DNA of 64,000 bases, taken from assembly GCF_003711805.1 (NCBI RefSeq), contig NZ_QXCP01000002.1:1-64000 (forward strand). Direction: 5' to 3'. Positions within the stretch are counted from its first letter, which is position 1; each line of letters starts with the position of its first letter. Made by a program: the position numbers and the translations under genes. Origin of the DNA: Brachybacterium sp. EE-P12. GTDB taxonomy: Bacteria; Actinomycetota; Actinomycetes; Actinomycetales; Dermabacteraceae. Under the pieces are notes generated by a model that saw nothing but the letters and a program-made list of their open reading frames with translations, made no database searches and was not told the DNA's origin. Positions 1 through 64,000 of the stretch are shown in pieces.

Positions 1-60
1 CACCTAGTCAAAACAGCCTGACCAAACCAACCGACTGACTCCAACCAGCTTGACAGTCAA

Positions 61-99
61 CGTTCTGAACCACTTCGGGCACGAAAGTGGTTCAGAACG
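61..99. terminator. Perfect hairpin, GTTCTGAACCACTT family
   Basis: Two 15-nt arms (61-75 and 85-99) are exact reverse complements around a 9-nt loop. The arm begins CGTTCTGAACCACTT. The same core word reappears in a second hairpin at 24249-24297, so this is a repeated intergenic element. It could be a factor-independent terminator lacking a U-tract or a small palindromic repeat. The gene it would serve lies outside the window. Confidence 0.6.
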
Positions 100-214
100 G
101 CGCATTCTTCGCTGCGGGCGGGTGCGCGCGAGGCCCTCGCCGCGGGCGGGTGCGAGTGCGATGCGGGGCGGAGGAGTGCGGGGCGGGCCATGACGAGGCC
201 AGCGGGATGATTAA

Positions 215-237
215 TGTGCGGACTTGTGTTCCGCACA
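215..237. promoter_or_regulatory. Dyad TGTGCGGA-N7-TCCGCACA
   Basis: Perfect 8-bp arms separated by 7 nt, about 215 nt upstream of the MFS transporter start. The geometry suits a dimeric DNA-binding regulator. No regulator can be assigned from sequence alone. Confidence 0.35.
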
Positions 238-350
238 GATCGACATCGCTCAGAGACTCCGCGCGTCGCCCGACGGCGGGGCGCGATGCGGCCGCACCGG
301 AGAACGCCCAGGCCACAAGGCAATCCGGGAGAATCGCCGCCCACCTCTAC

Positions 351-369
351 CACGTGCTAGTAGCACGTG
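351..369. promoter_or_regulatory. 19-bp palindromic operator
   Basis: CACGTGCTA and TAGCACGTG are perfect 9-bp arms around a single central base. The site lies 82 nt upstream of the MFS start codon and directly before a TAGTTT box (371-376) that could be a -10 element, so a bound protein would block transcription. The LacI-family gene at 2010 is the nearest candidate regulator. That pairing is inference. Confidence 0.5.
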
Positions 370-451
370 ATAGTTTGTACGGACATCGCGACCCAGAGAT
401 ATGCACAGCGTGGTCAGGGTCGTCGATGCCATCACGGACGAAGGAGTCACG

Positions 452-1915
452 ATGTCGCACGGACCGCTCACGCCGGCACCTGCCGGCCCTGCTCACCTCC
501 CGCCCCTCACCCCGGGGCCCTACCGCAGCCGGCTCGGGAAGGTGGCGCTCGTCGCCACCCTCGGCGGGCTGCTGTTCGGCTACGACACGAGCGTCATCAA
601 CGGCGCCGGCGGCTTCATGTCGGAGGACCTCGGCCTGGACGCCCTGGGGCTCGGCATCGCCGTCAGCTCGCTGCTGTTCGCCGCGGCCGTCGGCGCCCTC
701 ACCGGCGGCCGCGTCTCCGACGCCATCGGCCGCAAGCGCACCATCCTCGTGATGGCGCTGATGTTCCTGGTCGGCGTCGTGATCGTGGTCAGCGCGCCGG
801 GCCTCGGCGCGGTGGTCGCGGGCCGCATCGTGCTCGGGCTCGCCGTCGGCACCGCCTCCGTCGCGGTGCCCGTCTACCTCGCCGAGCTCGCCCCTTACGA
901 GATCCGCGGTTCCCTCGCGGGGCGCAACGAGATGATGATCGTGACGGGTCAGCTGGCCGCCATCGTCGTCAACGCGATCATCGGCAACCTGTGGGGCGAG
1001 CAGTTCGTCGGCATCTGGCGCGTGATGTTCGTGTTCGCCGGCATCCCGGCGGTGCTGCTGCTCCTGGGCATGGCGCGTCTGCCGGAGTCGCCGCGCTGGC
1101 TGGTCGCCAAGGGCCGTGCGGACGAGGCGCTCACGATCCTGGAGACCCTGCGCCCCGAGGGTCGGGCCGTCCCCGAGCTCGCCGACATCTCCTGCAGCCA
1201 GGAGGCCGAGGCCCGCCGCAGCACCATGAGCCTGGCCGAGATCCTCTCGAACCGGAACCTCGTGAAGATCGTGCTGATCGGCTGCGGCCTCGCGTTCTTC
1301 CAGCAGACCACCGGCATCAACTCGATCCTCTACTACGGCGAGAAGGTGCTGCACGAGTCCGGCTTCACCCACGGCGGCGCCCTGATCGCCAACATCGCCC
1401 CGGCCGCGATCTCCGTGCTCGCAGCGATCATCGCCCTGCAGATGATGGACCGCGTCAGCCGGCGCAAGACCTTCCTGTGGGGCTACGGCCTGGTGGCCGT
1501 CTTCCACCTGCTCATCGGCCTCGCCGCGGTGACGATCCCCGAGAACCCCGACAGCCTGCTGAAGCCCTTCGTGCTGCTGGCCCTGATCACCCTCTTCGTC
1601 GGCGCGATGCAGCTGTGCCTGAACGTCGCCACCTGGGTGACCCTCTCGGAGATCTTCCCGCAGCGGATGCGGGCGTTCGGCATGGGCGTCTCCGTGTTCG
1701 TGCTGTGGATGACGAACTCGTTCCTGGGCCTGTTCTTCCCGAAGATCATCGAGGTCCTGGGGCTGTCCGGCTCCTTCTTCGCCTTCGCGGTCCTGAACGT
1801 CATCGCCTTCGGCTTCGTGATGAAGTGGGTGCCCGAGACGCGCGGACGCACCCTCGAGCAGCTCGAGGAGGACGTCACGACCGGCGAGATCTACCTGCCG
1901 CAGAGCACGTCCTGA
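452..1915 (+). CDS. MFS sugar porter (major facilitator superfamily, sugar/H+ symporter type)
   Basis: This 487-aa integral membrane protein probably imports a sugar or polyol by proton symport. Sugar porter signatures are present: GR-x-SD-x2-GRK in loop 2-3 (about residues 86-95), PESPRWL after helix 6, and PETRGRTLEQ at the C-terminus. About twelve hydrophobic segments follow a short Pro-rich N-terminus, as expected for the 450-500-aa family. The start at 452 is chosen because AAGGAG lies six bases upstream; an in-frame ATG at 401 has no such site. A strong hairpin follows the stop. The LacI regulator and the apionolactonase-like gene nearby suggest a dedicated sugar-acid or pentose locus; substrate unknown. 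Confidence 0.9.
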   Translation: MSHGPLTPAPAGPAHLPPLTPGPYRSRLGKVALVATLGGLLFGYDTSVINGAGGFMSEDLGLDALGLGIAVSSLLFAAAVGALTGGRVSDAIGRKRTILVMALMFLVGVVIVVSAPGLGAVVAGRIVLGLAVGTASVAVPVYLAELAPYEIRGSLAGRNEMMIVTGQLAAIVVNAIIGNLWGEQFVGIWRVMFVFAGIPAVLLLLGMARLPESPRWLVAKGRADEALTILETLRPEGRAVPELADISCSQEAEARRSTMSLAEILSNRNLVKIVLIGCGLAFFQQTTGINSILYYGEKVLHESGFTHGGALIANIAPAAISVLAAIIALQMMDRVSRRKTFLWGYGLVAVFHLLIGLAAVTIPENPDSLLKPFVLLALITLFVGAMQLCLNVATWVTLSEIFPQRMRAFGMGVSVFVLWMTNSFLGLFFPKIIEVLGLSGSFFAFAVLNVIAFGFVMKWVPETRGRTLEQLEEDVTTGEIYLPQSTS

Positions 1916-1938
1916 CAGGCGGGCAGCGGTCCACGAGC

Positions 1939-1977
1939 AGCGGCCGACGGTCCCGGTGCACGGGGCCGTCGGCCGCT
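1939..1977 (+). terminator. Terminator after the MFS transporter
   Basis: Arms 1939-1954 and 1962-1977 pair over 16 bp with one G-T wobble around a 7-nt loop, starting 24 nt past the stop codon. No long T-run follows, as is common in GC-rich actinobacteria. Confidence 0.7.
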
Positions 1978-2009
1978 CTCTCGCGCCGGCCCCGTGGGAC
2001 AATGCCCGG

Positions 2010-3092
2010 GTGACGAGCACCAGCACCCCGGACGGACGTGACAGCCCTGAGGGTGCGTCGGCTCCGGTCCGTCCTGCGCGGCGCCCGACGATGCAGGATG
2101 TCGCCGACCGGGTGGGCATGTCCCGTCCGCTGGTCTCGATCGTGCTGCGCGGGGCGCCCGGCGCCTCGGAGGAGTCCCGCCGACGGGTCCTCGCCGCGGC
2201 CCGCGAGATCGGCTACCACCCCGACGACTCCGCCCGCATGCTGCGCCGACGCCGCAGCCGGATGATCGGGCTGATGTTCACGATGCGCCAGCCCTTCGAG
2301 ATCGACCTGGTCGACGCCCTCTACGCCGCAGCAGCGGAGCGCGGCTACCGGCTCGCGCTGAGCCACATCGGCCCCGGCCGCACCCAGCGCACCGCGATGG
2401 ACGAGCTGCTCGGGCAGCGGATCGAGGCGCTCATCGCCACCGCCGCCGACGGCGGGGCCGGCACCATCTCGGACCTCCCCGGCACCGTGCCGGTCGTGCT
2501 CCTGGCCGGTCCCGGCGCGGCCGAGGGCGAGGACGCCGCGGTGCTGGACGAGGTGCGGGTCGAGAACGCGGCCGGGGTCAGCACGGCCGTGCGGCACCTG
2601 GTCGAGCTCGGCCACGAGGACATCGTCTTCGTCGGCCCCACGGGCGGACCGAACCCCACCGAGCGCCGCGCAGGCTACGAGACCGCGATGACGGCCGCAG
2701 GGCTCGGTGACCGGATCCGTTCCCTCGAGAGCCCCCTCGACGAGATCGGCGGGCATGCGGCCGCGAGCGCGCTGCTGGCCGAGCCGCAGCGCCCCACCGC
2801 GGTGCTGTGCGCGAACGACCGCTGCGCCTTCGGGCTCGCCGAGACCCTGCTGCGCGCCGGTCTCGACATCCCCGGGGACGTCTCCGTGGTCGGCTTCGAC
2901 GACAGCGCGGTCGCGCGCCTGCCCTTCCTCGACCTCACCACGCTGCGCCCCGACCCCCTGCAGATGGCCCGGCTCGCGATCGAGGCGGCGGACCGGCGCA
3001 TCGCAGAGCCCCGCCGTCCCGCGGAGCATCCGCGAGTTCCCGTCGAGCTCGTGGTGCGCTCGAGCACCGGGCCGGCGGCGGCGCGGGGCTGA
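2010..3092 (+). CDS. LacI-family transcriptional regulator
   Basis: A 360-aa repressor with an N-terminal LacI helix-turn-helix (TMQDVADRVGMSRPLVSIVL, about residues 27-46) and a periplasmic-binding-protein-like effector domain ending VVGFDDSAVARL...LTTLRPDPLQMARLA. The GTG at 2010 is preferred: a GACAAT -10-like box sits at 1998-2003 and there is no ribosome binding site, which suggests a leaderless transcript. An upstream in-frame ATG (1956) would add an unconserved tail. It lies between the MFS gene and, convergently, the lactonase gene, with only 18 bp to the latter. Likely targets are the palindromes at 351-369 and 5606-5625; this is inference. Confidence 0.9.
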   Translation: MTSTSTPDGRDSPEGASAPVRPARRPTMQDVADRVGMSRPLVSIVLRGAPGASEESRRRVLAAAREIGYHPDDSARMLRRRRSRMIGLMFTMRQPFEIDLVDALYAAAAERGYRLALSHIGPGRTQRTAMDELLGQRIEALIATAADGGAGTISDLPGTVPVVLLAGPGAAEGEDAAVLDEVRVENAAGVSTAVRHLVELGHEDIVFVGPTGGPNPTERRAGYETAMTAAGLGDRIRSLESPLDEIGGHAAASALLAEPQRPTAVLCANDRCAFGLAETLLRAGLDIPGDVSVVGFDDSAVARLPFLDLTTLRPDPLQMARLAIEAADRRIAEPRRPAEHPRVPVELVVRSSTGPAAARG

Positions 3093-3110
3093 GCGGGCCG
3101 ACGCGATCGG

Positions 3111-4805
3111 TCACGGGACGGGGACGGCGCTCCAGGAGACGGGTTCGAGGTCGAGCGGGGTCGAGCGCCCGGGCAGCTGCACTCGGCGCGGACGGGCCGA
3201 GAGGTTCGCGAGCAGGACGGCGTCGCCGTCCCCGATCGCCCACAGCAGGCCGTCCTCGGAGCACCCTGTGACCAGGGCGTCCTCATGCTCGCGGGTCGGA
3301 GTGCCGGAGGCGGCGCCGCCCAGCCCCGCGAGCGGCTCGGGCGCCTGCTCGTAGGTCAGCGAGGCGATCCCCGGGACCGCGAGCGCCGCCGCGCTCGCGA
3401 CCGTCCACGCCTCGTGCAGCGCGGTGCCGGCACGGGGATCGGCAGGCGGGGCCGGTGCGGGCACCGGCTGCGGGCGGGTCGCGACGTTCGCGAAGCGCGG
3501 GCGCAGGGTGATCGGGCCGACGTGCACCGGCAGCCCCGGAACACGCGCTGTGAGCTGTTCGGCGAGCAGGCGCTGCATGGCGACCGCCTCGATCAGCTGC
3601 TCAGTCTCCAGGGTGTGGAACAGCGGTGTGGTCGCGAAGGCGAGCGCCTCCGGCTCGGCGGCGAGCACCGTCTCCCACTCGCGGTTCAGTTCCGTGAAGT
3701 GCGAGCGGGCGCCGGCGACGACGGGGATCTCTTCGGGCGCGATCTCCCGCAGCGCCGCGGCGAGCTCGGGGGTGGTGACGTGCCGGGCCGCATCGGCGAT
3801 GCCGAGGAAGCGGATCGAGGTGCCGTCGCGCACCGCCGCGGCCAGACGGCGTCTGAGCTGGGCGAGCACGGCCGGATCGGCAGGGGAGGGGGAGACGACC
3901 CAGAGCGCGAGCTCATCGCGAGCGGTGAGCGCAGCGTCGAGGCGCTGCGGCCAGTCAGGATCGGCGAGCTCGAGGTCCAGGTGGCCGGTGCCGATCGCGG
4001 GCATCGCGCCGCCGCGTCGCCAGGTCAGCTCCTCGGCCTCGGGATCGGTGCGTGCTTCCGCCTCGACGGTCGCGCCTGTCGGCATCGCAGCGTCCGCGGT
4101 CAGCACGAGCGACTGCCGCACGTGCTCCCCGGCGGCCACCGTGTACGGGAACGGCAGGTCGAGCGGCCGGGAGTATGTCTTGTAGGAGGCGTCGGTCCAG
4201 TTGCGCTGGTCCTCCATCTCGAACACCTCGCCGGCGAGGTCGAGCCGCAGCGGCACGCCGTCCGTCTCCCAGGCGAGGCTCGCGATGTCCTTCGCGGGCT
4301 GGTGCGGGCTGACCTGCTCGGGGAAGGACAGCTCCTCGACGGCGCCCTCGGAGTGCGTGACCTGCAGCGTCGTGCCCGCGAGCTGGGGCGGGTGGAGCGC
4401 CACGAGTCCGATGCGATTGGTGGGCGAATCGGTGAGCGCCTCGAGATCGAGGTCGACCACGAGGCGGTCCCCGTCGGCCGTGGCGTGCACGGCGCCCGCG
4501 AGGTCGAGGCCGAGGCCGTCGATCCGCAGACGCAGGGTGAGCGCCCCGTCGCCGGTCTCGACGACGGTCCTGCGAGGCCAGGCCGTCGCCCAGTCCTCAT
4601 CGCGCGCCACCGCCCGGATCGCGCGCAGCACCAGGCGGCCATCGCAGCGGACGTCCGCGAGCTCGTCCCCGCGCACCTCGAGCGACCAGCGACCGGAGGA
4701 CCAGCGGCCCTCGGCGGCAGAGCCGTCGCCGGCCGACGGGGCGGCGTGAACAGGGGTGTCGGGCGACACGGGGCCGCCTGCCGGGGTGTCGGCGGCGGGG
4801 TTCAC
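3111..4805 (-). CDS. Probable D-apionolactonase-like protein
   Basis: A 564-aa cytoplasmic protein. From memory of the ApnL family I recognise the segment DQRNWTDASYKTY followed by a PLDLPFPY stretch (about residues 200-220), and upstream NRIGLVALHP and SPHQPAKDI, all typical of D-apionolactonases that open D-apionolactone to D-apionate. Length also fits (about 560-610 aa). The middle resembles a glycosidase-like barrel, and the N-terminal 50 residues are low-complexity and variable. The GTG start overlaps the stop of the upstream SDR gene (GTGA), so the two are translationally coupled. The assignment is from motif memory without alignment; a generic uncharacterised sugar hydrolase is the alternative. 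Confidence 0.62.
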   Translation of the reverse strand: MNPAADTPAGGPVSPDTPVHAAPSAGDGSAAEGRWSSGRWSLEVRGDELADVRCDGRLVLRAIRAVARDEDWATAWPRRTVVETGDGALTLRLRIDGLGLDLAGAVHATADGDRLVVDLDLEALTDSPTNRIGLVALHPPQLAGTTLQVTHSEGAVEELSFPEQVSPHQPAKDIASLAWETDGVPLRLDLAGEVFEMEDQRNWTDASYKTYSRPLDLPFPYTVAAGEHVRQSLVLTADAAMPTGATVEAEARTDPEAEELTWRRGGAMPAIGTGHLDLELADPDWPQRLDAALTARDELALWVVSPSPADPAVLAQLRRRLAAAVRDGTSIRFLGIADAARHVTTPELAAALREIAPEEIPVVAGARSHFTELNREWETVLAAEPEALAFATTPLFHTLETEQLIEAVAMQRLLAEQLTARVPGLPVHVGPITLRPRFANVATRPQPVPAPAPPADPRAGTALHEAWTVASAAALAVPGIASLTYEQAPEPLAGLGGAASGTPTREHEDALVTGCSEDGLLWAIGDGDAVLLANLSARPRRVQLPGRSTPLDLEPVSWSAVPVP

Positions 4806-5569
4806 AGCGAGGTCATGCCGCCGTCGACGCGGAACAGCGCGCCGGTGGCGAAGGCGGCATCGTCGCTCGCGAGGAACACCATGATCCCCTCGACGTCTGC
4901 CGGGGAGCCCGGGCGGCCCATCGGGATCCGTCCGACGATCGCGGCGCGCTCGGCCGGATCGTCCGAGATGGTCGTGACCAGCGGGGTCTCGGTGTAGCCG
5001 GGGACGACGGCGTTCACGCGGATCCCGTCGGCCGCATAGGCGGCGGCGACGGTGCGGGTGAGCCCGTGGATCCCGGCCTTCGTGGTCGCATACGAGGTGA
5101 AGTCGTTGCCCTCGCCGGTCAGGCCCGTGGGGGAGCCGGTGAGGATGATCGAGCCGCCGCCGGTGGTGAGCATCGAGCGGACGGCGTGCTTCACAGTGAG
5201 CATCGTGCCGGTGAGGTTCACGTCCACCGTGCGCTGCCAGACGGCGAGGTCGAGGTCCGCGATCTTCGCGTCCTGCCCGAACAGCTGGACGCCGGCGTTG
5301 GCGACCACCACGTCCGGGCTCCAGTCGGCCTCCGCGAGCTCCGCGAAACCGGCCTCGACGGCCGGCTCGGAGGAGATGTCGACGGTCAGGGGGCGGGCCT
5401 CGGCGCCGAGCTCGGCGACGATCCCGTCGGCCGCGCGGGCGGCGGCCTCGGCGTCGCGGTCGGCGATCACCACACGGGCGCCCTCACGGGCGAAGCGAGT
5501 GGCCACGGCCAGGCCGATGCCGGAGGCGGCGCCGGTGACGAGGGCGGTGCGGGAGATGAGACGAGACAT
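4802..5569 (-). CDS. SDR-family oxidoreductase
   Basis: A 255-aa classical short-chain dehydrogenase. The Rossmann motif TGAASGIG lies at about residues 12-19, NAG at about 88-90, the catalytic Ser in the ILTGSPTG strand, and YATTK (Tyr-x3-Lys) at about 153-157; it ends in a DGGMTSL tail. An acidic residue after the second beta strand (IADRD) suggests NAD(H) preference. It is the first gene of a two-gene operon with the apionolactonase-like gene, so oxidation of a sugar or sugar lactone is plausible, but the substrate cannot be read from sequence. A LacI-type dyad lies upstream at 5606-5625. Confidence 0.88.
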   Translation of the reverse strand: MSRLISRTALVTGAASGIGLAVATRFAREGARVVIADRDAEAAARAADGIVAELGAEARPLTVDISSEPAVEAGFAELAEADWSPDVVVANAGVQLFGQDAKIADLDLAVWQRTVDVNLTGTMLTVKHAVRSMLTTGGGSIILTGSPTGLTGEGNDFTSYATTKAGIHGLTRTVAAAYAADGIRVNAVVPGYTETPLVTTISDDPAERAAIVGRIPMGRPGSPADVEGIMVFLASDDAAFATGALFRVDGGMTSL

Positions 5570-5605
5570 CGTTGGATCATCCGTTCATGAGGAGTTGCCC
5601 GCAGT

Positions 5606-5625
5606 CTGCCGAACCGGTTGACCAG
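5606..5625. promoter_or_regulatory. LacI-type operator (AACCGGTT core)
   Basis: CTG-N3-AACCGGTT-N3-CAG is centred 46 nt upstream of the SDR start codon. The perfect AACCGGTT core with matching outer CTG/CAG is the usual look of LacI-family operators. It probably controls the SDR-lactonase operon, most simply through the LacI gene at 2010. Confidence 0.45.
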
Positions 5626-5738
5626 ATGGCAAGTGGTGGGCGGGCGCTGGGGGTCGAGGGTGTCTCCCGCTCCGCAGCGGCCGTACGCTTCCCTCGAGTC
5701 CCCGCACCGACGCGGGACCGCCGTCGAGAGGAATCGTC

Positions 5739-6209
5739 ATGACCGAGAACGCCGCACAGGACAGCACCGCGGGCGGGACCGACGGCGGCGACTCCGCCCA
5801 GCCCCAGGACTGGTCCACGGGCCGCCCCGTCCACTTCGAGATCCAGGCCGCCGACCCGCAGCGCGCCGTCGAGTTCTACACGGGCGTGTTCGGCTGGGGG
5901 ACCGAGGACTGGTCCGAGTACGTCGGCGCGACCTACATCGGGCTCTCCACCGGCACCGGCCCCGGCATCGACGGCGCGATCCTCGGCCGCCCGGGCGGGG
6001 AGAACGCCGAGGTCGGAGGGCCCGTGATGGGTGCCGTGATCACGATGGGCGTGGCCGACTTCGACGCGGTCGCCGAGAGGATCCTCGCCGCAGGCGGCAC
6101 GGTCGCGCTGCCGAAGTACGCGCTGCCGGGGATGGCCTGGCAGGGCTACTTCCACGACACCGAGAACAACGTCTTCGGCCTCCACCAGCCCGATCCCGAG
6201 GCGAAGTGA
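5739..6209 (+). CDS. VOC-family (glyoxalase/bleomycin-resistance fold) protein
   Basis: A 156-aa protein with a single vicinal-oxygen-chelate module after a 25-residue polar leader. PVHFEIQAADPQRAVEFYTGVFGW marks the first beta-alpha-beta unit, and VAERILAAGGTVALPKYALPGMAWQGYFHDTENNVFGL is the second with its conserved metal-site Asp/Glu region. AGAGGAAT precedes the ATG. Members include lyases, dioxygenases and resistance proteins, so no reaction is assigned. It is monocistronic and convergent with the next gene. Confidence 0.85.
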   Translation: MTENAAQDSTAGGTDGGDSAQPQDWSTGRPVHFEIQAADPQRAVEFYTGVFGWGTEDWSEYVGATYIGLSTGTGPGIDGAILGRPGGENAEVGGPVMGAVITMGVADFDAVAERILAAGGTVALPKYALPGMAWQGYFHDTENNVFGLHQPDPEAK

Positions 6210-6241
6210 GCGCCGCGGCCCGGTGTCCGCGAGGGGTGCCG

Positions 6242-6288
6242 GGGCGCTGAGGGTGGCCGCTGCCGAGCACCCGGAGCGCTCAGCGCCC
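6242..6288. terminator. Convergent-gene hairpin
   Basis: Ten-base arms GGGCGCTGAG (6242-6251) and CTCAGCGCCC (6279-6288) are exact complements, with an inner GGGTG/CACCC pairing. They lie between the convergent VOC gene and the 6280-7308 gene, and the right arm overlaps the latter's stop codon. Probably a bidirectional terminator. Confidence 0.5.
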
Positions 6289-7308
6289 GAACAGGTCGCC
6301 CAGGCCGAGATCGGAGATCTGATCGCCGAAGCCGGTGAGCTGCTCGCCGAGGTCGGAGACGCCGCCGCCGAGCCCGTCGGCCGCGCCGTCGAGGCCCTCG
6401 ACGCCGGCGAACTCGCCCATGCCCTCGAGCCCTTCCACGCCCTCGAAATCCTCGGTGAAGCCTGCGAGCTGCTCGGAGAGATCGGGGGCGAGGGCGTCGA
6501 CGTCGATCCCGTCGCCGATCGCCGCCTCGAGCAGAGAGCCGCCGAGGGAGCTCAGCACCGCGCCGCTCGCGACCGCCGCGAGCAGGCCCGCCGCGCCGGC
6601 ACCGGCCGCCCCGAGTCCGACGGCCCCGGTGCCGAGAGCGGCCTTCCCGATCCCACCGGAGCGGCCGCTCCCGGCGCTGCCGCCGACGCGGCCCAGCAGA
6701 CGCGTGAGCCGCCGCGGATCCAGCACGCCGAGTCGGGTCGCGGAGCGGGCCAGGTCCTGCGGGTCCTCGGAGCGCGGCCGCTCGCCCTCGGGCAGCTCGC
6801 TGCGCATCGTCGTGCCCAGCTGCTCCCGCTGCGCCGGTGTGAGGCGCTCGAACGCCTCGCGGTGCACGCTCTCGAGCTGGTCCGGCTCCGCGGTGCGCAC
6901 CAGGTAGTCGTAGCGGGCGATCGCCCGACGGTCCTCCGCGGTGAGCTCCGCCGCTCCGGCCGCGCTGGCGGCTCCGGCTGCGCCGGCGGGCCCGGTGGCA
7001 CCCGTGTGCCCGCCGCCGGCGCCGCGGGCGGGCCGGTCACCGGCGAGCGACGGCATGGACGTCGTCGGGATGCCCACGCCCGCCCCGCGCGAGGAGTCCG
7101 CAGCCCGGGGGCTCCGGCGCGGGCCGTCGTCCCGGTGGGACGAGGGGCCGTGCGCCGTGCGCTGCGAGTCGCCGTCCCCGGTGAGGGCGTCGGCGGCACC
7201 GTGCACGAGGGAGCGCCAGTCCGAGCCCCCTCCCGTGCGGGAGCGGCCCGAGCTCTGCTGGCCCAGGACCTTCTGGGCGGTGCCGATCAGGCGGCGGAAC
7301 GTGCTCAT
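6280..7308 (-). CDS. Conserved actinobacterial hypothetical protein
   Basis: A 342-aa protein of unknown function. The N-terminus (MSTFRRLIGTAQKVLGQ) is amphipathic. Residues about 40-110 are Gly/Ala/Ser-rich and look disordered. The centre (about 115-205) holds a charged helical block, LTAEDRRAIARYDYLVRTAEP...LTPAQREQL. A Gly/Ala-rich hydrophobic stretch and a long helical tail rich in Leu, Gly and acidic residues follow. Similar actinobacterial proteins often carry a misleading cation-transporting ATPase label; no ATPase motif is present here. The start at 7308 is chosen for the GGAAGG site nine bases upstream. Confidence 0.75.
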   Translation of the reverse strand: MSTFRRLIGTAQKVLGQQSSGRSRTGGGSDWRSLVHGAADALTGDGDSQRTAHGPSSHRDDGPRRSPRAADSSRGAGVGIPTTSMPSLAGDRPARGAGGGHTGATGPAGAAGAASAAGAAELTAEDRRAIARYDYLVRTAEPDQLESVHREAFERLTPAQREQLGTTMRSELPEGERPRSEDPQDLARSATRLGVLDPRRLTRLLGRVGGSAGSGRSGGIGKAALGTGAVGLGAAGAGAAGLLAAVASGAVLSSLGGSLLEAAIGDGIDVDALAPDLSEQLAGFTEDFEGVEGLEGMGEFAGVEGLDGAADGLGGGVSDLGEQLTGFGDQISDLGLGDLFGR

Positions 7309-7411
7309 GAGGGTCCTTCCGGTAGGGCGCGCCCGGGGCTCCGGGCAGGGGACGAGGGTGACGGCACCGCCTCCGTGCCCGCGGGGATGTCCCTGGACCG
7401 CGCCTGGGAAC

Positions 7412-8983
7412 TCAGCGTTCCCGCGCACCCCCGCCTGTCCGCACGTCCGCCGCGCTGGGCGCCGGGATCTCCGGGTCGAAGGGGATCATCGGCCGGTCGA
7501 TCCGGGAGTGGCCGAGCCGCTGCAGGTCCTGGTCCACGCCGCCCGGGGTCAGCGCCAGCAGCCAGTCCGCCGCCGCCTCGTACTGCTCGGGCTCGAGATA
7601 GCCCATCTTCACGGTGACCACGTCGACGCCGGTCATCGACAGCCCCAGGCGCGCGAACATCGCGCGGGTCGCGAACTGGGAGCGCCGTGCGGTGACCACG
7701 ACGGTGAGGCCGGTGGGCGCGGCGTGGACGAGCCCGGCCGACGGGGCCGTCCCGTCGCCGTCCTCCGGGGGAACGTCCAGCACCCGCAGCGCGGCCGCGC
7801 GACCCGTCGGCCCGGACTCGTCCAGCGCCGCGACCTCGACCGCGAGCGGCACGGGCCCCGGCTCCCGGGCGTCGATCCGCCCGCCCACCTGCACGGACAG
7901 ACGCCCGCCGACACCCGCCTTCCAGGCCGCATCCGTCGTCACCGGGTCCACGAGCGAGACCATCAGCGCGCTCACCTCGCCCGCACGGATCTCGGGCCGC
8001 GCTGCGAGAGCGGCGAGGCAGTGCGTGGTGTCGTCGGCGCCGCCCGCGCCGGGGTTGTCGCCCGAGTCGGAGATCCAGAACGGCCGCGCCGAGGAGGCGA
8101 TCGCCCGGTCCAGGCACGCCTCGAAGCTGCCGGTCGGGGCGACGAACTCGAAGTCGTGCCGCGCCTGCCAGACGGCGCCGGCCAGCTCGAGCGCCGCCTG
8201 CTGGACGGCCCCTGCCCCGTCCCCGAAGGCGACGATCGCGGCCTTGCAGCGAGGCTGGTCCGCCCAGGCGAAGCCGATCCAGTACGAGACGTCCGTGACG
8301 CCCTCGCGCTGCGTCAGCTCCGGGATCCGCGCGTACAGCGACTTCGCCGGCTCGATACGGGTGGAGGTCTTCTCCCCGGGCAGCAGGATCGGCACGTGCA
8401 CGAGCGCCTTGTGGGGCCGCGCCCCGCCGTCCCGCACCCGCGCCGCGATCCGGGCCAGGTCCCGCAGCCCTCGTTCGCGGGTCTCCCAGGCGTCGATGTG
8501 CGGGGCGTGGCGGTAGCAGGTCATGAGGTCGCAGGCCTCGAACAGGGCCTCGGAGACGTTGCCGTGCAGATCCATCGCGGTGCCCACCACCACCTCGGGA
8601 CCGATCGCGGCGCGGATCGCGGTGACCAGATCGCCCTCGGCGTCGTCCAGGCCCACCACGCTCATCGCCCCGTGGATGTCGAAGAAGAACCCGTCCAGCG
8701 GCGCTGCGGCATGGGCGGCGGCGAGGCCGCCGGTGATCTCCGCCTTCCAGCCCTCGTAGACCTCGCGCTCGAGCTGCCCGCCGGGCAGGGCGCGGGCGTG
8801 CAGCACGCCGACGTACTCCGCCTCCGGCACCTCGAAGGGGTAGCGGGCCAGGATCTCCTCCGTCCCGCGCCGCACCTCGAAGTCCGCCTCGCCGGAGCGG
8901 TAGGGGGTGAAGGTCGAGGACTCGATCGCGATGCCGGCGATCGCGAGGCGGGGCGGGGGAGTGGACTGCGTCGTCGCAGGCAT
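7412..8983 (-). CDS. M81-family metallopeptidase (MlrC/DUF1485-like)
   Basis: A 523-aa protein with the M81 layout: an N-terminal DUF1485-type domain beginning LAIAGIAIESSTFTPYRS, metal-binding segments GFFFDIHGAM and VVGTAMDLHGN (about residues 100-140), then SDSGDNPGAGGADDTT and a C-terminal domain. These His/Asp motifs are the predicted Zn site. MlrC itself hydrolyses linear microcystin peptides, but most actinobacterial members have no known substrate. It lies back-to-back with the fucosidase gene across a shared palindromic operator at 8994-9009, so the two are probably co-regulated. Confidence 0.85.
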   Translation of the reverse strand: MPATTQSTPPPRLAIAGIAIESSTFTPYRSGEADFEVRRGTEEILARYPFEVPEAEYVGVLHARALPGGQLEREVYEGWKAEITGGLAAAHAAAPLDGFFFDIHGAMSVVGLDDAEGDLVTAIRAAIGPEVVVGTAMDLHGNVSEALFEACDLMTCYRHAPHIDAWETRERGLRDLARIAARVRDGGARPHKALVHVPILLPGEKTSTRIEPAKSLYARIPELTQREGVTDVSYWIGFAWADQPRCKAAIVAFGDGAGAVQQAALELAGAVWQARHDFEFVAPTGSFEACLDRAIASSARPFWISDSGDNPGAGGADDTTHCLAALAARPEIRAGEVSALMVSLVDPVTTDAAWKAGVGGRLSVQVGGRIDAREPGPVPLAVEVAALDESGPTGRAAALRVLDVPPEDGDGTAPSAGLVHAAPTGLTVVVTARRSQFATRAMFARLGLSMTGVDVVTVKMGYLEPEQYEAAADWLLALTPGGVDQDLQRLGHSRIDRPMIPFDPEIPAPSAADVRTGGGARER

Positions 8984-8993
8984 GGGGGCTCCG

Positions 8994-9009
8994 AACGGCT
9001 TAAGCGGTT
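8994..9009. promoter_or_regulatory. Operator between M81 and fucosidase genes
   Basis: AACGGCTTAAGCGGTT is a 16-bp dyad with two mismatched base pairs around the perfect core GCTTAAGC. It lies 11 nt upstream of the M81 start and 75 nt upstream of the fucosidase start, in the only gap between two divergent genes. LacI-like symmetry; the regulator is unknown. Confidence 0.45.
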
Positions 9010-9083
9010 GATAGCGTGGTGGTCATCCTCGCACCCTGCGGTCCCGGTGACCAGCGAGGACCGCGACGAGGACGAGGACGCCC

Positions 9084-10463
9084 ATGATCAGCTTCGAGCA
9101 CCGCCACGGCCCCGACGGCGCCGCGCCCGCCTCCGCCTACCCGGACCTCGTCGTCCCCGACTGGTACCGCGACGCGAAGCTCGGGGTCTTCGTGCACTGG
9201 GGCCTGTACTCGGTCCCCGCCTGGGCCGACGTGCTCGACCGCGAGGGCGTCACCCCCGAGACCGCCTACGCCCGCCACCAGTACGCCGAGTGGTACGCGA
9301 ACACCGTGCGCATCGAGGGCAGCCCCACCCGGGAGCGGCACGAGCGGCTGTACGGCCTCGGCCGCTCCTACGAGGACTTCGCCGAGGACTGGCACCCCGA
9401 CGAGGACGCCATCGCCGGGATCATCGACCTCGCCGCCCGCGCCGGCGCCGGCTATGTCGTCCCCACCGCCAAGCACCACGACGGCTTCTGCCTCTGGGAC
9501 AGCGCCACCACCCCCTTCACCGCCGCCCGCCGCGGCCCGGGCCGGGACCTCATCGCCGAGTTCGCGAGCTCGACCCGCGCGGCCGGGATGCGGCTGGGCC
9601 TCTACTACTCCGGCGCCCTGGACTGGCACGTCAGCGACTTCCCGCCGCTGACCTCGCACGACGACCTCTTCGCGCTGCGCCGCAACGATGCCGCCTTCGC
9701 CGGCCACGCCGCCGCGCAGCTGCGGGAGCTCATCGACCGCTTCGCCCCCGACATCCTGTGGAACGACATCGACTGGCCCGACGCCGGCAAGCACGAGGGC
9801 CCCGACTCGCTCGCCCAGCTCTTCCGTGAGCACCTCGCCGCGGTCCCCGACGGCCTGGTCGACGACCGCTGGGGCGTTCCCACGCACGGCGTGCTCACCC
9901 GCGAGTACCAGGACATCGACGCAGTCCAGGACGAGGTGTTCGAGGCGACGCGGGGGCTCGGCCTCTCCTTCGGGTACAACGCCGAGGAGTCCGCCGAGCA
10001 CGCCCTCGACGGGCCCGCGCTGATCCGACTGCTCGTGGACGTGGTCTCCAAGAACGGGAACCTGCTGATCAACGTCGGCCCCCGCGCCGACGGGTCGATC
10101 CCCGAGCTGCAGGCCACCGCGCTCGAGGAGCTGGGGGAGTGGCTCGCCGTGCACGGGAGCGCGCTGCGCGGCACCCGGCCCTGGTTCCACCAGGCGGTGC
10201 GCGTCCCGCCCCCTGGAGTGAGGTTCACGCGCGGTCGCACGGCCGACGGGAGCGAGGTGCTGAACGTGCTGCTGCTGGACCCCGCCGCGGGCGAGGTGGT
10301 GCTGGATGCACAGGTCAGCCGGGCCGTTCGGGAGCTGGTCGCGGAGACGGTCGATGACGGATGGGGAGCGGACGACGATCCGGTCCGGCTCCGTCCAAGA
10401 CCTTCCGACGAGGTGGTGTCGGTGGTGACCCTGCCGCTGCGCAGCGTCTCGGATCCGGTCTGA
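9084..10463 (+). CDS. Alpha-L-fucosidase, glycoside hydrolase family 29
   Basis: A 459-aa retaining exo-fucosidase predicted to release L-fucose from glycans. GH29 marks are clear: WYRDAKLGVFVHWGLYSVPAW (about residues 27-47), YVVPTAKHHDGFCLWDS (about 126-142), and DILWNDIDWP (about 224-233), in which the Asp after WN is the expected nucleophile. SKNGNLLINVGPRADGSIP marks the end of the barrel. No signal peptide is seen, so it acts in the cytoplasm on imported oligosaccharides. The C-terminal beta-sandwich is short. It is divergent from the M81 gene. Confidence 0.93.
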   Translation: MISFEHRHGPDGAAPASAYPDLVVPDWYRDAKLGVFVHWGLYSVPAWADVLDREGVTPETAYARHQYAEWYANTVRIEGSPTRERHERLYGLGRSYEDFAEDWHPDEDAIAGIIDLAARAGAGYVVPTAKHHDGFCLWDSATTPFTAARRGPGRDLIAEFASSTRAAGMRLGLYYSGALDWHVSDFPPLTSHDDLFALRRNDAAFAGHAAAQLRELIDRFAPDILWNDIDWPDAGKHEGPDSLAQLFREHLAAVPDGLVDDRWGVPTHGVLTREYQDIDAVQDEVFEATRGLGLSFGYNAEESAEHALDGPALIRLLVDVVSKNGNLLINVGPRADGSIPELQATALEELGEWLAVHGSALRGTRPWFHQAVRVPPPGVRFTRGRTADGSEVLNVLLLDPAAGEVVLDAQVSRAVRELVAETVDDGWGADDDPVRLRPRPSDEVVSVVTLPLRSVSDPV

Positions 10464-10468
10464 CCTGC

Positions 10469-10487
10469 CCGACGGCGAGCCCGTCGG
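10469..10487. terminator. Short bidirectional terminator hairpin
   Basis: CCGACGG (10469-10475) pairs with CCGTCGG (10481-10487) in the 28-bp gap between the convergent fucosidase and TauE genes. Confidence 0.45.
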
Positions 10488-10491
10488 CCCT

Positions 10492-11244
10492 TCACCCCGT
10501 CAGCAGCCGCACCCCGGTCCCCAGCGACAGCAGCGCGCCGAGGAACCCCAGCACGATCACGAGCCGGTGGATCCCCAGTTCGCCGAGGCGACGCTGCAGC
10601 AGCTCGCCGAGCCCCACGGCGAGGACGAGCGAGGCGAGCATCGCCGCCCAGACCCAGACGGGCATGTCCGGCAGCTGCCCGTCGTCCCAGGCCAGCTTCG
10701 TGCCGAAGGAGACCAGCGAGACCAGGATCCACAGCGGCTGCAGCGTCGCCACCATCGGCAGCGCCGGCCACCTCGACAGGACCGCGTACACGGTCGCGGC
10801 AGGTCCGCCGACGCCGCCCAGCACGGTGCCCAGGCCGATCCCGATCCCGGTCCCGATCTGCACGGGGACACCGTCGACGGTGGTGGCCACGCGGGCCAGC
10901 AGCACGGAGATCACCAGGCTCAGCAGCACCAGCGTCGCGACCACCAGGTACAGCGGGGCAGGCGGGGAGATCGAGGAGAGCCAGGCCGCGAACGGCATCA
11001 CCGCCACCGCCGGCAGGCCCAGGCGCAGCACCTTGCCCCATTCGATCTGCGACCAGATCCGCGGCAGCATCACCACCGGCACCAGCCCGCCCAGCAGGTT
11101 CGCGAGCATGATGCCCTCGTGCGCGCCGATCAGCACCACCGCGTAGGGGGCGAAGACGATCCCGAGCCCCATCCCGGCCACCCGCTGGATGATCGCGCAG
11201 ACCAGCACCAGGGCGATCAGGGTGAGGGAGAGGGCGAGGGTCAC
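10492..11244 (-). CDS. TauE/SafE (TSUP) family membrane permease
   Basis: A 250-aa polytopic membrane protein with about seven or eight hydrophobic segments. The family-typical N-terminal segment GMGLGIVFAPYAVVLIGAHEGIMLANL and the repeated second-half motif GTVLGGVGGPAATVYAVLSRWP are visible. TSUP proteins move sulfite, taurine-derived organosulfonates or other anions; no neighbour narrows this one. The GTG start is used. It appears monocistronic. Confidence 0.85.
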   Translation of the reverse strand: MTLALSLTLIALVLVCAIIQRVAGMGLGIVFAPYAVVLIGAHEGIMLANLLGGLVPVVMLPRIWSQIEWGKVLRLGLPAVAVMPFAAWLSSISPPAPLYLVVATLVLLSLVISVLLARVATTVDGVPVQIGTGIGIGLGTVLGGVGGPAATVYAVLSRWPALPMVATLQPLWILVSLVSFGTKLAWDDGQLPDMPVWVWAAMLASLVLAVGLGELLQRRLGELGIHRLVIVLGFLGALLSLGTGVRLLTG

Positions 11245-11300
11245 CCGGTGACCGTATCGAGGCTCGGCTGTGCGAGCGCGGCGGGGAAGGGGGCGAGCGA

Positions 11301-11369
11301 CAGAAAGGGGCGCGGAGCGGCACGCTGCGGAGCTCAGCTCCAGCGCGTGCCGCTCCGCGCCCTATTGTG
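11301..11369. repeat. Palindromic intergenic element, AGCGGCAC family (copy 1)
   Basis: The arms share an 18-bp perfect stem (GGGCGCGGAGCGGCACGC) around a short Cys-rich-looking GC loop, with imperfect CAGAAAG/ATTGTG ends. The same arrangement, including the CAGAAAGGGGCGC start and a GTGCAGA end, occurs at 28659-28733. It lies just downstream of the GH4 gene (minus strand), where it may also act as a terminator. Confidence 0.65.
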
Positions 11370-11395
11370 CAGACGAGTCCCCGCGCAGGCCCGGC

Positions 11396-12823
11396 TCAGC
11401 CTCGTGCGAGCAGCTGCGCGATCTGCGGATGGCCCGCCTCGTAGCCCTCGAGCAGCGCCCGGCCCAGCGCCGGGGAGCTGACCAGGGGGTGCGTCGAGAA
11501 GCCGCGCCACGCGGCCTCGCGCGAGCCGGTCGTCGCGGCCTCGAGGATCGCCCGCTCGGAGGACCGCAGCGCGCTCATCATCCCCAGCCGGCCCAGCTCG
11601 ATGGGCGCGATGGGCAGGGGGCGGACCCCGTCGCCGTCGACCTCGCACAGCACCTCGAGCACGCAGTCGGCAGGCAGCTCGGGCACGATCCGCTCGCTCG
11701 CCGGTGCGTCCTCGCGGCCGGCGGCGATGTTGCCGACGTCCAGGATCATCCGCTCCCGCCGGCCGGTCGCGATCGCGGTCATCAGCCGCATCGCGACCTC
11801 CTGGTAGCCGCCGCCGGCGACGTCCTCCTCGCGCCGCTCCTCGTCGCGGGACTCGGCCATGTAGGTCGCCTCCCGCTCGTGGAGCGTCGCGCGCCAGAGG
11901 TCCAGGGGCGAGGTGCAGCACGCCTCGCCGGGCCCGCGCCCGTCGGCCTCCGCGGCCGCGAGGTAGAAGTCGCCCTGCTGCTTGGCCAGGAACTCCCCGC
12001 GCGTGGTCGCGGCGGCGGTGATCCGCCGGATCGCCTCGTCGGTGTGCAGGTAGTAGAAGAGGTACTCGTTGGGCAGCGCCCCGTCGGACCGCACCCAGTC
12101 CTTGCCGATCAGGCGCGCCTCCTCGATCTCCTCGAGCGCCGCGTCGTCGGCGAGCAGTCCCGGGAGGCGGTCGGTCCCCTCGAGCCGCACCGAGCGCAGC
12201 CAGCCGAGGTGGTTCAGGCCCACGTAGTCGACCTCCGCGCCGCGCTCGCCAGCCACGAGATCCGCGCCGAGCAGGCGGCCGACGCGCCGCACCAGCCCGA
12301 TCGGGGTGTCGCAGATGCCCACCACGCGGTCCCCGAGCACGGAGCGCATCGCCTCGGTGACGATCCCGGCGGGGTTGGTGAAGTTGATGGTCCAGGCCTG
12401 CGGGGCGACCTCGGCGATGGTCCGGGCGATCTCGAGCGCGACCGGGAGGGTGCGCAGCGCGTAGGCGAGTCCGCCCGGCCCGATCGTCTCCTGGCCCAGC
12501 AGGCCGAGACCGAGCGCGACCCGCTCGTCGACCGTGCGGGCCTCGGCGCCGCCCACCCGCACGGCGCTGAACACGAAGTCCGCGCCGGTCAGGGCCTCGC
12601 GCAGGTCCGTCGTCGCGAGCAGTCGCGGCAGGGCGACCGCCCGCCCCTCGGCCGTGAGGTGCTCGCCCTGCCCCTCGATGACCGCGCTGATGGTCGCCAG
12701 GCGCGAGGGGTTGACGTCGTGCAGCGCGATCTCGTCGACGGTGAGGCCGGTGGCGGCGGTCGCGACCGCCTCGTGGACCAGCGGGACGCGGAACCCGCCG
12801 CCTCCCAGGATGGTGAGCTTCAT
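11396..12823 (-). CDS. Glycoside hydrolase family 4 (6-phospho-glycosidase type)
   Basis: A 475-aa NAD+- and metal-dependent glycosidase. The N-terminal Rossmann motif LTILGGGGFRVP binds NAD+. INFTNPAGIVTEAM (about residues 139-152) and CDTPIG (about 164-169, with the metal-ligand Cys) are GH4 signatures, and LNHLGW supplies the conserved Asn-His. GH4 enzymes mostly cleave 6-phospho-alpha- or beta-glucosides. The neighbouring importer is an ABC system rather than a PTS, so the physiological substrate may be unphosphorylated or phosphorylated later. Start ATG 12823 overlaps the DeoR stop (ATGA). Confidence 0.9.
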   Translation of the reverse strand: MKLTILGGGGFRVPLVHEAVATAATGLTVDEIALHDVNPSRLATISAVIEGQGEHLTAEGRAVALPRLLATTDLREALTGADFVFSAVRVGGAEARTVDERVALGLGLLGQETIGPGGLAYALRTLPVALEIARTIAEVAPQAWTINFTNPAGIVTEAMRSVLGDRVVGICDTPIGLVRRVGRLLGADLVAGERGAEVDYVGLNHLGWLRSVRLEGTDRLPGLLADDAALEEIEEARLIGKDWVRSDGALPNEYLFYYLHTDEAIRRITAAATTRGEFLAKQQGDFYLAAAEADGRGPGEACCTSPLDLWRATLHEREATYMAESRDEERREEDVAGGGYQEVAMRLMTAIATGRRERMILDVGNIAAGREDAPASERIVPELPADCVLEVLCEVDGDGVRPLPIAPIELGRLGMMSALRSSERAILEAATTGSREAAWRGFSTHPLVSSPALGRALLEGYEAGHPQIAQLLARG

Positions 12824-13590
12824 GGCAGCAGGACCTCCACGTCCTCCCCCTCGGGGAGGTCGATGTCGTCGGGCAGGGGGGAGCGGTCGGTGACCAGGGC
12901 GGTGAAGCGCGGCAGGCGGGCGACCTCGAGGAATCCGGTGCCGGGGAACTTCTCGTGGTCGGCGAGCAGGTAGGTGCAGGTGGCGACGTCGAGCAGGCCG
13001 CGCTTGACCGGGACCTCGCTGGGGGTCGAGTCGAGCACCGCGCCGTCGGGCCGGATCCCGGCGGTGCCGAGGAAGGCGCGGTCCACGCGCAGCTGGCGCA
13101 GCGCCGACTCGGTGAGGACGCCGACGAGGGAGTCGTAGTTCGGGCGCAGCAGCCCGCCGAGCACCACGATGTCGATCGCAGGCGCGCTGGCCAGCGCCCG
13201 CACCACGGCGAGGGAGGCGGTGACCACGGTGAGGGAGCGCTCCGCGAGCAGCGGGCACATCGCGGCGACCGTGGTGCCGATGTCCAGCGCGATCACCTCG
13301 CCGTCCTCGATCACGGCGCATGCCCGCTCGGCGATCGCGCGCTTCGCGGCCGGGGCCGAGGCGGCGACGTCGGCGAAGGAGCGTGGATCCGCCTCGGGCC
13401 GCACGGAGCCGCGCAGGTCGGTGGCGCCGCCGCGCACCCGGCGCAGCGCCCCGCGCTCGGCGAGCACGTCGAGGTCCCGACGGATCGTCGCCTCGGAGAC
13501 GTGCAGGTCAGCGCTGAGCCGGCCGACGGTCGCCGCACCGCTGCGGCGGATCGCCGACACGATCGCCCGGTGGCGCTCCTCGCTCAGCAT
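12820..13590 (-). CDS. DeoR-family transcriptional regulator
   Basis: A 256-aa repressor. The N-terminal DeoR helix-turn-helix reads ERHRAIVSAIRRSGAATVGRLSADLHVSEATIRRDLDVL (about residues 4-42). The C-terminal DeoRC sensor carries DIGTT and the FLGTAGIRPDGAVLDST region that binds phosphosugars. The start at 13590 is taken as the first Met before the HTH. It heads the GH4 gene and is divergent from the ABC operon. Repeated ACGCA/CATG words in the 156-bp intergenic region are the likely operator area. Confidence 0.9.
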   Translation of the reverse strand: MLSEERHRAIVSAIRRSGAATVGRLSADLHVSEATIRRDLDVLAERGALRRVRGGATDLRGSVRPEADPRSFADVAASAPAAKRAIAERACAVIEDGEVIALDIGTTVAAMCPLLAERSLTVVTASLAVVRALASAPAIDIVVLGGLLRPNYDSLVGVLTESALRQLRVDRAFLGTAGIRPDGAVLDSTPSEVPVKRGLLDVATCTYLLADHEKFPGTGFLEVARLPRFTALVTDRSPLPDDIDLPEGEDVEVLLP

Positions 13591-13746
13591 GGCGTCACCG
13601 TAGCACCGTGCACGCAAATTCACGCAGCTTCGAACAGCTCCGTGCATCTACGCGCATGTCATGGCATCATGGTGCCCTGCACCACACGGGTGCCGAGGCG
13701 GGCGGACGCGATGGAGCGGCCCCGCCGAACCCCTCAGGAGGACACC

Positions 13747-15105
13747 ATGCGACGACGTCATTTCCTCGGGACCACCGCCGCGCTCGGCGGACTGGGGCTT
13801 CTGGCCGCCTGCGCCCCCGGCTCGGACAGCGACGGCGGCGATGCCTCCGCCCCCGCCGCCGAGGAGGTCGAGACCGACATCGCCTCCCTCGGCGAGGTCA
13901 CCCTCACGGTCTGGGACCAGGAGGTCCGCGGCGCGCAGAACGACGCGATCGAGGCGCTCATCGAGGCCTTCGAGAAGGAGTACCCGAACGTCACCGTCGA
14001 CCGCGTCAGCCAGTCCTTCGACGACCTCCAGCAGCAGACGGGCCTGGCCCTGTCCGGCAACGACGTACCCGACGTCCTCCAGGTCAACAACGCCCGCGGC
14101 GACATGGGCACCTACGTCGCCGACTCCCTGCTCACCGATCTCACCGGCTACGCCGAGGCCTACGGCTGGACGGACCGCTTCGCCCCCAGCGTGCTGAGCA
14201 AGATGATGTACTCCGCCGACGGCGTCACCTTCGGCGAGGGCTCGCTCTACGGCCTGCCCCAGACCGGCGAGATCTGCGGCATCTACTACTCCCAGAAGAA
14301 GCTCGACGACCTCGGCCTCGAGGCCCCCACCACCTGGGACGAGCTCTTCTCCCTGGTCGAGGCCGCGCAGGAGGCCGGCGAGCAGCCGATCATGCTCGGC
14401 AACCTCGACCAGTGGCCGGCCCTGCACGTCTTCGGCCCGCTGCAGGCGCACTTCGTCCCCGCCGAGGAGATCGTCACCCTCGGCATGGGCAACGCCGGCG
14501 CGGACTGGACCAGCCAGGAGAACGTCGACGCCCTCGCCCAGCTCGCCGAATGGGGCACCTCCGGCGCGATGGGCGACTCCCCCAACGGCCTCGCCTACGA
14601 CGACGCCTGGCCGCTGTACGCCGAGGGCACCGGCGTGCTCCTGATCGGCGGGTCCTGGCTCGCCCCCGACATGGAGGCCGTGATGGGGGAGGACCTGCGG
14701 TTCATGGCCCCGCCGCCCGGGGCCGACGGGACGGTCGCCACCACCGGCGGCACCGGCATCCCCTTCTCGATCCCGGCCGCCGCCGAGAACAAGGACGTCG
14801 CCGCCGCCTACATCGACTTCCTCACCAGCGACGAGGCGATGCAGCTCATCGCCGACAACGGCGGCATGCCCGTGAACCGCACCGCCGAGCTCGCCCCGGA
14901 CTCCGGCGTGAACAAGGACGTCTACGAGGCCTTCGACGCGGTCTCCACCGACGGCACGCTGCTGCCCTATCTCGACTACGCCACCCCGTCCTTCGCCGAC
15001 ACCGCCGGGGCGACCCTGCAGGAGGTGATCGGCGGCCAGACCGAGCCCGAGGCCGCCGCCGAGGCCCTCCAGGAGGACTACGGCGAATTCACCGAGGGGA
15101 CCTGA
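13747..15105 (+). CDS. Sugar ABC transporter substrate-binding lipoprotein
   Basis: A 452-aa family 1 extracellular solute-binding protein. The N-terminus carries an Arg-rich export signal and lipobox LLAAC (Cys22), so the mature protein is tethered to the outer face of the membrane. VTLTVWDQEVRGAQNDAIEALIEAFEKEYPNVTV is the typical first lobe. AGGAGG lies just upstream of the ATG. It is the first gene of a five-gene operon with two permeases, a PfkB kinase and a secreted deacetylase; no ATPase gene is present, so a shared MsmK-type ATPase encoded elsewhere is expected. The ligand is unknown. Confidence 0.92.
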   Translation: MRRRHFLGTTAALGGLGLLAACAPGSDSDGGDASAPAAEEVETDIASLGEVTLTVWDQEVRGAQNDAIEALIEAFEKEYPNVTVDRVSQSFDDLQQQTGLALSGNDVPDVLQVNNARGDMGTYVADSLLTDLTGYAEAYGWTDRFAPSVLSKMMYSADGVTFGEGSLYGLPQTGEICGIYYSQKKLDDLGLEAPTTWDELFSLVEAAQEAGEQPIMLGNLDQWPALHVFGPLQAHFVPAEEIVTLGMGNAGADWTSQENVDALAQLAEWGTSGAMGDSPNGLAYDDAWPLYAEGTGVLLIGGSWLAPDMEAVMGEDLRFMAPPPGADGTVATTGGTGIPFSIPAAAENKDVAAAYIDFLTSDEAMQLIADNGGMPVNRTAELAPDSGVNKDVYEAFDAVSTDGTLLPYLDYATPSFADTAGATLQEVIGGQTEPEAAAEALQEDYGEFTEGT

Positions 15106-15109
15106 CCCG

Positions 15110-16096
15110 GTGACCGCGACCACCGCCTCCGGGCACCCGGCCCAGGGCTCCGCGGCCGACGGGCGCTCGTCCCGTGGGCGCGGGGCCGACGGGCACCCTC
15201 GTCGGCCCCGCCGCGCGGGCAGGCCCTCCGCCGTCGCCCGCTCGCGCGCCGCGCCGCTGCTGTTCCTGCTGCCGGCCTTCGCGGTCTACGCCGCGTTCGC
15301 GCTCTATCCGCTGGGCCGCGCCGCGCAGTTCTCCCTGTTCGAGTGGCGGGGCTTCGGGTCCTCGACCTTCGTGGGCCTCGACAACTACGCCGACCTCGCC
15401 GGGGACGCCGCCTTCCGCGCCGCGATCGGGAACGCGCTGGTGCTCATCCTGTTCTACGCGGTGATCCCGCTCGTCGTCGGCCTCGTGCTCGCCGCCGTGC
15501 TGCGCCGCGGGCAGGTGCGGGGGATGGGCGTCTTCCGCACCGTCATCTTCCTGCCCCAGGTGATCGCGCTGGTCGTCGTCGCGGTCGCGTGGCGGCAGAT
15601 CTACTCGCCCGTCGGCCCGCTGAACCAGCTGCTGGACGCGGTGGGACTCGGAGCGCTCGCCCGCGGCTGGCTCGGCGACCCGAGCACCGCACTGATCGCC
15701 GTCGGCGTCATCGGCACGTGGATCGAGATGGGGCTGGTGATGCTGCTGATGCTCTCCGGGATGAGCCGCATCCCGCAGGAGCTGTTCGAGGCGGCGCGGC
15801 TGGACGGCGCCGGGCCCGTCAAGGAGTTCTTCGCGATCATCCTCCCGGCCGTGCGCGGCGAGATCACCGTCGCGCTGGTGCTGACGATCATCGCGGCGCT
15901 GAAGACCTTCGACCTCGTCTACATGACCACCTCCGGCGGGCCCGGCAACTCCACCACCGTGCCCAGCTACGAGGTGTACTTCCGCGCCTTCGACCTGCGC
16001 GAGGTGGGCTCCGCGAGCGCCGTCGCGATCGTGCTGACCGTGCTGATCTTCGCGATCAACGTGGGCGTCACCCGCATCGGGGAGCGTGAGTCATGA
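15110..16096 (+). CDS. ABC sugar permease, MalF type
   Basis: A 328-aa permease with six predicted TM helices after an Arg/Gly-rich cytoplasmic extension of about 45 residues. The EAA loop reads EAARLDGAGPVKEFFAIILPAVRGE (about residues 226-250) and contacts the ATPase. The GTG start at 15110 has GAGGGG at a suitable distance, four bases past the lipoprotein stop. The stop overlaps the next permease start (ATGA). Confidence 0.9.
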   Translation: MTATTASGHPAQGSAADGRSSRGRGADGHPRRPRRAGRPSAVARSRAAPLLFLLPAFAVYAAFALYPLGRAAQFSLFEWRGFGSSTFVGLDNYADLAGDAAFRAAIGNALVLILFYAVIPLVVGLVLAAVLRRGQVRGMGVFRTVIFLPQVIALVVVAVAWRQIYSPVGPLNQLLDAVGLGALARGWLGDPSTALIAVGVIGTWIEMGLVMLLMLSGMSRIPQELFEAARLDGAGPVKEFFAIILPAVRGEITVALVLTIIAALKTFDLVYMTTSGGPGNSTTVPSYEVYFRAFDLREVGSASAVAIVLTVLIFAINVGVTRIGERES

Positions 16097-16896
16097 GGGT
16101 CTCCCGCGCCGAGACGACGCTGAACTACGTGATCCTGCTGGCCTTCGCCGCCTTCGCCCTCGCGCCGGTGCTGACGATCCTGGCCACCTCGGTCTCCGCC
16201 CCGCTGGGGGAGAGCGGCGGGCTGCACCTGGAGAACTTCGCCCGCGCCTGGACGGTGGGCGGCTTCGGCCGCTCGCTGGGGAACTCCGCGGTGGTCGCCG
16301 CGATCGTGGTGAGCCTGGCGACCGTGCTCTCGATCGGCTCCGGCTACGCGCTGGGCACGATGCGATTCCGCGGCGCGACGGTGCTGTTCTACCTGTTCCT
16401 GCTCGGGATGATGATCCCGGCCGAGGCGACCGTCATCCCGCTGTTCTTCGACCTGCGCACCCTGGGCCTGACCGACACCTATGCCGCGATCGCCCTGCCG
16501 CAGGTCGCGCAGTCCATCGCCTTCGGCACCTTCTGGCTGCGCGCCCAGTTCCGGGCCATGCCCTCCAGCCTGCTCGAGGCCGCCGCGCTCGACGGCGCCG
16601 GGCCCGTGCGGGCGCTGACGCGGATCCTCGTGCCCGCCTCCCGGCCCGCGATCGTGACGATGCTGGTGCTGGTGTTCATGTGGACGTGGAACGAGTTCCT
16701 CATCGCCCTGGTCATGACCCCGGGCGGCAGCCTGCGCACCGCCCCGCTGGGCCTGGCGACCTTCCAGGGCCAGTACACCTCCGAGACGGCGCTGCTCGCC
16801 GCCGGCGCCGTCATCATCGCCCTGCCCACCGTGATCCTGTTCCTGTTCCTCCAGCGCCACTTCATCCGCGGGATGCTCGAAGGAGTCGCCAAGTGA
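16093..16896 (+). CDS. ABC sugar permease, MalG type
   Basis: A 267-aa second permease of the importer, six TM helices, with the EAA motif LEAAALDGAGPVRALTRILVPASRPA (about residues 160-185). Together with the previous gene it forms the heterodimeric channel. Start and stop both overlap neighbours, showing tight coupling. Length is typical of MalG-type permeases. Confidence 0.92.
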   Translation: MRVSRAETTLNYVILLAFAAFALAPVLTILATSVSAPLGESGGLHLENFARAWTVGGFGRSLGNSAVVAAIVVSLATVLSIGSGYALGTMRFRGATVLFYLFLLGMMIPAEATVIPLFFDLRTLGLTDTYAAIALPQVAQSIAFGTFWLRAQFRAMPSSLLEAAALDGAGPVRALTRILVPASRPAIVTMLVLVFMWTWNEFLIALVMTPGGSLRTAPLGLATFQGQYTSETALLAAGAVIIALPTVILFLFLQRHFIRGMLEGVAK

Positions 16897-18077
16897 TGAC
16901 CGACCGCCCCCACCCGACCGACGCCGACACCGTCGACCGCCGCACGCCCGGCAGCGCCACCCCCGCGCCGCCCGAGGCCGCCGAATGCCAGGACTGGGAC
17001 CCGCTGGCCGCGCTGCGCACCCCGTCGGACCCGCCGCTGGACGTGCTGCTGTCCGGCACGGTGTTCTTCGACATCGTCTTCACCGGCATGGACCGCCTAC
17101 CGCAGCCCGGCGAGGAGCTGTGGTCCAAGGGCATGGGCTCGAGCCCCGGCGGGATCGCGAACCTCGCCACCGCCACCGCCCGGCTCGGGCTGCGCACGGG
17201 CCTCGTCGCCGGCTTCGGGGACGACGCCTACGGCGACTGGATGTGGCAGACGCTCTCCGAGGAGGAGGGCATCGACCTCAGCGCCTCGCGGCAGTTCGAC
17301 GACTTCCACTCGGCGCTGACCACCTCGATCGCCGCGCACGGGGACCGCGCGATGGTCACCCACGGCCACGACCTGCCCGAGCCGCTCTCCTCCCTCATCG
17401 CGCGCGCCCCCGCGGCCCGTGCCGCCGTCGTGGACCTCGCCGGGGAGACCTCCTGGTGGGCCGAGCTCGCCCGGGGCGGCGCGCTGATCTTCGCCGACAT
17501 CGGCTTCGACGCGACCGGGAGGTGGGACCCCGCCGACCTCGCTCCGCTCGCGCACTGCCACGCCTTCACCCCCAACGCCGTCGAGGCCACCGCCTACACC
17601 CGCACCGACAGCCCCGGGAAGGCGGTGCGGGCGCTGGCCGAGAAGGTGCCGCTCGCGGTGGTGACCGACGGGGTCGACGGCGCCTACGCGATCGACTCCT
17701 CCACCGGCGAGGAGGCGTTCTGCCCCGCCGTGCCGGTCCACGCCATCGACACCACCGGTGCCGGGGACGTGTTCGCCGCCGGGCTCGTGCTCGGCACCCT
17801 CGCGCAGTGGCCGCTCGAGCAGCGCCTCCGCTTCGCCTCCCTGTGCTCGGCGCTGGCCGTGCAGCAGTTCGGCGGGTCGCTCGCCGCCCCCGGCTGGGGC
17901 GACATCACCGACTGGTGGCGCCAGCTCAGCGACGCCTCCGCCGACGGGGACCTCCGCGCCGCCTACACCCGCGGCGGCTACGAGTTCCTCGACGCCGTGG
18001 TCCCCGACCACCCCGTGCTCGGCCGGCGCCGCGCCCAGGGCACCTTCGCGCTGCGCAGCGACGCCGGTCGGCACTGA
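16896..18077 (+). CDS. PfkB-family carbohydrate kinase
   Basis: A 393-aa kinase with the ribokinase fold. The N-terminal GTVFFDIVF and GSSPGGIANLATATARLG (about residues 83-100) match PfkB signature 1. The catalytic GAGD is in DTTGAGDVFAAG (about 286-297), where Asp is the base. About 45 Pro/Ala-rich residues precede the domain. It presumably phosphorylates the sugar brought in by the preceding importer. The ATG overlaps the permease stop (TGATG). Confidence 0.88.
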   Translation: MTDRPHPTDADTVDRRTPGSATPAPPEAAECQDWDPLAALRTPSDPPLDVLLSGTVFFDIVFTGMDRLPQPGEELWSKGMGSSPGGIANLATATARLGLRTGLVAGFGDDAYGDWMWQTLSEEEGIDLSASRQFDDFHSALTTSIAAHGDRAMVTHGHDLPEPLSSLIARAPAARAAVVDLAGETSWWAELARGGALIFADIGFDATGRWDPADLAPLAHCHAFTPNAVEATAYTRTDSPGKAVRALAEKVPLAVVTDGVDGAYAIDSSTGEEAFCPAVPVHAIDTTGAGDVFAAGLVLGTLAQWPLEQRLRFASLCSALAVQQFGGSLAAPGWGDITDWWRQLSDASADGDLRAAYTRGGYEFLDAVVPDHPVLGRRRAQGTFALRSDAGRH

Positions 18078-18163
18078 CCCCGTCCTCGCCCCTCCACGAC
18101 CTGCATGCCCCGACCCATCCACCGGTGCATCGATGCGCCGCCGCACGAGAGAAGTCAGGAACC

Positions 18164-20932
18164 ATGTCGCACCAGCCCGACACCGGCACCGGCGGCCGCG
18201 CCGGCTCCGCGCCGCGCGGGATCTCCCGTCGGCGCCTCCTGCAGGGCTCGGCCGTTCTGGGCCTCGCCGCCGGCGCCACGGCCCTCGACCTCAGCGGCCT
18301 CCCGCCGATGGAGCGCGCCCTCGCCGACGGCTCCGTCGACCTGGACATCCTGTACATCGGCGCGCACCCGGACGACGAGGCCTGGACCCTCGCCGCCTTC
18401 GGCCAGTGGAACGAGTTCGAGGACCAGACCGCCGGGGTCATCACCATCACCCGCGGCGAGGGCGGCGGGAACGCCGTCGGCCTCGAGGAGGGGCCTGAGC
18501 TGGGACTGATCCGCGAGGGGGAGGAGCGCACCGCCGTCGGCTACGCCGGGATCGAGCACGTGTTCAACCTCGACGCCGTCGACTTCTTCTACACCCTCTC
18601 CGCCCCGCTCAGCTACGACGTGTGGGGCGGGGCGGAGGTGCTCAGCCGCGTGATCCGGGTGGTCCGCGCGACCCGTCCCGACGTGATCGTGACGATGAAC
18701 CCGTCGGCCGTGCAGGGCAATCACGGCAACCATCAGCAGGCCGCGATGTTCGCGGTCGAGGCGTATCTGCTCGCCGGCCGGGAGGACGTCTTCCCCGAGC
18801 ACTTCGACGAGGGGCTGAAGCCCTTTGCCCCGAAGCGCCTGCTGCGCTCCGGCTCCGACGGCGAGGCGCCGACGGGCCCCGACGCTGTCGCGACCGGGTT
18901 CACCCCGCTGGTCGCGAGCGATGTGGTGTTCGGGGCGTGGAACGGCACCGAGTCGGAGCGGCACGGCAAGCGCTGGTCGGCTGTACGGGACGACTCCGTC
19001 CACGCCTACCGCACCCAGGGCTGGCACGTGAACCCGCCCACCACCAGCGATCCGGAGGAGATCCCCGCCGCCTGGTTCACCCTCATCGACTCCCGCACCC
19101 CGATCCCCGACCCGACCAGCGGCGACACCGCCGCGCTCGCCGGGGCGACCCTCCCGATCGACGGCGGCCTGCCGCTGGGCACCACCCTCGAGCTGCGCTG
19201 CGAGCAGTTCGCCGTGCAGACCGGTGGGAAGGTCGAGGTCGAGGTCGTGATCGGTGCCGCAGGCAGCGCACTGCCCGGCGTGCAGGTGGAGCTCGAGGCG
19301 CCGGAGGGCTGGGACGCCGGGCGCCGGCAGGTCCTCGGCACGATCCCCGCGAAGCAGTCCCGCAGCGTGACCTTCGCCGTCGAGGTGCCGGAGAGCGCGA
19401 CCCCGGGTGAGCACGTGCTGCTGCGCGCCCGCGTCACCTCCCGCAAGGGCAGCGGCGAGAACGTGCTCCCGCTGCGCACCGCCGGCGTGGTCGAGGCCGG
19501 CATCGCCGACCGCGCCGAGATCGCCGCCTTCCTGGAATGGACCGAGGAGCTGGGGATGCAGCGTCTCGACGCGCTCGTGCCCACCCGTCGGTCGCTGGGC
19601 CAGGGGCGCGCCGAGGAGTTCGAGATCGTGGTGCGCAACCGCTCCGAGCAGGTCCAGGACGCGGAGGTCACCCTCGCCCTGCCCGACGGCTTCACCGCCG
19701 AGCCCGCCGAGCTGCTGGTCGAGGCCGTCCCCGCTCTCGGCGAGGCGACGGCCGCGGTGCGGATCGAGAACACCGATGCCTCGCTGCCGACGGCGAACCG
19801 CGCCTCCGACGGTGGGGTCTACGCCGTGACCGTCACCGCCGCAGCCGACGGGGTCGCCGCCGAGACCGCGCAGGGCCTCCACCTGGTGCCGCGCCTGGTC
19901 GCCTCCCGCAGCGAAGGGGTCGAGGTCGACGCGGTGCGCGGCAGCGAGGAGTACCCCGGCGAGCCGATCGACATCGGCACCCTCTGGGAGGGTGCGGAGG
20001 TCACGCCGGAGGATGCCTCGGGCGCCACCTGGGTGACCTACGACGACGAGGCGCTGCACGTGTTCGTGCAGGTCGTCGACGACACCCTCGGCGCCCTGCT
20101 GCCGCCGGAGGACAACAAGCAGCGCTTCCGCACCGACTCGATCGAGATCATGATCGACCCGCGCGGCACCTCCGACAACACCTCCACCACCTTCATCCTC
20201 GGGGTGCTGCCCGGCACCGACGACGGCGCCGGCCGGGTGGGCGACCCGGTCGGCGGTCGCGACCACGACAACCGCCAGGGGCCGATCGAGGAGGTCGCAC
20301 CGACGGTGCGGATCGCCGCGAAGGTCTCCCAGCCCTACCAGGGCTACGTCATCGAGACGACGATCCCCTTCGCGGAACTGCCCGACGGCATCGACCCCAC
20401 CCGGATGGGCTTCAACGTGGTCGTCTACGACTCCGACACCCAGGACCGCACCGGCCAGTCCCGCATCGGCTGGTCCACCTTCCCCGGCGTGCAGGCCGAT
20501 CCGTTCCGCTGGGGCGTGCTCGAGCTGCCGGGGCTCGAGGCCGGGCCCGAGGCGCCGGTCGAGCCGCGGATCCCGGACACCTCCGCCCGCTCCGTCGCCT
20601 CACCGCAGTCGATCCTGCAGTCCGCGGCCGACGGGGTGGGGCTCGGCGGCTTCCCCGCGCTCGGCGCGGAGGCGGTGCGGGTCGACAAGGCGACCCGCCG
20701 ACGCCGCGAGATCAGCGCCGTGGTGCGCACCGCGGCGCCCGGCACCCGGCGGGTGTTCGTCTGGGACGGGGAGCGGACCGTCGGCGAGCTCGAGGCCACC
20801 GACGTCCGCTCCGCCCGCGAGGTCGTGACGATCCCGCTGGTCGGGGACGTGCCGGCCGACGCGACGCTGACCGTGGCCGTGTCGCTGGAGAACGAGGACG
20901 GCGCCGGCGCGGGCGCCGCGACGGTGCGCTGA
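18164..20932 (+). CDS. Tat-exported PIG-L (LmbE-like) deacetylase with NEW3-like and CBM9-like domains
   Basis: A 922-aa predicted extracellular protein. A Tat-like signal (SRRRLLQGSAVLGLAAGATA, about residues 21-40) precedes a PIG-L domain with the zinc motif HPDDE at 68-72 and a second-shell His run (GNHGNHQQ, about 188-195). From about 345 to 590 come two NPCBM/NEW3-like beta-sandwiches (for example VEVEVVIGAAGSALPGVQVEL). About 605-790 resembles a CBM9-type sugar-binding domain (WVTYDDEALHVFVQVVDD, IEIMIDPRG). PIG-L enzymes remove N-acetyl groups from amino sugars, so a role in trimming extracellular acetylated glycans before uptake is plausible. It follows the kinase gene by 86 bp. Confidence 0.82.
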   Translation: MSHQPDTGTGGRAGSAPRGISRRRLLQGSAVLGLAAGATALDLSGLPPMERALADGSVDLDILYIGAHPDDEAWTLAAFGQWNEFEDQTAGVITITRGEGGGNAVGLEEGPELGLIREGEERTAVGYAGIEHVFNLDAVDFFYTLSAPLSYDVWGGAEVLSRVIRVVRATRPDVIVTMNPSAVQGNHGNHQQAAMFAVEAYLLAGREDVFPEHFDEGLKPFAPKRLLRSGSDGEAPTGPDAVATGFTPLVASDVVFGAWNGTESERHGKRWSAVRDDSVHAYRTQGWHVNPPTTSDPEEIPAAWFTLIDSRTPIPDPTSGDTAALAGATLPIDGGLPLGTTLELRCEQFAVQTGGKVEVEVVIGAAGSALPGVQVELEAPEGWDAGRRQVLGTIPAKQSRSVTFAVEVPESATPGEHVLLRARVTSRKGSGENVLPLRTAGVVEAGIADRAEIAAFLEWTEELGMQRLDALVPTRRSLGQGRAEEFEIVVRNRSEQVQDAEVTLALPDGFTAEPAELLVEAVPALGEATAAVRIENTDASLPTANRASDGGVYAVTVTAAADGVAAETAQGLHLVPRLVASRSEGVEVDAVRGSEEYPGEPIDIGTLWEGAEVTPEDASGATWVTYDDEALHVFVQVVDDTLGALLPPEDNKQRFRTDSIEIMIDPRGTSDNTSTTFILGVLPGTDDGAGRVGDPVGGRDHDNRQGPIEEVAPTVRIAAKVSQPYQGYVIETTIPFAELPDGIDPTRMGFNVVVYDSDTQDRTGQSRIGWSTFPGVQADPFRWGVLELPGLEAGPEAPVEPRIPDTSARSVASPQSILQSAADGVGLGGFPALGAEAVRVDKATRRRREISAVVRTAAPGTRRVFVWDGERTVGELEATDVRSAREVVTIPLVGDVPADATLTVAVSLENEDGAGAGAATVR

Positions 20933-20973
20933 GCGACGGTCCTCCACCGCTCCGGCGCCCGGGTTACTGCAAA

Positions 20974-21019
20974 GTCATGTGCCGCTGCGTTCCCACCGTG
21001 GAACACAGCGGCACATGAC
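20974..21019. terminator. Long hairpin between convergent genes
   Basis: Arms 20974-20996 and 20998-21019 pair over 22 bp with one wobble and one bulge, and almost no loop. It sits between the deacetylase (+) and the SRPBCC gene (-), where a bidirectional terminator is expected. It shares the octamer GTGCCGCT/AGCGGCAC with the elements at 11301 and 28659, but in inverted order. Confidence 0.6.
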
Positions 21020-21108
21020 ATGAAGCTGCGTGCCGCGCGGGTGCATGCCGCGTGGACATGCGGCGCGGGGCCCGTGGCTCCGGGCGGTCGCCCCGTGCGG
21101 GGCCCGGA

Positions 21109-21666
21109 TCAGCCGTCGGCGCTGCCCGTCACGGCGCGCTCGAGCGCGGCGAGGGACTCCTCGAGGAAGCTCGGCGGGAACGGCGGCAGGCCGAACTCCT
21201 TCTGCAGCGGGTCGGGCACGGCGCTCCAGTCGTAGGTCAGCGTGACCTCTGTGGCCGGCCCGCCGTCCGCGCCGCCTGCGGGGGCGAGGTCGTAGCGCCA
21301 GGTCCAGCCGCCGGTGCCGAGCTCGCCGTCCGGGCCGTACTGCCCCGGCTCCCACGCGATCGTCCGGTCCTGCTCGAAGGCGATCACGCGGTTGTGCATG
21401 TCGTAGCGGCCCTGGGCGTTCTCGTGGAACATCTCGATGCCGAACACCTGCCCCACCCCGGTCAGCGGCGTCGGATCCTCCTCGAGGGAGCCGCGGACCC
21501 AGTCCGTCGGCTCGGTCTCGTGATGCCGGGCCGGGTCGGCGAGCAGGGCGAACACCTGCTGCGAGGCGGCGGGGATCGTGCGGGAGACGACGTAGCGTCC
21601 CTCGTCGGGCGCGGTGCGTCCGCCGTCGGTGCCCTGCTCGCCGGCGCTCTGCGTCTCGGTGCTCAT
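21109..21666 (-). CDS. SRPBCC-family protein
   Basis: A 185-aa START/Bet v1-like protein. After about 25 polar residues, RYVVSRTIPAASQQVFALLADPARH opens the fold. IAWEPG, WTWRYDLAP and TEVTLTYDWSAVPDPL are the later strands, and the last helix (ESLAALERAV) closes the cavity. Such proteins bind hydrophobic ligands; no specific ligand is suggested. It is last in a three-gene operon; its start overlaps the DUF899 stop (ATGA). Confidence 0.85.
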   Translation of the reverse strand: MSTETQSAGEQGTDGGRTAPDEGRYVVSRTIPAASQQVFALLADPARHHETEPTDWVRGSLEEDPTPLTGVGQVFGIEMFHENAQGRYDMHNRVIAFEQDRTIAWEPGQYGPDGELGTGGWTWRYDLAPAGGADGGPATEVTLTYDWSAVPDPLQKEFGLPPFPPSFLEESLAALERAVTGSADG

Positions 21667-22445
21667 GCCTGCTCCTTCGTGTCCTGGGTGTTCGTGTCCT
21701 GGTCGGCGCAGCACTCCGCGCGGTGCTCCGACGAGTCGTGCGAGTCTCCGCCGCCCGGCCCGTAGAGGGCCGCGACGTCGGGGGAGTCGAGCCACTTGTC
21801 GTAGGTCTGCGACTGCGGCCAGCCCTCGGGGGAGTCCTGCCAGGCCTCCTGCCTGCCGTAGGGCAGCACGTCCACGAGGGAGAAGGTGTGGCCGAGCTGC
21901 TCGGTGCCGCGCCCGTCGGTGTGCCAGGTGCGGTACACCCGCTCGCCGTCGCGCAGGAGGACGTTCACGGCGAAGCCGCCGCCGGGCGGGGCGCCGACGT
22001 CGGCCCCGAAATCGCTGTGCGCGGTGGAGTACCAGTCCATGCGGTTGCCGACCTTCTCGCGATAGGCGAGGGCCTCGCCGATCTCGCCCTGGGTGACGAT
22101 CACGAAGCGCGCATCGTACGGACGCAGGAAGTCGGTGCGGGTGAACTGCGAGGTGAAACCGGTGCAACCGCCGCACTGCCAGTCGGCGCCCGGGGTCCAC
22201 ATGTGGTGGTAGGTGATCAGCTGCGTCGCGCCGTCGAAGACGTCGACCAGGCGGATCGGCCCGCCCGGCCCCTCGAGCGTGTAGTCGGGCAGCTCGACCA
22301 TCGGCAGGCGACGACGCTGCGCGGCGATCGCGTCGAGCTCCCTGGTCGCGGCCTTCTCGCGCACCCGGAGCGCATCCAGCTCGCGTCGCCAGGTCTCGGC
22401 ATCGACGACGGGTGGCCGGGCAGGGGCGTGGTGCGAGGCGGTCAT
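21663..22445 (-). CDS. DUF899-family thioredoxin-like protein
   Basis: A 260-aa member of the DUF899 group with a thioredoxin fold. The helical N-terminus WRRELDALRVREKAATRELDAIAAQRRRLPMV is diagnostic. The redox-like region reads YHHMWTPGADWQCGGCTGFTSQF (about residues 92-114) with a CxxC. The ending is His/Asp/Cys-rich and variable. Catalytic function is unknown. It sits between the DHFR-like and SRPBCC genes with overlapping starts and stops. Confidence 0.88.
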   Translation of the reverse strand: MTASHHAPARPPVVDAETWRRELDALRVREKAATRELDAIAAQRRRLPMVELPDYTLEGPGGPIRLVDVFDGATQLITYHHMWTPGADWQCGGCTGFTSQFTRTDFLRPYDARFVIVTQGEIGEALAYREKVGNRMDWYSTAHSDFGADVGAPPGGGFAVNVLLRDGERVYRTWHTDGRGTEQLGHTFSLVDVLPYGRQEAWQDSPEGWPQSQTYDKWLDSPDVAALYGPGGGDSHDSSEHRAECCADQDTNTQDTKEQA

Positions 22446-22999
22446 GAGCGGTCCTTCCGGGAGGTCCAACGGGTGTAGGTGACGCCGGAGGCGAAGGAGA
22501 GGTGCTCGACGAGCTCGAGCCGTTCGGTGTGCCCGTCGGGGAAGAGCCGGCGGCCGCGCCCCTGCACGTACGGGTACGTCCACAGGCAGTAGGCGTCCAC
22601 GAGACCGGCGGCGATCAGCGCATGGCAGAGGGTGATCGAACCGGTCAGGGAGATCTCCGCCCCGTCGGCCTGTTTCAGGGCGCGCACCTGCTCCAGCGGG
22701 TCGCCGGTGAGGATCGTGGAGTTCTGCCATTCGGGATCCGTCAGCGTGGAGGTGACCACGTACTTCTGCAGGGTGTTCAACTCGTCGGAGACCCCGGTGG
22801 TGTCCTCGGTCTGCTGCGGCCAGAAGCCGCGGAAGTCCTCGAAGGTCTGCCGGCCCAGCAGGATCGCGTCGCAGGAGGCGCTGTCGCGGGCGAGGACCCG
22901 GGCCTGATCGGTGTCCTGGGCCATCGGGTCGAACCAGTCGTCGAGCATCTCGACGCTGCCATCGGCGGTGATGTTCTGGGTGAGGATCAGGGGTCGCAC
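22442..22999 (-). CDS. Dihydrofolate reductase-family (RibD C-terminal-like) protein
   Basis: A 185-aa protein with the RibD-C/DHFR-like fold: LILTQNITADGSVEM, LLGRQTFEDFRGFWP (about residues 47-61), KYVVTSTLTDPEW and the closing ISLTGSITLCHALIAAGLVDAYCLWTYPYVQGRGRRLF. Such enzymes usually reduce small ligands with NADPH; true folate reduction is unlikely. The GTG start at 22999 is supported by GGAGG ten bases upstream. It is first in the operon and divergent from the LacI gene. Confidence 0.87.
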   Translation of the reverse strand: MRPLILTQNITADGSVEMLDDWFDPMAQDTDQARVLARDSASCDAILLGRQTFEDFRGFWPQQTEDTTGVSDELNTLQKYVVTSTLTDPEWQNSTILTGDPLEQVRALKQADGAEISLTGSITLCHALIAAGLVDAYCLWTYPYVQGRGRRLFPDGHTERLELVEHLSFASGVTYTRWTSRKDRS

Positions 23000-23140
23000 G
23001 GGGACCTCCTCCGGTCGGTGCCTCGGTGGAACCACGCTAGGGCCCGCAGTGCGGCGAGGGTTGTCCGATCCTGCGCAGACGGGGCGGGCGGGTGCTCCCC
23101 GCCGCCCTCGCTGGAGCGCTCCACTGCTACTGTCGGCCGG

Positions 23141-24166
23141 GTGAGCAGGACTTCCGACGGGGACAAGGGCCGAGCCCGCCGCATCACCATGGAGGACATC
23201 GCCCGCGAGGCCGGGGTCTCGCGCGCCCTCGTCTCGATCGCGATGCGCGACGCCCACGGCGTCAGCGCCACCACGCGCGAGCACATCCTCGAGGTCGCCC
23301 GCCGGCTCGGCTACCGCCACAACCGCGTCGCCGCCGACCTCGCCGGTCGGGGCGCCGGCGCGATCGGCGTGTTCGTCGCCGACCTGCACAACGACCTCTA
23401 CGCCGACGTCTTCGACGGGATCCGCGAGGTGCTCGATGCGGCCGGTCGGCGGATCGTGCTCACCGTCGGGGCGGCCGACGGGTCCCGCGACACCGCGGGG
23501 CTGGACGGGCTCCTCGAGGCCCGGGTCGGGGCCTCGATCGGTCTCGGCGTGCGGCTGTCCGACGCGGAGCTGCACGACCGCGCCCCGCTCGGTCCCCTCG
23601 TACTGACCACCCGCGAGGTGCCCGGACTGCTCTCGGCCGCCTCCGACGACGTGGCCGGGGCGCGCCTGGCGACCGAGCACCTGCTGGCCCTCGGCCACTG
23701 CCGCGTCACCTTCCTCGCGAACCCGCCCGGGGACGGCTATCTCGGTCGGCGCCGCGGCTACGAGGCCGCGATGACGGAAGCCGGGCTGGACCCGCACGTG
23801 CAGGTGACCAGCTACGACACGGCCGAGGTGCGCCGCTGCGCACGGGACCTCCTGGCGGGCGAGCGCCGGCCCACGGCCGTCCTCGCGCACAACGACCGCG
23901 CCGCCGTGGCCGTGCTCGGTGCGCTCGCGGACCTCGGCCTGCGCTGCCCGGAGGACGTCTCCGTGGTCGGCTACGACGGGGCCGAGGCCGCGGCGCTGCC
24001 CGGCATCGAGCTCACCACGGTGGACAGCCGCGCCGCGGAGGTGGGCCGCCAGGCCGCCCGGATCGCGCTGGCCCAGGTCGATCACGAGGCCGAGGCCCCG
24101 GAGCCCGCGCCGATCACCCCGCGGCTGATCACCCGACGCACCACGGCCGCACCGACCGGCGCCTGA
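23141..24166 (+). CDS. LacI-family transcriptional regulator
   Basis: A 341-aa regulator with the HTH ITMEDIAREAGVSRALVSIAM (about residues 13-33) and hinge helix NRVAADLAGR, followed by a sugar-binding-type effector domain (VVGYDGAEAAALPGIELTTV). A TACTGT box (23128-23133) lies seven bases before the GTG and no Shine-Dalgarno is seen, so the message may be leaderless. It lies between the detoxification operon and the ABC importer at 24407-27281, and could regulate the latter. Confidence 0.9.
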   Translation: MSRTSDGDKGRARRITMEDIAREAGVSRALVSIAMRDAHGVSATTREHILEVARRLGYRHNRVAADLAGRGAGAIGVFVADLHNDLYADVFDGIREVLDAAGRRIVLTVGAADGSRDTAGLDGLLEARVGASIGLGVRLSDAELHDRAPLGPLVLTTREVPGLLSAASDDVAGARLATEHLLALGHCRVTFLANPPGDGYLGRRRGYEAAMTEAGLDPHVQVTSYDTAEVRRCARDLLAGERRPTAVLAHNDRAAVAVLGALADLGLRCPEDVSVVGYDGAEAAALPGIELTTVDSRAAEVGRQAARIALAQVDHEAEAPEPAPITPRLITRRTTAAPTGA

Positions 24167-24248
24167 GCCAGCGCGCGTCGTCGGCCGAGCACCGGCGCGG
24201 GTCATTGCCCGTGAGCCGGGGCACGTCGTCGCTCGAGCGCCGCGCGGG

Positions 24249-24297
24249 TGTCAGGTTCTGAACCACTTCTGCGGTGAGAGTGGCTCAGAACCTGACA
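24249..24297. terminator. Hairpin, GTTCTGAACCACTT family (copy 2)
   Basis: Nineteen-base arms 24249-24267 and 24279-24297 pair with a single mismatch around an 11-nt loop. They lie between the convergent LacI and ABC ATPase genes. The core GGTTCTGAACCACT is shared with the hairpin at 61-99, so the sequence as well as the fold is conserved. Confidence 0.6.
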
Positions 24298-24340
24298 CGC
24301 GCGGGTTCGCGGCCCGCCCGGGCCCCGTTCGCGGCCCGCG

Positions 24341-24400
24341 CACGCCCGGCCCGCGCACGCCCGGCCCGCGCACGCCCGGCCCGCGCACGCCCGGCCCGCG
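24341..24400. repeat. Tandem repeat, four 15-bp units
   Basis: Four perfect copies of CACGCCCGGCCCGCG, with a partial unit just before (24331-24340). It ends seven bases before the ABC ATPase stop codon, in the gap between convergent genes. The array is non-coding in the frames of both neighbours. Confidence 0.85.
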
Positions 24401-24406
24401 CCCACG

Positions 24407-25225
24407 TCACGCTGTCTGCGCGGCCCTGCCCAGCTCGTGCTCGAGGGCCTCGAGCTCGGCGCCGCCGGCCATCTCCTGGGCGAGGCCCCGCAGGGTGGTC
24501 TCCTCCCGGGTCATGTCCGAGACGGTCTGGCCGCGCTTCAGCAGCACAAAGTGGTCTCCGACCAGGTAGGCGTGGTTGGGGTTGTGGGTGATGAAGATGA
24601 CGCCGAGGCCGCGCTCGCGGGCCCGCATCACGTACTTCAGCACCACGCCGGACTGGCGCACGCCGAGCGCCGCCGTCGGCTCGTCGAGGATCAGCACGCG
24701 CGCCCCGAAGTAGACCGCGCGGGCGATCGCGACGCACTGCCGCTCGCCGCCGGACATGGTGCCGATGGGCTGGTCGGGGTCCCGCACGGAGATGCCCATC
24801 TTCGCCATCTCCTCGACCACGATCCGCTTCGCCTCGCGGGTGCGGATCATGCCCAGGCGCGTCGGCTCCGAGCCGAGGAAGAAGTTCCTCCACACCGGCA
24901 TCAGCGGCGCGATCGCGAGGTCCTGGTAGACGGTCGCGATGCCGCGGTCCAGGGCGTCGCGCGGGCTCGAGAAGCGCACGGGCTCCCCGTCGATCAGCAT
25001 CTCGCCGGAGTCGGGGGCGTGGTAGCCCGAGAGGGTCTTGATGAACGTGGACTTGCCGGCGCCGTTGTCGCCGAGCACGCACGTCACCTCTCCCTCGCGC
25101 ACCGCGCAGGTCACGTCCCGCAGGGCGGTGACGCGTCCGAAGCTCTTGGTGATCGCGCGGACCTCGAGCACCGGGGTGGTGGTCGCATGGTCCGGCGGGG
25201 CCGTGAGGGCGGGGTTCTCGCTCAT
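24407..25225 (-). CDS. Sugar ABC transporter ATP-binding protein (single-domain, Frc/Mgl type)
   Basis: A 272-aa ATPase. Walker [10 protein letters not shown] is at 52-60, the signature MSGGERQ at about 155-161, Walker [10 protein letters not shown] at about 175-183, and the switch His in [12 protein letters not shown]2 importers usually have a duplicated ATPase of about 500 aa; the single domain here is the shorter variant that works as a homodimer. Third gene of the importer operon, start overlapping the permease stop (ATGA). Confidence 0.92.
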
Positions 25226-26295
25226 GAGGTCACCTTCATCGCTCGCTTCTTGATCCACAGGTTCACCAGCACCGCCGCCAGCAGCACGAGACCGAGGATG
25301 GTGCGGAAGAACTCGCTGGGCAGACCCACCAGCGGCATGCCCTGCTGGACCATGCCGAAGATGAGCGCCCCGATCGACGCGCCGATCACGGAGCCCGCAC
25401 CGCCGGTGAGGAGGCACCCGCCGATCACCGCGGCGATGATGAAGTAGAACTCCAGGCCGATGCCGGAGGTCACCGTCGCGTTGCCGTAGCGGATCACCGT
25501 CAGGGTCCCCACCAGCCAGGCCGCGGCCGCGGTGGTCATGAACAGTCCCACCCGCACCCGCATCACGGGCACACCCACGGCGCGGGCGGCGTCGGAGTTG
25601 CCGCCGAGGGCGAAGATCCAGTTGCCCCAGCGGGACTTCAGCAGCACGATCGCGCCGACGGCGGTCAGCAGCAGCCACCACACCAGCGAGACCTGGAAGG
25701 GGCCGACGGCGCTGCCGAACAAGGCGCGGGCGCTGTCGTAGCCGCTGTACTGCCGCACCCCGGAGACGGTGACCTGGCCGGTCAGCCGCTGGGTGACGGC
25801 GTAGTTCAGGCCCCACAGCACGAACATCATGCCGAGGGTGACGATGAAGCTGGGCAGCTTCGTCAGGTGCACCATCACGCCGTTGACCGCCCCGACCGCC
25901 AGGGCGAAGCCGAGCGAGAGCAGGATCCCCAGCCACACGTTCATGTTCAGCTCGGTGACGGCGAGCGCGGTGACCAGGGCGGTGGAGCCGGTGAGCACGC
26001 CGGTGGAGAGGTCGAACTCCCCGCCGATCATCAGCAGCGCCACCGCGATCGCCATGATGCCCATGGTCGCGGCGGGGTCGAGGAAGTTCGCCAGGCCCGC
26101 CTGGGAGGCGAAGACCGGCGAGACCAGGGTGAAGCCGACGAACACCAGCACCGCGGCGCTGCCGGCGCCGACCTCGGGGGTCATCAGCAGCCGACGCACC
26201 CGGCCGACGGAGACCAGGCGGTCGTCCTTGTCGCCGTCGGACGGCGGTGGCGCGGGCGGCGCTCCGGGGGCGGAGGCCGGGGCCGCGGCGCTCAT
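25222..26295 (-). CDS. Sugar ABC transporter permease (CUT2/RbsC family)
   Basis: A 357-aa permease with about ten hydrophobic segments. [21 protein letters not shown] (about residues 90-110), [17 protein letters not shown] (about 145-161) and [34 protein letters not shown] near the end are RbsC-type signatures. The N-terminal 30 residues are Pro/Ala-rich. It forms the channel with the binding protein and ATPase flanking it; its stop and start overlap both neighbours. Confidence 0.92.
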
Positions 26296-27281
26296 CGGGT
26301 GCCGGCCTGCACGAACTCGGCGACCTGGTCCACGTTCTCGCTGTCCACGAAGGCAGGACCGGTCAGGACGGGGTGCCCGCCGCCGAGGGTGTTGCCGTTG
26401 TCGTGGTAGAGCACCAGCATCGCGATCGGCAGGTATCCCTGCAGGTACTGCTGCTGATCGACGGTGAACAGGATCGTGCCGTCCTGGATGCCGGCGAGCA
26501 CGTCGGCGTCGATGTCGAAGCTCGCGACCTTGATCTCCTCGCCGGTCTCCTCCACGCCCGCGAGGGCGGCGGTGGTGACCGAGGGGTTCAGGCCCACGAC
26601 GGTGTCGATCGAGTCGTCGCCCATGAGGGTGGACTTGACGGTGGCCTGGATTCCCTGGGGGTTGTTGAGGTCGACCTGGAGGTTCTGGACCTCGCCGCCG
26701 AAGCCGTCGGCGACGCCCTGGCAGCGCTGCTCGAGGCCCACGTTGCCGGCCTCGTGGATGAGGCAGACGACCTTCTCCGCGCCCTCCTCCTTGAGCCGTT
26801 CGCCGACGCCCTCGCCGGCCACGCCCTCGGACTGGCCGAAGTGCGCCAGCGCCCCGAACTCGGCCGAGCGGTCCTCGCCGGAGTTGATGGTGATCACGGG
26901 GATGCCGGCGTCGCGGGCGGCCTCGATCGAGCCCTGCAGGGCGTCGGGGTTCGCCATCGACACGACGATGCCGTCGGGCTGGTTGGCGACCGCGGAGTCG
27001 ATCAGCTGCGCCTGCCGCGACCCCTCAGGATCACCTGTGACCTCGACGTCCACGCCGTACTGGGCGCCGCCGTCCTCCGCGCCCTTCTTCACCACGTTCC
27101 AGAACGAGCCGTCGGGGACGCCGTGGATGATCACGGCGTAGTCCAGGTCGCGGCTCGCGCCGGCGGCTGCGTCGCCGTTCCCGGCGGCCTCCTCGGGGGC
27201 CTGCCCGCCGGTGCCGCAGGCGGTGAGCACCAGTGCGAGCGCCGCGGCGCCCACGGCCATCTTCTTCAGGGATCTCAACAT
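26292..27281 (-). CDS. Sugar ABC transporter substrate-binding lipoprotein (ribose/inositol type)
   Basis: A 329-aa type-1 periplasmic-binding-fold lipoprotein, lipobox LVLTAC with Cys22. [34 protein letters not shown] is the first lobe and [34 protein letters not shown] the hinge-side segment typical of ribose, galactose or inositol receptors. First gene of the three-gene importer. The divergent Gfo/Idh gene suggests inositol or another polyol, but the ligand is not proven. Confidence 0.9.
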
Positions 27282-27614
27282 GGGGATCACACCCTCTGTG
27301 GAAGAGAGCCGGGTGGCACCCTCGCCGCCCGGCGGGTCGGCTCCATCGCCGACTCGATCACAGAGTGACACCGCTCACACCGGGCGTCAAGGGAATGTCT
27401 GGACAAGATTTGGTCACGACGGGGTACTGCGCGGTAGGCATTCGAACGGGAGAGTCCCGAGGTATCGGTTGCGAGGCGCGTCCTCCCCGGAGACTTGCCG
27501 CCATGGAGCGGGATATTGCCCTGGACAAAGGGTCTCGAGCTGCCGGACAAATGACGGTAGCGTGTGCCCGGGCGCGCTCGTGAGATCGCGAGCCGAGAGA
27601 CTCGAGGGGGAGCC
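27282..27614. promoter_or_regulatory. Divergent promoter region of importer and Gfo/Idh genes
   Basis: The 333-bp gap contains no gene. It has three direct copies of GGACAA (27401, 27523, 27545), the first within TGTC-TG-GACA, which is a small dyad. These are candidate operator half-sites for a regulator of both transcription units. No convincing -35/-10 pair was found. Confidence 0.35.
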
Positions 27615-28640
27615 ATGCGGCTGGGACTGGTGGGCTACGGCAACGGCGGGCGGCACTTCCACGCCCCGTTCCTCGAGACCGCGCGCGGGATCGAGATCGC
27701 CGGGGTGGTGGCCCGGGCCGAGGCCACCCGCGCCGCGGCCCGGGAGGATCTGCCGGGAGTGCCGATCCACGCCTCGCTCACCGAGATGCTCGAGGCCGGG
27801 GTCGACGCCGTCACCATCACCACCCCGCCGCAGACCCGCCGCGACCTGGTGCTCGAGGCGATCGCGGCCGGGGTGCACGTCGTGGCCGACAAGCCCTTCG
27901 CCCCGTCGGCCGAGGTCGCCCGCGAGCTCGCCGACGCCGCCCGCGAGGCGGGCGTGGTGCTCTCCGTCTTCCACAACCGCCGCTTCGACGCCGACGTGCG
28001 CACCCTCGCCGAAGTGCTCGAGGGCGGGAGGCTGGGGGAGCTGTGGCGCGTCCACTCCCGCTTCGACCTCGACCAGCCCGATCAGCTCGAGGCCGGCCCC
28101 CACGGCGGGCTGCTGCGCGACATCGGCACCCACCTGGTGGACCAGCTGATGTGGCTGCTCGGGCCGGTCACGTCGGTCAGCGCGCGCCTGGATCACGTGG
28201 AGCTGCCCGAGGGCCGCACCGATGCGGCATTCCTCGTGACCCTGCAGCACGCCTCGGGCGTCACCTCGACGGCGACCTCCACCAAGCTCAACCATCTCCA
28301 CCGCCGCACCCTGCTGGCCTACGGCAGCGAGGGCTCCTACGAGGTGGCCAGCACCGACGTGCAGGCCGAGGCGATCTTCGCCGGGAAGCGGCCGGCCGAC
28401 GACCCCGTGGCCTGGGGCTACGACGCCCCCGAGCACTGGGGCACCCTCCACACCGCGGACGGCGACGAGCAGGTCCCCTCCGCCCAGGGCAGCTACGTCG
28501 CGTTCTACGAGCAGTTCGCCGCGGCCTGCGCCAGGCAGGGCCCCGGCCCGTCGCCCGCCGAGGAGGGCGTCGCGGTGCTCGAGGTGCTCGACGCCGCTCG
28601 CCGCGCCGCCGAGGGAGGGGAGACGGTGCGGCTGGGGTGA
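27615..28640 (+). CDS. Gfo/Idh/MocA-family oxidoreductase
   Basis: A 341-aa NAD(P)-dependent sugar or cyclitol dehydrogenase. N-terminal Rossmann MRLGLVGYGNGGRHFHAPFL, then VTITTPPQTRRDLVLEAIAAGVHVVADKPFA, which has the family's E/D-KP catalytic Lys (about residues 96-98), and GGLLRDIGTHLVDQLMWLLG with the conserved Asp and His (about 170-176). GAGGGGAGCC directly before the ATG is the ribosome binding site. Divergent from the importer, probably acting on its substrate. Confidence 0.9.
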   Translation: MRLGLVGYGNGGRHFHAPFLETARGIEIAGVVARAEATRAAAREDLPGVPIHASLTEMLEAGVDAVTITTPPQTRRDLVLEAIAAGVHVVADKPFAPSAEVARELADAAREAGVVLSVFHNRRFDADVRTLAEVLEGGRLGELWRVHSRFDLDQPDQLEAGPHGGLLRDIGTHLVDQLMWLLGPVTSVSARLDHVELPEGRTDAAFLVTLQHASGVTSTATSTKLNHLHRRTLLAYGSEGSYEVASTDVQAEAIFAGKRPADDPVAWGYDAPEHWGTLHTADGDEQVPSAQGSYVAFYEQFAAACARQGPGPSPAEEGVAVLEVLDAARRAAEGGETVRLG

Positions 28641-28658
28641 GCGGGCGGGAGGTGGCGC

Positions 28659-28733
28659 CTGCAGAAAGGGGCGCTGAGCGGCACGCCGCGGCGCTCAGCT
28701 CCTCAGCGTGCCGCTCAGAGCCCCTTTGTGCAG
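28659..28733. repeat. Palindromic intergenic element, AGCGGCAC family (copy 2)
   Basis: Arms 28659-28686 and 28706-28733 are complementary over 28 bp with only two mismatches. It lies between the convergent oxidoreductase and TelA genes. Its arm closely matches the element at 11301-11369, including the flanking CAGAAAGGGGCGC. Probably a conserved bidirectional terminator or a small dispersed palindrome. Confidence 0.7.
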
Positions 28734-28740
28734 ATCGTCC

Positions 28741-29958
28741 TCAGCGGTCCTCGATCTCCAGCAGGCTCGCCGCGCTCTCGATCTCTTCGTGCTCGGGGCG
28801 CTCCTTCTGCATCCGCTCCATGTAGGGGCGGGCGCGCTCGACCTGGTGTTCCAGGTTCGTCACCGTGGTGAGGAAGTTCTGGTTGGCCTGCGTGCGGAAG
28901 GTGTCGATGCCGTCCATGGTGGTGAACAGGTTGTCGAAGGCCTTCTGCAGCGTCTCGGCGGAGACGCCCGAGCTCGCGGCCTGCTGCTGCACCTTCACCG
29001 AGTTGTCGGCGAGCATCTTCGAGGTCGAGGAGATGAGGTTGTCGGTGGTGGCGTTGACCGCGTCGATCTGATCGAGCACGAGCTTCTGGTTCTCGAGCGC
29101 CTGGGCGGTGATCACTGCGGTGCGCAGCGCGGTCACGGTGGTGGTGCGGGCCCGCTCCACGCCCTGCTGGAGCTTGGTGTTGTTGTCCTCGATGACGCCC
29201 ATCGACAGGTAGGCCTGCACGGTCACGGCGATCTGCGTGGCCACGTCCTGGCGGCGCTGGCGCACGGCGAAGAGCACGTCCCGCTCGAGCGCGTCGGCGT
29301 CGGCGGACTTCCCCGCCCCGCGCAGCTCCTCGGCCTTGCGCACGGCCCGCTCGTCGAGCAGACCCAGCAGGTGGGAGGCCTTCTGCAGCGCGCCGAGATC
29401 CTCCCAGAGGGCGCGGCGCTCGACGGCGAGCTCGGCGTTGTCGCGCTGGAGCCCCTCCTGGCCGCGGGAGAGCGCGCCGAGGACCTGGTCGAGCTGGTCC
29501 TGGTTCGACTCGAAGCTGCGGAAGTAGCGCTTGGCGCGGTTGCGGCCGGGCAGGAAGCCCAGCGCCTTGTCCGCGAAGGTCTCCTCCTTGGGGGCGAGCT
29601 CCTCCATGGTGGTGCGCAGCTCGGTGAGGGACTTCGCGACGTTCTCCTGGGCGCTGCCCTTCTTGTCCTTCGCGTCCCGCAGCGACTGCTCCATGAAGCG
29701 GGAGGAGGTCTGCGAGGTGCGCTCGAAGGTGCGCCGGGCGACCGCGCCGAGGGCGTTGACCTGGGCGGTGAACTCCTGGGAGTGGGGGTTCAGGGAGGAG
29801 ACCTGGTCGACCCAGGCGTCGGCCCGCTGCTCGAGCTCCTGCTGCTGCTCGGCGGGGAGGTCGGGGAGCACGGAGACCGCGTCGTCGTCGCTGATCTCCT
29901 CGACCGGGTCAGCGGGGGTGATCTCCTGGGCGGGGGTGGGCGGCTGGAGCTTGTCCAT
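28741..29958 (-). CDS. TelA-family toxic anion resistance protein
   Basis: A 405-aa soluble protein of the TelA family, nearly all helical. Landmarks are LGFLPGRNRAKRYFRSFESNQDQLDQVLGAL (about residues 130-160), DVATQIAVTVQAYLSMGVIEDNNTKLQQGVERARTTTVTALRTAV (about 250-295) and the terminal coiled coil. Family members are linked to tellurite and other envelope or antibiotic stress, and their biochemical role is unsettled. It lies 82 bp downstream of the XpaC-like gene on the same strand. Confidence 0.9.
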   Translation of the reverse strand: MDKLQPPTPAQEITPADPVEEISDDDAVSVLPDLPAEQQQELEQRADAWVDQVSSLNPHSQEFTAQVNALGAVARRTFERTSQTSSRFMEQSLRDAKDKKGSAQENVAKSLTELRTTMEELAPKEETFADKALGFLPGRNRAKRYFRSFESNQDQLDQVLGALSRGQEGLQRDNAELAVERRALWEDLGALQKASHLLGLLDERAVRKAEELRGAGKSADADALERDVLFAVRQRRQDVATQIAVTVQAYLSMGVIEDNNTKLQQGVERARTTTVTALRTAVITAQALENQKLVLDQIDAVNATTDNLISSTSKMLADNSVKVQQQAASSGVSAETLQKAFDNLFTTMDGIDTFRTQANQNFLTTVTNLEHQVERARPYMERMQKERPEHEEIESAASLLEIEDR

Positions 29959-30040
29959 CGGTGCCTCCTGGGCGGGTCTCGGGTTCTGGTTGGTCGTGGG
30001 GGCTGGTCGCCTCGTGCGGCGCGGCGGCCGACGGGGCGGG

Positions 30041-31012
30041 TCAGACGTCGATGATGGGGTCGAGATGCTGGTCGGCGAAGCGGGCTCGCAGGAACTCGGA
30101 GTGCACCTCGAGGGAGTGCGAGACGCCGCCGACGAGATCGCTCTCGATCCGCTCGACGCCCTCGCCGAGCACGTCGAGCTGCCGGTCGATCGAGGCGAGG
30201 TTCGCCAGCGCCTCCTCGCGGGCGGAGCCGGCGAAGGTGCGCAGGAAGGAGATGATGTCCGCGGCGGCGTCGACGAGGTCGGGGACGTACCGGGTGGCGA
30301 TGCCCTCCAGCATCGTCACCTCTCCCGCGGACGGTCGCATCTGCTGCAGCTGCTCCGCGCCGACGAGTGCATCGATCCTGGTCAGCAGCGAGTCGACGTC
30401 GTCGAGCACCTGCATCGCAGGAGCCGCGGCGGCCTGCGGGCGCAGCTCCCGCACCCGGGCGCGGGTGGTCTCGTCGGCGGCGAGGATCCGCTCGAGCACC
30501 TCGCGGGTGCCGCCGGTGACGCTCGCATCGATCACGGGACGCTCGGCCGATCCTGTCCGAGGACGGTTCACGGCCACGCCGACCCCGCCGAGGGCGACGG
30601 CGCCGACGCCGACCGCGGCGCCGAGGGCCAGCACGGGCCCGCCGAGCCCGGTGCCGAGCACGACCACCAGCGTCGCGAGGCCGGCCAGCCCGCCGAGGAC
30701 GACGGGAGCGCCGAGCCGCACCAGCCAGGAGGGACGCGGCGCGGACACCTCGCGGGAGGCGGGGCCGCGGACCGTGCCCTCGAGCGCAGTCTGCTTCGGT
30801 CCCCACAGGTCGCGTCGCTCCGCGGTCGCCTTCCATGGCAGGTCCTGAGCGCCGGGGGCGGCGGATGGCCCGTCGGCCGACGGGGTGGGCCGCTTGGCCG
30901 GAGGCTCGGGCTGGTGGGCCTGCGGGGGCGGCGAGTCGGGCGCGAAGGGGTCCGGGAACCGGCTGCTCCCGCTGCTCGGCTGCTCGGCCGAGGGTGTCTC
31001 TCCTGCGCTCAC
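30041..31012 (-). CDS. XpaC-like membrane-associated protein paired with TelA
   Basis: A 323-aa protein. The first 90 residues are Pro/Ser-rich and disordered. Two hydrophobic helices follow at about 97-118 and 122-148. The C-terminal 170 residues are helical (VLERILAADETTRARVRELRP...DIISFLRTFAGSAREEALANLASIDRQLDVLGEGVERI), which resembles XpaC proteins. XpaC and TelA genes are neighbours in many Gram-positives, and the order here supports the call. The GTG start is used. Confidence 0.7.
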   Translation of the reverse strand: MSAGETPSAEQPSSGSSRFPDPFAPDSPPPQAHQPEPPAKRPTPSADGPSAAPGAQDLPWKATAERRDLWGPKQTALEGTVRGPASREVSAPRPSWLVRLGAPVVLGGLAGLATLVVVLGTGLGGPVLALGAAVGVGAVALGGVGVAVNRPRTGSAERPVIDASVTGGTREVLERILAADETTRARVRELRPQAAAAPAMQVLDDVDSLLTRIDALVGAEQLQQMRPSAGEVTMLEGIATRYVPDLVDAAADIISFLRTFAGSAREEALANLASIDRQLDVLGEGVERIESDLVGGVSHSLEVHSEFLRARFADQHLDPIIDV

Positions 31013-31645
31013 TGCGATTCGCTGTCCTCCCCGGGACGGTGACGAGGTCCGAGCGTCGGCCCGTGCAGACGGGGGACCGCCTCGAGGGCCGTGCGCACGC
31101 CTCGTCCTGGGCGTGCTGGAAGGCTACCGCGAGCAGCTGGACCGCAGGTGGGCGCGGGCTGGATTCGGGGGATGGCCGGGGGAGGGCATGGGGAGTTCTC
31201 CCCAGGCAGTTCGCCCCATCGCGCATTCCGGGCGCCCGTCATAGATTTCAGGCACTGGGTGCGGGACTCTCGGGGGAGAGGGATGGTGGCCCTCCGCGGG
31301 GGCGGAGGCCGGCGCAGGGCCCGTGGCCCAGCGGAGGCGGGAGACGGATCGGGGGATCCGCTCCCGCCTTCATGCCGTGCGGGGCGGTGCAGGTCCTCGC
31401 ACAGCGGCGCTGCCACTCGGCGGCATCGTCGAGGGCGCAGTGCGGGAAGGGCGCAGGACAGGGCGACGAGCAGTGCGCCCGAGGCGGTGTGATCCCGCTG
31501 ACGGGTGCTGGACAACTCTTTCGCGCGCGCCCGCGAGGACCCTACTCTTGACCGGTGCGACGAGGCGCACGATTTCCCCGACTGACCTGGCAGGACGCGT
31601 CTTGCACCAGGCGCGTCCCACACACCGCTGAAGGAGGCCTCCGGC
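31013..31645. other. 633-bp divergent intergenic region
   Basis: No open frame here has a good ribosome binding site or protein-like composition. The region contains a strong two-part hairpin at 31335-31369. I saw no tRNA, SRP RNA, tmRNA or RNase P signature. It should contain the promoters of the XpaC-like gene and of the 60-aa membrane protein. Confidence 0.5.
31335..31369. terminator. Strong hairpin in intergenic region
   Basis: AGGCGGGAG (31335-31343) pairs with CTCCCGCCT (31361-31369), and inside it CGGATC pairs with GATCCG around a GGGG loop, with one bulged A. It is far from any gene end (323 nt from the XpaC-like start and 277 nt from the next ATG). It may end a small RNA or an unannotated leader transcript. 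Confidence 0.45.
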
Positions 31646-31828
31646 ATGGATCCTCGCCCTGACATCCACCTCGGTCACGAGATGACCCCGACGACCCATA
31701 CCGGGCCCATCCCGACCGTGTCCGCGAGCGGCGACGCGGGGCAGCGTGACTCCTCCGCGCGCACCACCGCCGCCGTGATCGCGGCGCTCGTGCTCGCCTT
31801 CATCGGCATCGTGCTGATGGGGCTCTGA
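31646..31828 (+). CDS. Small single-pass membrane protein
   Basis: A 60-aa protein: a polar N-terminus of about 40 residues and one hydrophobic helix at the C-terminus (TAAVIAALVLAFIGIVLMGL). The consensus AAGGAGG seven to ten bases before the ATG supports translation. No family recognised. Next gene on the strand is an SDR 110 bp downstream. Confidence 0.65.
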   Translation: MDPRPDIHLGHEMTPTTHTGPIPTVSASGDAGQRDSSARTTAAVIAALVLAFIGIVLMGL

Positions 31829-31938
31829 GAGGCAGGTCCCTCGCCGGGAACGGCCCGGGAAGGATCCGCGAGCCCGCGGCGTTGCTCCCTCGCAGCCCGG
31901 CGTGTGAGGCCCGCGAGGCACGAGGAGAGGACCATCCC

Positions 31939-32739
31939 ATGATCGACCTGGACCTGACCGGCAGGACAGCCTTCGTCAGCGGCTCCACGCAGGGCATCGG
32001 CCTCGCGATCGCCCAGCGGCTCGCGCTCGCCGGAGCGCGCGTGGCGGTCAACGGCCGCAGTGCACAGCGGGTGCAGGAGGCGCTCGATGCCCTGGTCGGC
32101 GCCGGGGCCGACCCGTCGCGGCTGATCGCGGCGCCTGGCGACGTCACCGCCGAGGAGGGCCTGGCCGACGCCCTCGAGGCCGCGGGCGAGGTGGACGTGC
32201 TGGTGAACAACCTCGGCATCTTCGGCGCCGCACCGGCGCTCGAGATCACCGACGAGCAGTGGCAGCGCTACTGGGACGTGAACGTGATGGCCGCGGTGCG
32301 GCTGATCCGCGCGACCCTGCCGGGCATGAAGGAGCGCGGCTGGGGAAGGGTGCTGAACATCGCCAGCGACTCCGCGATCGTCACCCCGGCCGAGATGATC
32401 CACTACGGCGTCTCCAAAACGGCGCTGCTGGCCGTCTCCCGCGGCTTCGCGAAGGACGCCGCCGGCACCGGCGTCACCGTGAACTCCGTGATCGCCGGGC
32501 CCACGTACACCGAGGGCGTGCAGGACTTCGTCTACGAGCTGGTGGATCCGTCTCTGCCCAGGGAGGAGGCGGAGGCCGAGTTCATGCGCCTGCACCGCCC
32601 GCAGTCGCTGCTGCAGCGCCTGATCCGTCCCGAGGAGATCGCGAACATGGTCGTCTACCTCGCCTCGCCGCTCGCGTCGGCGACCACCGGCGGGGCGCTG
32701 CGCGTGGACGGTGGGTACACGGACGCGATCCTGCCGTGA
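31939..32739 (+). CDS. SDR-family oxidoreductase
   Basis: A 266-aa classical short-chain dehydrogenase: SGSTQGIG cofactor loop (about residues 14-21), NNLG in place of NNAG (about 91-94), Ser in NIASDS, YGVSK (about 157-161), and DGGYTD near the end. Asn-Gly-Arg after the second strand suggests NADP(H). GAGGAGAGG precedes the ATG. Substrate unknown. A small NTF2-like gene follows after 70 bp. Confidence 0.88.
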   Translation: MIDLDLTGRTAFVSGSTQGIGLAIAQRLALAGARVAVNGRSAQRVQEALDALVGAGADPSRLIAAPGDVTAEEGLADALEAAGEVDVLVNNLGIFGAAPALEITDEQWQRYWDVNVMAAVRLIRATLPGMKERGWGRVLNIASDSAIVTPAEMIHYGVSKTALLAVSRGFAKDAAGTGVTVNSVIAGPTYTEGVQDFVYELVDPSLPREEAEAEFMRLHRPQSLLQRLIRPEEIANMVVYLASPLASATTGGALRVDGGYTDAILP

Positions 32740-32809
32740 GGCCGGCGCCCCGGCGCGCGTGTACGGTGCCCCGCAGGACCGACGACGACGTGACGACCGA
32801 GGAGACGAC

Positions 32810-33190
32810 ATGGCAGACGACCCGCTGACGCTCGACGCGCTGCTCGCCCTGGAGCAGCGCGGCTGGGAGTCCCTCACCCGGCACGAGGGCGGTCGCTTCT
32901 ACGGCGCGCTGATGACGGCTGATGCCGTGATGATCCTCGTCAACGGCATGGTCCTGGATCGCGAGACCATCGCCGCGACGCTAGACGACTCGCCCGCCTG
33001 GAGCACCTTCACCCTCGAGGACGCACGGCTGGTGCCGACGGGGCAGGCCAGTGCGGCGCTGGTCTATCGGGCGACCGCTGCGCGTGACGGCGAGGACGAG
33101 CCCTTCGTGGCCTTGATGTCGAGCCACTACACGCTGGTGGACGGCGAGCCGGCGCTGACGCTGTACCAGCAGACGACGGTGACGCACTGA
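32810..33190 (+). CDS. NTF2-like (DUF4440-type) protein
   Basis: A 126-aa single-domain protein: an N-terminal helix (DALLALEQRGWESLTRHEGGRFYGALMTADAVMILVNGMVLDRETI) and a curved sheet closed by WSTFTLEDARLVPTGQASAALVYRATA and TLYQQTTV. The cone-shaped NTF2 fold is used by hydrolases, isomerases and small-ligand binders; no catalytic set identified. GAGGAGACGAC lies just before the ATG. Confidence 0.72.
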   Translation: MADDPLTLDALLALEQRGWESLTRHEGGRFYGALMTADAVMILVNGMVLDRETIAATLDDSPAWSTFTLEDARLVPTGQASAALVYRATAARDGEDEPFVALMSSHYTLVDGEPALTLYQQTTVTH

Positions 33191-33443
33191 TCGGTCCCGT
33201 CGTCGACGAGTGGACGGACGATTCCTGCGGCCGCGCGGGCCAAAAAGGGCAGGAGCGCGCCTCGCAGTTTTTCCGGACATCCGTGTGATGTCGGCGGCAT
33301 CGGACGAAAGTCCTGCTCATTCGTAGTCGTTGAATCGTAATCTTCAAGGGTCTCTGCTGTGGAGACACAGGGGACGGGCGACTGCCGCCGACGCCCCGGT
33401 CCGTGCCGTGCACGGACATCGGTGACGACCACGAAGGATCGGC

Positions 33444-34949
33444 ATGAACGCTCAGAACCCGACTCCGCCGCGCCCGGACGGGAGCCAGAACTGGCCCTCG
33501 GCGCCCACGTACGGCCAGAACCCGCAGGGCGGACTGCCCTTTGAGCCGGCCGCTCCGCCGCGGCAGCCGCAGCGCCCCGTCGCAGCACGCGCGAAGAGCT
33601 TCCCGATCGCCTGGGCGCTCTCGCTGTTCCTCGGGGCACTTGGTGCGGACCGCTTCTACCTCGGCAAGTGGAAGACCGGCCTGCTGAAGCTCGTCACCAC
33701 GGGAGGCTTCTTCGTCTGGTGGCTGATCGACCTGGTGCTGCTGACCACGGGCCAGGTGAAGGATGCCAAGGGCCGCCCGCTGCGCGAGTTCGAGACCATG
33801 AAGTGGCCCTCGCGGGCGATCTCGGCGGTGGTCGCGCTCGGGTTCGTCGGCATGATGGTCCTCGGCGCCACCGCCCCGACGCCTCCGCCCGCCGAGGTGA
33901 CCGCCGCCGAGTCCGCAGCCCTCGAGGAGGCCTCGGTCCCGTCGGAAGAGCCCACCACGGCGGAGCCGACGACGGAGGCGCCGACGACCGAGGCGCCGAC
34001 CAGCGCGGCCCCCACGACCACGGCCGCTCCGACGCCCTCACCGACGCCGGAGCCCGTCGCGGCCGAGGGCACGGCGCTCGCAGTCCTCGCCGGACTTGAC
34101 GAGAAGGGCCGCGCCCCGAAGACCGACTACGACCGCGACCTGTTCGGCTGGCGCGACGACATGGACCGCAACGGCTGCGACACCCGCAACGACATCCTGC
34201 GCCGCGACCTCACCGCGATCACCCTCAAGGGCGGCACGAACGGCTGCGTCGTCCAGCGCGGCACCCTCGACTCCCCGTACAGCGGTGACACCGTCGACTT
34301 CGACCGGGAGAACAGCACGATCGACATCGACCACGTCGTCGCGCTCTCCGACGCCTGGCAGACCGGCGCTGCGAGCTGGGACGAGCAGACCCGCCGCGAG
34401 TTCGCCAACGACCCGCTGAACCTGCTCGCCGTCGAGTCCAGCCTGAACCGGCAGAAGGGCGACGGCGACGCCGCCACCTGGCTCCCACCGCTCAAGGACT
34501 ACCGCTGCGAGTACGTGGCCCGGCAGATCGCCGTGAAGGACAAGTACGACCTGAGGGTCAAGCCCGCCGAGGCCGACGCCATGGAGCGCGTGCTCAGCGA
34601 CTGCGAGGGCTTCCTCGCGATCGAGGACGACGACCAGTGGCCCGCGACCGGCGAGGGCGACGTCGTCGCGACCGAGGAGGAGCCCGCGCCGGAGCCTGAG
34701 CCTGAGCCGGCCCCCGAGCCCGAGCCGGCCCCTGAGCCCGAGCCTGCTCCGGAACCCGAGCCCGAGCCCGCTCCCGCGTACGAGCCTGCCCCGAAGGAGG
34801 AGTCGAACGACAGCGGCTCCGGTGGCGGCAGCGCCTATTACAAGAACTGCGACGCCGCGCGCGCGGCCGGTGCGGCCCCCGTGCACGCCGGCGACCCCGG
34901 CTACAGCAGGAAGCTGGACCGCGACGGCGACGGGGTCGGCTGCGAGTGA
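33444..34949 (+). CDS. TM2 - HNH (GmrSD C-terminal-like) - Excalibur fusion protein
   Basis: A 501-aa membrane-anchored protein. A Pro/Gln-rich leader is followed by a TM2 domain (about residues 52-98: FPIAWALSLFLGALGADRFYLG...TTGGFFVWWLIDLVLL) and a third hydrophobic segment near 122-142. A Thr/Pro-rich linker (about 155-205) leads to an HNH/DUF1524-type nuclease domain with DIDHVVALSDAW near 292-303 and a downstream NLLAVESSLNRQKGD, both GmrSD/HNH marks. An EPEPAPEP repeat spacer (about 415-450) ends in an Excalibur calcium-binding motif (last 35 residues, DRDGDGVGCE). Topology suggests an extracellular Ca-dependent nuclease tethered to the cell. Confidence 0.8.
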   Translation: MNAQNPTPPRPDGSQNWPSAPTYGQNPQGGLPFEPAAPPRQPQRPVAARAKSFPIAWALSLFLGALGADRFYLGKWKTGLLKLVTTGGFFVWWLIDLVLLTTGQVKDAKGRPLREFETMKWPSRAISAVVALGFVGMMVLGATAPTPPPAEVTAAESAALEEASVPSEEPTTAEPTTEAPTTEAPTSAAPTTTAAPTPSPTPEPVAAEGTALAVLAGLDEKGRAPKTDYDRDLFGWRDDMDRNGCDTRNDILRRDLTAITLKGGTNGCVVQRGTLDSPYSGDTVDFDRENSTIDIDHVVALSDAWQTGAASWDEQTRREFANDPLNLLAVESSLNRQKGDGDAATWLPPLKDYRCEYVARQIAVKDKYDLRVKPAEADAMERVLSDCEGFLAIEDDDQWPATGEGDVVATEEEPAPEPEPEPAPEPEPAPEPEPAPEPEPEPAPAYEPAPKEESNDSGSGGGSAYYKNCDAARAAGAAPVHAGDPGYSRKLDRDGDGVGCE

Positions 34950-34957
34950 GGCCGACG

Positions 34958-34990
34958 GCGCGGGCATGACCTGACTGTTCATGCCCGCGC
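34958..34990. terminator. Bidirectional terminator hairpin
   Basis: GCGCGGGCATGA (34958-34969) and TCATGCCCGCGC (34979-34990) are exact 12-bp complements with a 9-nt loop, nine bases past the nuclease gene stop and between convergent genes. Confidence 0.75.
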
Positions 34991-35043
34991 TCCACGAGGG
35001 CGTCCCGCTCCTGCCCGCTGTACCCGCTGAGGGCGAGCGGTCG

Positions 35044-35763
35044 TCAGCAACGCTGCAGCACCAGCACCGCGTCGAGGTGCTCGCCCGCCGAGCCGTCGGG
35101 GGCGGTCGCGGCGCGCGGCCGCTCCTCGGCGAGCTCGACCTCCCACTCCTCAGCCGAGCCGCCGAGCTGCGCAGCCTCGTCCTGCACGGAGACCATCGTC
35201 GCCGGGTGGTCCTTCGCCCAGGACGGAGGCGCGGCGTGGGAGACGATCACGAGATGACCGCCGGACCGGATCGCGGCGGCGGCACGGCGCAGGATCGCGA
35301 TGCGGTCCAGCGCCACGTTCGACTGGAAGAAGCTCGCGGTGACCAGGTCGACCGATGCAGGCTCCGGCTCCCAGGCGTCGAGGTCGACGGCCTCGAAGCT
35401 CGCCCCGTCGAGGCCTCGCGCGGCGGCCTCGTCACGGGCCCGGCCGACGGCGGTGGCGGAGATGTCGAGTCCGAGTGCGGTCCAGCCCTGCTCGGCGAGC
35501 CAGAGCACGTCCCCGCCCTCCCCGCAGCCGAGGTCGATCGCCGTGCCCGGCGCGAGCTCGGCGACGACCGAGGCCATGGTCGCGTTGACCTTCCCCGACC
35601 AGATGCGCTCGCTGCCGGAGTAGCGCTGCTCCCAGTACTCGGAGGGAGTGACCTTCGAATCGATGGATGCGGATGAGCCCCCGCCGACGGACCCGCAGCT
35701 GAGTGGGTGGTACCTGTGGTGGCCCGCAAACAGTAAAGGCGCGGGCTCGTTGTCTCCGGTCAT
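35044..35763 (-). CDS. Class I SAM-dependent methyltransferase
   Basis: A 239-aa protein. After about 35 variable residues, YWEQRYSGSERIWSGKVNATM opens the family, motif I IDLGCGEGGDVLWLAEQGW binds SAM (about residues 75-93), LGLDISATAVGRARDEAA is motif II, and VDLVTASFFQSN motif III. The SAM-binding order resembles tellurite-resistance TehB-like and small-molecule methyltransferases. The start may lie at an internal codon nearer residue 30. It is the last GC-rich gene before the low-GC module. Confidence 0.82.
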   Translation of the reverse strand: MTGDNEPAPLLFAGHHRYHPLSCGSVGGGSSASIDSKVTPSEYWEQRYSGSERIWSGKVNATMASVVAELAPGTAIDLGCGEGGDVLWLAEQGWTALGLDISATAVGRARDEAAARGLDGASFEAVDLDAWEPEPASVDLVTASFFQSNVALDRIAILRRAAAAIRSGGHLVIVSHAAPPSWAKDHPATMVSVQDEAAQLGGSAEEWEVELAEERPRAATAPDGSAGEHLDAVLVLQRC

Positions 35764-36172
35764 GGCTCAAGCCTGGCAGATGGCCCGAGCGAGCGGTAGC
35801 GGCTATGCGCGTGGAGCTGATCCGTTGGCTCCCACCTTGCGCCTCGCGCCAGCGAAAGATCACTTTTCGTGCATACCAGGGCTAGATCGAAGTCTGCAAC
35901 AGCTTGACGCACTAACAACCGGAACATCGATCTCCGTTGCTGAACCATCCGCGGTCACTTCGTCAACGTGGCCCACCGACTACCTTGCGCGTGAACGCCC
36001 GCACCGCACCCTCCCTCCTCTGATCTCAACCCCGGAGGGAGCCGCGCCGCAGCATGGCGGAACGTAAAGAATCGCCTCAGTGACTCCCGCAAGCATGGCA
36101 CTCATGGATAGGCTAGGCATGCGAGAGAGTCATGTTCTGGACAAGTACTGACAGCACAGAAACGGGCAACAA
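35764..36172. other. Left junction of low-GC module
   Basis: The 409-bp gap shifts visibly from GC-rich to about 55% GC. No tRNA, integrase or repeat of the right junction was found. An open frame on the plus strand (35648-36067) crosses the methyltransferase antisense and is not credible. Confidence 0.5.
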
Positions 36173-37033
36173 ATGGTCAAAAAAGCGTTCGAGGTCCCAG
36201 TCGAAATTGACCTTCTAGGGTTATCGATAGTCGGATGGGAGGGAGAAGCTCGCCTAAGGGTAACCGCCGATGACTGGGAGACCGAGTCAAGTAGTAGCCC
36301 GAAGATTGCGTACAGTTACGCCCTCTCAGGTGCGTTTCATTTTAATGAAGAGGACTGGAATGTAAGATACCGACGTTCGCGCGAAGATAGCTACGTCCCT
36401 TCACTCCTCCTTGAAATCCACTGCCCCAGCCTGGGCGAGAGCTTCTATGAAGAGATCGCGACGGACGAGTTAAAGAAGGTCAGGAAACGCCCCCTTAGGG
36501 TATCCAAGCAAGGCCGCCTTGGTTACACTCTGCCCTCCGTGGATCCTAGCGAGTTCTCTGCAAGGATAACCGCCTTTGACGGTCTCGATGCGGAGACTCG
36601 AGAGTTCTGCGTGGCGAGAAAAGAGATACCCGTGGAGACCGTGAGTGAGCTTGACGGCGATGCATTTGCCCCAGTGGTCGATGTACGAGCGTATCTTGTC
36701 GATGAATATGCTTGCTTTGTGGCTTCCGGGTCTATTCGCATAGGCTCAAGGGAGGCCTTGGCAGAGAAAGCTGCGGAAGATGATTGGTTTGACCCCAGTG
36801 ACGACGAAGAAGCGGAACTTCCCTTGCCGGACATCGAGGTGGAATGGGTCGACTCAACTGGATTTGTCCTTGAAGAGGGGGGTGCCTACTTGGGATGGCA
36901 GTACCCATACCGGCGTTCGACCCCCATAGCTCAGCGTCCTCCACGCTTCTTCGTCAAGCTAGAAACCAGGCTCGATGACCTTTCTGGCATCCCTACCAGG
37001 GCGGTGGCACGCTTCGTGGAGGGAGAAGATTGA
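36173..37033 (+). CDS. Unknown protein coupled to a sacsin-like ATPase
   Basis: A 286-aa acidic protein I do not recognise. The N-terminal half looks beta-rich (FEVPVEIDLLGLSIVGWEGEARLRVTADDW; YALSGAFHFNEEDWNVRY), as in a beta-sandwich or a phage/virion-like sensor. The C-terminal third is acidic (DDWFDPSDDEEAELPLPDIEVEW). No TM segment or signal peptide. GC content is near 50-55%, far below the 70% of the flanks. The stop overlaps the ATPase start (TTGA), so the two proteins are made together. A target-recognition or regulatory partner is likely, by context only. Confidence 0.72.
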   Translation: MVKKAFEVPVEIDLLGLSIVGWEGEARLRVTADDWETESSSSPKIAYSYALSGAFHFNEEDWNVRYRRSREDSYVPSLLLEIHCPSLGESFYEEIATDELKKVRKRPLRVSKQGRLGYTLPSVDPSEFSARITAFDGLDAETREFCVARKEIPVETVSELDGDAFAPVVDVRAYLVDEYACFVASGSIRIGSREALAEKAAEDDWFDPSDDEEAELPLPDIEVEWVDSTGFVLEEGGAYLGWQYPYRRSTPIAQRPPRFFVKLETRLDDLSGIPTRAVARFVEGED

Positions 37034-38838
37034 ATCTCGCAAAAAGGACTTCATCGCTCGCAGACGCGCTTGTCCGTGAGTATTTCCAAGCTCCCAACCT
37101 GTTTGGTGAGATTGCGCGTATAGAGACAATGCTCGCAGATACTTATCGTAACAGGGTCCAGTACGAGTTGCTACAGAACTCTGATGATGCTGGCTCGACA
37201 ACTGTTCACATTTCTCGCCCGAGACTCGGAATGCTCCGATGGGAAAATAATGGGAGGGATATGACTGAGCAGGATGTGGAAGCGTTGTGCAGGTCTGCAA
37301 CTTCGGCCAAATCCCGGGGGGAAGATATTGGTTACCGTGGCATTGGATTCAAGTCGATTGCGGCGATTGCATCAAAGATTGACGTGGAGAGTGGAGGAGT
37401 TAAGTTCACTTTCGACCGTCGATCGACAGTGAAGCTCCTCGGTGTCGACACGCAAGCCTCTGTCCCACTAGTGAGAATTCCCACAGATGTAGCCACGTCC
37501 AACTTTAGAGGCGCAAGGTTCTCGATTGAGCTTTCGGTGGCCGAGCCAGATCTTCGGATCGACCCGACAGCACTTCTATTCCTGCGAAGCGTCGAGCGCG
37601 TTGAATCGAGCCTTGAGGAGACTAGCTCGATAGTCATGACTCGCACCTCGGGCAGGGTCAAGCTCAGCGACGACGGAGCTTCGGGTGAATTTGCCCTGCT
37701 CGAGGCAACCGGGGCGCAGTTGGCCATTCCGTTAGATCCGTGGGCCCGAAAAATTGCAGGACCAGCTGGGCGGCTGGCGTGTTTTCTCCCGCTCGATGAA
37801 TCCATGGGGTTGCCGATCGTGTTGTCTGGAGACATAGCCACTGACCCGTCGCGCACCAATGCCATCCTTGATGATGCGTCGACCAAGAAAGTAATTGCGG
37901 CGGGTGCTGAATTGTTCGCGGAAGTCATACGCAATCCGTACCACCCTATTTTTGACGTCGCGTGGCAACTGCTACTGGAAGCGCCTGATCCGCGTGCTGC
38001 TCTTTTGGGTTCAATGGAGAGTGTGGCTTCAATCTTTTTCCGCTACCTGCGAGAGAATCTATCCAATGTGCCCATTCCATTCGCAATCGCGCCGGTCAGC
38101 TTAGTGGATGCTGAAACAGAAGTGCTGTTTCCTGGTGGCGCGCCGAATGTGTTATATGCGTCTCAGAATCGAGTCGCCGTCCGAGCACTGAAGGCCGCTC
38201 TTAATCTCCCCGAGCTGAGCCTGGAGGATGTGGCTGGCCGCCTGAATCCGGAGGCGATGCCGCTCGACAGGAGATCATATTTTGCGAAGCTCCTCGCTGA
38301 GAATGCTCGCTTGCGCGGCCGCCAAATGACCTCAATTGAACTTGCCTTCGGTGCTCACGGGGAAAGTCTGGACGTGGAGAACAATGTGCATATGTCTGTC
38401 AAGTCGGCAACTGTGAATGCCAGAACGTCGGCTGACGTAGATGCGACTGGAGGTCTGCCCTATTTTGTCGAACGCTGGCGAGCTATCGAAGTTGCTGTCG
38501 TCGAGTGGTTGAACTCCCGCGGATGGAGTTTAACGGATGTCTCGAAGCAAAACTTGGGATATGACGCAGAGGGTCTAGATGGGGCTGGTCGAGCAGTATG
38601 CCTTGAAATTAAGAAAACGGACGGGCTGGATTCGTCGTTCGCTCTAACGACAAACGAATGGGCGTTGGCTCAGTCTGGGACTAAGTCGTTCCTTTTGGCG
38701 GTCGTGATTGGAGATGGCAGGCGGTCGCGCATGGCATTGCTTGATCCGATTGGTGCGAAAATGGAGCCTATTCGAGTGGCGCGCCAGTGGGAGTGGCGAT
38801 TCGAAAACTGGTCAGAGCATGCTCTCTGGGTTCAGTGA
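37030..38838 (+). CDS. Sacsin/HSP90-type ATPase with C-terminal NO VEIN (DUF3883) domain
   Basis: A 602-aa protein started by TTG. The N-terminus is a GHKL-type ATPase of the sacsin group: YELLQNSDDAGST (Glu46, Asn50, Asp53) binds Mg-ATP, MLRWENNG is the second strand motif, and DIGYRGIGFKS (about residues 99-109) is the lid motif. The middle (about 200-480) has no recognised domain. About 495-575 is DUF3883-like: GYDAEGLDGAGRAVCLEIKKTDGLDSSFALTTNEWALA, with LEIKK as a PD-(D/E)xK-like core strand. Nucleic-acid targeting with ATP-driven conformational change is a fair inference. Low GC and the coupling with the preceding gene mark it as an acquired two-gene module. Confidence 0.8.
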   Translation: MNLAKRTSSLADALVREYFQAPNLFGEIARIETMLADTYRNRVQYELLQNSDDAGSTTVHISRPRLGMLRWENNGRDMTEQDVEALCRSATSAKSRGEDIGYRGIGFKSIAAIASKIDVESGGVKFTFDRRSTVKLLGVDTQASVPLVRIPTDVATSNFRGARFSIELSVAEPDLRIDPTALLFLRSVERVESSLEETSSIVMTRTSGRVKLSDDGASGEFALLEATGAQLAIPLDPWARKIAGPAGRLACFLPLDESMGLPIVLSGDIATDPSRTNAILDDASTKKVIAAGAELFAEVIRNPYHPIFDVAWQLLLEAPDPRAALLGSMESVASIFFRYLRENLSNVPIPFAIAPVSLVDAETEVLFPGGAPNVLYASQNRVAVRALKAALNLPELSLEDVAGRLNPEAMPLDRRSYFAKLLAENARLRGRQMTSIELAFGAHGESLDVENNVHMSVKSATVNARTSADVDATGGLPYFVERWRAIEVAVVEWLNSRGWSLTDVSKQNLGYDAEGLDGAGRAVCLEIKKTDGLDSSFALTTNEWALAQSGTKSFLLAVVIGDGRRSRMALLDPIGAKMEPIRVARQWEWRFENWSEHALWVQ

Positions 38839-38844
38839 GTCCTG

Positions 38845-40155
38845 ATGTCGAACATGCCCCGAGGCCGCGCTGAGAATGTCAATGCCTCGACCCCCGCCTC
38901 CCGGAACCGGGTCGTCGACTTCCTGCGCGCCGCCGCGATCACGGTGGTGGTTCTCGGTCACTGGACGATCATCGCCGTCGACCCCGACGGCGGGATCCTC
39001 CCGCACGGCGTCCTCGATGGCGCGAGGTGGACCCATCCGCTGACCTGGCTGTTCCAGGTCATGCCGATCTTCTTCCTCGTCGGCGGGTACTCCAACGGCC
39101 TTTCCTGGCGCTCCGCGAGGCGCAAGGAGACCGGCTACGCCGAGTGGCTGCGCACCAGGCTCCGACGCCTCGGCATCCCGCTGATCCCGCTGCTGCTCGC
39201 CTGGCTCGTGATCGGGGTTGTGGCGGTTGCACTCGGCGCCCCGCATGCGACGGTCCAGCTCGCCTCGCAGATGGCGCTGATCCCCACCTGGTTCCTCGCC
39301 GCGTACCTGATGGTGATCCTCGTGGGGCCACCCTGCCTGTGGCTGTGGGAGCGCTTCGGGTGGTGGTCGATCGTGGGCGGCATCGCGCTCGCCGGGATCG
39401 TCGACGCGATCAGCATCGCCGCCGACCAGCCGCTGCTGGGCTACCCGAACTATCTGCTCGTCTGGGCGGCGTTCCATCAGGTCGGCTACGCCTGGCTCGA
39501 TGGCCGGCTCTCGGGCATCGGCCGACGGATGCTGTTGGCAGCGATCGGCCTGGTCGGCCTGCTGCTGCTCGTGCTGGCGGGCCCGTATCCGGTCTCGATG
39601 ATCACCGCCGGGGGAGACGCGATCTCCAACTCGAGCCCCACCCGCGTGACGATGGCGTTCCTCGGCATGCTCCAGGCCGGGCTCGTGCTCTCCCTCGAGA
39701 AGCCGCTCGAGGCGCTGCTCCGCCGGCCGAGGCTGTGGTTCGTGACCGTGCTCGTGAACCAGCGGATCATGACCTGGTTCCTGTGGCACCTCACCGTCAT
39801 GGTGGGGCTCGCGCACCTGCTGCTCGCGCTTGATGCGTGGGTGCTGCTGCCCGAGCCGCTGACGGGGCTGTGGTGGGCGACGCGGCCGTTGTGGGCGCTC
39901 GTACTGCTGGCGCTGACGGGCCTCCTGGTGCTGGTGATGGGCCGCTTCGAGGAACCGCGGGCCGACGACCGCCCGGCCCCGCCCGTGTGGAAGCCGATCG
40001 CCGCGGCGGTGTGCGTCATAGCGGGACTCGCCGTGATGGCGTCCGTTGGCGTCGTGGGGGAGAGCGGCGTGACCTGGTGGTGGCCGCTCGTGCCGGTCGT
40101 GGGGTTGTGGGGCTTCGGGGTGTTGGGCCTGCGGCGTACGCCGAACCGCGCCTGA
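38845..40155 (+). CDS. Acyltransferase 3-family membrane protein
   Basis: A 436-aa polytopic enzyme with about ten TM helices. FLRAAAITVVVLGHWTII (about residues 26-43) carries the conserved catalytic-type His, and MPIFFLVGGYSNGLSW and TRLRRLGIPLIPLLLAW follow. Family members O-acylate cell-surface sugars, peptidoglycan or antibiotics. It begins seven bases after the low-GC ATPase stop but has backbone GC content, so the insertion boundary lies just before it. Confidence 0.85.
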   Translation: MSNMPRGRAENVNASTPASRNRVVDFLRAAAITVVVLGHWTIIAVDPDGGILPHGVLDGARWTHPLTWLFQVMPIFFLVGGYSNGLSWRSARRKETGYAEWLRTRLRRLGIPLIPLLLAWLVIGVVAVALGAPHATVQLASQMALIPTWFLAAYLMVILVGPPCLWLWERFGWWSIVGGIALAGIVDAISIAADQPLLGYPNYLLVWAAFHQVGYAWLDGRLSGIGRRMLLAAIGLVGLLLLVLAGPYPVSMITAGGDAISNSSPTRVTMAFLGMLQAGLVLSLEKPLEALLRRPRLWFVTVLVNQRIMTWFLWHLTVMVGLAHLLLALDAWVLLPEPLTGLWWATRPLWALVLLALTGLLVLVMGRFEEPRADDRPAPPVWKPIAAAVCVIAGLAVMASVGVVGESGVTWWWPLVPVVGLWGFGVLGLRRTPNRA

Positions 40156-40182
40156 GACGAAGCGAACTCGCCGCGGCTGGCT

Positions 40183-40431
40183 TCAGCTTGCGTCGTGCTC
40201 GATCCCCGGAAACACGCGCTTGAGGATCCGAATCAGCTCGGCAGCACGCTCGCGATCGAGATGGATGGCTTGGCTCGGCTTCGGGCCGGACTTCCTCTCG
40301 GCGGAGCCGTACGTCCCGATGTATAGGAGGTTCTCCTCGCCGTAGGGCACGTTCGCCCATCCGGCGTCAGTCTCGGATCGATGGATCGAGCCCTGGCCAT
40401 GGAGCTCGATGAAGCGCCGGATAAGTGCCAC
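40183..40431 (-). CDS. Small conserved-looking protein of the Z1/Dcm operon
   Basis: An 82-aa protein of unknown function ending the eight-gene operon. It looks like a mixed beta strand and helix (AIHLDRERAAELIRILKRVFPG). AGGAGG sits six bases before its GTG start, a strong site that makes it more than a random frame. 33 bp from the preceding gene. Confidence 0.6.
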   Translation of the reverse strand: MALIRRFIELHGQGSIHRSETDAGWANVPYGEENLLYIGTYGSAERKSGPKPSQAIHLDRERAAELIRILKRVFPGIEHDAS

Positions 40432-40464
40432 TGCTTTCCTCCTGATGAGAGAGCGTCGGAATGT

Positions 40465-41205
40465 TCAGCTCGGGAAATCCCCCGCAGAGCGGAAGATTCT
40501 TGCTGTCGCGTGCTCGAGCGCGGAGTCGTCGAGAGACGAGAGATCGGTGACCCGCAGCTCGTACTGGATCGCCTTGAGCCCGTTCCGGACGAGCTCCCGT
40601 CGGCTCTGGTGACCGGCAAGACCGCGAACCTGCTCGGCGATGGCCTGGGCGACGCGATGATCCGCGGAGAGATTGCGATCGACGAGGCCGACGAGGTCAT
40701 CCTCGTAGAGGGGCAGCTCCGGATCGTCGAGGAGGTCGCCGAGGATCCACGAGCGCAAGTACGCGCGATAGAACACGTTCCTGCGGCCGGACAGGTATCT
40801 GTCGCGGGGAAGCTTGCCGGAGCGGTCTGGGCCGAATCGACGCACTGCGAGATCGGGGAGCACGAGGATCGTGAGGTAGGGCCAGATCTCCGGGTCGGAC
40901 GCCTGTCCTCTCCCGTCCACCTCGAACCAGTCGACGAGGAACCTTCCCGTGATCGCGTCGAACTTCCGATCGGCATCGCGGCCACGTTCGGGGACGGAGG
41001 AGAGCGCCTTCGTCAGCGAGCTGTGAAGCTCTCGCAGGCGTGACACGCCGACGGGTGCGCCTCCGAAGCTGGTGAACCTGGTCCTCGGGTCGAGAGTCCC
41101 ATCGGGGAGAGAGCGGGGAGGCTCGCCCTGCTTCAGCCTCTCCTCGAGCTCGCTCAGCGCCGTGGCGGCGTCCTCGCGCGTCAGCTGGGGATAGATGCGG
41201 CTCAT
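40465..41205 (-). CDS. Unknown protein of the Z1/Dcm operon
   Basis: A 246-aa protein, mainly helical and charged, with no domain I can name with confidence; a DUF6339-type family is possible from memory. MSRIYPQLTREDAATALSELEERLKQGE opens it, and YLSGRRNVFYRAYLRSWIL (about residues 128-146) stands out as an Arg/aromatic segment. Starts inside the stop of the upstream gene (ATGA), so it is an integral part of the defence operon. Confidence 0.65.
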   Translation of the reverse strand: MSRIYPQLTREDAATALSELEERLKQGEPPRSLPDGTLDPRTRFTSFGGAPVGVSRLRELHSSLTKALSSVPERGRDADRKFDAITGRFLVDWFEVDGRGQASDPEIWPYLTILVLPDLAVRRFGPDRSGKLPRDRYLSGRRNVFYRAYLRSWILGDLLDDPELPLYEDDLVGLVDRNLSADHRVAQAIAEQVRGLAGHQSRRELVRNGLKAIQYELRVTDLSSLDDSALEHATARIFRSAGDFPS

Positions 41206-42104
41206 GCCTCTTCTCCTTCCGCGCCGAAACGGAGCGCTTCGCGAGAACGAGCGATGAGGTTCGCAGGCTCCTCCCGAGCCATCCTCATGGCCTCGCTGAG
41301 GGGCAGTCCGATGCTCTGCGCCAGCAGCAGGCCCAATGCCGCCAGGGTCTCGTGGTCATGCTCCGCGAGGTCCTCCATCTGCCGGGGTGTCATCGTGTCT
41401 CTCCAGTTCGCGAGCTTGTGGAACACGACGAGGTGGATGTCGCTCTGGATGAGCGAGTAGATGTCCTCAGCCGCGGTGCCTTCCAGGATCTCCGCCGCGA
41501 GATGGGAGTCCACGTTCACATACAGGCGGATCGCGGTGCTCACCCTCCACGCAGGCTCGGCCTCTGGGGTGGCCTCGACGAGCCACGGCACATCACGGCG
41601 ACTGGTCCGTGCGAAGGAGAGCGCCGTCGTCGGGAACGCCGCATCGTCGCTCTCGAGCCCGAGTCGCAGCGGCCTGGGCAGCTGCCAGAGCTTCGCGCCG
41701 AGATGCACGGCGTTCCTCGGGTCGGTGCTGCCGGTCCGCCCGGGACCGACTATCCAGATATCCGCGAAGACCTCGACGGCGATGACCCCGCCGTCGATCT
41801 CCACGAGGGCCTCGGCGCTCCAGACGCCGTCCTGCTCGGTGAATCGAGCCGTCTTGCGCCAGGTAGCGCGCGCCGGGAGGCACGTGGCGATCCCGACCAT
41901 CGTGATCGGCTCGTCGGAGGGGATTCCGGTCTGCGCCCAGAAGTCCGGGGCGAGCTCGGCACGGCAGCGGAGGACGATGCGCTGTCCCGGCTCCCAGACA
42001 TCGGCGAGCTCCTCCACAGCGGTCGCTGGTTCTAGCACGTCGATCGACGTGCTGACCGAAGCGCTGAACGGGGCGAGGAAGGGCTTCGACTCAAGGACGG
42101 CCAT
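41202..42104 (-). CDS. Unknown protein of the Z1/Dcm operon
   Basis: A 300-aa protein with a beta-rich first two thirds (STSIDVLEPATAVEELADVWEPGQRIVLRCRAEL; WSAEALVEIDGGVIAVEVFADIWI) and a helical last third (RQMEDLAEHDHETLAALGLLLAQSIGLPLSEAMRMA). No motif or TM segment recognised. It overlaps the GHKL ATPase stop by 14 bp and its own stop overlaps the next start. Position beside a GHKL ATPase parallels the unknown gene at 36173, but I see no sequence similarity between them. Confidence 0.7.
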   Translation of the reverse strand: MAVLESKPFLAPFSASVSTSIDVLEPATAVEELADVWEPGQRIVLRCRAELAPDFWAQTGIPSDEPITMVGIATCLPARATWRKTARFTEQDGVWSAEALVEIDGGVIAVEVFADIWIVGPGRTGSTDPRNAVHLGAKLWQLPRPLRLGLESDDAAFPTTALSFARTSRRDVPWLVEATPEAEPAWRVSTAIRLYVNVDSHLAAEILEGTAAEDIYSLIQSDIHLVVFHKLANWRDTMTPRQMEDLAEHDHETLAALGLLLAQSIGLPLSEAMRMAREEPANLIARSREALRFGAEGEEA

Positions 42105-43995
42105 CGGGCGCTCCTGCCGTGATCTCGACCCTCAGGGCGCGCCGAGGTGCGCCGAGGAAGCGGACGCCGGCCTCCTCGCCGGTCCGTACGACTGCCATGT
42201 CCTTCCCCTCCGGGGCGGCGTGCTGCCATCTGATCGCCAGGTCCTGCGGGGGGACCGGTTCGTGCAGGCCCTCGTCTCCCAGCAGGCTGACGCTCAGGCG
42301 GACTCGTCCGACAGGTCCATCGCCGGCGACGATGAATCGGACCTCCTGCTCCTGTGTCCCATCTGCCGCAGTGCGTACAAGCCGAGGAGCCCCGGCTTCG
42401 ACCGTCCAGCGAGCTCGCCGTTCGGTGCGTCGCCGTCCTGTTCCGGACCGACCGGAGTCGTCGTAAACCTGCGGTGCCGGACCGGGGAGGATGGCGCCGA
42501 GCCGGCGAGACAGAGCTCCCGTGGAACGGAAGAACTTCGGGGAAGTCGGGACCTGCTCCTCGACCGCGGGATGGATCGCCTCGATGATCCTGTCCCGGAC
42601 CCGGGTCTTGGTGTGGCGGATGATCTTGGAGGACTCGCTGCTCGAGCCCTCCGTCACCCAGTTGTCGTGCGCAGGGGGCTCTGCTTCGGCGTAGTACTCG
42701 TCGAAGTCATCAGCCGACTTGAAGACGGCGAGCCAGTCCGTGCCCGCAGGAGCTTCGCGCCGGACCCAGTCCACCGTCGTTACGACGAGCTCGGCCTGCC
42801 CGCGCATCAGCGCGATGCGCAGCATGCGCGATTCTTCCTCCCTGGCGGGATCGAGATCGTCGGAGTCCAGATACGGCTCGGCGGCGGGGATCCGGCGGAC
42901 GAGGGCGAGGTGGCCGATGACTTTCCGGTACCTCAGGATCTCGATCACCTCGACAGCTACACCCTGAGGAGTCCTGATCTCCGAAGAGTCCGAACGGGCG
43001 GCACGGATCGCGTTCAGACCGGAGCCCCAGAGGAGCAGCGAGCCGCCCTCGTCGATGCCGAGGTCGACGGGTCGGGAGTTCACCGTGAGCTCGAGAGCCA
43101 TGGGTGACTCCACGTCCCCGGGCGCGGTGATCATCTTCGGCCAGAGGTTCGCGCGGATCGCGTGTCGTGCGCGGCGTTCGAAGTCCTGCTCCATCTCCTC
43201 CGCATCGCTGCGCAGCCTGTGGAGCGGCTCGACGGAGGCGTCCTCGGAGTCCTCCTCGTCTGCGATGAGCGGATCGAGGATGAGGAGGGACGTCCCCGTC
43301 TCTCCCGGTTCGAATCCTCTCTCGAAGAGCCTCGCCCCGAGCGCCGCCGCATCGTCTCCCACGACGGGGAGCACTGACTCCCCGTCCTCGGAGCGCTGGC
43401 CCCACCAGTGGCGCCCTGTGAACTGGACGCCCTTCTCCTGGTAGGACTCGCCGAACGCCGAGACGATGAAACGATCCTCGATCTCGCCCTCAGGATTGCG
43501 GCAGCGCGTCCAGTAGATGACTGTGCCGATGCCGCTGTACGCGAACGCCGCGGTCTTGCCGAATCCGTATGTCCCTCCCGTGGTCCCGTTGTTGTGGGAG
43601 ACGCCGAACTTGAGGATGAGGTCCTGGAAGCGAGCTGAGCGGCCCTTGCCGGCCGGCGACAGGTCGGACGGGCCGTCGAGCCCGCGGGTGCCTCTGTCGT
43701 AGATCTCCAGCATGCGGAAGTTCGCGTGGCGACGCATGGAGGCGAGGTCGCCGTGACGTCCTTCGGACAGGAGATCCGCGAGGTCATCGCGCAGGCGGTA
43801 GTCGGTGCGACGGAGGCTGATCCCGAAGAGAGGGCGGCCGCGGTCGTTCCGAGCGTCCCAGCTGTTCTGCGCTGTCTCGCGGATGAGCACGGCCAGACGG
43901 GAGAGCTCGGTCTTCCCCAGGAGCCGATCTCCGCCGGAGGCGTCCATGTCGCCGGGGGAGAAGCGCTTGGGGAACCACTGGAGGGTCTTGATCAT
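42091..43995 (-). CDS. MutL/MORC-type GHKL ATPase of a restriction-modification operon
   Basis: A 634-aa protein. N-box RETAQNSWDAR (Glu40, Asn44, Asp47), DRGT at 100-103, and lid motif GTYGFGKTAAF near 141-151 make a complete GHKL ATP site. The rest includes a transducer-like region and a C-terminal beta domain (about 540-634). This is the ATPase class that comparative genomics (Aravind group, MutL homologues and MORC origins) links to Dcm, Vsr, Z1 and DUF4420 genes. It is expected to act as an ATP-dependent clamp or loop-forming subunit. AGGACCTC lies just before the ATG. Confidence 0.85.
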   Translation of the reverse strand: MIKTLQWFPKRFSPGDMDASGGDRLLGKTELSRLAVLIRETAQNSWDARNDRGRPLFGISLRRTDYRLRDDLADLLSEGRHGDLASMRRHANFRMLEIYDRGTRGLDGPSDLSPAGKGRSARFQDLILKFGVSHNNGTTGGTYGFGKTAAFAYSGIGTVIYWTRCRNPEGEIEDRFIVSAFGESYQEKGVQFTGRHWWGQRSEDGESVLPVVGDDAAALGARLFERGFEPGETGTSLLILDPLIADEEDSEDASVEPLHRLRSDAEEMEQDFERRARHAIRANLWPKMITAPGDVESPMALELTVNSRPVDLGIDEGGSLLLWGSGLNAIRAARSDSSEIRTPQGVAVEVIEILRYRKVIGHLALVRRIPAAEPYLDSDDLDPAREEESRMLRIALMRGQAELVVTTVDWVRREAPAGTDWLAVFKSADDFDEYYAEAEPPAHDNWVTEGSSSESSKIIRHTKTRVRDRIIEAIHPAVEEQVPTSPKFFRSTGALSRRLGAILPGPAPQVYDDSGRSGTGRRRTERRARWTVEAGAPRLVRTAADGTQEQEVRFIVAGDGPVGRVRLSVSLLGDEGLHEPVPPQDLAIRWQHAAPEGKDMAVVRTGEEAGVRFLGAPRRALRVEITAGAPDGRP

Positions 43996-44005
43996 GAGGT
44001 CCTGT

Positions 44006-44983
44006 TCAGAGGTTCTCGAGGACGGCCTCGAGCTGGTCCGGATCGAGCTGGCCGGGGCAGGCGTCGAGGGAAAGCTGGTAGGAGATGTTCGAGACGCCGC
44101 GCAGGGTCTCCGGGCTGAGCCTCGACGAGCGGAGGCCGGGGAAGTCGTCGGTCACCTCATGGAGCCGGATCTCCTCGATGGCGAAGCGTCGCTGACGGTC
44201 CTCGATGCCGGGGACATCGTCTCCCAGAGTTCTCAGGACGTCCTCATAGGGGACTCCGTGCTCGGCGATCCGTGCGGTGAGCTCCTCCAGCGACTCGCCC
44301 TCGGCGCTGTCGGCGATGCGGAAGGCCACGAGATGGAGGGCGCCGCCGGAGGGAGGATCGAGCTGATGCTCGCCGTGGATCGTCACTGCAGGGCTGCCGT
44401 CGCCGACGAGGGTCTTCACCTCGAGGGCGTTGGTGCGTGAGAAGTCGTGGATCGCTCCCTGTCGGCCTTTCCATGACGAGAGCGCAGCCTGGGGGTCGCG
44501 CGCGGCGAGACGCTCGAGCACTGTCAGCTCTCCGAAGAGCCCGACGAGTCGGTTCCTGTCCATCGCGGTGCGCTCTCGTGCGAGCGCGGCGCGCCACGAC
44601 TCGAGGACCTCCGCCAGCTCGTCGATGCTGGGCCGGCCGCTTTCATCCGAGCGGTCGAGCATCTCGCCGATCAGGGAGAGGAACGTCCGCAGCAGTCGGG
44701 CATCGGTGCAGACGACGTCGAGCCAGTCGCGTCGCCCTCCGTCCTCGTTCGTCGCGATCCAGGCGGCGCGGAGAAGGCGCCCGAGCGGCACGTCGAACCT
44801 CTCGCGGTCCTCCGGAAGCCGTGTCATGAGATGGATGAGACCGACGTGATCCTTCACGAGCAGAGCGTCCTGGAGCCGCCAGGGGCTTCCGAGGACCGTG
44901 GACACCGACTCGCCCTCCAGCACTCGCTCGGCACGGAGCTGCTCGTAGGCCTTCTGGACGCGGGTATGGCCCCTGCTCATCAT
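44006..44983 (-). CDS. PD-(D/E)XK motif protein (DUF4420)
   Basis: A 325-aa predicted nuclease. The fold core reads GLFGELTVLERL (Glu, about residue 150), then SSWKGRQGAIHDFSRTNALEVKTL (Asp-Phe and Glu-Val-Lys, about 168-190), a typical PD-(D/E)xK arrangement, followed by TIHGEHQLDP. In the MORC-type systems this gene supplies the restriction nuclease. It starts within the Z1 stop region (ATGATGA). Two adjacent Met codons could be the start. Confidence 0.85.
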   Translation of the reverse strand: MMSRGHTRVQKAYEQLRAERVLEGESVSTVLGSPWRLQDALLVKDHVGLIHLMTRLPEDRERFDVPLGRLLRAAWIATNEDGGRRDWLDVVCTDARLLRTFLSLIGEMLDRSDESGRPSIDELAEVLESWRAALARERTAMDRNRLVGLFGELTVLERLAARDPQAALSSWKGRQGAIHDFSRTNALEVKTLVGDGSPAVTIHGEHQLDPPSGGALHLVAFRIADSAEGESLEELTARIAEHGVPYEDVLRTLGDDVPGIEDRQRRFAIEEIRLHEVTDDFPGLRSSRLSPETLRGVSNISYQLSLDACPGQLDPDQLEAVLENL

Positions 44984-47694
44984 GACTCCTCGTTCCTGAC
45001 GTAGTCGCCCTCCTCGTCGCGTGCGACGGCGGCCTCCGCCTCTGCGTCCTGCTCCTCCAGTTCGACGGACCAGTACTCCTCGGGGTCCTCGTCCTCGGCG
45101 TGGGGGAAGACGACGCCGAGACCGATGATCGTCCCGTCGGCATCCATGCTGGTCCTCGTCTGCGAGTCCTTCGCGGGCTCCGACTGGCCGTCGACGGCGT
45201 AGAGGAGGATCGCTCCCTGGTCGGGGCGGATCAGGCTGCGAGCCGCCTTCACGGCGCTGACCTTCCGCTTGTCGACGCCGTCGAGGATCTTGAGATCCTC
45301 TTCATCGAGCTCGCCGTTGTCGGCGAGGATCCGAAGGTCGAGCGTGTAGTCGTCGCCGGCCATCAGCGCTCGGATGTTGACGATCTCGGCGTCATCCGGG
45401 AGGGCGACGCCGAGCGTGCTCGCCGACCAGTTCTTCGACTTGAGCGGGGCTCGGCGCGACGCCTGCACGGTCACGCCGGGTGCGTACTCATGGTCGCTCT
45501 TCGACGAGCCGGAGACGAGCACGAGGTTCCACTCCGCGTCGGCGCCGTGACGCCGGAGCCAGCTGGCCATGCCCTCGGGCTGCAGCCAGCGGTCGGTCGG
45601 GGACACCCAGTACTGCTCGAGGAAGGCGAGCAGATCCGTGTTCTTGAGGCCCTGGTACATCTGGGTGGAGCTGCGCCGGGCGGAGTGGGCCCCGCGTGCA
45701 AGGACGGGACGACCGATCTCGATCGCGCGGCGGACGAGCCCCGACGAGGCCTCGAGCGCGCGCTCCCGTCCCGCAGCGGACTTGTCGAGATAGATGGTCT
45801 GACGCCTCGTCCCTCCGAGCCCGGCGCGGGCGAGCCTCGCCGCTTCCATCTTCCCCTTGCTGGTGATCTCGAGCCGGCCAGGATGGCTCTTGACCTTTAT
45901 CGCGAACTCCCGGGGTGTGCGCCCCTCCTTCTCCATCTCGGCGACCTCGTCGCGGAGCTGCTTCTCGACCGTCGCGAGGTGCGCGTATTCGTCGAGCAGT
46001 CCGGGGCCCATCCAGACGCGGACGAGATCGGCATAGCCGGGGCGGAAGCCGAACCAGCGGCCCATCTGCAGCAGCGTGTCGTAGGTGTTGCTCGATCGCA
46101 GGAAGTACGAGACGACGAGTCCTTCGAGCGTCAGGCCGCGGGAGAGGGTGCCGCCGCCGACGGCGATCACCGTCTGCGTGGTGTCCGGGTCGTAGACGAG
46201 GCGATCGTCGGACGCCCCGTTGTCGATCTTGACGACGACACCTTCGAGGACCTTCTTCGCGGCGGGCCACAGGGTCGCCCACCCGGGCATCTCCTCGGAG
46301 CCGCGCAGCGCCACCGCACGGTCCTTCTCCGCCTCGTAGACCGAGCGGAACTCCGCCTCCTGGTCGTCGATGTCCAGGGCGACGTCGGAGATGAAGCCGG
46401 AGATGACCTCCTTGGTCTGCTGGTGGACTCGGACGAGCTGGGAGGTGTGGACCAGCATCGAGGAGTCCCGGGACTTCGAGGTGCGGAGCTCCCGGATCGC
46501 GGTGGCGAGGATGAACCAGCGGATCGCGGCGGCGAGCGTCGGCGTCATCTCGGGGGAGAACTCGTCGATCTTCTTCGGCCGTGGTGTGAAGATCTGGGCT
46601 TCGTGCTCCGGCACCTCGTGGGCGAGCTGATGGATCACCTCGTCCTCTCCGCTGTCGACGGTCTGATCGACGTCGAAGAAGAGCTCGGAGCCCATGTAGC
46701 TGTCCGGCTTCGGCAGCACGGAGACGAAGTCCTCCGGATAGAGGTCGCCGTCATCAGAGGGATCGATGAAGACGTTCGCGAAGGGGGTCGCCGTGTACGC
46801 GACATAGGTGCCGGTGGGGACTGCGGCCCAGAGCGCTCGGATCCGCTTGTTGATGGTGGAGACGAGATCCTTCGCGCCCAGCGTGTTCGGAGTCGCCTGG
46901 TCGGACTCGTCGTCGATGATCATGACGGGGCGGCGGTTCAGGGTCGCTTCCGGGATCGACTTGAGGAACTTCGTGACATTCGCGAGCCTCATCTCGTGCT
47001 TCTTGACGACCATGAGGGCGACGTTGCTCGTCGAGGAGAGAACCCCGGGGCTGCTGTCCTTGCCCATGTCTGCGTTCCGGCTGGTGAAGCGCTGCCAGGC
47101 GAGGCCTGAGTGCTCCTCGACGATGTCGATACCCAGGTCCTTCTGGAGACGGAGCTGCGTCTGGACGCGGAGGTTCGTGTACATGCCGGCGAGGACGATG
47201 ATGATCCGGTAGCCCTCGTCGACCGCCTTGGCGATGAGACCGGTGAAGTTCGCGGTCTTGCCCGACTGGACGTAGCCGATGACGAGACCCTTGCGGCGGT
47301 CGCCGACGGCCCTGGGGTTGGCGCACTGGCGCAGGATGCGGTCGGTGGAGCGGTGGATCGACTCCACAGCATCGGTGGGCAGACCGCCCTGCTCGAGGCG
47401 CCGGCGGTATGCGGGCCATTCACCGATCCGCGTCTTCGCCCCGCTGTACCACTCGGGTCGGCCGCCGTCCTTCCGGATCATGTCACCGTCCTTGATGCGC
47501 TTGACGGTGTTCTCCTGCTCGTCGACGTATGCCTCAAGCGCCTCTCTGAAGCCGGGGAAGATGCCTTCGACAATCGCCACGACCTCGCGGTGAGCCGCGC
47601 CCTGATCCGTCTGTCCGCTGCGCCCTGCGAGGATCCCCTCGTACGCGCCGAGCGCGTCCCGGAATCGATCATCGTCCAGCAGGTTCTCCGCCAT
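44980..47694 (-). CDS. Z1-domain helicase-like ATPase
   Basis: A 904-aa protein. Walker A GYVQSGKT is at 140-147, Walker B-like IIDDESDQ at 260-266, and the Z1 signature (GGTLSRGLTLEGL ... SNTYDTLLQMGRWFGFRPGY, about residues 515-550) is clear. Z1 proteins are superfamily II-like and are expected to move or remodel DNA for the partner nuclease. The start at 47694 (MAENLLDDD) is preferred: AGGGGGAG lies upstream, and an alternative long N-terminus is low-complexity. The largest gene of the operon. Confidence 0.9.
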   Translation of the reverse strand: MAENLLDDDRFRDALGAYEGILAGRSGQTDQGAAHREVVAIVEGIFPGFREALEAYVDEQENTVKRIKDGDMIRKDGGRPEWYSGAKTRIGEWPAYRRRLEQGGLPTDAVESIHRSTDRILRQCANPRAVGDRRKGLVIGYVQSGKTANFTGLIAKAVDEGYRIIIVLAGMYTNLRVQTQLRLQKDLGIDIVEEHSGLAWQRFTSRNADMGKDSSPGVLSSTSNVALMVVKKHEMRLANVTKFLKSIPEATLNRRPVMIIDDESDQATPNTLGAKDLVSTINKRIRALWAAVPTGTYVAYTATPFANVFIDPSDDGDLYPEDFVSVLPKPDSYMGSELFFDVDQTVDSGEDEVIHQLAHEVPEHEAQIFTPRPKKIDEFSPEMTPTLAAAIRWFILATAIRELRTSKSRDSSMLVHTSQLVRVHQQTKEVISGFISDVALDIDDQEAEFRSVYEAEKDRAVALRGSEEMPGWATLWPAAKKVLEGVVVKIDNGASDDRLVYDPDTTQTVIAVGGGTLSRGLTLEGLVVSYFLRSSNTYDTLLQMGRWFGFRPGYADLVRVWMGPGLLDEYAHLATVEKQLRDEVAEMEKEGRTPREFAIKVKSHPGRLEITSKGKMEAARLARAGLGGTRRQTIYLDKSAAGRERALEASSGLVRRAIEIGRPVLARGAHSARRSSTQMYQGLKNTDLLAFLEQYWVSPTDRWLQPEGMASWLRRHGADAEWNLVLVSGSSKSDHEYAPGVTVQASRRAPLKSKNWSASTLGVALPDDAEIVNIRALMAGDDYTLDLRILADNGELDEEDLKILDGVDKRKVSAVKAARSLIRPDQGAILLYAVDGQSEPAKDSQTRTSMDADGTIIGLGVVFPHAEDEDPEEYWSVELEEQDAEAEAAVARDEEGDYVRNEES

Positions 47695-47735
47695 TCCGTT
47701 CTCCCCCTGATGTCGTTCGTGGTGACGGGAACAGG

Positions 47736-48194
47736 CTATCTGCGGTGACTGACATCCGGCGGAAGAATCCGATTCCGTGGACGCACTGCGTCGATGATCC
47801 GGGTCGCGACGTCCTCGGGATCTTCGTGCTCCCAGAAGCGGAGCACCCGCCATCCCGCGTCGCTCAGCCGTGCGGTCGAGGTGCGGTCGCGCTCGATGTT
47901 CCGTGCGATCTTCGGCCCCCAGTAGTCGGCATTGCTCTTCGGGGCGATGAAGTGCTGAGGACAGCCGTGCCAGAAGCAGCCGTCGATGAAGACGACAACC
48001 TTCACGCGCGTGAAGACGATGTCCGCCCGTCGCCGTCGATCAGCAGCGTCGGCCGGGAAGTCCACCCGGTAGCGCAGCCCGGCGGCGTGGATCCTGCGCC
48101 GCACGGCGAGCTCGGGAGAAGTGTCCTTCCGTCTGTTGGCGAGCATCGTCCGGCGCGCGTTCTCGCTGCTCGGACGTGGTGGGCGACTTTCCAT
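47736..48194 (-). CDS. vsr: Vsr-family very short patch repair endonuclease
   Basis: A 152-aa nickase that cuts 5' of T in T:G mismatches arising by deamination of methylated C, thereby protecting Dcm sites from mutation. Motifs are ADIVF (Asp58, catalytic metal), FIDGCFWHGCPQH (69-81) and DYWGPKIARNIERD (about 90-103). The start at 48194 gives the usual length and has GGAGA eight bases upstream. It follows the Dcm-like gene by 37 bp. Often such genes are only repair functions, but here it sits between methylase and Z1. Confidence 0.92.
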   Translation of the reverse strand: MESRPPRPSSENARRTMLANRRKDTSPELAVRRRIHAAGLRYRVDFPADAADRRRRADIVFTRVKVVVFIDGCFWHGCPQHFIAPKSNADYWGPKIARNIERDRTSTARLSDAGWRVLRFWEHEDPEDVATRIIDAVRPRNRILPPDVSHRR

Positions 48195-48231
48195 CAGGTC
48201 TGTCTCCGGGGTCCTGAGGTCAGTGCGCAGG

Positions 48232-49605
48232 TCAGCCGGAGACCCGGCGCGCTTCCGCCGTCTCATCCGTGCGCTCTTCGATCGTCGCTTCAGGCTCCTC
48301 CTCTTCCCCGCCGCCGCGGAGCACTTGAAGGAGGGGCCGGTCGGCGGTCTCGAGCTCGTCGCCCTGCTCCTGGCCGGAGAAGGCGTTCTCGAGATGCATC
48401 TGAGCCTTCTCGGCGTGCTCGGAGAGCTCGAAGGCGCGGATCAGCTCCTCGGCATCGATGCTGGGCCTGACGCTCTCGTACTGCGTCCCGTCCAAGGTCT
48501 TCAGCATCGCCTCGAGCACGACCTGCGCACCTTCGGGGGGCACAGCCATTCCGACCTGGCGACGGACGCTCGGAGTCCCCCCGAAGAACTGGAACCAGTC
48601 GGGGAACGTCTGCAGGCGTGCTCGCTCTCGATTGGTGAGAGCCCGCGGCTCTTCCCAGTGGTACATGTGCGTACCGCCGCCGCCGGAGCCGGTCACCGTG
48701 TAGGAGGGCTCGTCTCGAGCGAGCCGCCGATAGATGTTGCTCAGCGTGACGCCCTTGACGTTGAGACGCAGGGACTCGTCCTTGAAGTTCGTGTTGAAAG
48801 CGTTCTTGCCGGCAGGAATGGCGTCGAGGCGGTCCACCACCGACTGGCGGTGCTTGATCCGGGTGTTGTTATACGCCTCGGGATGGATCGGGTCCTTCTC
48901 GATCGCTTCCCACGCGGTCTTCTGCTGCGCCTTGTAGGGCGTCGTCGGCTCCGGGACTCGGAACCCTCGATCCAGCTTCTCGGACACATCCCGACGGATC
49001 CCGGTGATGATGAAGCGGTGCCGCCGCTGCGGGAGCCCGTACTCCTCGAACTTGTAGAGGTGGGCGACGAGCTCGTACTCGAGGTCCTCATCGCCCGCCT
49101 CCGCCTCAGCGCCGTAGAACTCGGTGAAGTGCGAGTCCGTGCGGGCTGCGGCGCCGGGACGTCGGAGGGCCGAGAGGATCTTCCCGAACGCCATACCGCC
49201 GTTGGCCTTCGACAGTCCGGAGACGTTCTCCGCGATGAACCAGTCCGGCTCGTGGAGAGCCAGGGCGTGGACTCCGAACGTGTAGAGGGCGCCGTAGTCG
49301 CCGTCCAGCCCCTTGTGCTCGCCGACGGTGCTGAAGTCGTTGCACGGGAAGCCGAAGGCGAACGCATTGAACTTCGGGACCTTCCGCAGGTCGAAGTCTC
49401 TGACGTCAGCGGTGAAGACGGTGCCCTCGCCGGCGCCCTCGATGTTCTCGCGATAGGTGCGGGCAGTGTCAGGGTGGTACTCCACGGCCCAGCCGTGGCG
49501 GATCGAGGAGCCTCCGGCGCCCGAGATCCTCTTGCTCGCATCCTCCGCGCCGAGTGCGATCCCGCCTGGGCCGCTGAACATCTCGCCCAGCACGTAGTCC
49601 GGCAC
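48232..49605 (-). CDS. C5-cytosine DNA methyltransferase (Dcm-like)
   Basis: A 457-aa enzyme forming 5-methylcytosine. Motif I FSGPGG (10-15), catalytic Pro-Cys in GFPCNDFS (Cys88), motif VI ENV (126-128), motif VIII QRRHRFIITG and motif X QVGMAVPP (near 380) are all present, and the target recognition domain lies between VIII and IX. The recognition sequence cannot be deduced. The GTG start has GGAGGTGG upstream. The C-terminal 60 residues extend past motif X, unusual but tolerated. First gene of the operon. Confidence 0.93.
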   Translation of the reverse strand: MPDYVLGEMFSGPGGIALGAEDASKRISGAGGSSIRHGWAVEYHPDTARTYRENIEGAGEGTVFTADVRDFDLRKVPKFNAFAFGFPCNDFSTVGEHKGLDGDYGALYTFGVHALALHEPDWFIAENVSGLSKANGGMAFGKILSALRRPGAAARTDSHFTEFYGAEAEAGDEDLEYELVAHLYKFEEYGLPQRRHRFIITGIRRDVSEKLDRGFRVPEPTTPYKAQQKTAWEAIEKDPIHPEAYNNTRIKHRQSVVDRLDAIPAGKNAFNTNFKDESLRLNVKGVTLSNIYRRLARDEPSYTVTGSGGGGTHMYHWEEPRALTNRERARLQTFPDWFQFFGGTPSVRRQVGMAVPPEGAQVVLEAMLKTLDGTQYESVRPSIDAEELIRAFELSEHAEKAQMHLENAFSGQEQGDELETADRPLLQVLRGGGEEEEPEATIEERTDETAEARRVSG

Positions 49606-49858
49606 GAAGCCACCTCCGAAGTTCTTCTCTCGTATCGAGCAGCCTATACCTGACGAAGCCCCGATAGGGGGACGCCGTGATCCTGTGGACAGTCCTCGTC
49701 AATGGGCGGCGTGCTGCTTCCCTGCCTGTGAGCAGCATACTGTCCCGCAGCCCCGACATTCGAGTCGGTACGTGATGCGTCACTCGAGGTCAGAGGAGCT
49801 TTGCGTGCTGGCGGTCCGTCGTTGAGCAGAATCGTCGGGCCCCTGCCATGATCACGCC
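49606..49858. other. Divergent intergenic region before the methyltransferase operon
   Basis: The 253-bp gap separates the methyltransferase gene (minus) from the NO VEIN-domain gene (plus). A short CCCC-GATA-GGGG dyad at about 49660-49671 might be a control site. No gene seen. Confidence 0.35.
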
Positions 49859-50465
49859 ATGAACAAGGCGGACCTGCTGAAGCTGTCCAACCACGAGATC
49901 GAATTCCGGGCCATCGAGGCCGTCGAGCGCGCCGCAGGACGGACACCCGTCGACTTGCGCAGCAGGAAGGACGCCCTGGTCGGCGTCGCGTCCGTCGACT
50001 ACGTCACGGGCGAGAAGCGCCTGATCGAGATCAAGGCCTTCGGCGGCGCCGGCCGCGGCGATTTTCTATGGCTGGAGCCCAGCCAGGTCAAGGGCTTCGA
50101 AGAGGAACTCGACGCACACCTCTACATCGTCACGAACGTCCGCTCGGCGGATCCGTCGACGATCCGGATCCTCGACGCAGCTGCGCGAGAGGCTCAGGAA
50201 GAAGCGCGAGAAGCATTACTTCGAGGCGCCGATGTCCGTCGCCGTCTACGACGACCTCGTCGCGAATGCCTCAGCACTGCCCGCCCTGGACGGCACCGGC
50301 TTCCTCCTGCAGATCCTGGACGGCGTCCTCGCCCTGCACGAGCGCGGCTTTCCCCGCACCCGCTTCGCGGCGACATGGGCGCCCGACGGGCTCCACGTCC
50401 GCCTGCACGTCGGCCGCGAGGGCGTGTTGATCAAGAGGTTCCGCTCCTCGGTGGGTGAGTCTTGA
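49859..50465 (+). pseudogene. Frameshifted NO VEIN (DUF3883)-domain protein
   Basis: The first frame gives a DUF3883-like domain for about 105 residues (EFRAIEAVERAAGRTPVDLRSRKDALVGVASVDYVTGEKRLIEIKAF ... LDAHLYIVTNV). Coding potential then moves to the +1 frame near 50170-50180, where QLRERLRKKREKHYFEAP continues into MSVAVYDDLVANASALPALDGTGFLLQILDGVLALHERGFPRTRF. Joined, this is about 200 aa ending at 50465. A single-base insertion in a formerly intact gene is the simplest reading; an IS element starts immediately after. Sequencing error cannot be excluded. Starts divergently from the Dcm operon. Confidence 0.7.
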
Positions 50466-50468
50466 ACG

Positions 50469-51354
50469 GTGACGCGACAGGAGATCTCTGACGAGGTGTG
50501 GGCCGTGATGGAGCCGTTGATGCCGACGGTGACCGGTCGGTCGCGGCCGTGGACGGATCACCGGCTCGCTATCGAGGGGATGGCGTGGAAGTACCGGACC
50601 GGTGCGCCGTGGCGTGACGTTCCGGAACGGTTCGGGAAGTGGAACTCGATCTACAAGCGGTTCAACCGGTGGGCCGGGGACGGCACCTGGCAGAAGCTGC
50701 TCACCGAGGTGCAGAAGCAGGCCGACGCCGCTGGGGAAATCGACTGGGTCGTCTCGATCGACTCCACGATCGCGCGCGTGCATCAGCACGGCGCGACCCT
50801 CGCCCGGGACACAGGGGGCTGTGCCGAATCACAAGAATCCGTGGTCCGAGCCGCCTGATCACGGGATCGGACGCTCCCGCGGCGGGCTGACGACCAAACT
50901 GCACCTGGTCTGCGACGGCCGCGGCCGGCCGCTGAGCATGATGATCACCGCCGGGAACATCAACGACACCACGATGATGAGCGCGGTGCTGGAGAACATC
51001 CGCGTTCCCCGCGACGGGAAGGGCCGCCCCCGCACCCACCCCGACCGGGTGCTCGCCGACAAGGGGTACCCCTCAAGGGCGAACCGCGCCTGGCTCCGCG
51101 ACCGGAGGATCGCGGCGACCATCCCCGAGCGGGACGACCAGATCGCGCACCGCCGCAAGAAGCCGGGCCGGCCGATCGCTTTCGGCGACAAGCAGAAGGA
51201 ACGCTACAAGGGACGCAACGTCGTAGAACGCTGCTTCAACCGTCTCAAGCAGTGGCGCGGCATCGCGATGCGCTCGGACAAACTCGCCCGCAACTACCGA
51301 GCCGCCGTCAGCCTCGCCGCGGCGCTGATCTGGATCAAGACCGATCTCCGCTGA
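50469..51354 (+). mobile_element. IS5-family insertion sequence
   Basis: Limits given are those of the coding part; I could not find convincing terminal inverted repeats or target duplication. The left end probably lies between the NO VEIN stop and 50469. The right end overlaps the end of the thioredoxin-like gene, whose C-terminus reads into the element, so the insertion may have hit that gene. Confidence 0.75.
50469..51354 (+). CDS. IS5-family transposase, two frames
   Basis: OrfA (50469-50858) opens MTRQEISDEVWAVMEPLMP and carries GMAWKYRTGAPWRDVPERFGKW and the first catalytic Asp in WVVSIDSTIARVHQHG. OrfB continues in the +1 frame from a GGGGG run at 50814-50818, with VPNHKNPWSEPPDHGIGRSRGGLTTK, the second Asp in VLADKGYPSRAN, and the Glu in VVERCFNRLKQWRGIAMR. 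The full DDE set is present across the two frames. Four rather than five Gs would restore a single frame, so this is either programmed frameshifting or a one-base mutation. Confidence 0.85.
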
Positions 51355-51664
51355 GCGCTTCGCGCTCCTGCAGCGTGCGCTCAAGCTGTCCCACCGTCGG
51401 CGCACCCGCAAAGCCGCGCTCGGTCAGATAGACCCTGCACGCCAAGTCGGCAGTGTTCCCCTGGGACGGGAACAAGTCCTGACCGTCCAGAAGAATCGTG
51501 GGCGAGCCCGCGAAACCAGAGCTCACCGCCTCAGCCTCGGTGCGGATCAACACGAACTCCACCGGAACATCGCCCCGTCCGATCGAGTCGAGCACCAGCC
51601 GTACTCGATCGCCCGCCTCCTGCCAATTCGGGCAATCCTCGATATGCAGCACCTGGATCTTCAC
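51335..51664 (-). CDS. Thioredoxin-like small protein
   Basis: A 109-aa protein of the type found with actinobacterial mercury-resistance and alkylmercury lyase genes: MKIQVLHIEDCPNWQEAGDRVRLVLDSIG opens a thioredoxin-like fold with a single Cys (no CxxC), and FAGSPTILLDGQDLFP is the cis-Pro strand. Its last residues (REALSGDRS) overlap the transposase coding end by 20 bp, suggesting the C-terminus was altered by the IS insertion. GTG start. Confidence 0.7.
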   Translation of the reverse strand: MKIQVLHIEDCPNWQEAGDRVRLVLDSIGRGDVPVEFVLIRTEAEAVSSGFAGSPTILLDGQDLFPSQGNTADLACRVYLTERGFAGAPTVGQLERTLQEREALSGDRS

Positions 51665-51737
51665 ACGCCCATTCTCCCGCGCAACTCACGGCGGCTGGCC
51701 ACCCCGCACCTTCTTGATCAACACGCCCGAGTCGGAG

Positions 51738-52013
51738 ATGCCTGGCGACGCTCCCCAAGCGACGACCTCGGATCTGATCCTCTCCACCTTGCTCGACGAC
51801 GAGCAGCGCGGGGCCCGCGAGTTCGCAGGCATCATGATCCCCGCCTGGTGGACGCGGGACCAGGTCGCCGCTCAGCTCCTCGCCGCGCTCCCGTCGATGG
51901 AGCCGGCCGGCGACGACCCCGAATGCCGGGACCACCTGCGCGAGCTCTACGAGCGCCACCGTGCGGCGGGCACGCTTCCGCTCACCGATGACGAGGGCGG
52001 CGCCTGGGGCTGA
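51738..52013 (+). CDS. Small hypothetical protein
   Basis: A 91-aa acidic, helical protein (LILSTLLDDEQRGAREFAGIMIPAWWTRDQVAAQLLAALPSMEPAGDDPECRDHLRELYERHRAAGTLPLTDDEGGAWG). GGAG lies directly against the ATG, a poor spacing, so the start is uncertain. No family recognised. The Trp-rich AWWTR segment is notable. Next downstream is the permease gene fragment. Confidence 0.45.
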   Translation: MPGDAPQATTSDLILSTLLDDEQRGAREFAGIMIPAWWTRDQVAAQLLAALPSMEPAGDDPECRDHLRELYERHRAAGTLPLTDDEGGAWG

Positions 52014-52053
52014 GCCCGGAAGGCCGCCCGTCGGCCGTGCGCGTCGGTGTCAC

Positions 52054-52303
52054 CGCCCGGCCCGCACCCCGAGCACCCACGCCCCCACCAGCGCCACGAC
52101 GATCCCGTTCAGCGGCGCGATCCCGATGCCGTACTCGTTCGACACCCACGCCACCACGCACCCGGCCGCGTACGGCACGAGCGCCTGCCAGCGCACCTTC
52201 TCGGTCAGCGTCGACAGCGGCGGCTGCCCGCTCCGCCAGCGGGCGATCCAGTCGCCGATGAGCACGCCGCCGACCGGCGGGATGAGGATGCCGATCAGGC
52301 TGA
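52054..52303 (-). pseudogene. 3'-end fragment of a cytosine permease gene (direct repeat of 53747-53996)
   Basis: This 250-bp segment matches the end of the intact permease gene at 53737-55032 at 244 of 250 positions. The peptide SLIGILIPPVGGVLIGDWIARW...ALVGAWVLGVRAGR is identical, so all six differences (all C/G changes) are silent. The fragment stops one codon earlier after RAGR. It lacks a 5' part, and the upstream sequence is unrelated. It marks the far side of a 1.4-kb insertion. Confidence 0.9.
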
Positions 52304-52344
52304 TGCTCCGCGCACGACGCTGAAGTATTATCCTGTAACCCTTG

Positions 52345-52902
52345 CTATTCGACGTGCCAGTCCCACCGTCCCGCTGTCGACTTTGTGGATTTTTTGTCAG
52401 CTCGCCGACCTTTATCGCGATATGGAAATAGGCTTCTCGCGACCACCCATAGTATTCCAATTATCTCGACAACCGAGGCGCTCATCCAGGCGATCATTAG
52501 AGTGGGGTCAAGGGTCTTTGGCTGCCATATCAGATAGATGCCGAAGTAGACATTCGAGATGACAAGTTGGAGAGCAACGAGCGCAATGGCCCAATAGGCG
52601 ACTATTTTGCGTAGCCTCTGGTCCTGCTTGCGGCCATCGTTCTTGAGCTTCTCTTTGCGTGCCTTATTGACGGCCTGAGCATCGATTGTTTCGGCTTCGT
52701 CGCTGCGAGGGGGTGATCCCGCCTCCCGATGGATCTTGCTCCCGCTTTTGCCGCCGGACTTGAGCTGGTCCTCTAGGTTCTGTGCAAGTTGGAGATCGCG
52801 CTCAACCGCTGAGCCGAGGTCGGCTTCTTCCCGGTCGGCGTTGGGGGATAGGCCGCTTTCGACGAAGCTCTCGTATTCCTCTGTTCGTAAGCGCTTTGCC
52901 AT
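52345..52902 (-). CDS. Two-TM membrane protein partnered with ImmA-like peptidase
   Basis: A 185-aa protein. The first 95 residues are charged and helical (RTEEYESFVESGLSPNADREEADLGSAVERDLQLAQNLEDQLK), followed by TM helices at about 100-125 and 134-158 and a short basic tail. The start at 52902 is one base before the ImmA stop region; an in-frame Met 36 nt further upstream lies inside the peptidase gene. Likely a membrane effector or anchor regulated by the peptidase. No family recognised. Confidence 0.7.
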   Translation of the reverse strand: MAKRLRTEEYESFVESGLSPNADREEADLGSAVERDLQLAQNLEDQLKSGGKSGSKIHREAGSPPRSDEAETIDAQAVNKARKEKLKNDGRKQDQRLRKIVAYWAIALVALQLVISNVYFGIYLIWQPKTLDPTLMIAWMSASVVEIIGILWVVARSLFPYRDKGRRADKKSTKSTAGRWDWHVE

Positions 52903-52903
52903 G

Positions 52904-53392
52904 TCACTTGAGCCCGAGATTGGCGAGGCGGAACTCAAGAGATTGTTTGGATACGTTGTACTTAGTTGCCATATCGCTCAAAGACTTTCCCATCCCCCAA
53001 TCCTTTGCCACAATGTGGGCAGGCATCAGGAGGTCGGCTGCAAAGCGATTGGCGAAACGCTCTTCGGGGTCGGTTCCTTGGCTTGCTAAGGCTGCGCGCT
53101 CCTCGACATATCCCATCGGTCCGTCATCCCTATGCCGCATGAAGTGGCCGATTTCATGGGCGAGAGTAAATCGTTGACGCCGGGGGTGGTCTGCCGAGTT
53201 CAGGTATGCGCGCACTGTCGACTCCCCTTCTTCCTTCAAAAGAAAGCCCGCCGTGTCCGATGGTAGCGGAGTGATTATGACTTCAATATTTAGCCGCTGG
53301 GCAATGACGAATGGGTCGATTGGGAAGCGCACCCTTCCGTTGATATTCCAGTGCTCATTGCGAACGTCGCGGGCGAGCTGTGATGTGGTCAT
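52904..53392 (-). CDS. ImmA/IrrE-family metallopeptidase
   Basis: A 162-aa zinc peptidase. HEIGH is at 79-83 and a third ligand Glu in the EERFANRFAADLLMP segment (near 112). Members cleave repressor proteins to induce mobile elements or stress responses. There is no XRE-type repressor gene next to it, so the target could be the partner two-TM protein or a regulator elsewhere. AGGAGGTGG precedes the ATG. GC content is about 55%. Confidence 0.88.
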   Translation of the reverse strand: MTTSQLARDVRNEHWNINGRVRFPIDPFVIAQRLNIEVIITPLPSDTAGFLLKEEGESTVRAYLNSADHPRRQRFTLAHEIGHFMRHRDDGPMGYVEERAALASQGTDPEERFANRFAADLLMPAHIVAKDWGMGKSLSDMATKYNVSKQSLEFRLANLGLK

Positions 53393-53531
53393 TACTCCAC
53401 CTCCTTTGAATTAAGAGGGAACGGGACCGACCATGGTGGCGATCTAGGCGAATTGCCAGCACTCTCAGTCTCCGATTAGAGGCTGGCAGTTCTGTGTAGA
53501 AAGTTCGCCTGGGTTGACATCGTAGCAGTGC

Positions 53532-53560
53532 TTGACAGACTGTGCGGGATGCTGTATACG
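53532..53560 (+). promoter_or_regulatory. Sigma-70-type promoter
   Basis: TTGACA (53532-53537) and TATACG (53555-53560) are separated by exactly 17 bp. A second TTGACA lies 18 bp upstream (53514). It faces the cytosine permease gene end, in antisense, so it does not serve an obvious protein gene. Confidence 0.55.
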
Positions 53561-53717
53561 GGCAGGTCCGGGCGGTCGGTGGGTTGCATCTTGCCGGATA
53601 CGCTCCCTAGAGATCGGCTGGCCAGGTCAGCGTGCGTCAGTCGAAGCTTTGGAATGGCGCTTGCCTCTTTCTGCTACGACTCTGAGTGTTGACCAGAGTT
53701 AACGTTTGAGCGGAGCG

Positions 53718-53734
53718 CCGCAAGCAGCTTGCGG
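53718..53734. terminator. Short hairpin after the permease gene
   Basis: CCGCAAG (53718-53724) pairs with CTTGCGG (53728-53734) over a 3-nt loop, three bases downstream of the permease stop (minus strand). Could end the permease transcript or a plus-strand small RNA. Confidence 0.4.
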
Positions 53735-53736
53735 AG

Positions 53737-55032
53737 TCAGACTCGTCGCCCGGCCCGCACCCCCAGCACCCACGCCCCCACCAGCGCCACCACGATCCCG
53801 TTCAGCGGCGCGATCCCGATGCCGTACTCGTTCGACACCCACGCCACCACGCACCCGGCCGCGTACGGCACGAGCGCCTGCCAGCGCACCTTCTCGGTCA
53901 GCGTCGACAGCGGCGGCTGCCCGCTCCGCCACCGCGCGATCCAGTCGCCGATGAGCACCCCGCCGACCGGCGGGATGAGGATGCCGATGAGGCTGAGGTA
54001 GCCCACGATGTGCCCCTCGACGCCGAGCAGCGCCAGCACGGTGCCGATGGCGACGCCGCCGATGATGAAGGGGCCCTTGCGCCTCGCGTTCGCGAGCTCG
54101 GCCCCGGCGACGCCGAAGGCGTAGGCGGCATCCGCGTTGGACTTCCACAGGTTGCCGAACAGGAAGAACAGGCCCCAGCCGATCATGCCCATGCCCAGCA
54201 GCAGCGTGGTGAAGTCGCCCTCGCCGAACGCGAGCGCGGAGACGGCGCCGAAGAACACCATCAGCCCGTTGCCGATCACGAAGCCGAGCCCGCAGGCGAT
54301 GACGGCGTCGCGGCCGCGCCTCGCGAACCGGGTCCAGTTCGCGGCCTGCGTGCCGGCGGAGGCGAAGGTGCCCACCACGGTCGTCACGGCCGCGGCCCAG
54401 GTCATGGAGGTGGTGGGAGCGATGTCGAACAGGCCCCGCCAGCCGCCCACCTCGGTGAGCGCGAGCGCGGTGATCCAGAAGGCGAGCACCAGGATCAGCG
54501 GCGTCGAGATCAGCGAGACCCAGTACATGCCCTCGTAGCCGTACAGCGCCGTGAGCATCATCAGGGCGGAGACGCCGATCATCACCAGCGCCGGGGCCCA
54601 GGCGCTCTCCCATCCGAAGGCGAGCGCGGTCATCTGCCCGATCGAGCCGACCGCCACCCCGTACCAGCCGATCTGCGTGCCGCCCAGCAGTACGGAGACG
54701 AGCTTCGAGCCAGCGGTGCCGAAGGTGTACCTCGACATGACCACGGTGGTCAGCCCGGTGCGGGCGCCGAGGAAGCCGATCGCGGCGACGTACGCGCCGA
54801 GCACCAGCGAGCCCACCAGCAGCACGGCCAGGAATTCGGAGAAGCGGAAGGCCGCGCCGATGGAGGCGCCGGCCATGAGCGTCGGCGCGAAGACGGTGAA
54901 GCCGATCAGCACCACCGAGATCGAGACCACGCCCCGCCGTGCGGAGGCGGGGACGGGCGTGACGGGGTAGTCAGGATCGACTGCGTCGACGGGCCGCCCC
55001 TCCGCCTCCTCGCGCAGCTCCGCCGCGGTCAC
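53737..55032 (-). CDS. codB: Cytosine permease (NCS1 nucleobase transporter)
   Basis: A 431-aa NCS1 symporter with about twelve TM helices. GASIGAAFRFSEFLAVLLVGSLVLGAYVAAIGFLGARTGLTTVVMSRYTFG is the family N-terminal part; the C-terminal quarter (LIGILIPPVGGVLIGDWIARW ...) is duplicated at 52054-52303. The partner cytosine deaminase upstream, with a GTGA overlap, supports cytosine uptake. Its last residues RRV differ from the fragment (R then stop), showing the gene end was changed at the junction. Confidence 0.88.
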   Translation of the reverse strand: MTAAELREEAEGRPVDAVDPDYPVTPVPASARRGVVSISVVLIGFTVFAPTLMAGASIGAAFRFSEFLAVLLVGSLVLGAYVAAIGFLGARTGLTTVVMSRYTFGTAGSKLVSVLLGGTQIGWYGVAVGSIGQMTALAFGWESAWAPALVMIGVSALMMLTALYGYEGMYWVSLISTPLILVLAFWITALALTEVGGWRGLFDIAPTTSMTWAAAVTTVVGTFASAGTQAANWTRFARRGRDAVIACGLGFVIGNGLMVFFGAVSALAFGEGDFTTLLLGMGMIGWGLFFLFGNLWKSNADAAYAFGVAGAELANARRKGPFIIGGVAIGTVLALLGVEGHIVGYLSLIGILIPPVGGVLIGDWIARWRSGQPPLSTLTEKVRWQALVPYAAGCVVAWVSNEYGIGIAPLNGIVVALVGAWVLGVRAGRRV

Positions 55033-55559
55033 CGGTCCTGGCCCTCGGTGCCCGCGGCTGCGGAGCGGTCGGCCGACGCACCCAGCTCGCCCGTCTCCAC
55101 CCCGATGTCCTCACTCCAGATCTCGGGCCGCTCGGCGATCATCCGCTCCATCAGCGCGATGCACTCGGGATCGTCGAGCACGTCCACCACCACGCCGCGC
55201 TCGCGCAGCAGGCCCTCGGCCATCTCGAAGGTGCGGTTCTCGCCCACCACGATCCGCGGGATCTCGTACAGCAGCGCGGTGCCGGAGCACATGATGCACG
55301 GCGACAGGGTCGTGTACAGCACGGACTCGCGGTACACGCTCGCGCGCAGCCGTCCGGCCTTCTCGATCGTGTCGGTCTCGCCGTGCAGGATCGCGGAGTC
55401 CTTCTGCACACGCTGGTTGTGCCCGGCGGCGAGCACCTGCCCGTCGTGCACGAGCACCGCGCCGATCGGCACCCCGCCCTCGTCCCAGCTCTTCCTCGCC
55501 TGCTCGATCGCGAGGGAGAGGAAGCGGCGGTCGTCCTCTGGGGTGGGGGTCCAGGTCAT
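55029..55559 (-). CDS. Cytosine deaminase, yeast Fcy1-like
   Basis: A 176-aa zinc deaminase converting cytosine to uracil. HGE at 59-61 (ILHGETDTIEKAGR) and PCIMC at 87-91 form the zinc site. The alignment from memory to yeast cytosine deaminase is strong (TTLSPC, IPRIVVGEN, DPECIALMERMIAERPEIWSEDIG). It is unrelated to the amidohydrolase CodA of E. coli. The C-terminal 20 residues are an extra tail. Start at 55559 (MTWTP) is selected for the conserved domain; a longer upstream frame has no homologous content. Confidence 0.9.
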   Translation of the reverse strand: MTWTPTPEDDRRFLSLAIEQARKSWDEGGVPIGAVLVHDGQVLAAGHNQRVQKDSAILHGETDTIEKAGRLRASVYRESVLYTTLSPCIMCSGTALLYEIPRIVVGENRTFEMAEGLLRERGVVVDVLDDPECIALMERMIAERPEIWSEDIGVETGELGASADRSAAAGTEGQDR

Positions 55560-55821
55560 GGGGAATGCTCCTGCTCTCGGGAAAGGTCGCACGGCATCGT
55601 ACGAGGGCGGGGCCGCTTCCCGCACCACGTGCGCGTCGGCACGACCTGGTATGAGAGCGATCCGGCACCCGCCAGAGCGTTCCTGCGGGAATGCCCTGGC
55701 CCCTGCGGCGACACCCCGTCCGTCCCTGAGACCCCGCATCACGAGAAGGTCACGACGCCTCTGTGGCCTTCGGGCCGGATGCTCGAGCGGACACCATGGC
55801 CGCACCCCGCTGCAGGCGCAC

Positions 55822-55833
55822 GGGACATGTCCC
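55822..55833. promoter_or_regulatory. 12-bp palindrome before the nitrite operon
   Basis: GGGACATGTCCC, perfect, ends 26 bp upstream of the nirC start codon, inside the 299-bp region between it and the cytosine deaminase gene. Possible operator; a GlnR-type site was not found. Confidence 0.35.
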
Positions 55834-55858
55834 CTCTCCCCGAGCCACAGGAGCAGCC

Positions 55859-56773
55859 ATGTCCTACGTCCAGCCCGCCGACCTGGTGGACCGGCTCACC
55901 GCCGCCGGTGCCTCGAAGGTCTCCTACCCTGCCGGGGTCACGGTGCTGCGCGCCTCGATGGCCGGCGCGATCCTCACCCTCGGCGCCGCCTTCTCCGTCA
56001 CCGTCTCCACCCAGACGGGCGAACCCCTGCTGGGGGCTCTGCTGTTCCCCGTCGGCTTCATCCTGCTGTACCTGATGGGCTTCGACCTGCTCACCGGCGT
56101 GTTCACGCTGGTGCCGATCGCGTGGATCGCCCGGAAGCCGGGCGTCTCCCTCGGCCCGATGCTGCGCACCTGGGGCCTGATGTTCCTCGGCAACCTCCTG
56201 GGCGCCTTCACCGTCGCGGTGCTGATGGCCATCTACTTCACCTACGGCTTCTCCTCCCCGCCGAACGCTGTGGGGGAGGCGATCGCCGAGATCGGGCACG
56301 GCCGCACCGTCGGCTACGCGGACCACGGCGCCGCCGGGATGCTCACCCTGTTCGTGCGCGCGGTGCTGTGCAACTGGATGGTCTCCACCGGCGTGATCGG
56401 TGCGTTCATGACGGACGACGTGCTGGGGAAGATCGCCTGCATGTGGATGCCCGTGATGCTCTTCTTCTACATGGGCTTCGAGCACTCCATCGTGAACATG
56501 TTCCTGTTCCCCTCCGGCCTGCTGCTCGGCGCGGACTTCACGCTCATGGACTACCTGCTCTGGAACGAGATCCCCACCGTGGCCGGGAACCTGGTGGGCG
56601 GGCTGGTCTTCGTGGGGCTGCCGCTCTACTACGCCCACCGCCGCCGGCGCAGCTCCGCGGCCGACGGCGCGACCGCCGGCACGGTCCCCGCCGCCCCCGC
56701 GACCACCGCCCCCGCCGACCCGTCGGCCGACGGCCCCGCGGAGACGCCCGAGCTGGTGGGGGCGACCCGATGA
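55859..56773 (+). CDS. nirC: Formate/nitrite transporter family channel (NirC-like)
   Basis: A 304-aa membrane protein with six TM helices. FNT landmarks are LASMAGAILTLGAAF-type helix 1, LLTGVFTL (about 80), GNLLGAF (about 115), the central-pore segment CNWMVSTGV (about 180), and MGFEHSIVNMFLF (about 206). About 35 Ala/Pro-rich residues end the protein. Operon position before nirB assigns nitrite uptake. GGAG lies eight bases before the ATG at 55859. Confidence 0.88.
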   Translation: MSYVQPADLVDRLTAAGASKVSYPAGVTVLRASMAGAILTLGAAFSVTVSTQTGEPLLGALLFPVGFILLYLMGFDLLTGVFTLVPIAWIARKPGVSLGPMLRTWGLMFLGNLLGAFTVAVLMAIYFTYGFSSPPNAVGEAIAEIGHGRTVGYADHGAAGMLTLFVRAVLCNWMVSTGVIGAFMTDDVLGKIACMWMPVMLFFYMGFEHSIVNMFLFPSGLLLGADFTLMDYLLWNEIPTVAGNLVGGLVFVGLPLYYAHRRRRSSAADGATAGTVPAAPATTAPADPSADGPAETPELVGATR

Positions 56774-59331
56774 GCACCCGCATCGTCGTGATCGGCGCCG
56801 GGATGGCGGCGCACCGCCTGGTCGACTCCCTGGTCACCCGCGCCGAGGAGCGCCTGAGCGTGACCGTGCTCGGCGACGAGGCCCGCCGCCCCTACGACCG
56901 GGTAGGCCTGACCCGCTTCTTCGACGGGGACAGCGCCGAGGACCTCGCCCTCCCCGCCACGATCTTCGCCGACCCCCGCGTCACCCTCCACGAGGACGAC
57001 CCGGCCACCGCGATCGACCGCGGGGACCGCACCGTCACCACCGCCTCAGGCGTCGTCCACCCCTACGACCACCTGGTCCTCGCGACCGGCTCGGTCGCCG
57101 CCCGGCCCCCGGTCGAGGGTGCGGAGCTGCCCGGATGCTTCGTCTACCGCACTCTCGAGGACGTCGGGTCCCTGCAGCGCCACGTCCAGGAGCGGGCTAC
57201 GGCCCTGGACCGCCCCGTGCGAGGGGTCGTCGTCGGCGGCGGGCTGCTCGGCCTCGAGGCCGCGGGCGCCCTGCAGGGCATGGACGCCGAGGCCACCGTC
57301 CTCCAGTCCAGCGACCGGCTCATGTCCGCGCAGCTGGACCTTCCCGCCGGGGCCGTGCTGCGCCGCCTCATCGAGGCCCGCGGCATCGCGGTGCGCACCG
57401 AGGCCCGCACCACCGCGCTCCGCCCCGGCCCCGACGGAGCGGTCGAGTCCGTCGTCCTCCGGGAGGGCGACGAGCTGCCCGCCGATCTCGTCGTCCTCAC
57501 CGTCGGCGTGCGCCCCCGGGACGAGCTCGCTCGCGCCGTCGGTCTCGACTGCGAGGAGCGCGGCGGCGTGCGGATCGACGAGGCCTGCACGACCTCGGAC
57601 CCCCGGGTCCACGCGATCGGCGAGGTCGCTGCCTTCGAGGGGCAGTGCGTGGGCCTGGTCGCCCCCGGCTTCGCCATGGCCGAGGTGGTCTGCGACCGGA
57701 TCCTCGGCGGGAGCGCGACCTTCGCCGGCTACGATCTCTCCACCAAGCTCAAGCTCTCCGGCGTGGACGTCGCCTCCTTCGGCGACGCCTTCGCCACCAC
57801 CCCCGGCGCCCTCGACATCGTCTACACCGACCCCGTGGCCGGCGTGCACAAGAAGCTCGTTCTCTCCGACGACGCGAAGACCCTGCTCGGCGGGATGCTC
57901 GTCGGCGATGCGAGCGCCTACGGGGCGCTGCGCCCCCTGGTGGGCGGGCCCCTCGGCGGCGACCCCGCCGCCCACCTCCTGCCTGCGGGCGGTCTCTCCG
58001 CCCCCACCTCCGAGCTGCCCGACGAGGCGATCGTCTGCTCCTGCTCCTCGGTGAGCGCCGGCGCCATCCGCCACGCCGTGCGCGAGCAGGGCTGCACCGA
58101 CGCCGCCGGGGTCACCGCCTGCACCAAGGCGGGCGCCACCTGCGGCTCCTGCACCGTGATGGTCAAGTCCCTGGTCACCGGCGAGCTCGTGAAGCTCGGC
58201 AAGGCCGTGACCACCGGGCTGTGCGAGCACGTCGACCTCTCCCGCCGCCAGCTCTTCGACGCCGTGCACGTCTCAGGCCTCACCACCTTCAGTGCCGTCA
58301 TCGAACGCTTCGGCCGCGGCCGTGGCTGCGACGTCTGCAAGCCCGTGCTCGCCAGCATCCTCGCCGTCCTCGGCGGGGAGCACGTGCTGGACGGCGAGAA
58401 CGCGACCCTGCAGGACACCAACGACCACGTCATGGCGAACCTGCAGAAGGACGGCACCTACTCCGTGGTCCCCCGCATGCCCGGCGGGGAGGTCACCCCT
58501 GAGGGCCTCATCGTGGTCGGCGAGGTCGCGCGCGACTTCGGGCTCTACACCAAGATCACCGGCGGCCAGCGGGTGGACATGCTCGGCGCCCGCCTCGAGC
58601 AGCTGCCCCAGATCTGGCAGCGCCTGGTGGACGCGGGATTCGAGTCCGGCCACGCCTACGGCAAGTCCCTGCGCACCGTGAAGTCCTGCGTCGGCTCCGC
58701 CTGGTGCCGCTACGGCGTGCTGGACTCCACGGACATGGCGGTGCGGCTCGAGCTGCGCTACCGCGGCCTGCGCGCCCCGCACAAGCTGAAGCTCGGCGTC
58801 TCCGGCTGCGCCCGCGAATGCGCCGAGGCCCGTTCCAAGGACGCCGGCATCATCGCCACCGCCCAGGGCTGGAACCTGTACGTCGGCGGGAACGGCGGCG
58901 CGACCCCGCGCCACGCCGAGCTGCTCGCCGAGGGCCTGGACGACGACACCCTGATCCGCACCCTGGACAGGTACTTCATGTACTACCTCCGCACCGCGGA
59001 CAAGCTCCAGCGCACCGCTCCCTGGCTCGAGGCCCTCGACGGCGGGATCGACGGGCTTCGCGCGGTGATCCTCGAGGACTCCCTGGGCCTCGCCGCGGAT
59101 CTCGACGCCGCCATGGCCCGCCACGTCGAGAACTACCGCGACGAATGGGCGGAGACCCTCGCCGACCCGGCCAAGCTCGCCCGCTTCCGCTCCTTCGTCA
59201 ACGCGCCCACCACCCCCGACCCCGGCCTCGCCCATGTCCCCGAACGCGGCCAGATCCGCCCCGCCCGGCCCGAGGAGCGCGATGGGGACTCCGTCCTGAT
59301 CGCCGGCACGACACTGGAGGTGCGACGATGA
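56770..59331 (+). CDS. nirB: NADH-dependent nitrite reductase large subunit
   Basis: An 853-aa enzyme reducing nitrite to ammonium with NADH electrons. FAD site VIGAGMAAHRL (about residues 5-15) and a second Rossmann in VVVGGGLLGLEAAG. A BFD-type [2Fe-2S] domain holds CSC-x29-C-x4-C near 422-460. Siroheme/[4Fe-4S] ligands are CVGSAWC (about 640-646) and SGCARECAEA (about 679-683). ATGA overlap with nirC. Residue order and length are typical. Cytoplasmic, assimilatory. Confidence 0.95.
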   Translation: MSTRIVVIGAGMAAHRLVDSLVTRAEERLSVTVLGDEARRPYDRVGLTRFFDGDSAEDLALPATIFADPRVTLHEDDPATAIDRGDRTVTTASGVVHPYDHLVLATGSVAARPPVEGAELPGCFVYRTLEDVGSLQRHVQERATALDRPVRGVVVGGGLLGLEAAGALQGMDAEATVLQSSDRLMSAQLDLPAGAVLRRLIEARGIAVRTEARTTALRPGPDGAVESVVLREGDELPADLVVLTVGVRPRDELARAVGLDCEERGGVRIDEACTTSDPRVHAIGEVAAFEGQCVGLVAPGFAMAEVVCDRILGGSATFAGYDLSTKLKLSGVDVASFGDAFATTPGALDIVYTDPVAGVHKKLVLSDDAKTLLGGMLVGDASAYGALRPLVGGPLGGDPAAHLLPAGGLSAPTSELPDEAIVCSCSSVSAGAIRHAVREQGCTDAAGVTACTKAGATCGSCTVMVKSLVTGELVKLGKAVTTGLCEHVDLSRRQLFDAVHVSGLTTFSAVIERFGRGRGCDVCKPVLASILAVLGGEHVLDGENATLQDTNDHVMANLQKDGTYSVVPRMPGGEVTPEGLIVVGEVARDFGLYTKITGGQRVDMLGARLEQLPQIWQRLVDAGFESGHAYGKSLRTVKSCVGSAWCRYGVLDSTDMAVRLELRYRGLRAPHKLKLGVSGCARECAEARSKDAGIIATAQGWNLYVGGNGGATPRHAELLAEGLDDDTLIRTLDRYFMYYLRTADKLQRTAPWLEALDGGIDGLRAVILEDSLGLAADLDAAMARHVENYRDEWAETLADPAKLARFRSFVNAPTTPDPGLAHVPERGQIRPARPEERDGDSVLIAGTTLEVRR

Positions 59332-59714
59332 CCACGACCCTCACCACCCCCACCCTCGCCCCGCAGCTCGCCGCGAACTGGGAGCGGCTGTGCCCGCTGG
59401 AGGACCTCGAGGTCGAGCGCGGCCGCGCCGCCCTCCTCGGGGAGGAGCAGGTCGCCTTGTTCCTGCTGCCGGGCGGGGACGTCCGCGCGGTCGACAATCA
59501 CGACCCCTACTCGGGCGCGAACGTCATCGCCCGCGGCATCGTCGGCTCCCGCGGCGGCCGCCCCACCATCGCCTCCCCGATGTACAAGCAGGTCTTCGAC
59601 CTCCGCTCCGGGACCTGTGTGGACACCCGCGGGAAGGCCGTGAAGCGACTGCGGGTCTGGCCCGTGCGCACCCTGGACGGGGACCTGTACGTGCTGCGCG
59701 GGGGCGCGCGATGA
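59328..59714 (+). CDS. nirD: Nitrite reductase small subunit
   Basis: A 128-aa protein with a Rieske-like fold (WERLCPLEDLEVERGRAALLGEEQVALFLLPGGDVRAVDNHDPYSGANVIARGIVG). The Cys/His ligands of true Rieske proteins are missing, as in other NirD. ATGA overlap with nirB; ATGA again with cobA. Confidence 0.93.
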   Translation: MTTTLTTPTLAPQLAANWERLCPLEDLEVERGRAALLGEEQVALFLLPGGDVRAVDNHDPYSGANVIARGIVGSRGGRPTIASPMYKQVFDLRSGTCVDTRGKAVKRLRVWPVRTLDGDLYVLRGGAR

Positions 59715-60535
59715 GCGGCGCCTTCCCCGGCCGCGTCGCCCTCGTCGGCGGTGGACCCGGCCCGCTGGACCTGCTCACCGTGCGCGCCCTGCGCCTCCTG
59801 CGCGCAGCCGACGTGGTGATCGCCGACAGGCTCGGCCCCGCCGCCGAGATCCGCGCCGAGCTGCGGCCCGACGCGCTCCTGGTCGACGTGGGCAAGCGTC
59901 CCGACCACCACCCCGTCCCGCAGGAGCGGATCAGCACGCTGCTGGTCGAGCACGCCCTGGCGGGCCGCGCCGTGGTGCGACTCAAGGGCGGGGACCCGTT
60001 CGTGCTCGGCCGCGGCGGGGAGGAGATGCTCGCCTGCCGGGCCGCGGGGATCGAGGTCGAGGTGGTCCCCGGGATCTCCAGCGCCCTCGCCGTGCCCCAG
60101 GCCGCCGGGATCCCCGTCACCCATCGCGGCACCTCCGCGAGCGTGCACGTGGTCAGCGGGCACGACGCCGCCGGGCCCTGCGGCCCGTCGGCCGCGACCC
60201 TCGCCGCGCTCGCCGACGAGGCCGTGACCACCGTGGTGCTGATGGGGGTGCGGACCCTGCCGACGCTGGTCGCGGCGGCCCGCGCCCACGGCGTGCCGGG
60301 TGAGCGGCCGGTGGCGATCATCGAGAACGGGCACACCCCGCGTCAGCGCACCACCCGAATCACTCTCGAGGGCGCCGTGCGCGCGGCGGAGGAGGCGCAG
60401 GTGCGCAGCCCGGCCGTGATCGTGATCGGCGAGGTCGCCCGGGAGGGGCTGCTCGGGGACCCGCCGTCGACGCTGGGCACGGCGCTGCCCGACGTCCTCC
60501 CCGTCGGCGCTGCCCTCGCGGGACCTGGGGCGTGA
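59711..60535 (+). CDS. cobA: Uroporphyrinogen-III C-methyltransferase (SUMT)
   Basis: A 274-aa SAM-dependent enzyme making precorrin-2 for siroheme. VALVGGGPGPLDLLTVRALRLLRAADVVIADRL (about residues 9-41) and VVRLKGGDPFVLGRGGEE (about 90-107) and VVPGISSALAVPQAAGIPVTHR (about 118-139) are family signatures. Single-function; lacks the CysG dehydrogenase/chelatase domain. It overlaps the next gene (GTGA). Confidence 0.93.
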   Translation: MSGAFPGRVALVGGGPGPLDLLTVRALRLLRAADVVIADRLGPAAEIRAELRPDALLVDVGKRPDHHPVPQERISTLLVEHALAGRAVVRLKGGDPFVLGRGGEEMLACRAAGIEVEVVPGISSALAVPQAAGIPVTHRGTSASVHVVSGHDAAGPCGPSAATLAALADEAVTTVVLMGVRTLPTLVAAARAHGVPGERPVAIIENGHTPRQRTTRITLEGAVRAAEEAQVRSPAVIVIGEVAREGLLGDPPSTLGTALPDVLPVGAALAGPGA

Positions 60536-61398
60536 GCACCCCCGCCCGGCTCTCGTCCGCGCTCGCCGGCCGCTGTCTCGTCCTCGCCCTGGACCGCCGG
60601 GCCGACGAGCTCGCCGCGGCGCTGACCCGTCACGGCGCCGAGATACGCCACGCCCCCGCGATGAGCATGATCCCGCACGTCGACGACCCGCTGCTGCTGG
60701 CTCGCACCGCCGAGCTCGTCACACGTCCGCCGCGGCTGCTGGTCGTGACCACCGGTGTGGGAGTGCGCGGGTGGTTCGAGGCGGCCGACGCCGCGGGGAT
60801 CGCTCCCGCGCTGCGCACAGCGCTCTCCGGCACCCGGGTCCTCGCCCGCGGACCCAAGGCCTGCGGCGCCGCCCGGAGCGTCGGCCTCGACGTCGACTGG
60901 GTCGCGAGCAGCGGCACCTCCGCCGAGATCATCGACCACCTAGCGGACCGGGACCTGCGCGGAGTCCGCGCCGCGGTGCAGCATCACGGCTCCGGGGCCG
61001 ACGGGCTCGACGAGGTGCTCGAACGCTCCGGCGCGGAGGTGACGGCCCTGACCGTCTACCGCTGGGGACCGCCTCGCGACCCAGCGGCAGTGCACCTCTC
61101 CGTGCGCGCCGCCGCCGCCGGAGAGGTGGACGCGGTGCTGTTCACCGCCGCGCCCGGCACCGAGAACTGGCTGGCCGCCGCCGAACGGGCCGGCGCCCTG
61201 CCCGGTATCGCCGAGCACGCCCGCGCCGGAGAGCTGCTGATGGCGGCCGTCGGCCCCCTCACCGCGGCCCCGCTCGAGGAGCGGGGGATCCCCGCGCTGA
61301 TGCCCGCCCGCAGCCGGATGGGCGCGCTCGTGCGCGCCGTCGTCCGGCACTACGACCTCGTCGACCCTCACCGTCGTCACCAGGAGGACGCCCCGTGA
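60532..61398 (+). CDS. Uroporphyrinogen-III synthase-like protein
   Basis: A 288-aa HemD-like protein. Two similar halves with the hinge-type segment VVTTGVGVRGWFEAADAAG (about residues 65-83), RVLARGPKACGAARSVGLDVDWVASSGTSAEIIDHL, and DAVLFTAAPGTENWLAAAE (about 200-218). The fold closes the tetrapyrrole macrocycle. Sequence conservation in this family is low, so the exact reaction is inferred partly from the operon. GTG start overlapping the cobA stop. Confidence 0.75.
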   Translation: MSTPARLSSALAGRCLVLALDRRADELAAALTRHGAEIRHAPAMSMIPHVDDPLLLARTAELVTRPPRLLVVTTGVGVRGWFEAADAAGIAPALRTALSGTRVLARGPKACGAARSVGLDVDWVASSGTSAEIIDHLADRDLRGVRAAVQHHGSGADGLDEVLERSGAEVTALTVYRWGPPRDPAAVHLSVRAAAAGEVDAVLFTAAPGTENWLAAAERAGALPGIAEHARAGELLMAAVGPLTAAPLEERGIPALMPARSRMGALVRAVVRHYDLVDPHRRHQEDAP

Positions 61399-62105
61399 CC
61401 ACCCTGGTCGCCTGCTCCCACGGCACCCGCTCCCTCGCCGGCCGGGCCGTCATCGCCCGGATCCGCGCCGCGCTCGCCGCCGCGGTTCCCGAGGCCGCGG
61501 TGCGGGAGGCCTACGTCGACGTCGAACAGCCCGAGGTCGGCGGCGTCGTCGCGCGAGCCGCTGCGGCGGGGCCCGTCGTCGTGGTGCCGCTGCTGCTCTC
61601 GACCGGGTTCCACACCGGTGTGGACATCGCCGCGGCCGTCGGTCCCCACGCCCGGGCCCGCGCGGCCGAGCCGCTCGGTCCCCACGAGGCCCTGGCGGGG
61701 GTGCTGCTGGACCGCCTCGCCGAGGTCGGGGACGGCGACGCCGGGCAGCGATCCGGCGATCACGTGGTCCTCGCCGCAGCCGGCTCCACCGACCCGGCGG
61801 CGACCTGCGCCGTCGAGCACACGCGGTCGCTTCTCGCCGCCCGCCTGCGCTGCCCTGTCACGATCGGGTTCGGAGCGGGCGGCCCGCCGACGATCCCGCA
61901 GGCCGTCGAAGCGGCTCGGAGGGCGGGCGCGCGGCGGGTGATCGCGGCGAGCTACGTGCTGGCCCCGGGCCATTTCGCGGGCCTCGTCCGCACTGCCGGG
62001 GCGGACCTCGTCACGGCCCCGCTCGGTGCCCATCCGGAGGTGGTCGCCGTCGCCGCCGCACGTTTCCGGCAGGCGTGCACGGCCCTCGTCCGGTCGGCGG
62101 GCTGA
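61395..62105 (+). CDS. Sirohydrochlorin chelatase / CbiX-like protein
   Basis: A 236-aa protein made of two CbiX-like halves. LVACSHGTRSLAGRAVI (His, about residues 5-21) is the metal-binding start, VVVVPLLLSTGFHTGVDI (about 60-78) the second conserved His region; the second half repeats this pattern (VIAASYVLAPGHFAGLV, about 178-195). Expected to insert Fe2+ into sirohydrochlorin to finish siroheme. GTG start after AGGAGG, overlapping the previous stop. Confidence 0.85.
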   Translation: MTTLVACSHGTRSLAGRAVIARIRAALAAAVPEAAVREAYVDVEQPEVGGVVARAAAAGPVVVVPLLLSTGFHTGVDIAAAVGPHARARAAEPLGPHEALAGVLLDRLAEVGDGDAGQRSGDHVVLAAAGSTDPAATCAVEHTRSLLAARLRCPVTIGFGAGGPPTIPQAVEAARRAGARRVIAASYVLAPGHFAGLVRTAGADLVTAPLGAHPEVVAVAAARFRQACTALVRSAG

Positions 62106-62323
62106 TCCAGAGGGCGCGGCGGAGTACCTGTGGCACTGCGACGCGGAAGGCCGCTGCTCGCTGGACAGCGAAGGGCTGGAGGTCGAGACCGACCGGCGCG
62201 GCGTGCAGATCGCCGATGCCTCCGACGCCGTGACCCTCACCAGCATCGGGCCGGGCTGCTGCACCGGACGCCGGCCGCATCTGCACCCCGATGCGAAGTC
62301 CGCCGCTCGGTTCCGGAGCCGCT

Positions 62324-62368
62324 CCCTCGCAGGGGCCTGGCGAGGGCGTCGGCGCGTCCCGGCGCGCC
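62324..62368. terminator. Terminator region of the rightmost sugar importer
   Basis: Two hairpins lie just past the minus-strand permease stop: CCCTCGC (62324-62330) with GCGAGGG (62340-62346), and GGCGCG (62351-62356) with CGCGCC (62363-62368). The intervening 62106-62323 region has no clear gene. Confidence 0.45.
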
Positions 62369-62369
62369 G

Positions 62370-63410
62370 CTACTCCCGCTGCCGCGAGATCACGGCCCGC
62401 TGCAGCAGCACGAAGATCAGCAGGATGCCGCCGGTGATGATGGTGGTGGCCTCCGGCGGGATGCTGCCGTCGCGGGTGATGAGCACGTTCATCAGCCCGA
62501 GGACCAGCGCGCCCACGACCGCGCCGAGCACGTAGCCGAAGCCGCCGGTGAGCAGGGTGCCGCCGATGACCGCGGCGGCGATCGCGTCGAGCTCCCAGCC
62601 GATGCCGGTGATGTTCTGCGCGGAGCCGAGCCGGGCGGTGTACACCACCGCGGCGATGCCGGCGAGGGTGCCGCTGGCCACGTAGATGAACAGCTTCGTG
62701 CGCACCACGGCGAGGCCCATCAGCGAGGCGGAGTGCTCGGAGCCGCCGATCGCGTACACGGTGCGGCCGGTGCGGGTGCGGTGCAGGATGATGAACGCCG
62801 CGGCCACGACGAGCAGCGCGATCAGCACTCCGGGGGTGATCACCAGGTCGTTGACCTTCGGGCCGTCGATGAGCTTGATCTTCGTGCCCAGCAGGAGGAT
62901 CCCCGAGGCCTCGTCGAGCCGCACCGGGACGGTGCTGAGCATCGAGGCGAGTCCGCGCCCCAGGAACATCATCGCGAGCGTCGCGATGAAGGGCTGGACG
63001 TCGAAGTACTGGATCAGCACCCCGGAGACGAGCCCGATGGTGGAGCCGATCAGGATCATCACCAGGATGACCAGCCCTGCGTTCCAGCCCGCATTGGCGA
63101 GGATGACCCCGCACACCGAGGACAGCGCGATGATGGCGCCGACGGACAGGTCGATGCCGCCGCTGATGATCACGAAGGTCAGGCCCACCGCGAGGATGAT
63201 CAGGTGGGCGTTGTTGATGAACAGGTTCGAGACCGTGCTCAGCTGGAAGATGCGACCGTAGGCGATCTCGCCGTAGGCGAGCATCAGCACGAAGATCACC
63301 AGCGCCGCGGCCGTGGGCAGGGAATCGGCGCGCGAGAGCAGCTGCTGGCGCAGACGCTCCAGGCGGGAGACGGTGGGTGCGGCGGGCGGGGTCGTGATGG
63401 CGGCGCTCAT
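62370..63410 (-). CDS. Sugar ABC transporter permease (YjfF-like)
   Basis: A 346-aa RbsC/CUT2-type permease, about ten TM helices. VGLTFVIISGGIDLSVGAIIALSSVCGVILAN (about residues 65-96), DVQPFIATLAMMFLGRGLASML (about 130-151) and GGTLLTGGFGYVLGAVVGALVLGLMNVLI are diagnostic; the GISGIDLSVG-like helix is typical of the YjfF partner in galactofuranose-type importers. Start ATG overlaps the partner permease stop. Confidence 0.85.
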   Translation of the reverse strand: MSAAITTPPAAPTVSRLERLRQQLLSRADSLPTAAALVIFVLMLAYGEIAYGRIFQLSTVSNLFINNAHLIILAVGLTFVIISGGIDLSVGAIIALSSVCGVILANAGWNAGLVILVMILIGSTIGLVSGVLIQYFDVQPFIATLAMMFLGRGLASMLSTVPVRLDEASGILLLGTKIKLIDGPKVNDLVITPGVLIALLVVAAAFIILHRTRTGRTVYAIGGSEHSASLMGLAVVRTKLFIYVASGTLAGIAAVVYTARLGSAQNITGIGWELDAIAAAVIGGTLLTGGFGYVLGAVVGALVLGLMNVLITRDGSIPPEATTIITGGILLIFVLLQRAVISRQRE

Positions 63411-64000
63411 GCTGCGACGGCCTCCTTCGGTGCGTCGGACGTGACGGGGGCGGTCTTCGCCCTGCGCGCGCGGAACAGGTCGCGGACCCGCTGCGACTGC
63501 AGCAGGCACAGGGCGATGATCACGATGGCCTTGAACGCCGGCGTGGCCGAGGACGAGATCCCCAGGAACACGACGGTCTTGTCGAGGGTCGCGATGAGCA
63601 GCGCGCCGATCGCCGCGCCGGTGATGTTGAACTTCCCGCCGGCCAGCGAGGTGCCCCCGATGACCACTGCGAGGATCGCGTCCATCTCCAGCTGGTAGCC
63701 GGTGTTCGAGACGTCCACCGTCATCACGCTCGCCGAGGCGAAGATCCCCGCGACGGCGGCGAGCGCGCCGGAGGCGATGTACACGGCGAACAGCAGCCCG
63801 CGCCGGTTCACCCCGGCCAGGCGCGCCGCCCGGGGATCCATGCCGATCGCCTCGATCATCAGCCCCAGCGCGCTGCGGCGCACCAGCAGCCCGACAGCGA
63901 TGACGATGAGGACCGCGAGGAGGAACACCACGGGCAGGCCCAGCACGTAGCCGTTGGCGATCCAGCGGAACGTCTCGTTGCTCGCCGCCGTGTTCTGCCC
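63407..64000 (-). CDS. Sugar ABC transporter permease (YtfT-like), partial
   Basis: The 3' part of a second CUT2 permease; the frame stays open to the window edge, giving QNTAASNETFRWIANGY before VLGLPVVFLLAVLIVIAV. GMDPRAARLAGVNRRGLLFAVYIASGALAAVAGIFASASV and VVIGGTSLAGGKFNITGAAIGALLIATLDKTVVFLGI match YtfT-type permeases. Its ATPase and binding protein should lie outside the window. Confidence 0.85.
   Translation of the reverse strand, partial: GQNTAASNETFRWIANGYVLGLPVVFLLAVLIVIAVGLLVRRSALGLMIEAIGMDPRAARLAGVNRRGLLFAVYIASGALAAVAGIFASASVMTVDVSNTGYQLEMDAILAVVIGGTSLAGGKFNITGAAIGALLIATLDKTVVFLGISSSATPAFKAIVIIALCLLQSQRVRDLFRARRAKTAPVTSDAPKEAVAA

What the first reader, a model, noticed from the sequence alone, without database searches (positions are those of the whole stretch)
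36173..38838. Acquired two-gene module: unknown protein + sacsin/HSP90-type ATPase with NO VEIN (DUF3883) domain
Seen in the sequence: an unrecognised 286-aa acidic protein is translationally coupled (TTGA overlap) to a 602-aa GHKL/sacsin-like ATPase with intact ATP motifs and a C-terminal DUF3883-like domain containing a LEIKK strand. The pair has about 50-55% GC inside a 70% GC context, is sharply bounded, and lies next to a restriction-type island. Inference: this is a candidate two-component defence system, with the first protein as sensor or regulator and the DUF3883 part as nuclease. I do not recognise it as a named system.
Basis: partly seen in the sequence, partly recalled or inferred. 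Interest (0 to 1): 0.78.

Follow-up and report, generated by a model that had tools for sequence, protein, structure and literature searches.

The report
Mobile two-gene ATPase–nuclease module
Two tightly linked bacterial genes, one for a predicted ATP-driven DNA-cutting enzyme and one for a small companion protein of unknown kind, recur together in very different bacteria and look like an unnamed defence system against invading DNA, though that role has not been tested.

Summary
In detail: a 286-aa acidic ORF overlaps by 4 nt a 602-aa ORF with a sacsin-type GHKL ATPase and a C-terminal NOV_C/DUF3883 domain, at 54.5% GC in a 70.5% GC window. The pair is absent from the other 37 genomes of the genus. 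Of 8 congeners checked at the site, 7 have a short gap and 1 has unrelated genes. The pairing is conserved: a small partner of one of four sequence types adjoins the ATPase in 48 of 55 related loci; the same profiles hit nothing in 25 more distant loci. In the 6 closest orthologues the partner is a P0001 homologue. Partner type follows the ATPase tree (4 changes versus 20.8 shuffled). The NOV_C domain models as a PD-(D/E)XK nuclease with a conserved E-D-ExK site. P0001 models as two Ig-like sandwiches of no known family. Best reading: an ATP-gated nuclease controlled by a co-inherited non-enzymatic partner, analogous to VcSduA (GHKL-Shedu), most likely anti-phage. Defence is inferred, not shown. 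I found no name or description for the pair in the libraries and papers I could search.

The parts
36173..37033 (+). P0001, 286-aa acidic partner protein; AlphaFold2 model with two Ig-like beta-sandwich halves (about 21-135 and 160-286); type A partner family
   Evidence: no Pfam, NCBIfam or PADLOC match
37030..38838 (+). P0002, 602-aa GHKL (sacsin-type) ATPase with C-terminal PD-(D/E)XK-type domain
37165..37353 (+). GHKL ATP-binding motif region, residues 46-108 (E46..N50..D52D53; N73..G75; G101..G104xGFK108)
   Evidence: E46, N50, D52, D53, N73, G75, G101, G104, G106, F107, K108 in 52 of 52 aligned relatives
38443..38835 (+). NOV_C/DUF3883 domain (residues 472-602) with E487, D512, E526-x-K528 and T540-x-N542-E543
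37030..37033 (+). 4-nt overlap TTGA joining the two genes (translational coupling inferred)
35647..38840 (.). Interval without BLAST similarity to congeners, between a minus-strand ORF (35044-35763) and the acyltransferase start at 38845; by eye likeness continues to about 35.79 kb, so the inserted block is about 35.8-38.84 kb

Best explanation
The pair is a mobile two-component system that most likely restricts foreign (phage or plasmid) DNA. P0002 should form a GHKL-type dimer that closes on ATP and thereby controls its own C-terminal PD-(D/E)XK nuclease. P0001, a non-enzymatic tandem Ig-like protein encoded just upstream and probably on the same message, should bind P0002 and act as the recognition or gating subunit that keeps the nuclease off until an infection cue appears. 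Shown here: the conserved gene pair, intact ATP and nuclease motifs, a nuclease-type fold in the model, partner and ATPase distances that rise and fall together, and absence of the pair from the rest of the genus. Inferred: the complex, the gating, the cue, DNA as substrate, and the anti-phage outcome.
For: Pairing: 48 of 55 related loci (L033-L087) have an A-, B-, C- or D-type partner next to the ATPase gene, 41 upstream (gaps -50 to +69 nt by my ORF calls, 13 of them a 4-nt overlap) and 7 only downstream; in 12 loci a partner was found by a profile not trained on that locus; no hit in 25 of 25 more distant loci. All 6 close actinobacterial orthologues (L033-L038) have a P0001 homologue directly upstream, in L037 split over two frames; the apparently broken copy L003 keeps a homologue of the C-terminal half. 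Partner label on the ATPase tree (A, B, C, none typed): 4 changes, shuffled mean 20.8, 0 of 200 shuffles as low; type A clade 100/100. Distance correlation partner versus ATPase: r 0.889 in 24 type B pairs (0 of 5000 permutations as high), 0.951 in 6 type A pairs (15 of 5000). Motifs: E46, N50, D53, K108 in 52 of 52; E487 51, D512 51, E526 51, K528 52 of 52. NOV_C domain alone: pLDDT 88.4, pTM 0.82, core order helix-three strands-(short strand)-helix-strand; Foldseek best E 7.2e-05 (Hjc resolvase, 2wiz), VIA Z 12.5 (rmsd 2.5, 109 aligned, Hjc 2wcw), 10.8 (rmsd 3.6, 119, SPARDA), 9.9 (Eco15I, NhoI). Mobility: no pair in 37 of 37 other genomes of the genus; a full-length relative on a plasmid typed as mobilizable. 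Analogue: VcSduA, a GHKL ATPase fused to a PD-(D/E)xK nuclease, is a validated anti-phage protein (PMC12137116, passages).
Against: No functional data. Flanking genes of relatives are mixed, including aconitase and methionine synthase genes, and no PADLOC family is matched by more than 2 of the 148 flanking proteins scanned (of 362 called). No relative was found in phages or viral contigs, which fits host defence but proves nothing. P0001's fold matches are weak (best VIA Z 5.5, best Foldseek E 0.0055 with low probability), so a sensor role rests on analogy. Profile comparison gives no support for common descent of type A and type B partners. Seven of 55 loci have no detected adjacent partner. 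Most partner profiles were trained on the loci in which they score. The distance correlations would also arise from simple co-inheritance.
Confidence: 0.6

Rival explanations
1. Abortive-infection or toxin-antitoxin-like use: the nuclease attacks the host's own DNA (or RNA) when released, and P0001 is chiefly the inhibitor that holds P0002 silent.
For: Small acidic partner, encoded first, overlapping and tightly co-inherited; a partner that only inhibits could be exchanged a few times, as the tree shows.
Against: The partner is only downstream in 7 of 48 loci with an adjacent partner, and in L053, L055 and L076 ORFs of 805, 902 and 607 aa of unknown relation stand in its place, which would be unusual for a plain antitoxin. 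By analogy only: in WonAB, another two-gene ATPase-nuclease system, simple sequestration was ruled out (PMC12137116, passage).
Confidence: 0.2
2. A DNA-repair or recombination module: a MutL/resolvase-like ATPase-nuclease acting on structured or damaged DNA, with P0001 as a scaffold.
For: Besides sacsin, the ATPase domain's weak sequence matches are to MutL, and the nuclease model's closest structures are Holliday-junction resolvases.
Against: Very sparse distribution (P0001 in 1 of 38 genus, 1 of 297 order and 1 of 396 phylum genomes), presence as an inserted block, low GC.
Confidence: 0.1
3. Part of the nearby Z1/DUF4420/methylase (Mza-like) restriction island rather than a system of its own.
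For: The island begins about 2.4 kb away and has its own GHKL-like ORF (42091-43995; GHKL reading by eye).
Against: An acyltransferase gene that keeps its place in 8 of 8 congener loci separates them, and the island is on the other strand. Z1 has full-length relatives in two congeners, G686 and G689, and neither has the pair. The 10 flanking proteins scanned around the six closest orthologues contain no Z1, DUF4420 or methylase.
Confidence: 0.05

Closest known systems
VcSduA, Shedu type I-D (paraMORC3)
   Same: N-terminal GHKL ATPase and C-terminal PD-(D/E)xK nuclease in one chain, with conserved motifs in both; validated as anti-phage (PMC12137116, passages).
   Different: The nuclease is DUF4263 there and NOV_C/DUF3883 here; P0002 has no DUF4263 match. 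VcSduA is described as a single protein; here a separate partner gene is conserved.
Tiamat (TmtA)
   Same: Sacsin-type N-terminal ATPase; a PADLOC TmtA profile matches P0002 at 9.3e-28. That TmtA is the Tiamat protein is recalled.
   Different: The best stretch covers profile positions 14-351 of 1538; TmtA profiles are 1302-1782 positions long, P0002 is 602 aa. Tiamat as a single-gene system is recalled.
MORC/paraMORC GHKL proteins of restriction systems
   Same: GHKL ATPase module linked to RE-fold nucleases (PMC2292703, passages).
   Different: Those families mostly neighbour helicases, methylases and endonucleases; here no third gene recurs in more than 3 of the 148 flanking proteins scanned, by the listed families. 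The word sacsin does not occur in that paper.
DUF3883 as a restriction-endonuclease domain
   Same: Called 'a novel REase domain' fused to an SNF2 helicase in R-M operons (PMC3710099, table passage) and presumed Type II REase in archaea (PMC10609329, one passage).
   Different: Here it is fused to a GHKL ATPase and paired with a small protein.
WonAB
   Same: Two-gene ATPase plus PD-(D/E)xK nuclease defence system (PMC12137116, passages).
   Different: WonA is an ABC ATPase and the nuclease is the other subunit; here ATPase and nuclease are one chain and the other subunit is a beta-sandwich protein.

Membership tests
GHKL / sacsin-type ATPase | ATP-site motifs and a profile match above cut-off | tested here: met
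   NF047352 61 bits versus cut-off 50; HATPase_c_3 26.4 versus 25; motif residues in 52 of 52 relatives. SACS (28.4 versus 32.8) and HATPase_c (18 versus 26.4) are below cut-off.
PD-(D/E)XK nuclease superfamily | E-D-ExK residues and core fold | tested here: met
   NOV_C 37 bits versus 22.1; residues in 51-52 of 52; model matches with Z up to 12.5
PD-(D/E)XK nuclease superfamily | DNA cleavage | not testable with these tools
   needs biochemistry
Shedu (type I-D, VcSduA) | DUF4263 nuclease domain | tested here: not met
   No DUF4263 match among Pfam matches up to E 1; NOV_C instead
Tiamat | match over the long TmtA chain (profiles of 1302-1782 positions) | tested here: not met
   P0002 is 602 aa; best stretch covers positions 14-351 of 1538 (two stretches passed, only the best is shown)
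Classical restriction-modification system | cognate DNA methylase next to the nuclease | tested here: inconclusive
   No methylase among the 25 Pfam families listed for 148 flanking proteins of relatives, but 101 further families were not listed; in the window the nearest methylase found is about 9.4 kb away
Mza-like system | belongs to the Z1/DUF4420 operon | tested here: not met
   Opposite strand and separated by an acyltransferase; P0001 has no PADLOC match and P0002 only TmtA, PDC-S36 and HmaA
Anti-phage defence system | protection against phage that depends on the genes | not testable with these tools
   needs plaque assays

The most novel reading that the evidence does not exclude
An unnamed, widespread family of ATP-gated nuclease defence systems in which one constant GHKL-PD-(D/E)XK engine is coupled to interchangeable small subunits (tandem Ig-like in the branch of this window, a short beta-type domain or an apparently helical protein elsewhere) that decide what is sensed, with rare exchanges of the subunit marking major branches of the engine's tree.
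Probability: 0.45. Interest if true: 0.78.

Novelty: new variant of a known kind. Interest (0 to 1): 0.62.

Why it matters
If confirmed, it adds a two-gene, sacsin-type branch to GHKL-nuclease immunity. Its partners are undescribed as far as I could test: P0001 has no match in Pfam, NCBIfam or PADLOC, and the other partners scanned against Pfam and NCBIfam have none above cut-off except an added DUF2510 domain in L033. The ATPase is in 9 phyla on the tree, 8 of them with a typed partner, and several relatives come from named strains such as Streptomyces anulatus JCM 4721, Rhodococcus koreensis DSM 44498 and Marinobacter pelagius 114J, so it is directly testable. It would also give a compact bacterial setting in which to ask how a sacsin-type ATPase couples ATP to an effector.

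Tried and rejected
P0001 as a known or housekeeping family: rejected. Common descent of type A and type B partners: not supported by hhalign (best E 0.067), so I do not claim it. Tandem duplication inside P0001 by sequence: not supported; only the model suggests two like halves. Relation of P0001 to the 300-aa protein of the Z1 island (41202-42104): none found; of P0002 to the island's GHKL-like ORF: none by BLASTP. Boundary repeats or transposon ends: none convincing. Defence-island enrichment of relatives: not demonstrated; 170 PADLOC families matched but each in at most 2 of 148 proteins, with no control set. PDB sequence search with the nuclease profile: nothing better than E 0.46; with P0002 only MutL-type rows at E 0.11 or worse. 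Phages and viral contigs: nothing. A4 was built and never searched.

Limits of the control: the 25 distant loci (L088-L112) match P0002 mostly in the ATPase part only, but L093 matches to residue 559, and some are short (L094 5050, L098 3888, L104 6754 bases), so a partner outside the held DNA could be missed.

Rows dropped: of 55 family loci, L042 and L070 (no ORF called) and L046, L080, L083 (short ORF) are not in the 52-row alignment and tree. A5 has 46 of those 52 rows (L032, L055, L057, L066, L069, L084 left out). The type B correlation uses 24 of 26 type B proteins, the type A one 6. Tree labels: L064, L066, L069 were called C because of a downstream C-type gene although a D-type gene is upstream; L065 (C hit 1.3 kb away) and L067 (250 bp away) were called C on weak placement and count as not adjacent. 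The 148 flanking proteins are up to 3 per locus, under 1000 aa, of 362 called, and include some partner-like ORFs.

Papers: PMC12137116 (outline and passages), PMC2292703, PMC3710099 and PMC10609329 (passages only); all others seen only in listings. 'Not described in print' rests on searches of an open-licence library without preprints.
Full report
What is there. The window holds ORF P0001 (36173-37033, 286 aa) and ORF P0002 (37030-38838, 602 aa) on the plus strand, overlapping in TTGA, with a purine-rich stretch before the TTG start. P0001 is acidic, pI 4.52. The pair's GC is 0.545; 2666-bp windows of the 64 kb average 0.705 (sd 0.044), and the lowest window not overlapping the pair is 0.62.

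Acquisition. P0001 has no relative in the 37 other genomes of the genus that are held. P0002 has only partial matches in 3 of them, inside open frames of about 1200-1700 codons. The acyltransferase to the right (38845-40155) is matched in 28 of 38 genomes of the genus, own included, some only distantly. I took the locus from 8 of them with close matches. In all 8, BLAST similarity runs up to 35646 (35657 in one) and resumes at 38837-38884. In 7 the matched flanks are about 220-310 bp apart. In the eighth (G146) they are about 2.3 kb apart, at 73% GC, and hold a membrane-transporter-like ORF and a MerR-like ORF, judged by eye. By eye the window keeps some likeness up to about 35.79 kb, so the inserted block is about 3 kb. 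It ends directly before the acyltransferase start, so it has displaced that gene's usual upstream region. P0001 was also found in only 1 of 297 order genomes and, with a profile, 1 of 396 phylum genomes, each time the window's own. P0002 was matched in 30 of 297 order genomes, but beyond its own genome only L003 was matched along most of its length; the rest are partial matches, nearly all to the ATPase part.

P0002. Pfam gives NOV_C at 3.7e-09 and HATPase_c_3 at 7.9e-06, both above cut-off; SACS is below its cut-off. NCBIfam gives P_loop_sacsin above cut-off and weak MutL rows. PADLOC gives TmtA over part of the profile and a marginal PDC-S36 match to NOV_C. In 52 aligned relatives the residues E46, N50, D52, D53, N73, G75, G101, G104, G106, F107 and K108 are invariant; E487, D512 and E526 are in 51, and K528, T540 and E543 in 52. 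Modelled alone with 46 sequences, the NOV_C domain has pLDDT 88.4 and pTM 0.82. Its best structural matches are PD-(D/E)XK-type nucleases: Hjc resolvases (Z up to 12.5), SPARDA (10.8), Eco15I and NhoI (9.9), DpnI (9.5); 54 of 1000 chains aligned have Z 8 or more, and lower rows include splicing endonucleases. The nuclease assignment is strong at the level of fold and residues; cleavage is untested.

P0001. There is no match in Pfam, NCBIfam or PADLOC, in plasmids or in PDB sequences. The model from 7 sequences (pLDDT 81.7, pTM 0.72) has two beta-sandwich halves. The best matches are mostly Ig-like domains of glycoside hydrolases (domain naming recalled) with Z at most 5.5, a level that may reflect only a common arrangement; no Foldseek match reaches 0.001. 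I read it as tandem Ig-like, without a functional call.

The pair elsewhere. I treat 55 (L033-L087) as family members and 25 (L088-L112), which match mainly in the ATPase part, as a comparison set. Six actinobacterial loci (Rhodococcus, Mycobacterium, Streptomyces, Nocardia, Actinomadura, Tomitella) match at 41-45%. All six have a P0001 homologue directly upstream, in L037 split over two frames. L003, an apparently broken copy in an incomplete genome of the same order, keeps a homologue of the C-terminal half (E 0.018 in a small database, supported by position). Outside this clade the small neighbour belongs to other sequence families: B (about 110 aa, or about 240 aa with an extra N-terminal part), C (about 210 aa and longer, apparently helical by eye) and D (about 310-340 aa). 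Profiles of the four types find an adjacent partner in 48 of 55 loci, 41 upstream and 7 only downstream, and no hit in the 25 comparison loci. For most loci the profile was trained on that very protein; 12 loci have a partner found without such training (three of these, L064, L066 and L069, are near-copies of one another in the ATPase). The likeness of neighbours between loci was first seen by all-against-all BLASTP. Without an adjacent hit: L053, L055, L065, L067, L070, L076, L083. L053, L055 and L076 have upstream ORFs of 805, 902 and 607 aa instead.

Co-inheritance. On the ATPase tree (52 rows) the labels A, B, C and 'none typed' need 4 changes, against a mean of 20.8 in shuffles; the type A clade is supported 100/100. 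Dietzia (Actinomycetota) sits among Pseudomonadota with a type B partner, as expected if both genes move together. Partner and ATPase distances correlate, r 0.889 (24 pairs) and 0.951 (6 pairs); plain co-inheritance would give this too. One full-length relative, with a small gene overlapping it by 8 bp, lies on a Planococcus plasmid typed as mobilizable. No relative was found in phages or viral contigs.

Neighbourhood. In the window a Z1/DUF4420/C5-methylase island follows beyond the acyltransferase. Its Z1 gene has full-length relatives in only 2 of the 37 other genomes and a partial one in a third, and neither of the two full-length carriers has the pair. Among 148 flanking proteins of relatives no listed family is matched by more than 3, and both defence or mobile families (dGTPase-like, Fic, phage integrase) and housekeeping ones occur. 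So the two genes look like the whole unit, but a general defence-island location is not shown.

Mechanism. In VcSduA the authors hypothesise that a GHKL ATPase domain controls a C-terminal PD-(D/E)xK nuclease, and the protein protects against phage (PMC12137116, passages). By analogy I propose ATP-dependent dimer closure that controls nuclease action, with P0001 as the recognition or gating subunit. The motifs, the modelled fold and the pairing are shown; the complex, gating, substrate and defence are inferred.

Comparison and novelty. It is not Shedu (no DUF4263), not Tiamat (length and coverage) and not part of the Mza-like operon. DUF3883 was called an REase domain before (PMC3710099; PMC10609329). 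I found no paper describing a sacsin-type ATPase-DUF3883 protein with a small partner in searches. I rate it a new variant of a known kind.

Noticed in passing
window 41202-49605: Accessory island with a Z1 protein (MzaC-like), DUF4420 protein (MzaD-like), a GHKL-like ORF with a partial PDC-M33A match, a 300-aa protein without family and a C5 methylase; Z1 has full-length relatives in 2 of 37 other genomes of the genus.
   Followed up: partly
window 33444-34949: 501-aa protein joining a TM2 domain, a GmrSD_C domain and a C-terminal Excalibur domain; looks like a membrane-tethered nuclease.
   Followed up: no
L036 7950-8858 (minus): A second P0001-type partner, convergent with the ATPase gene, besides the usual upstream one in Nocardia vaccinii.
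   Followed up: no
L033 4730-5983: The partner ORF of Rhodococcus koreensis carries an N-terminal DUF2510 domain and a proline-rich stretch, which may place it elsewhere in the cell.
   Followed up: no
L064, L066, L069: These loci have an acidic D-type protein upstream and a C-type protein downstream of the ATPase, a possible three-gene form.
   Followed up: no
L132 (G146), about 2451-4724: The same intergenic site carries a transporter-like and a MerR-like ORF instead of the pair, so the site may be a small insertion hot spot.
   Followed up: partly
window 52001-54000: Second GC dip (down to 0.555) with a 197-aa ORF without Pfam or PADLOC match.
   Followed up: no
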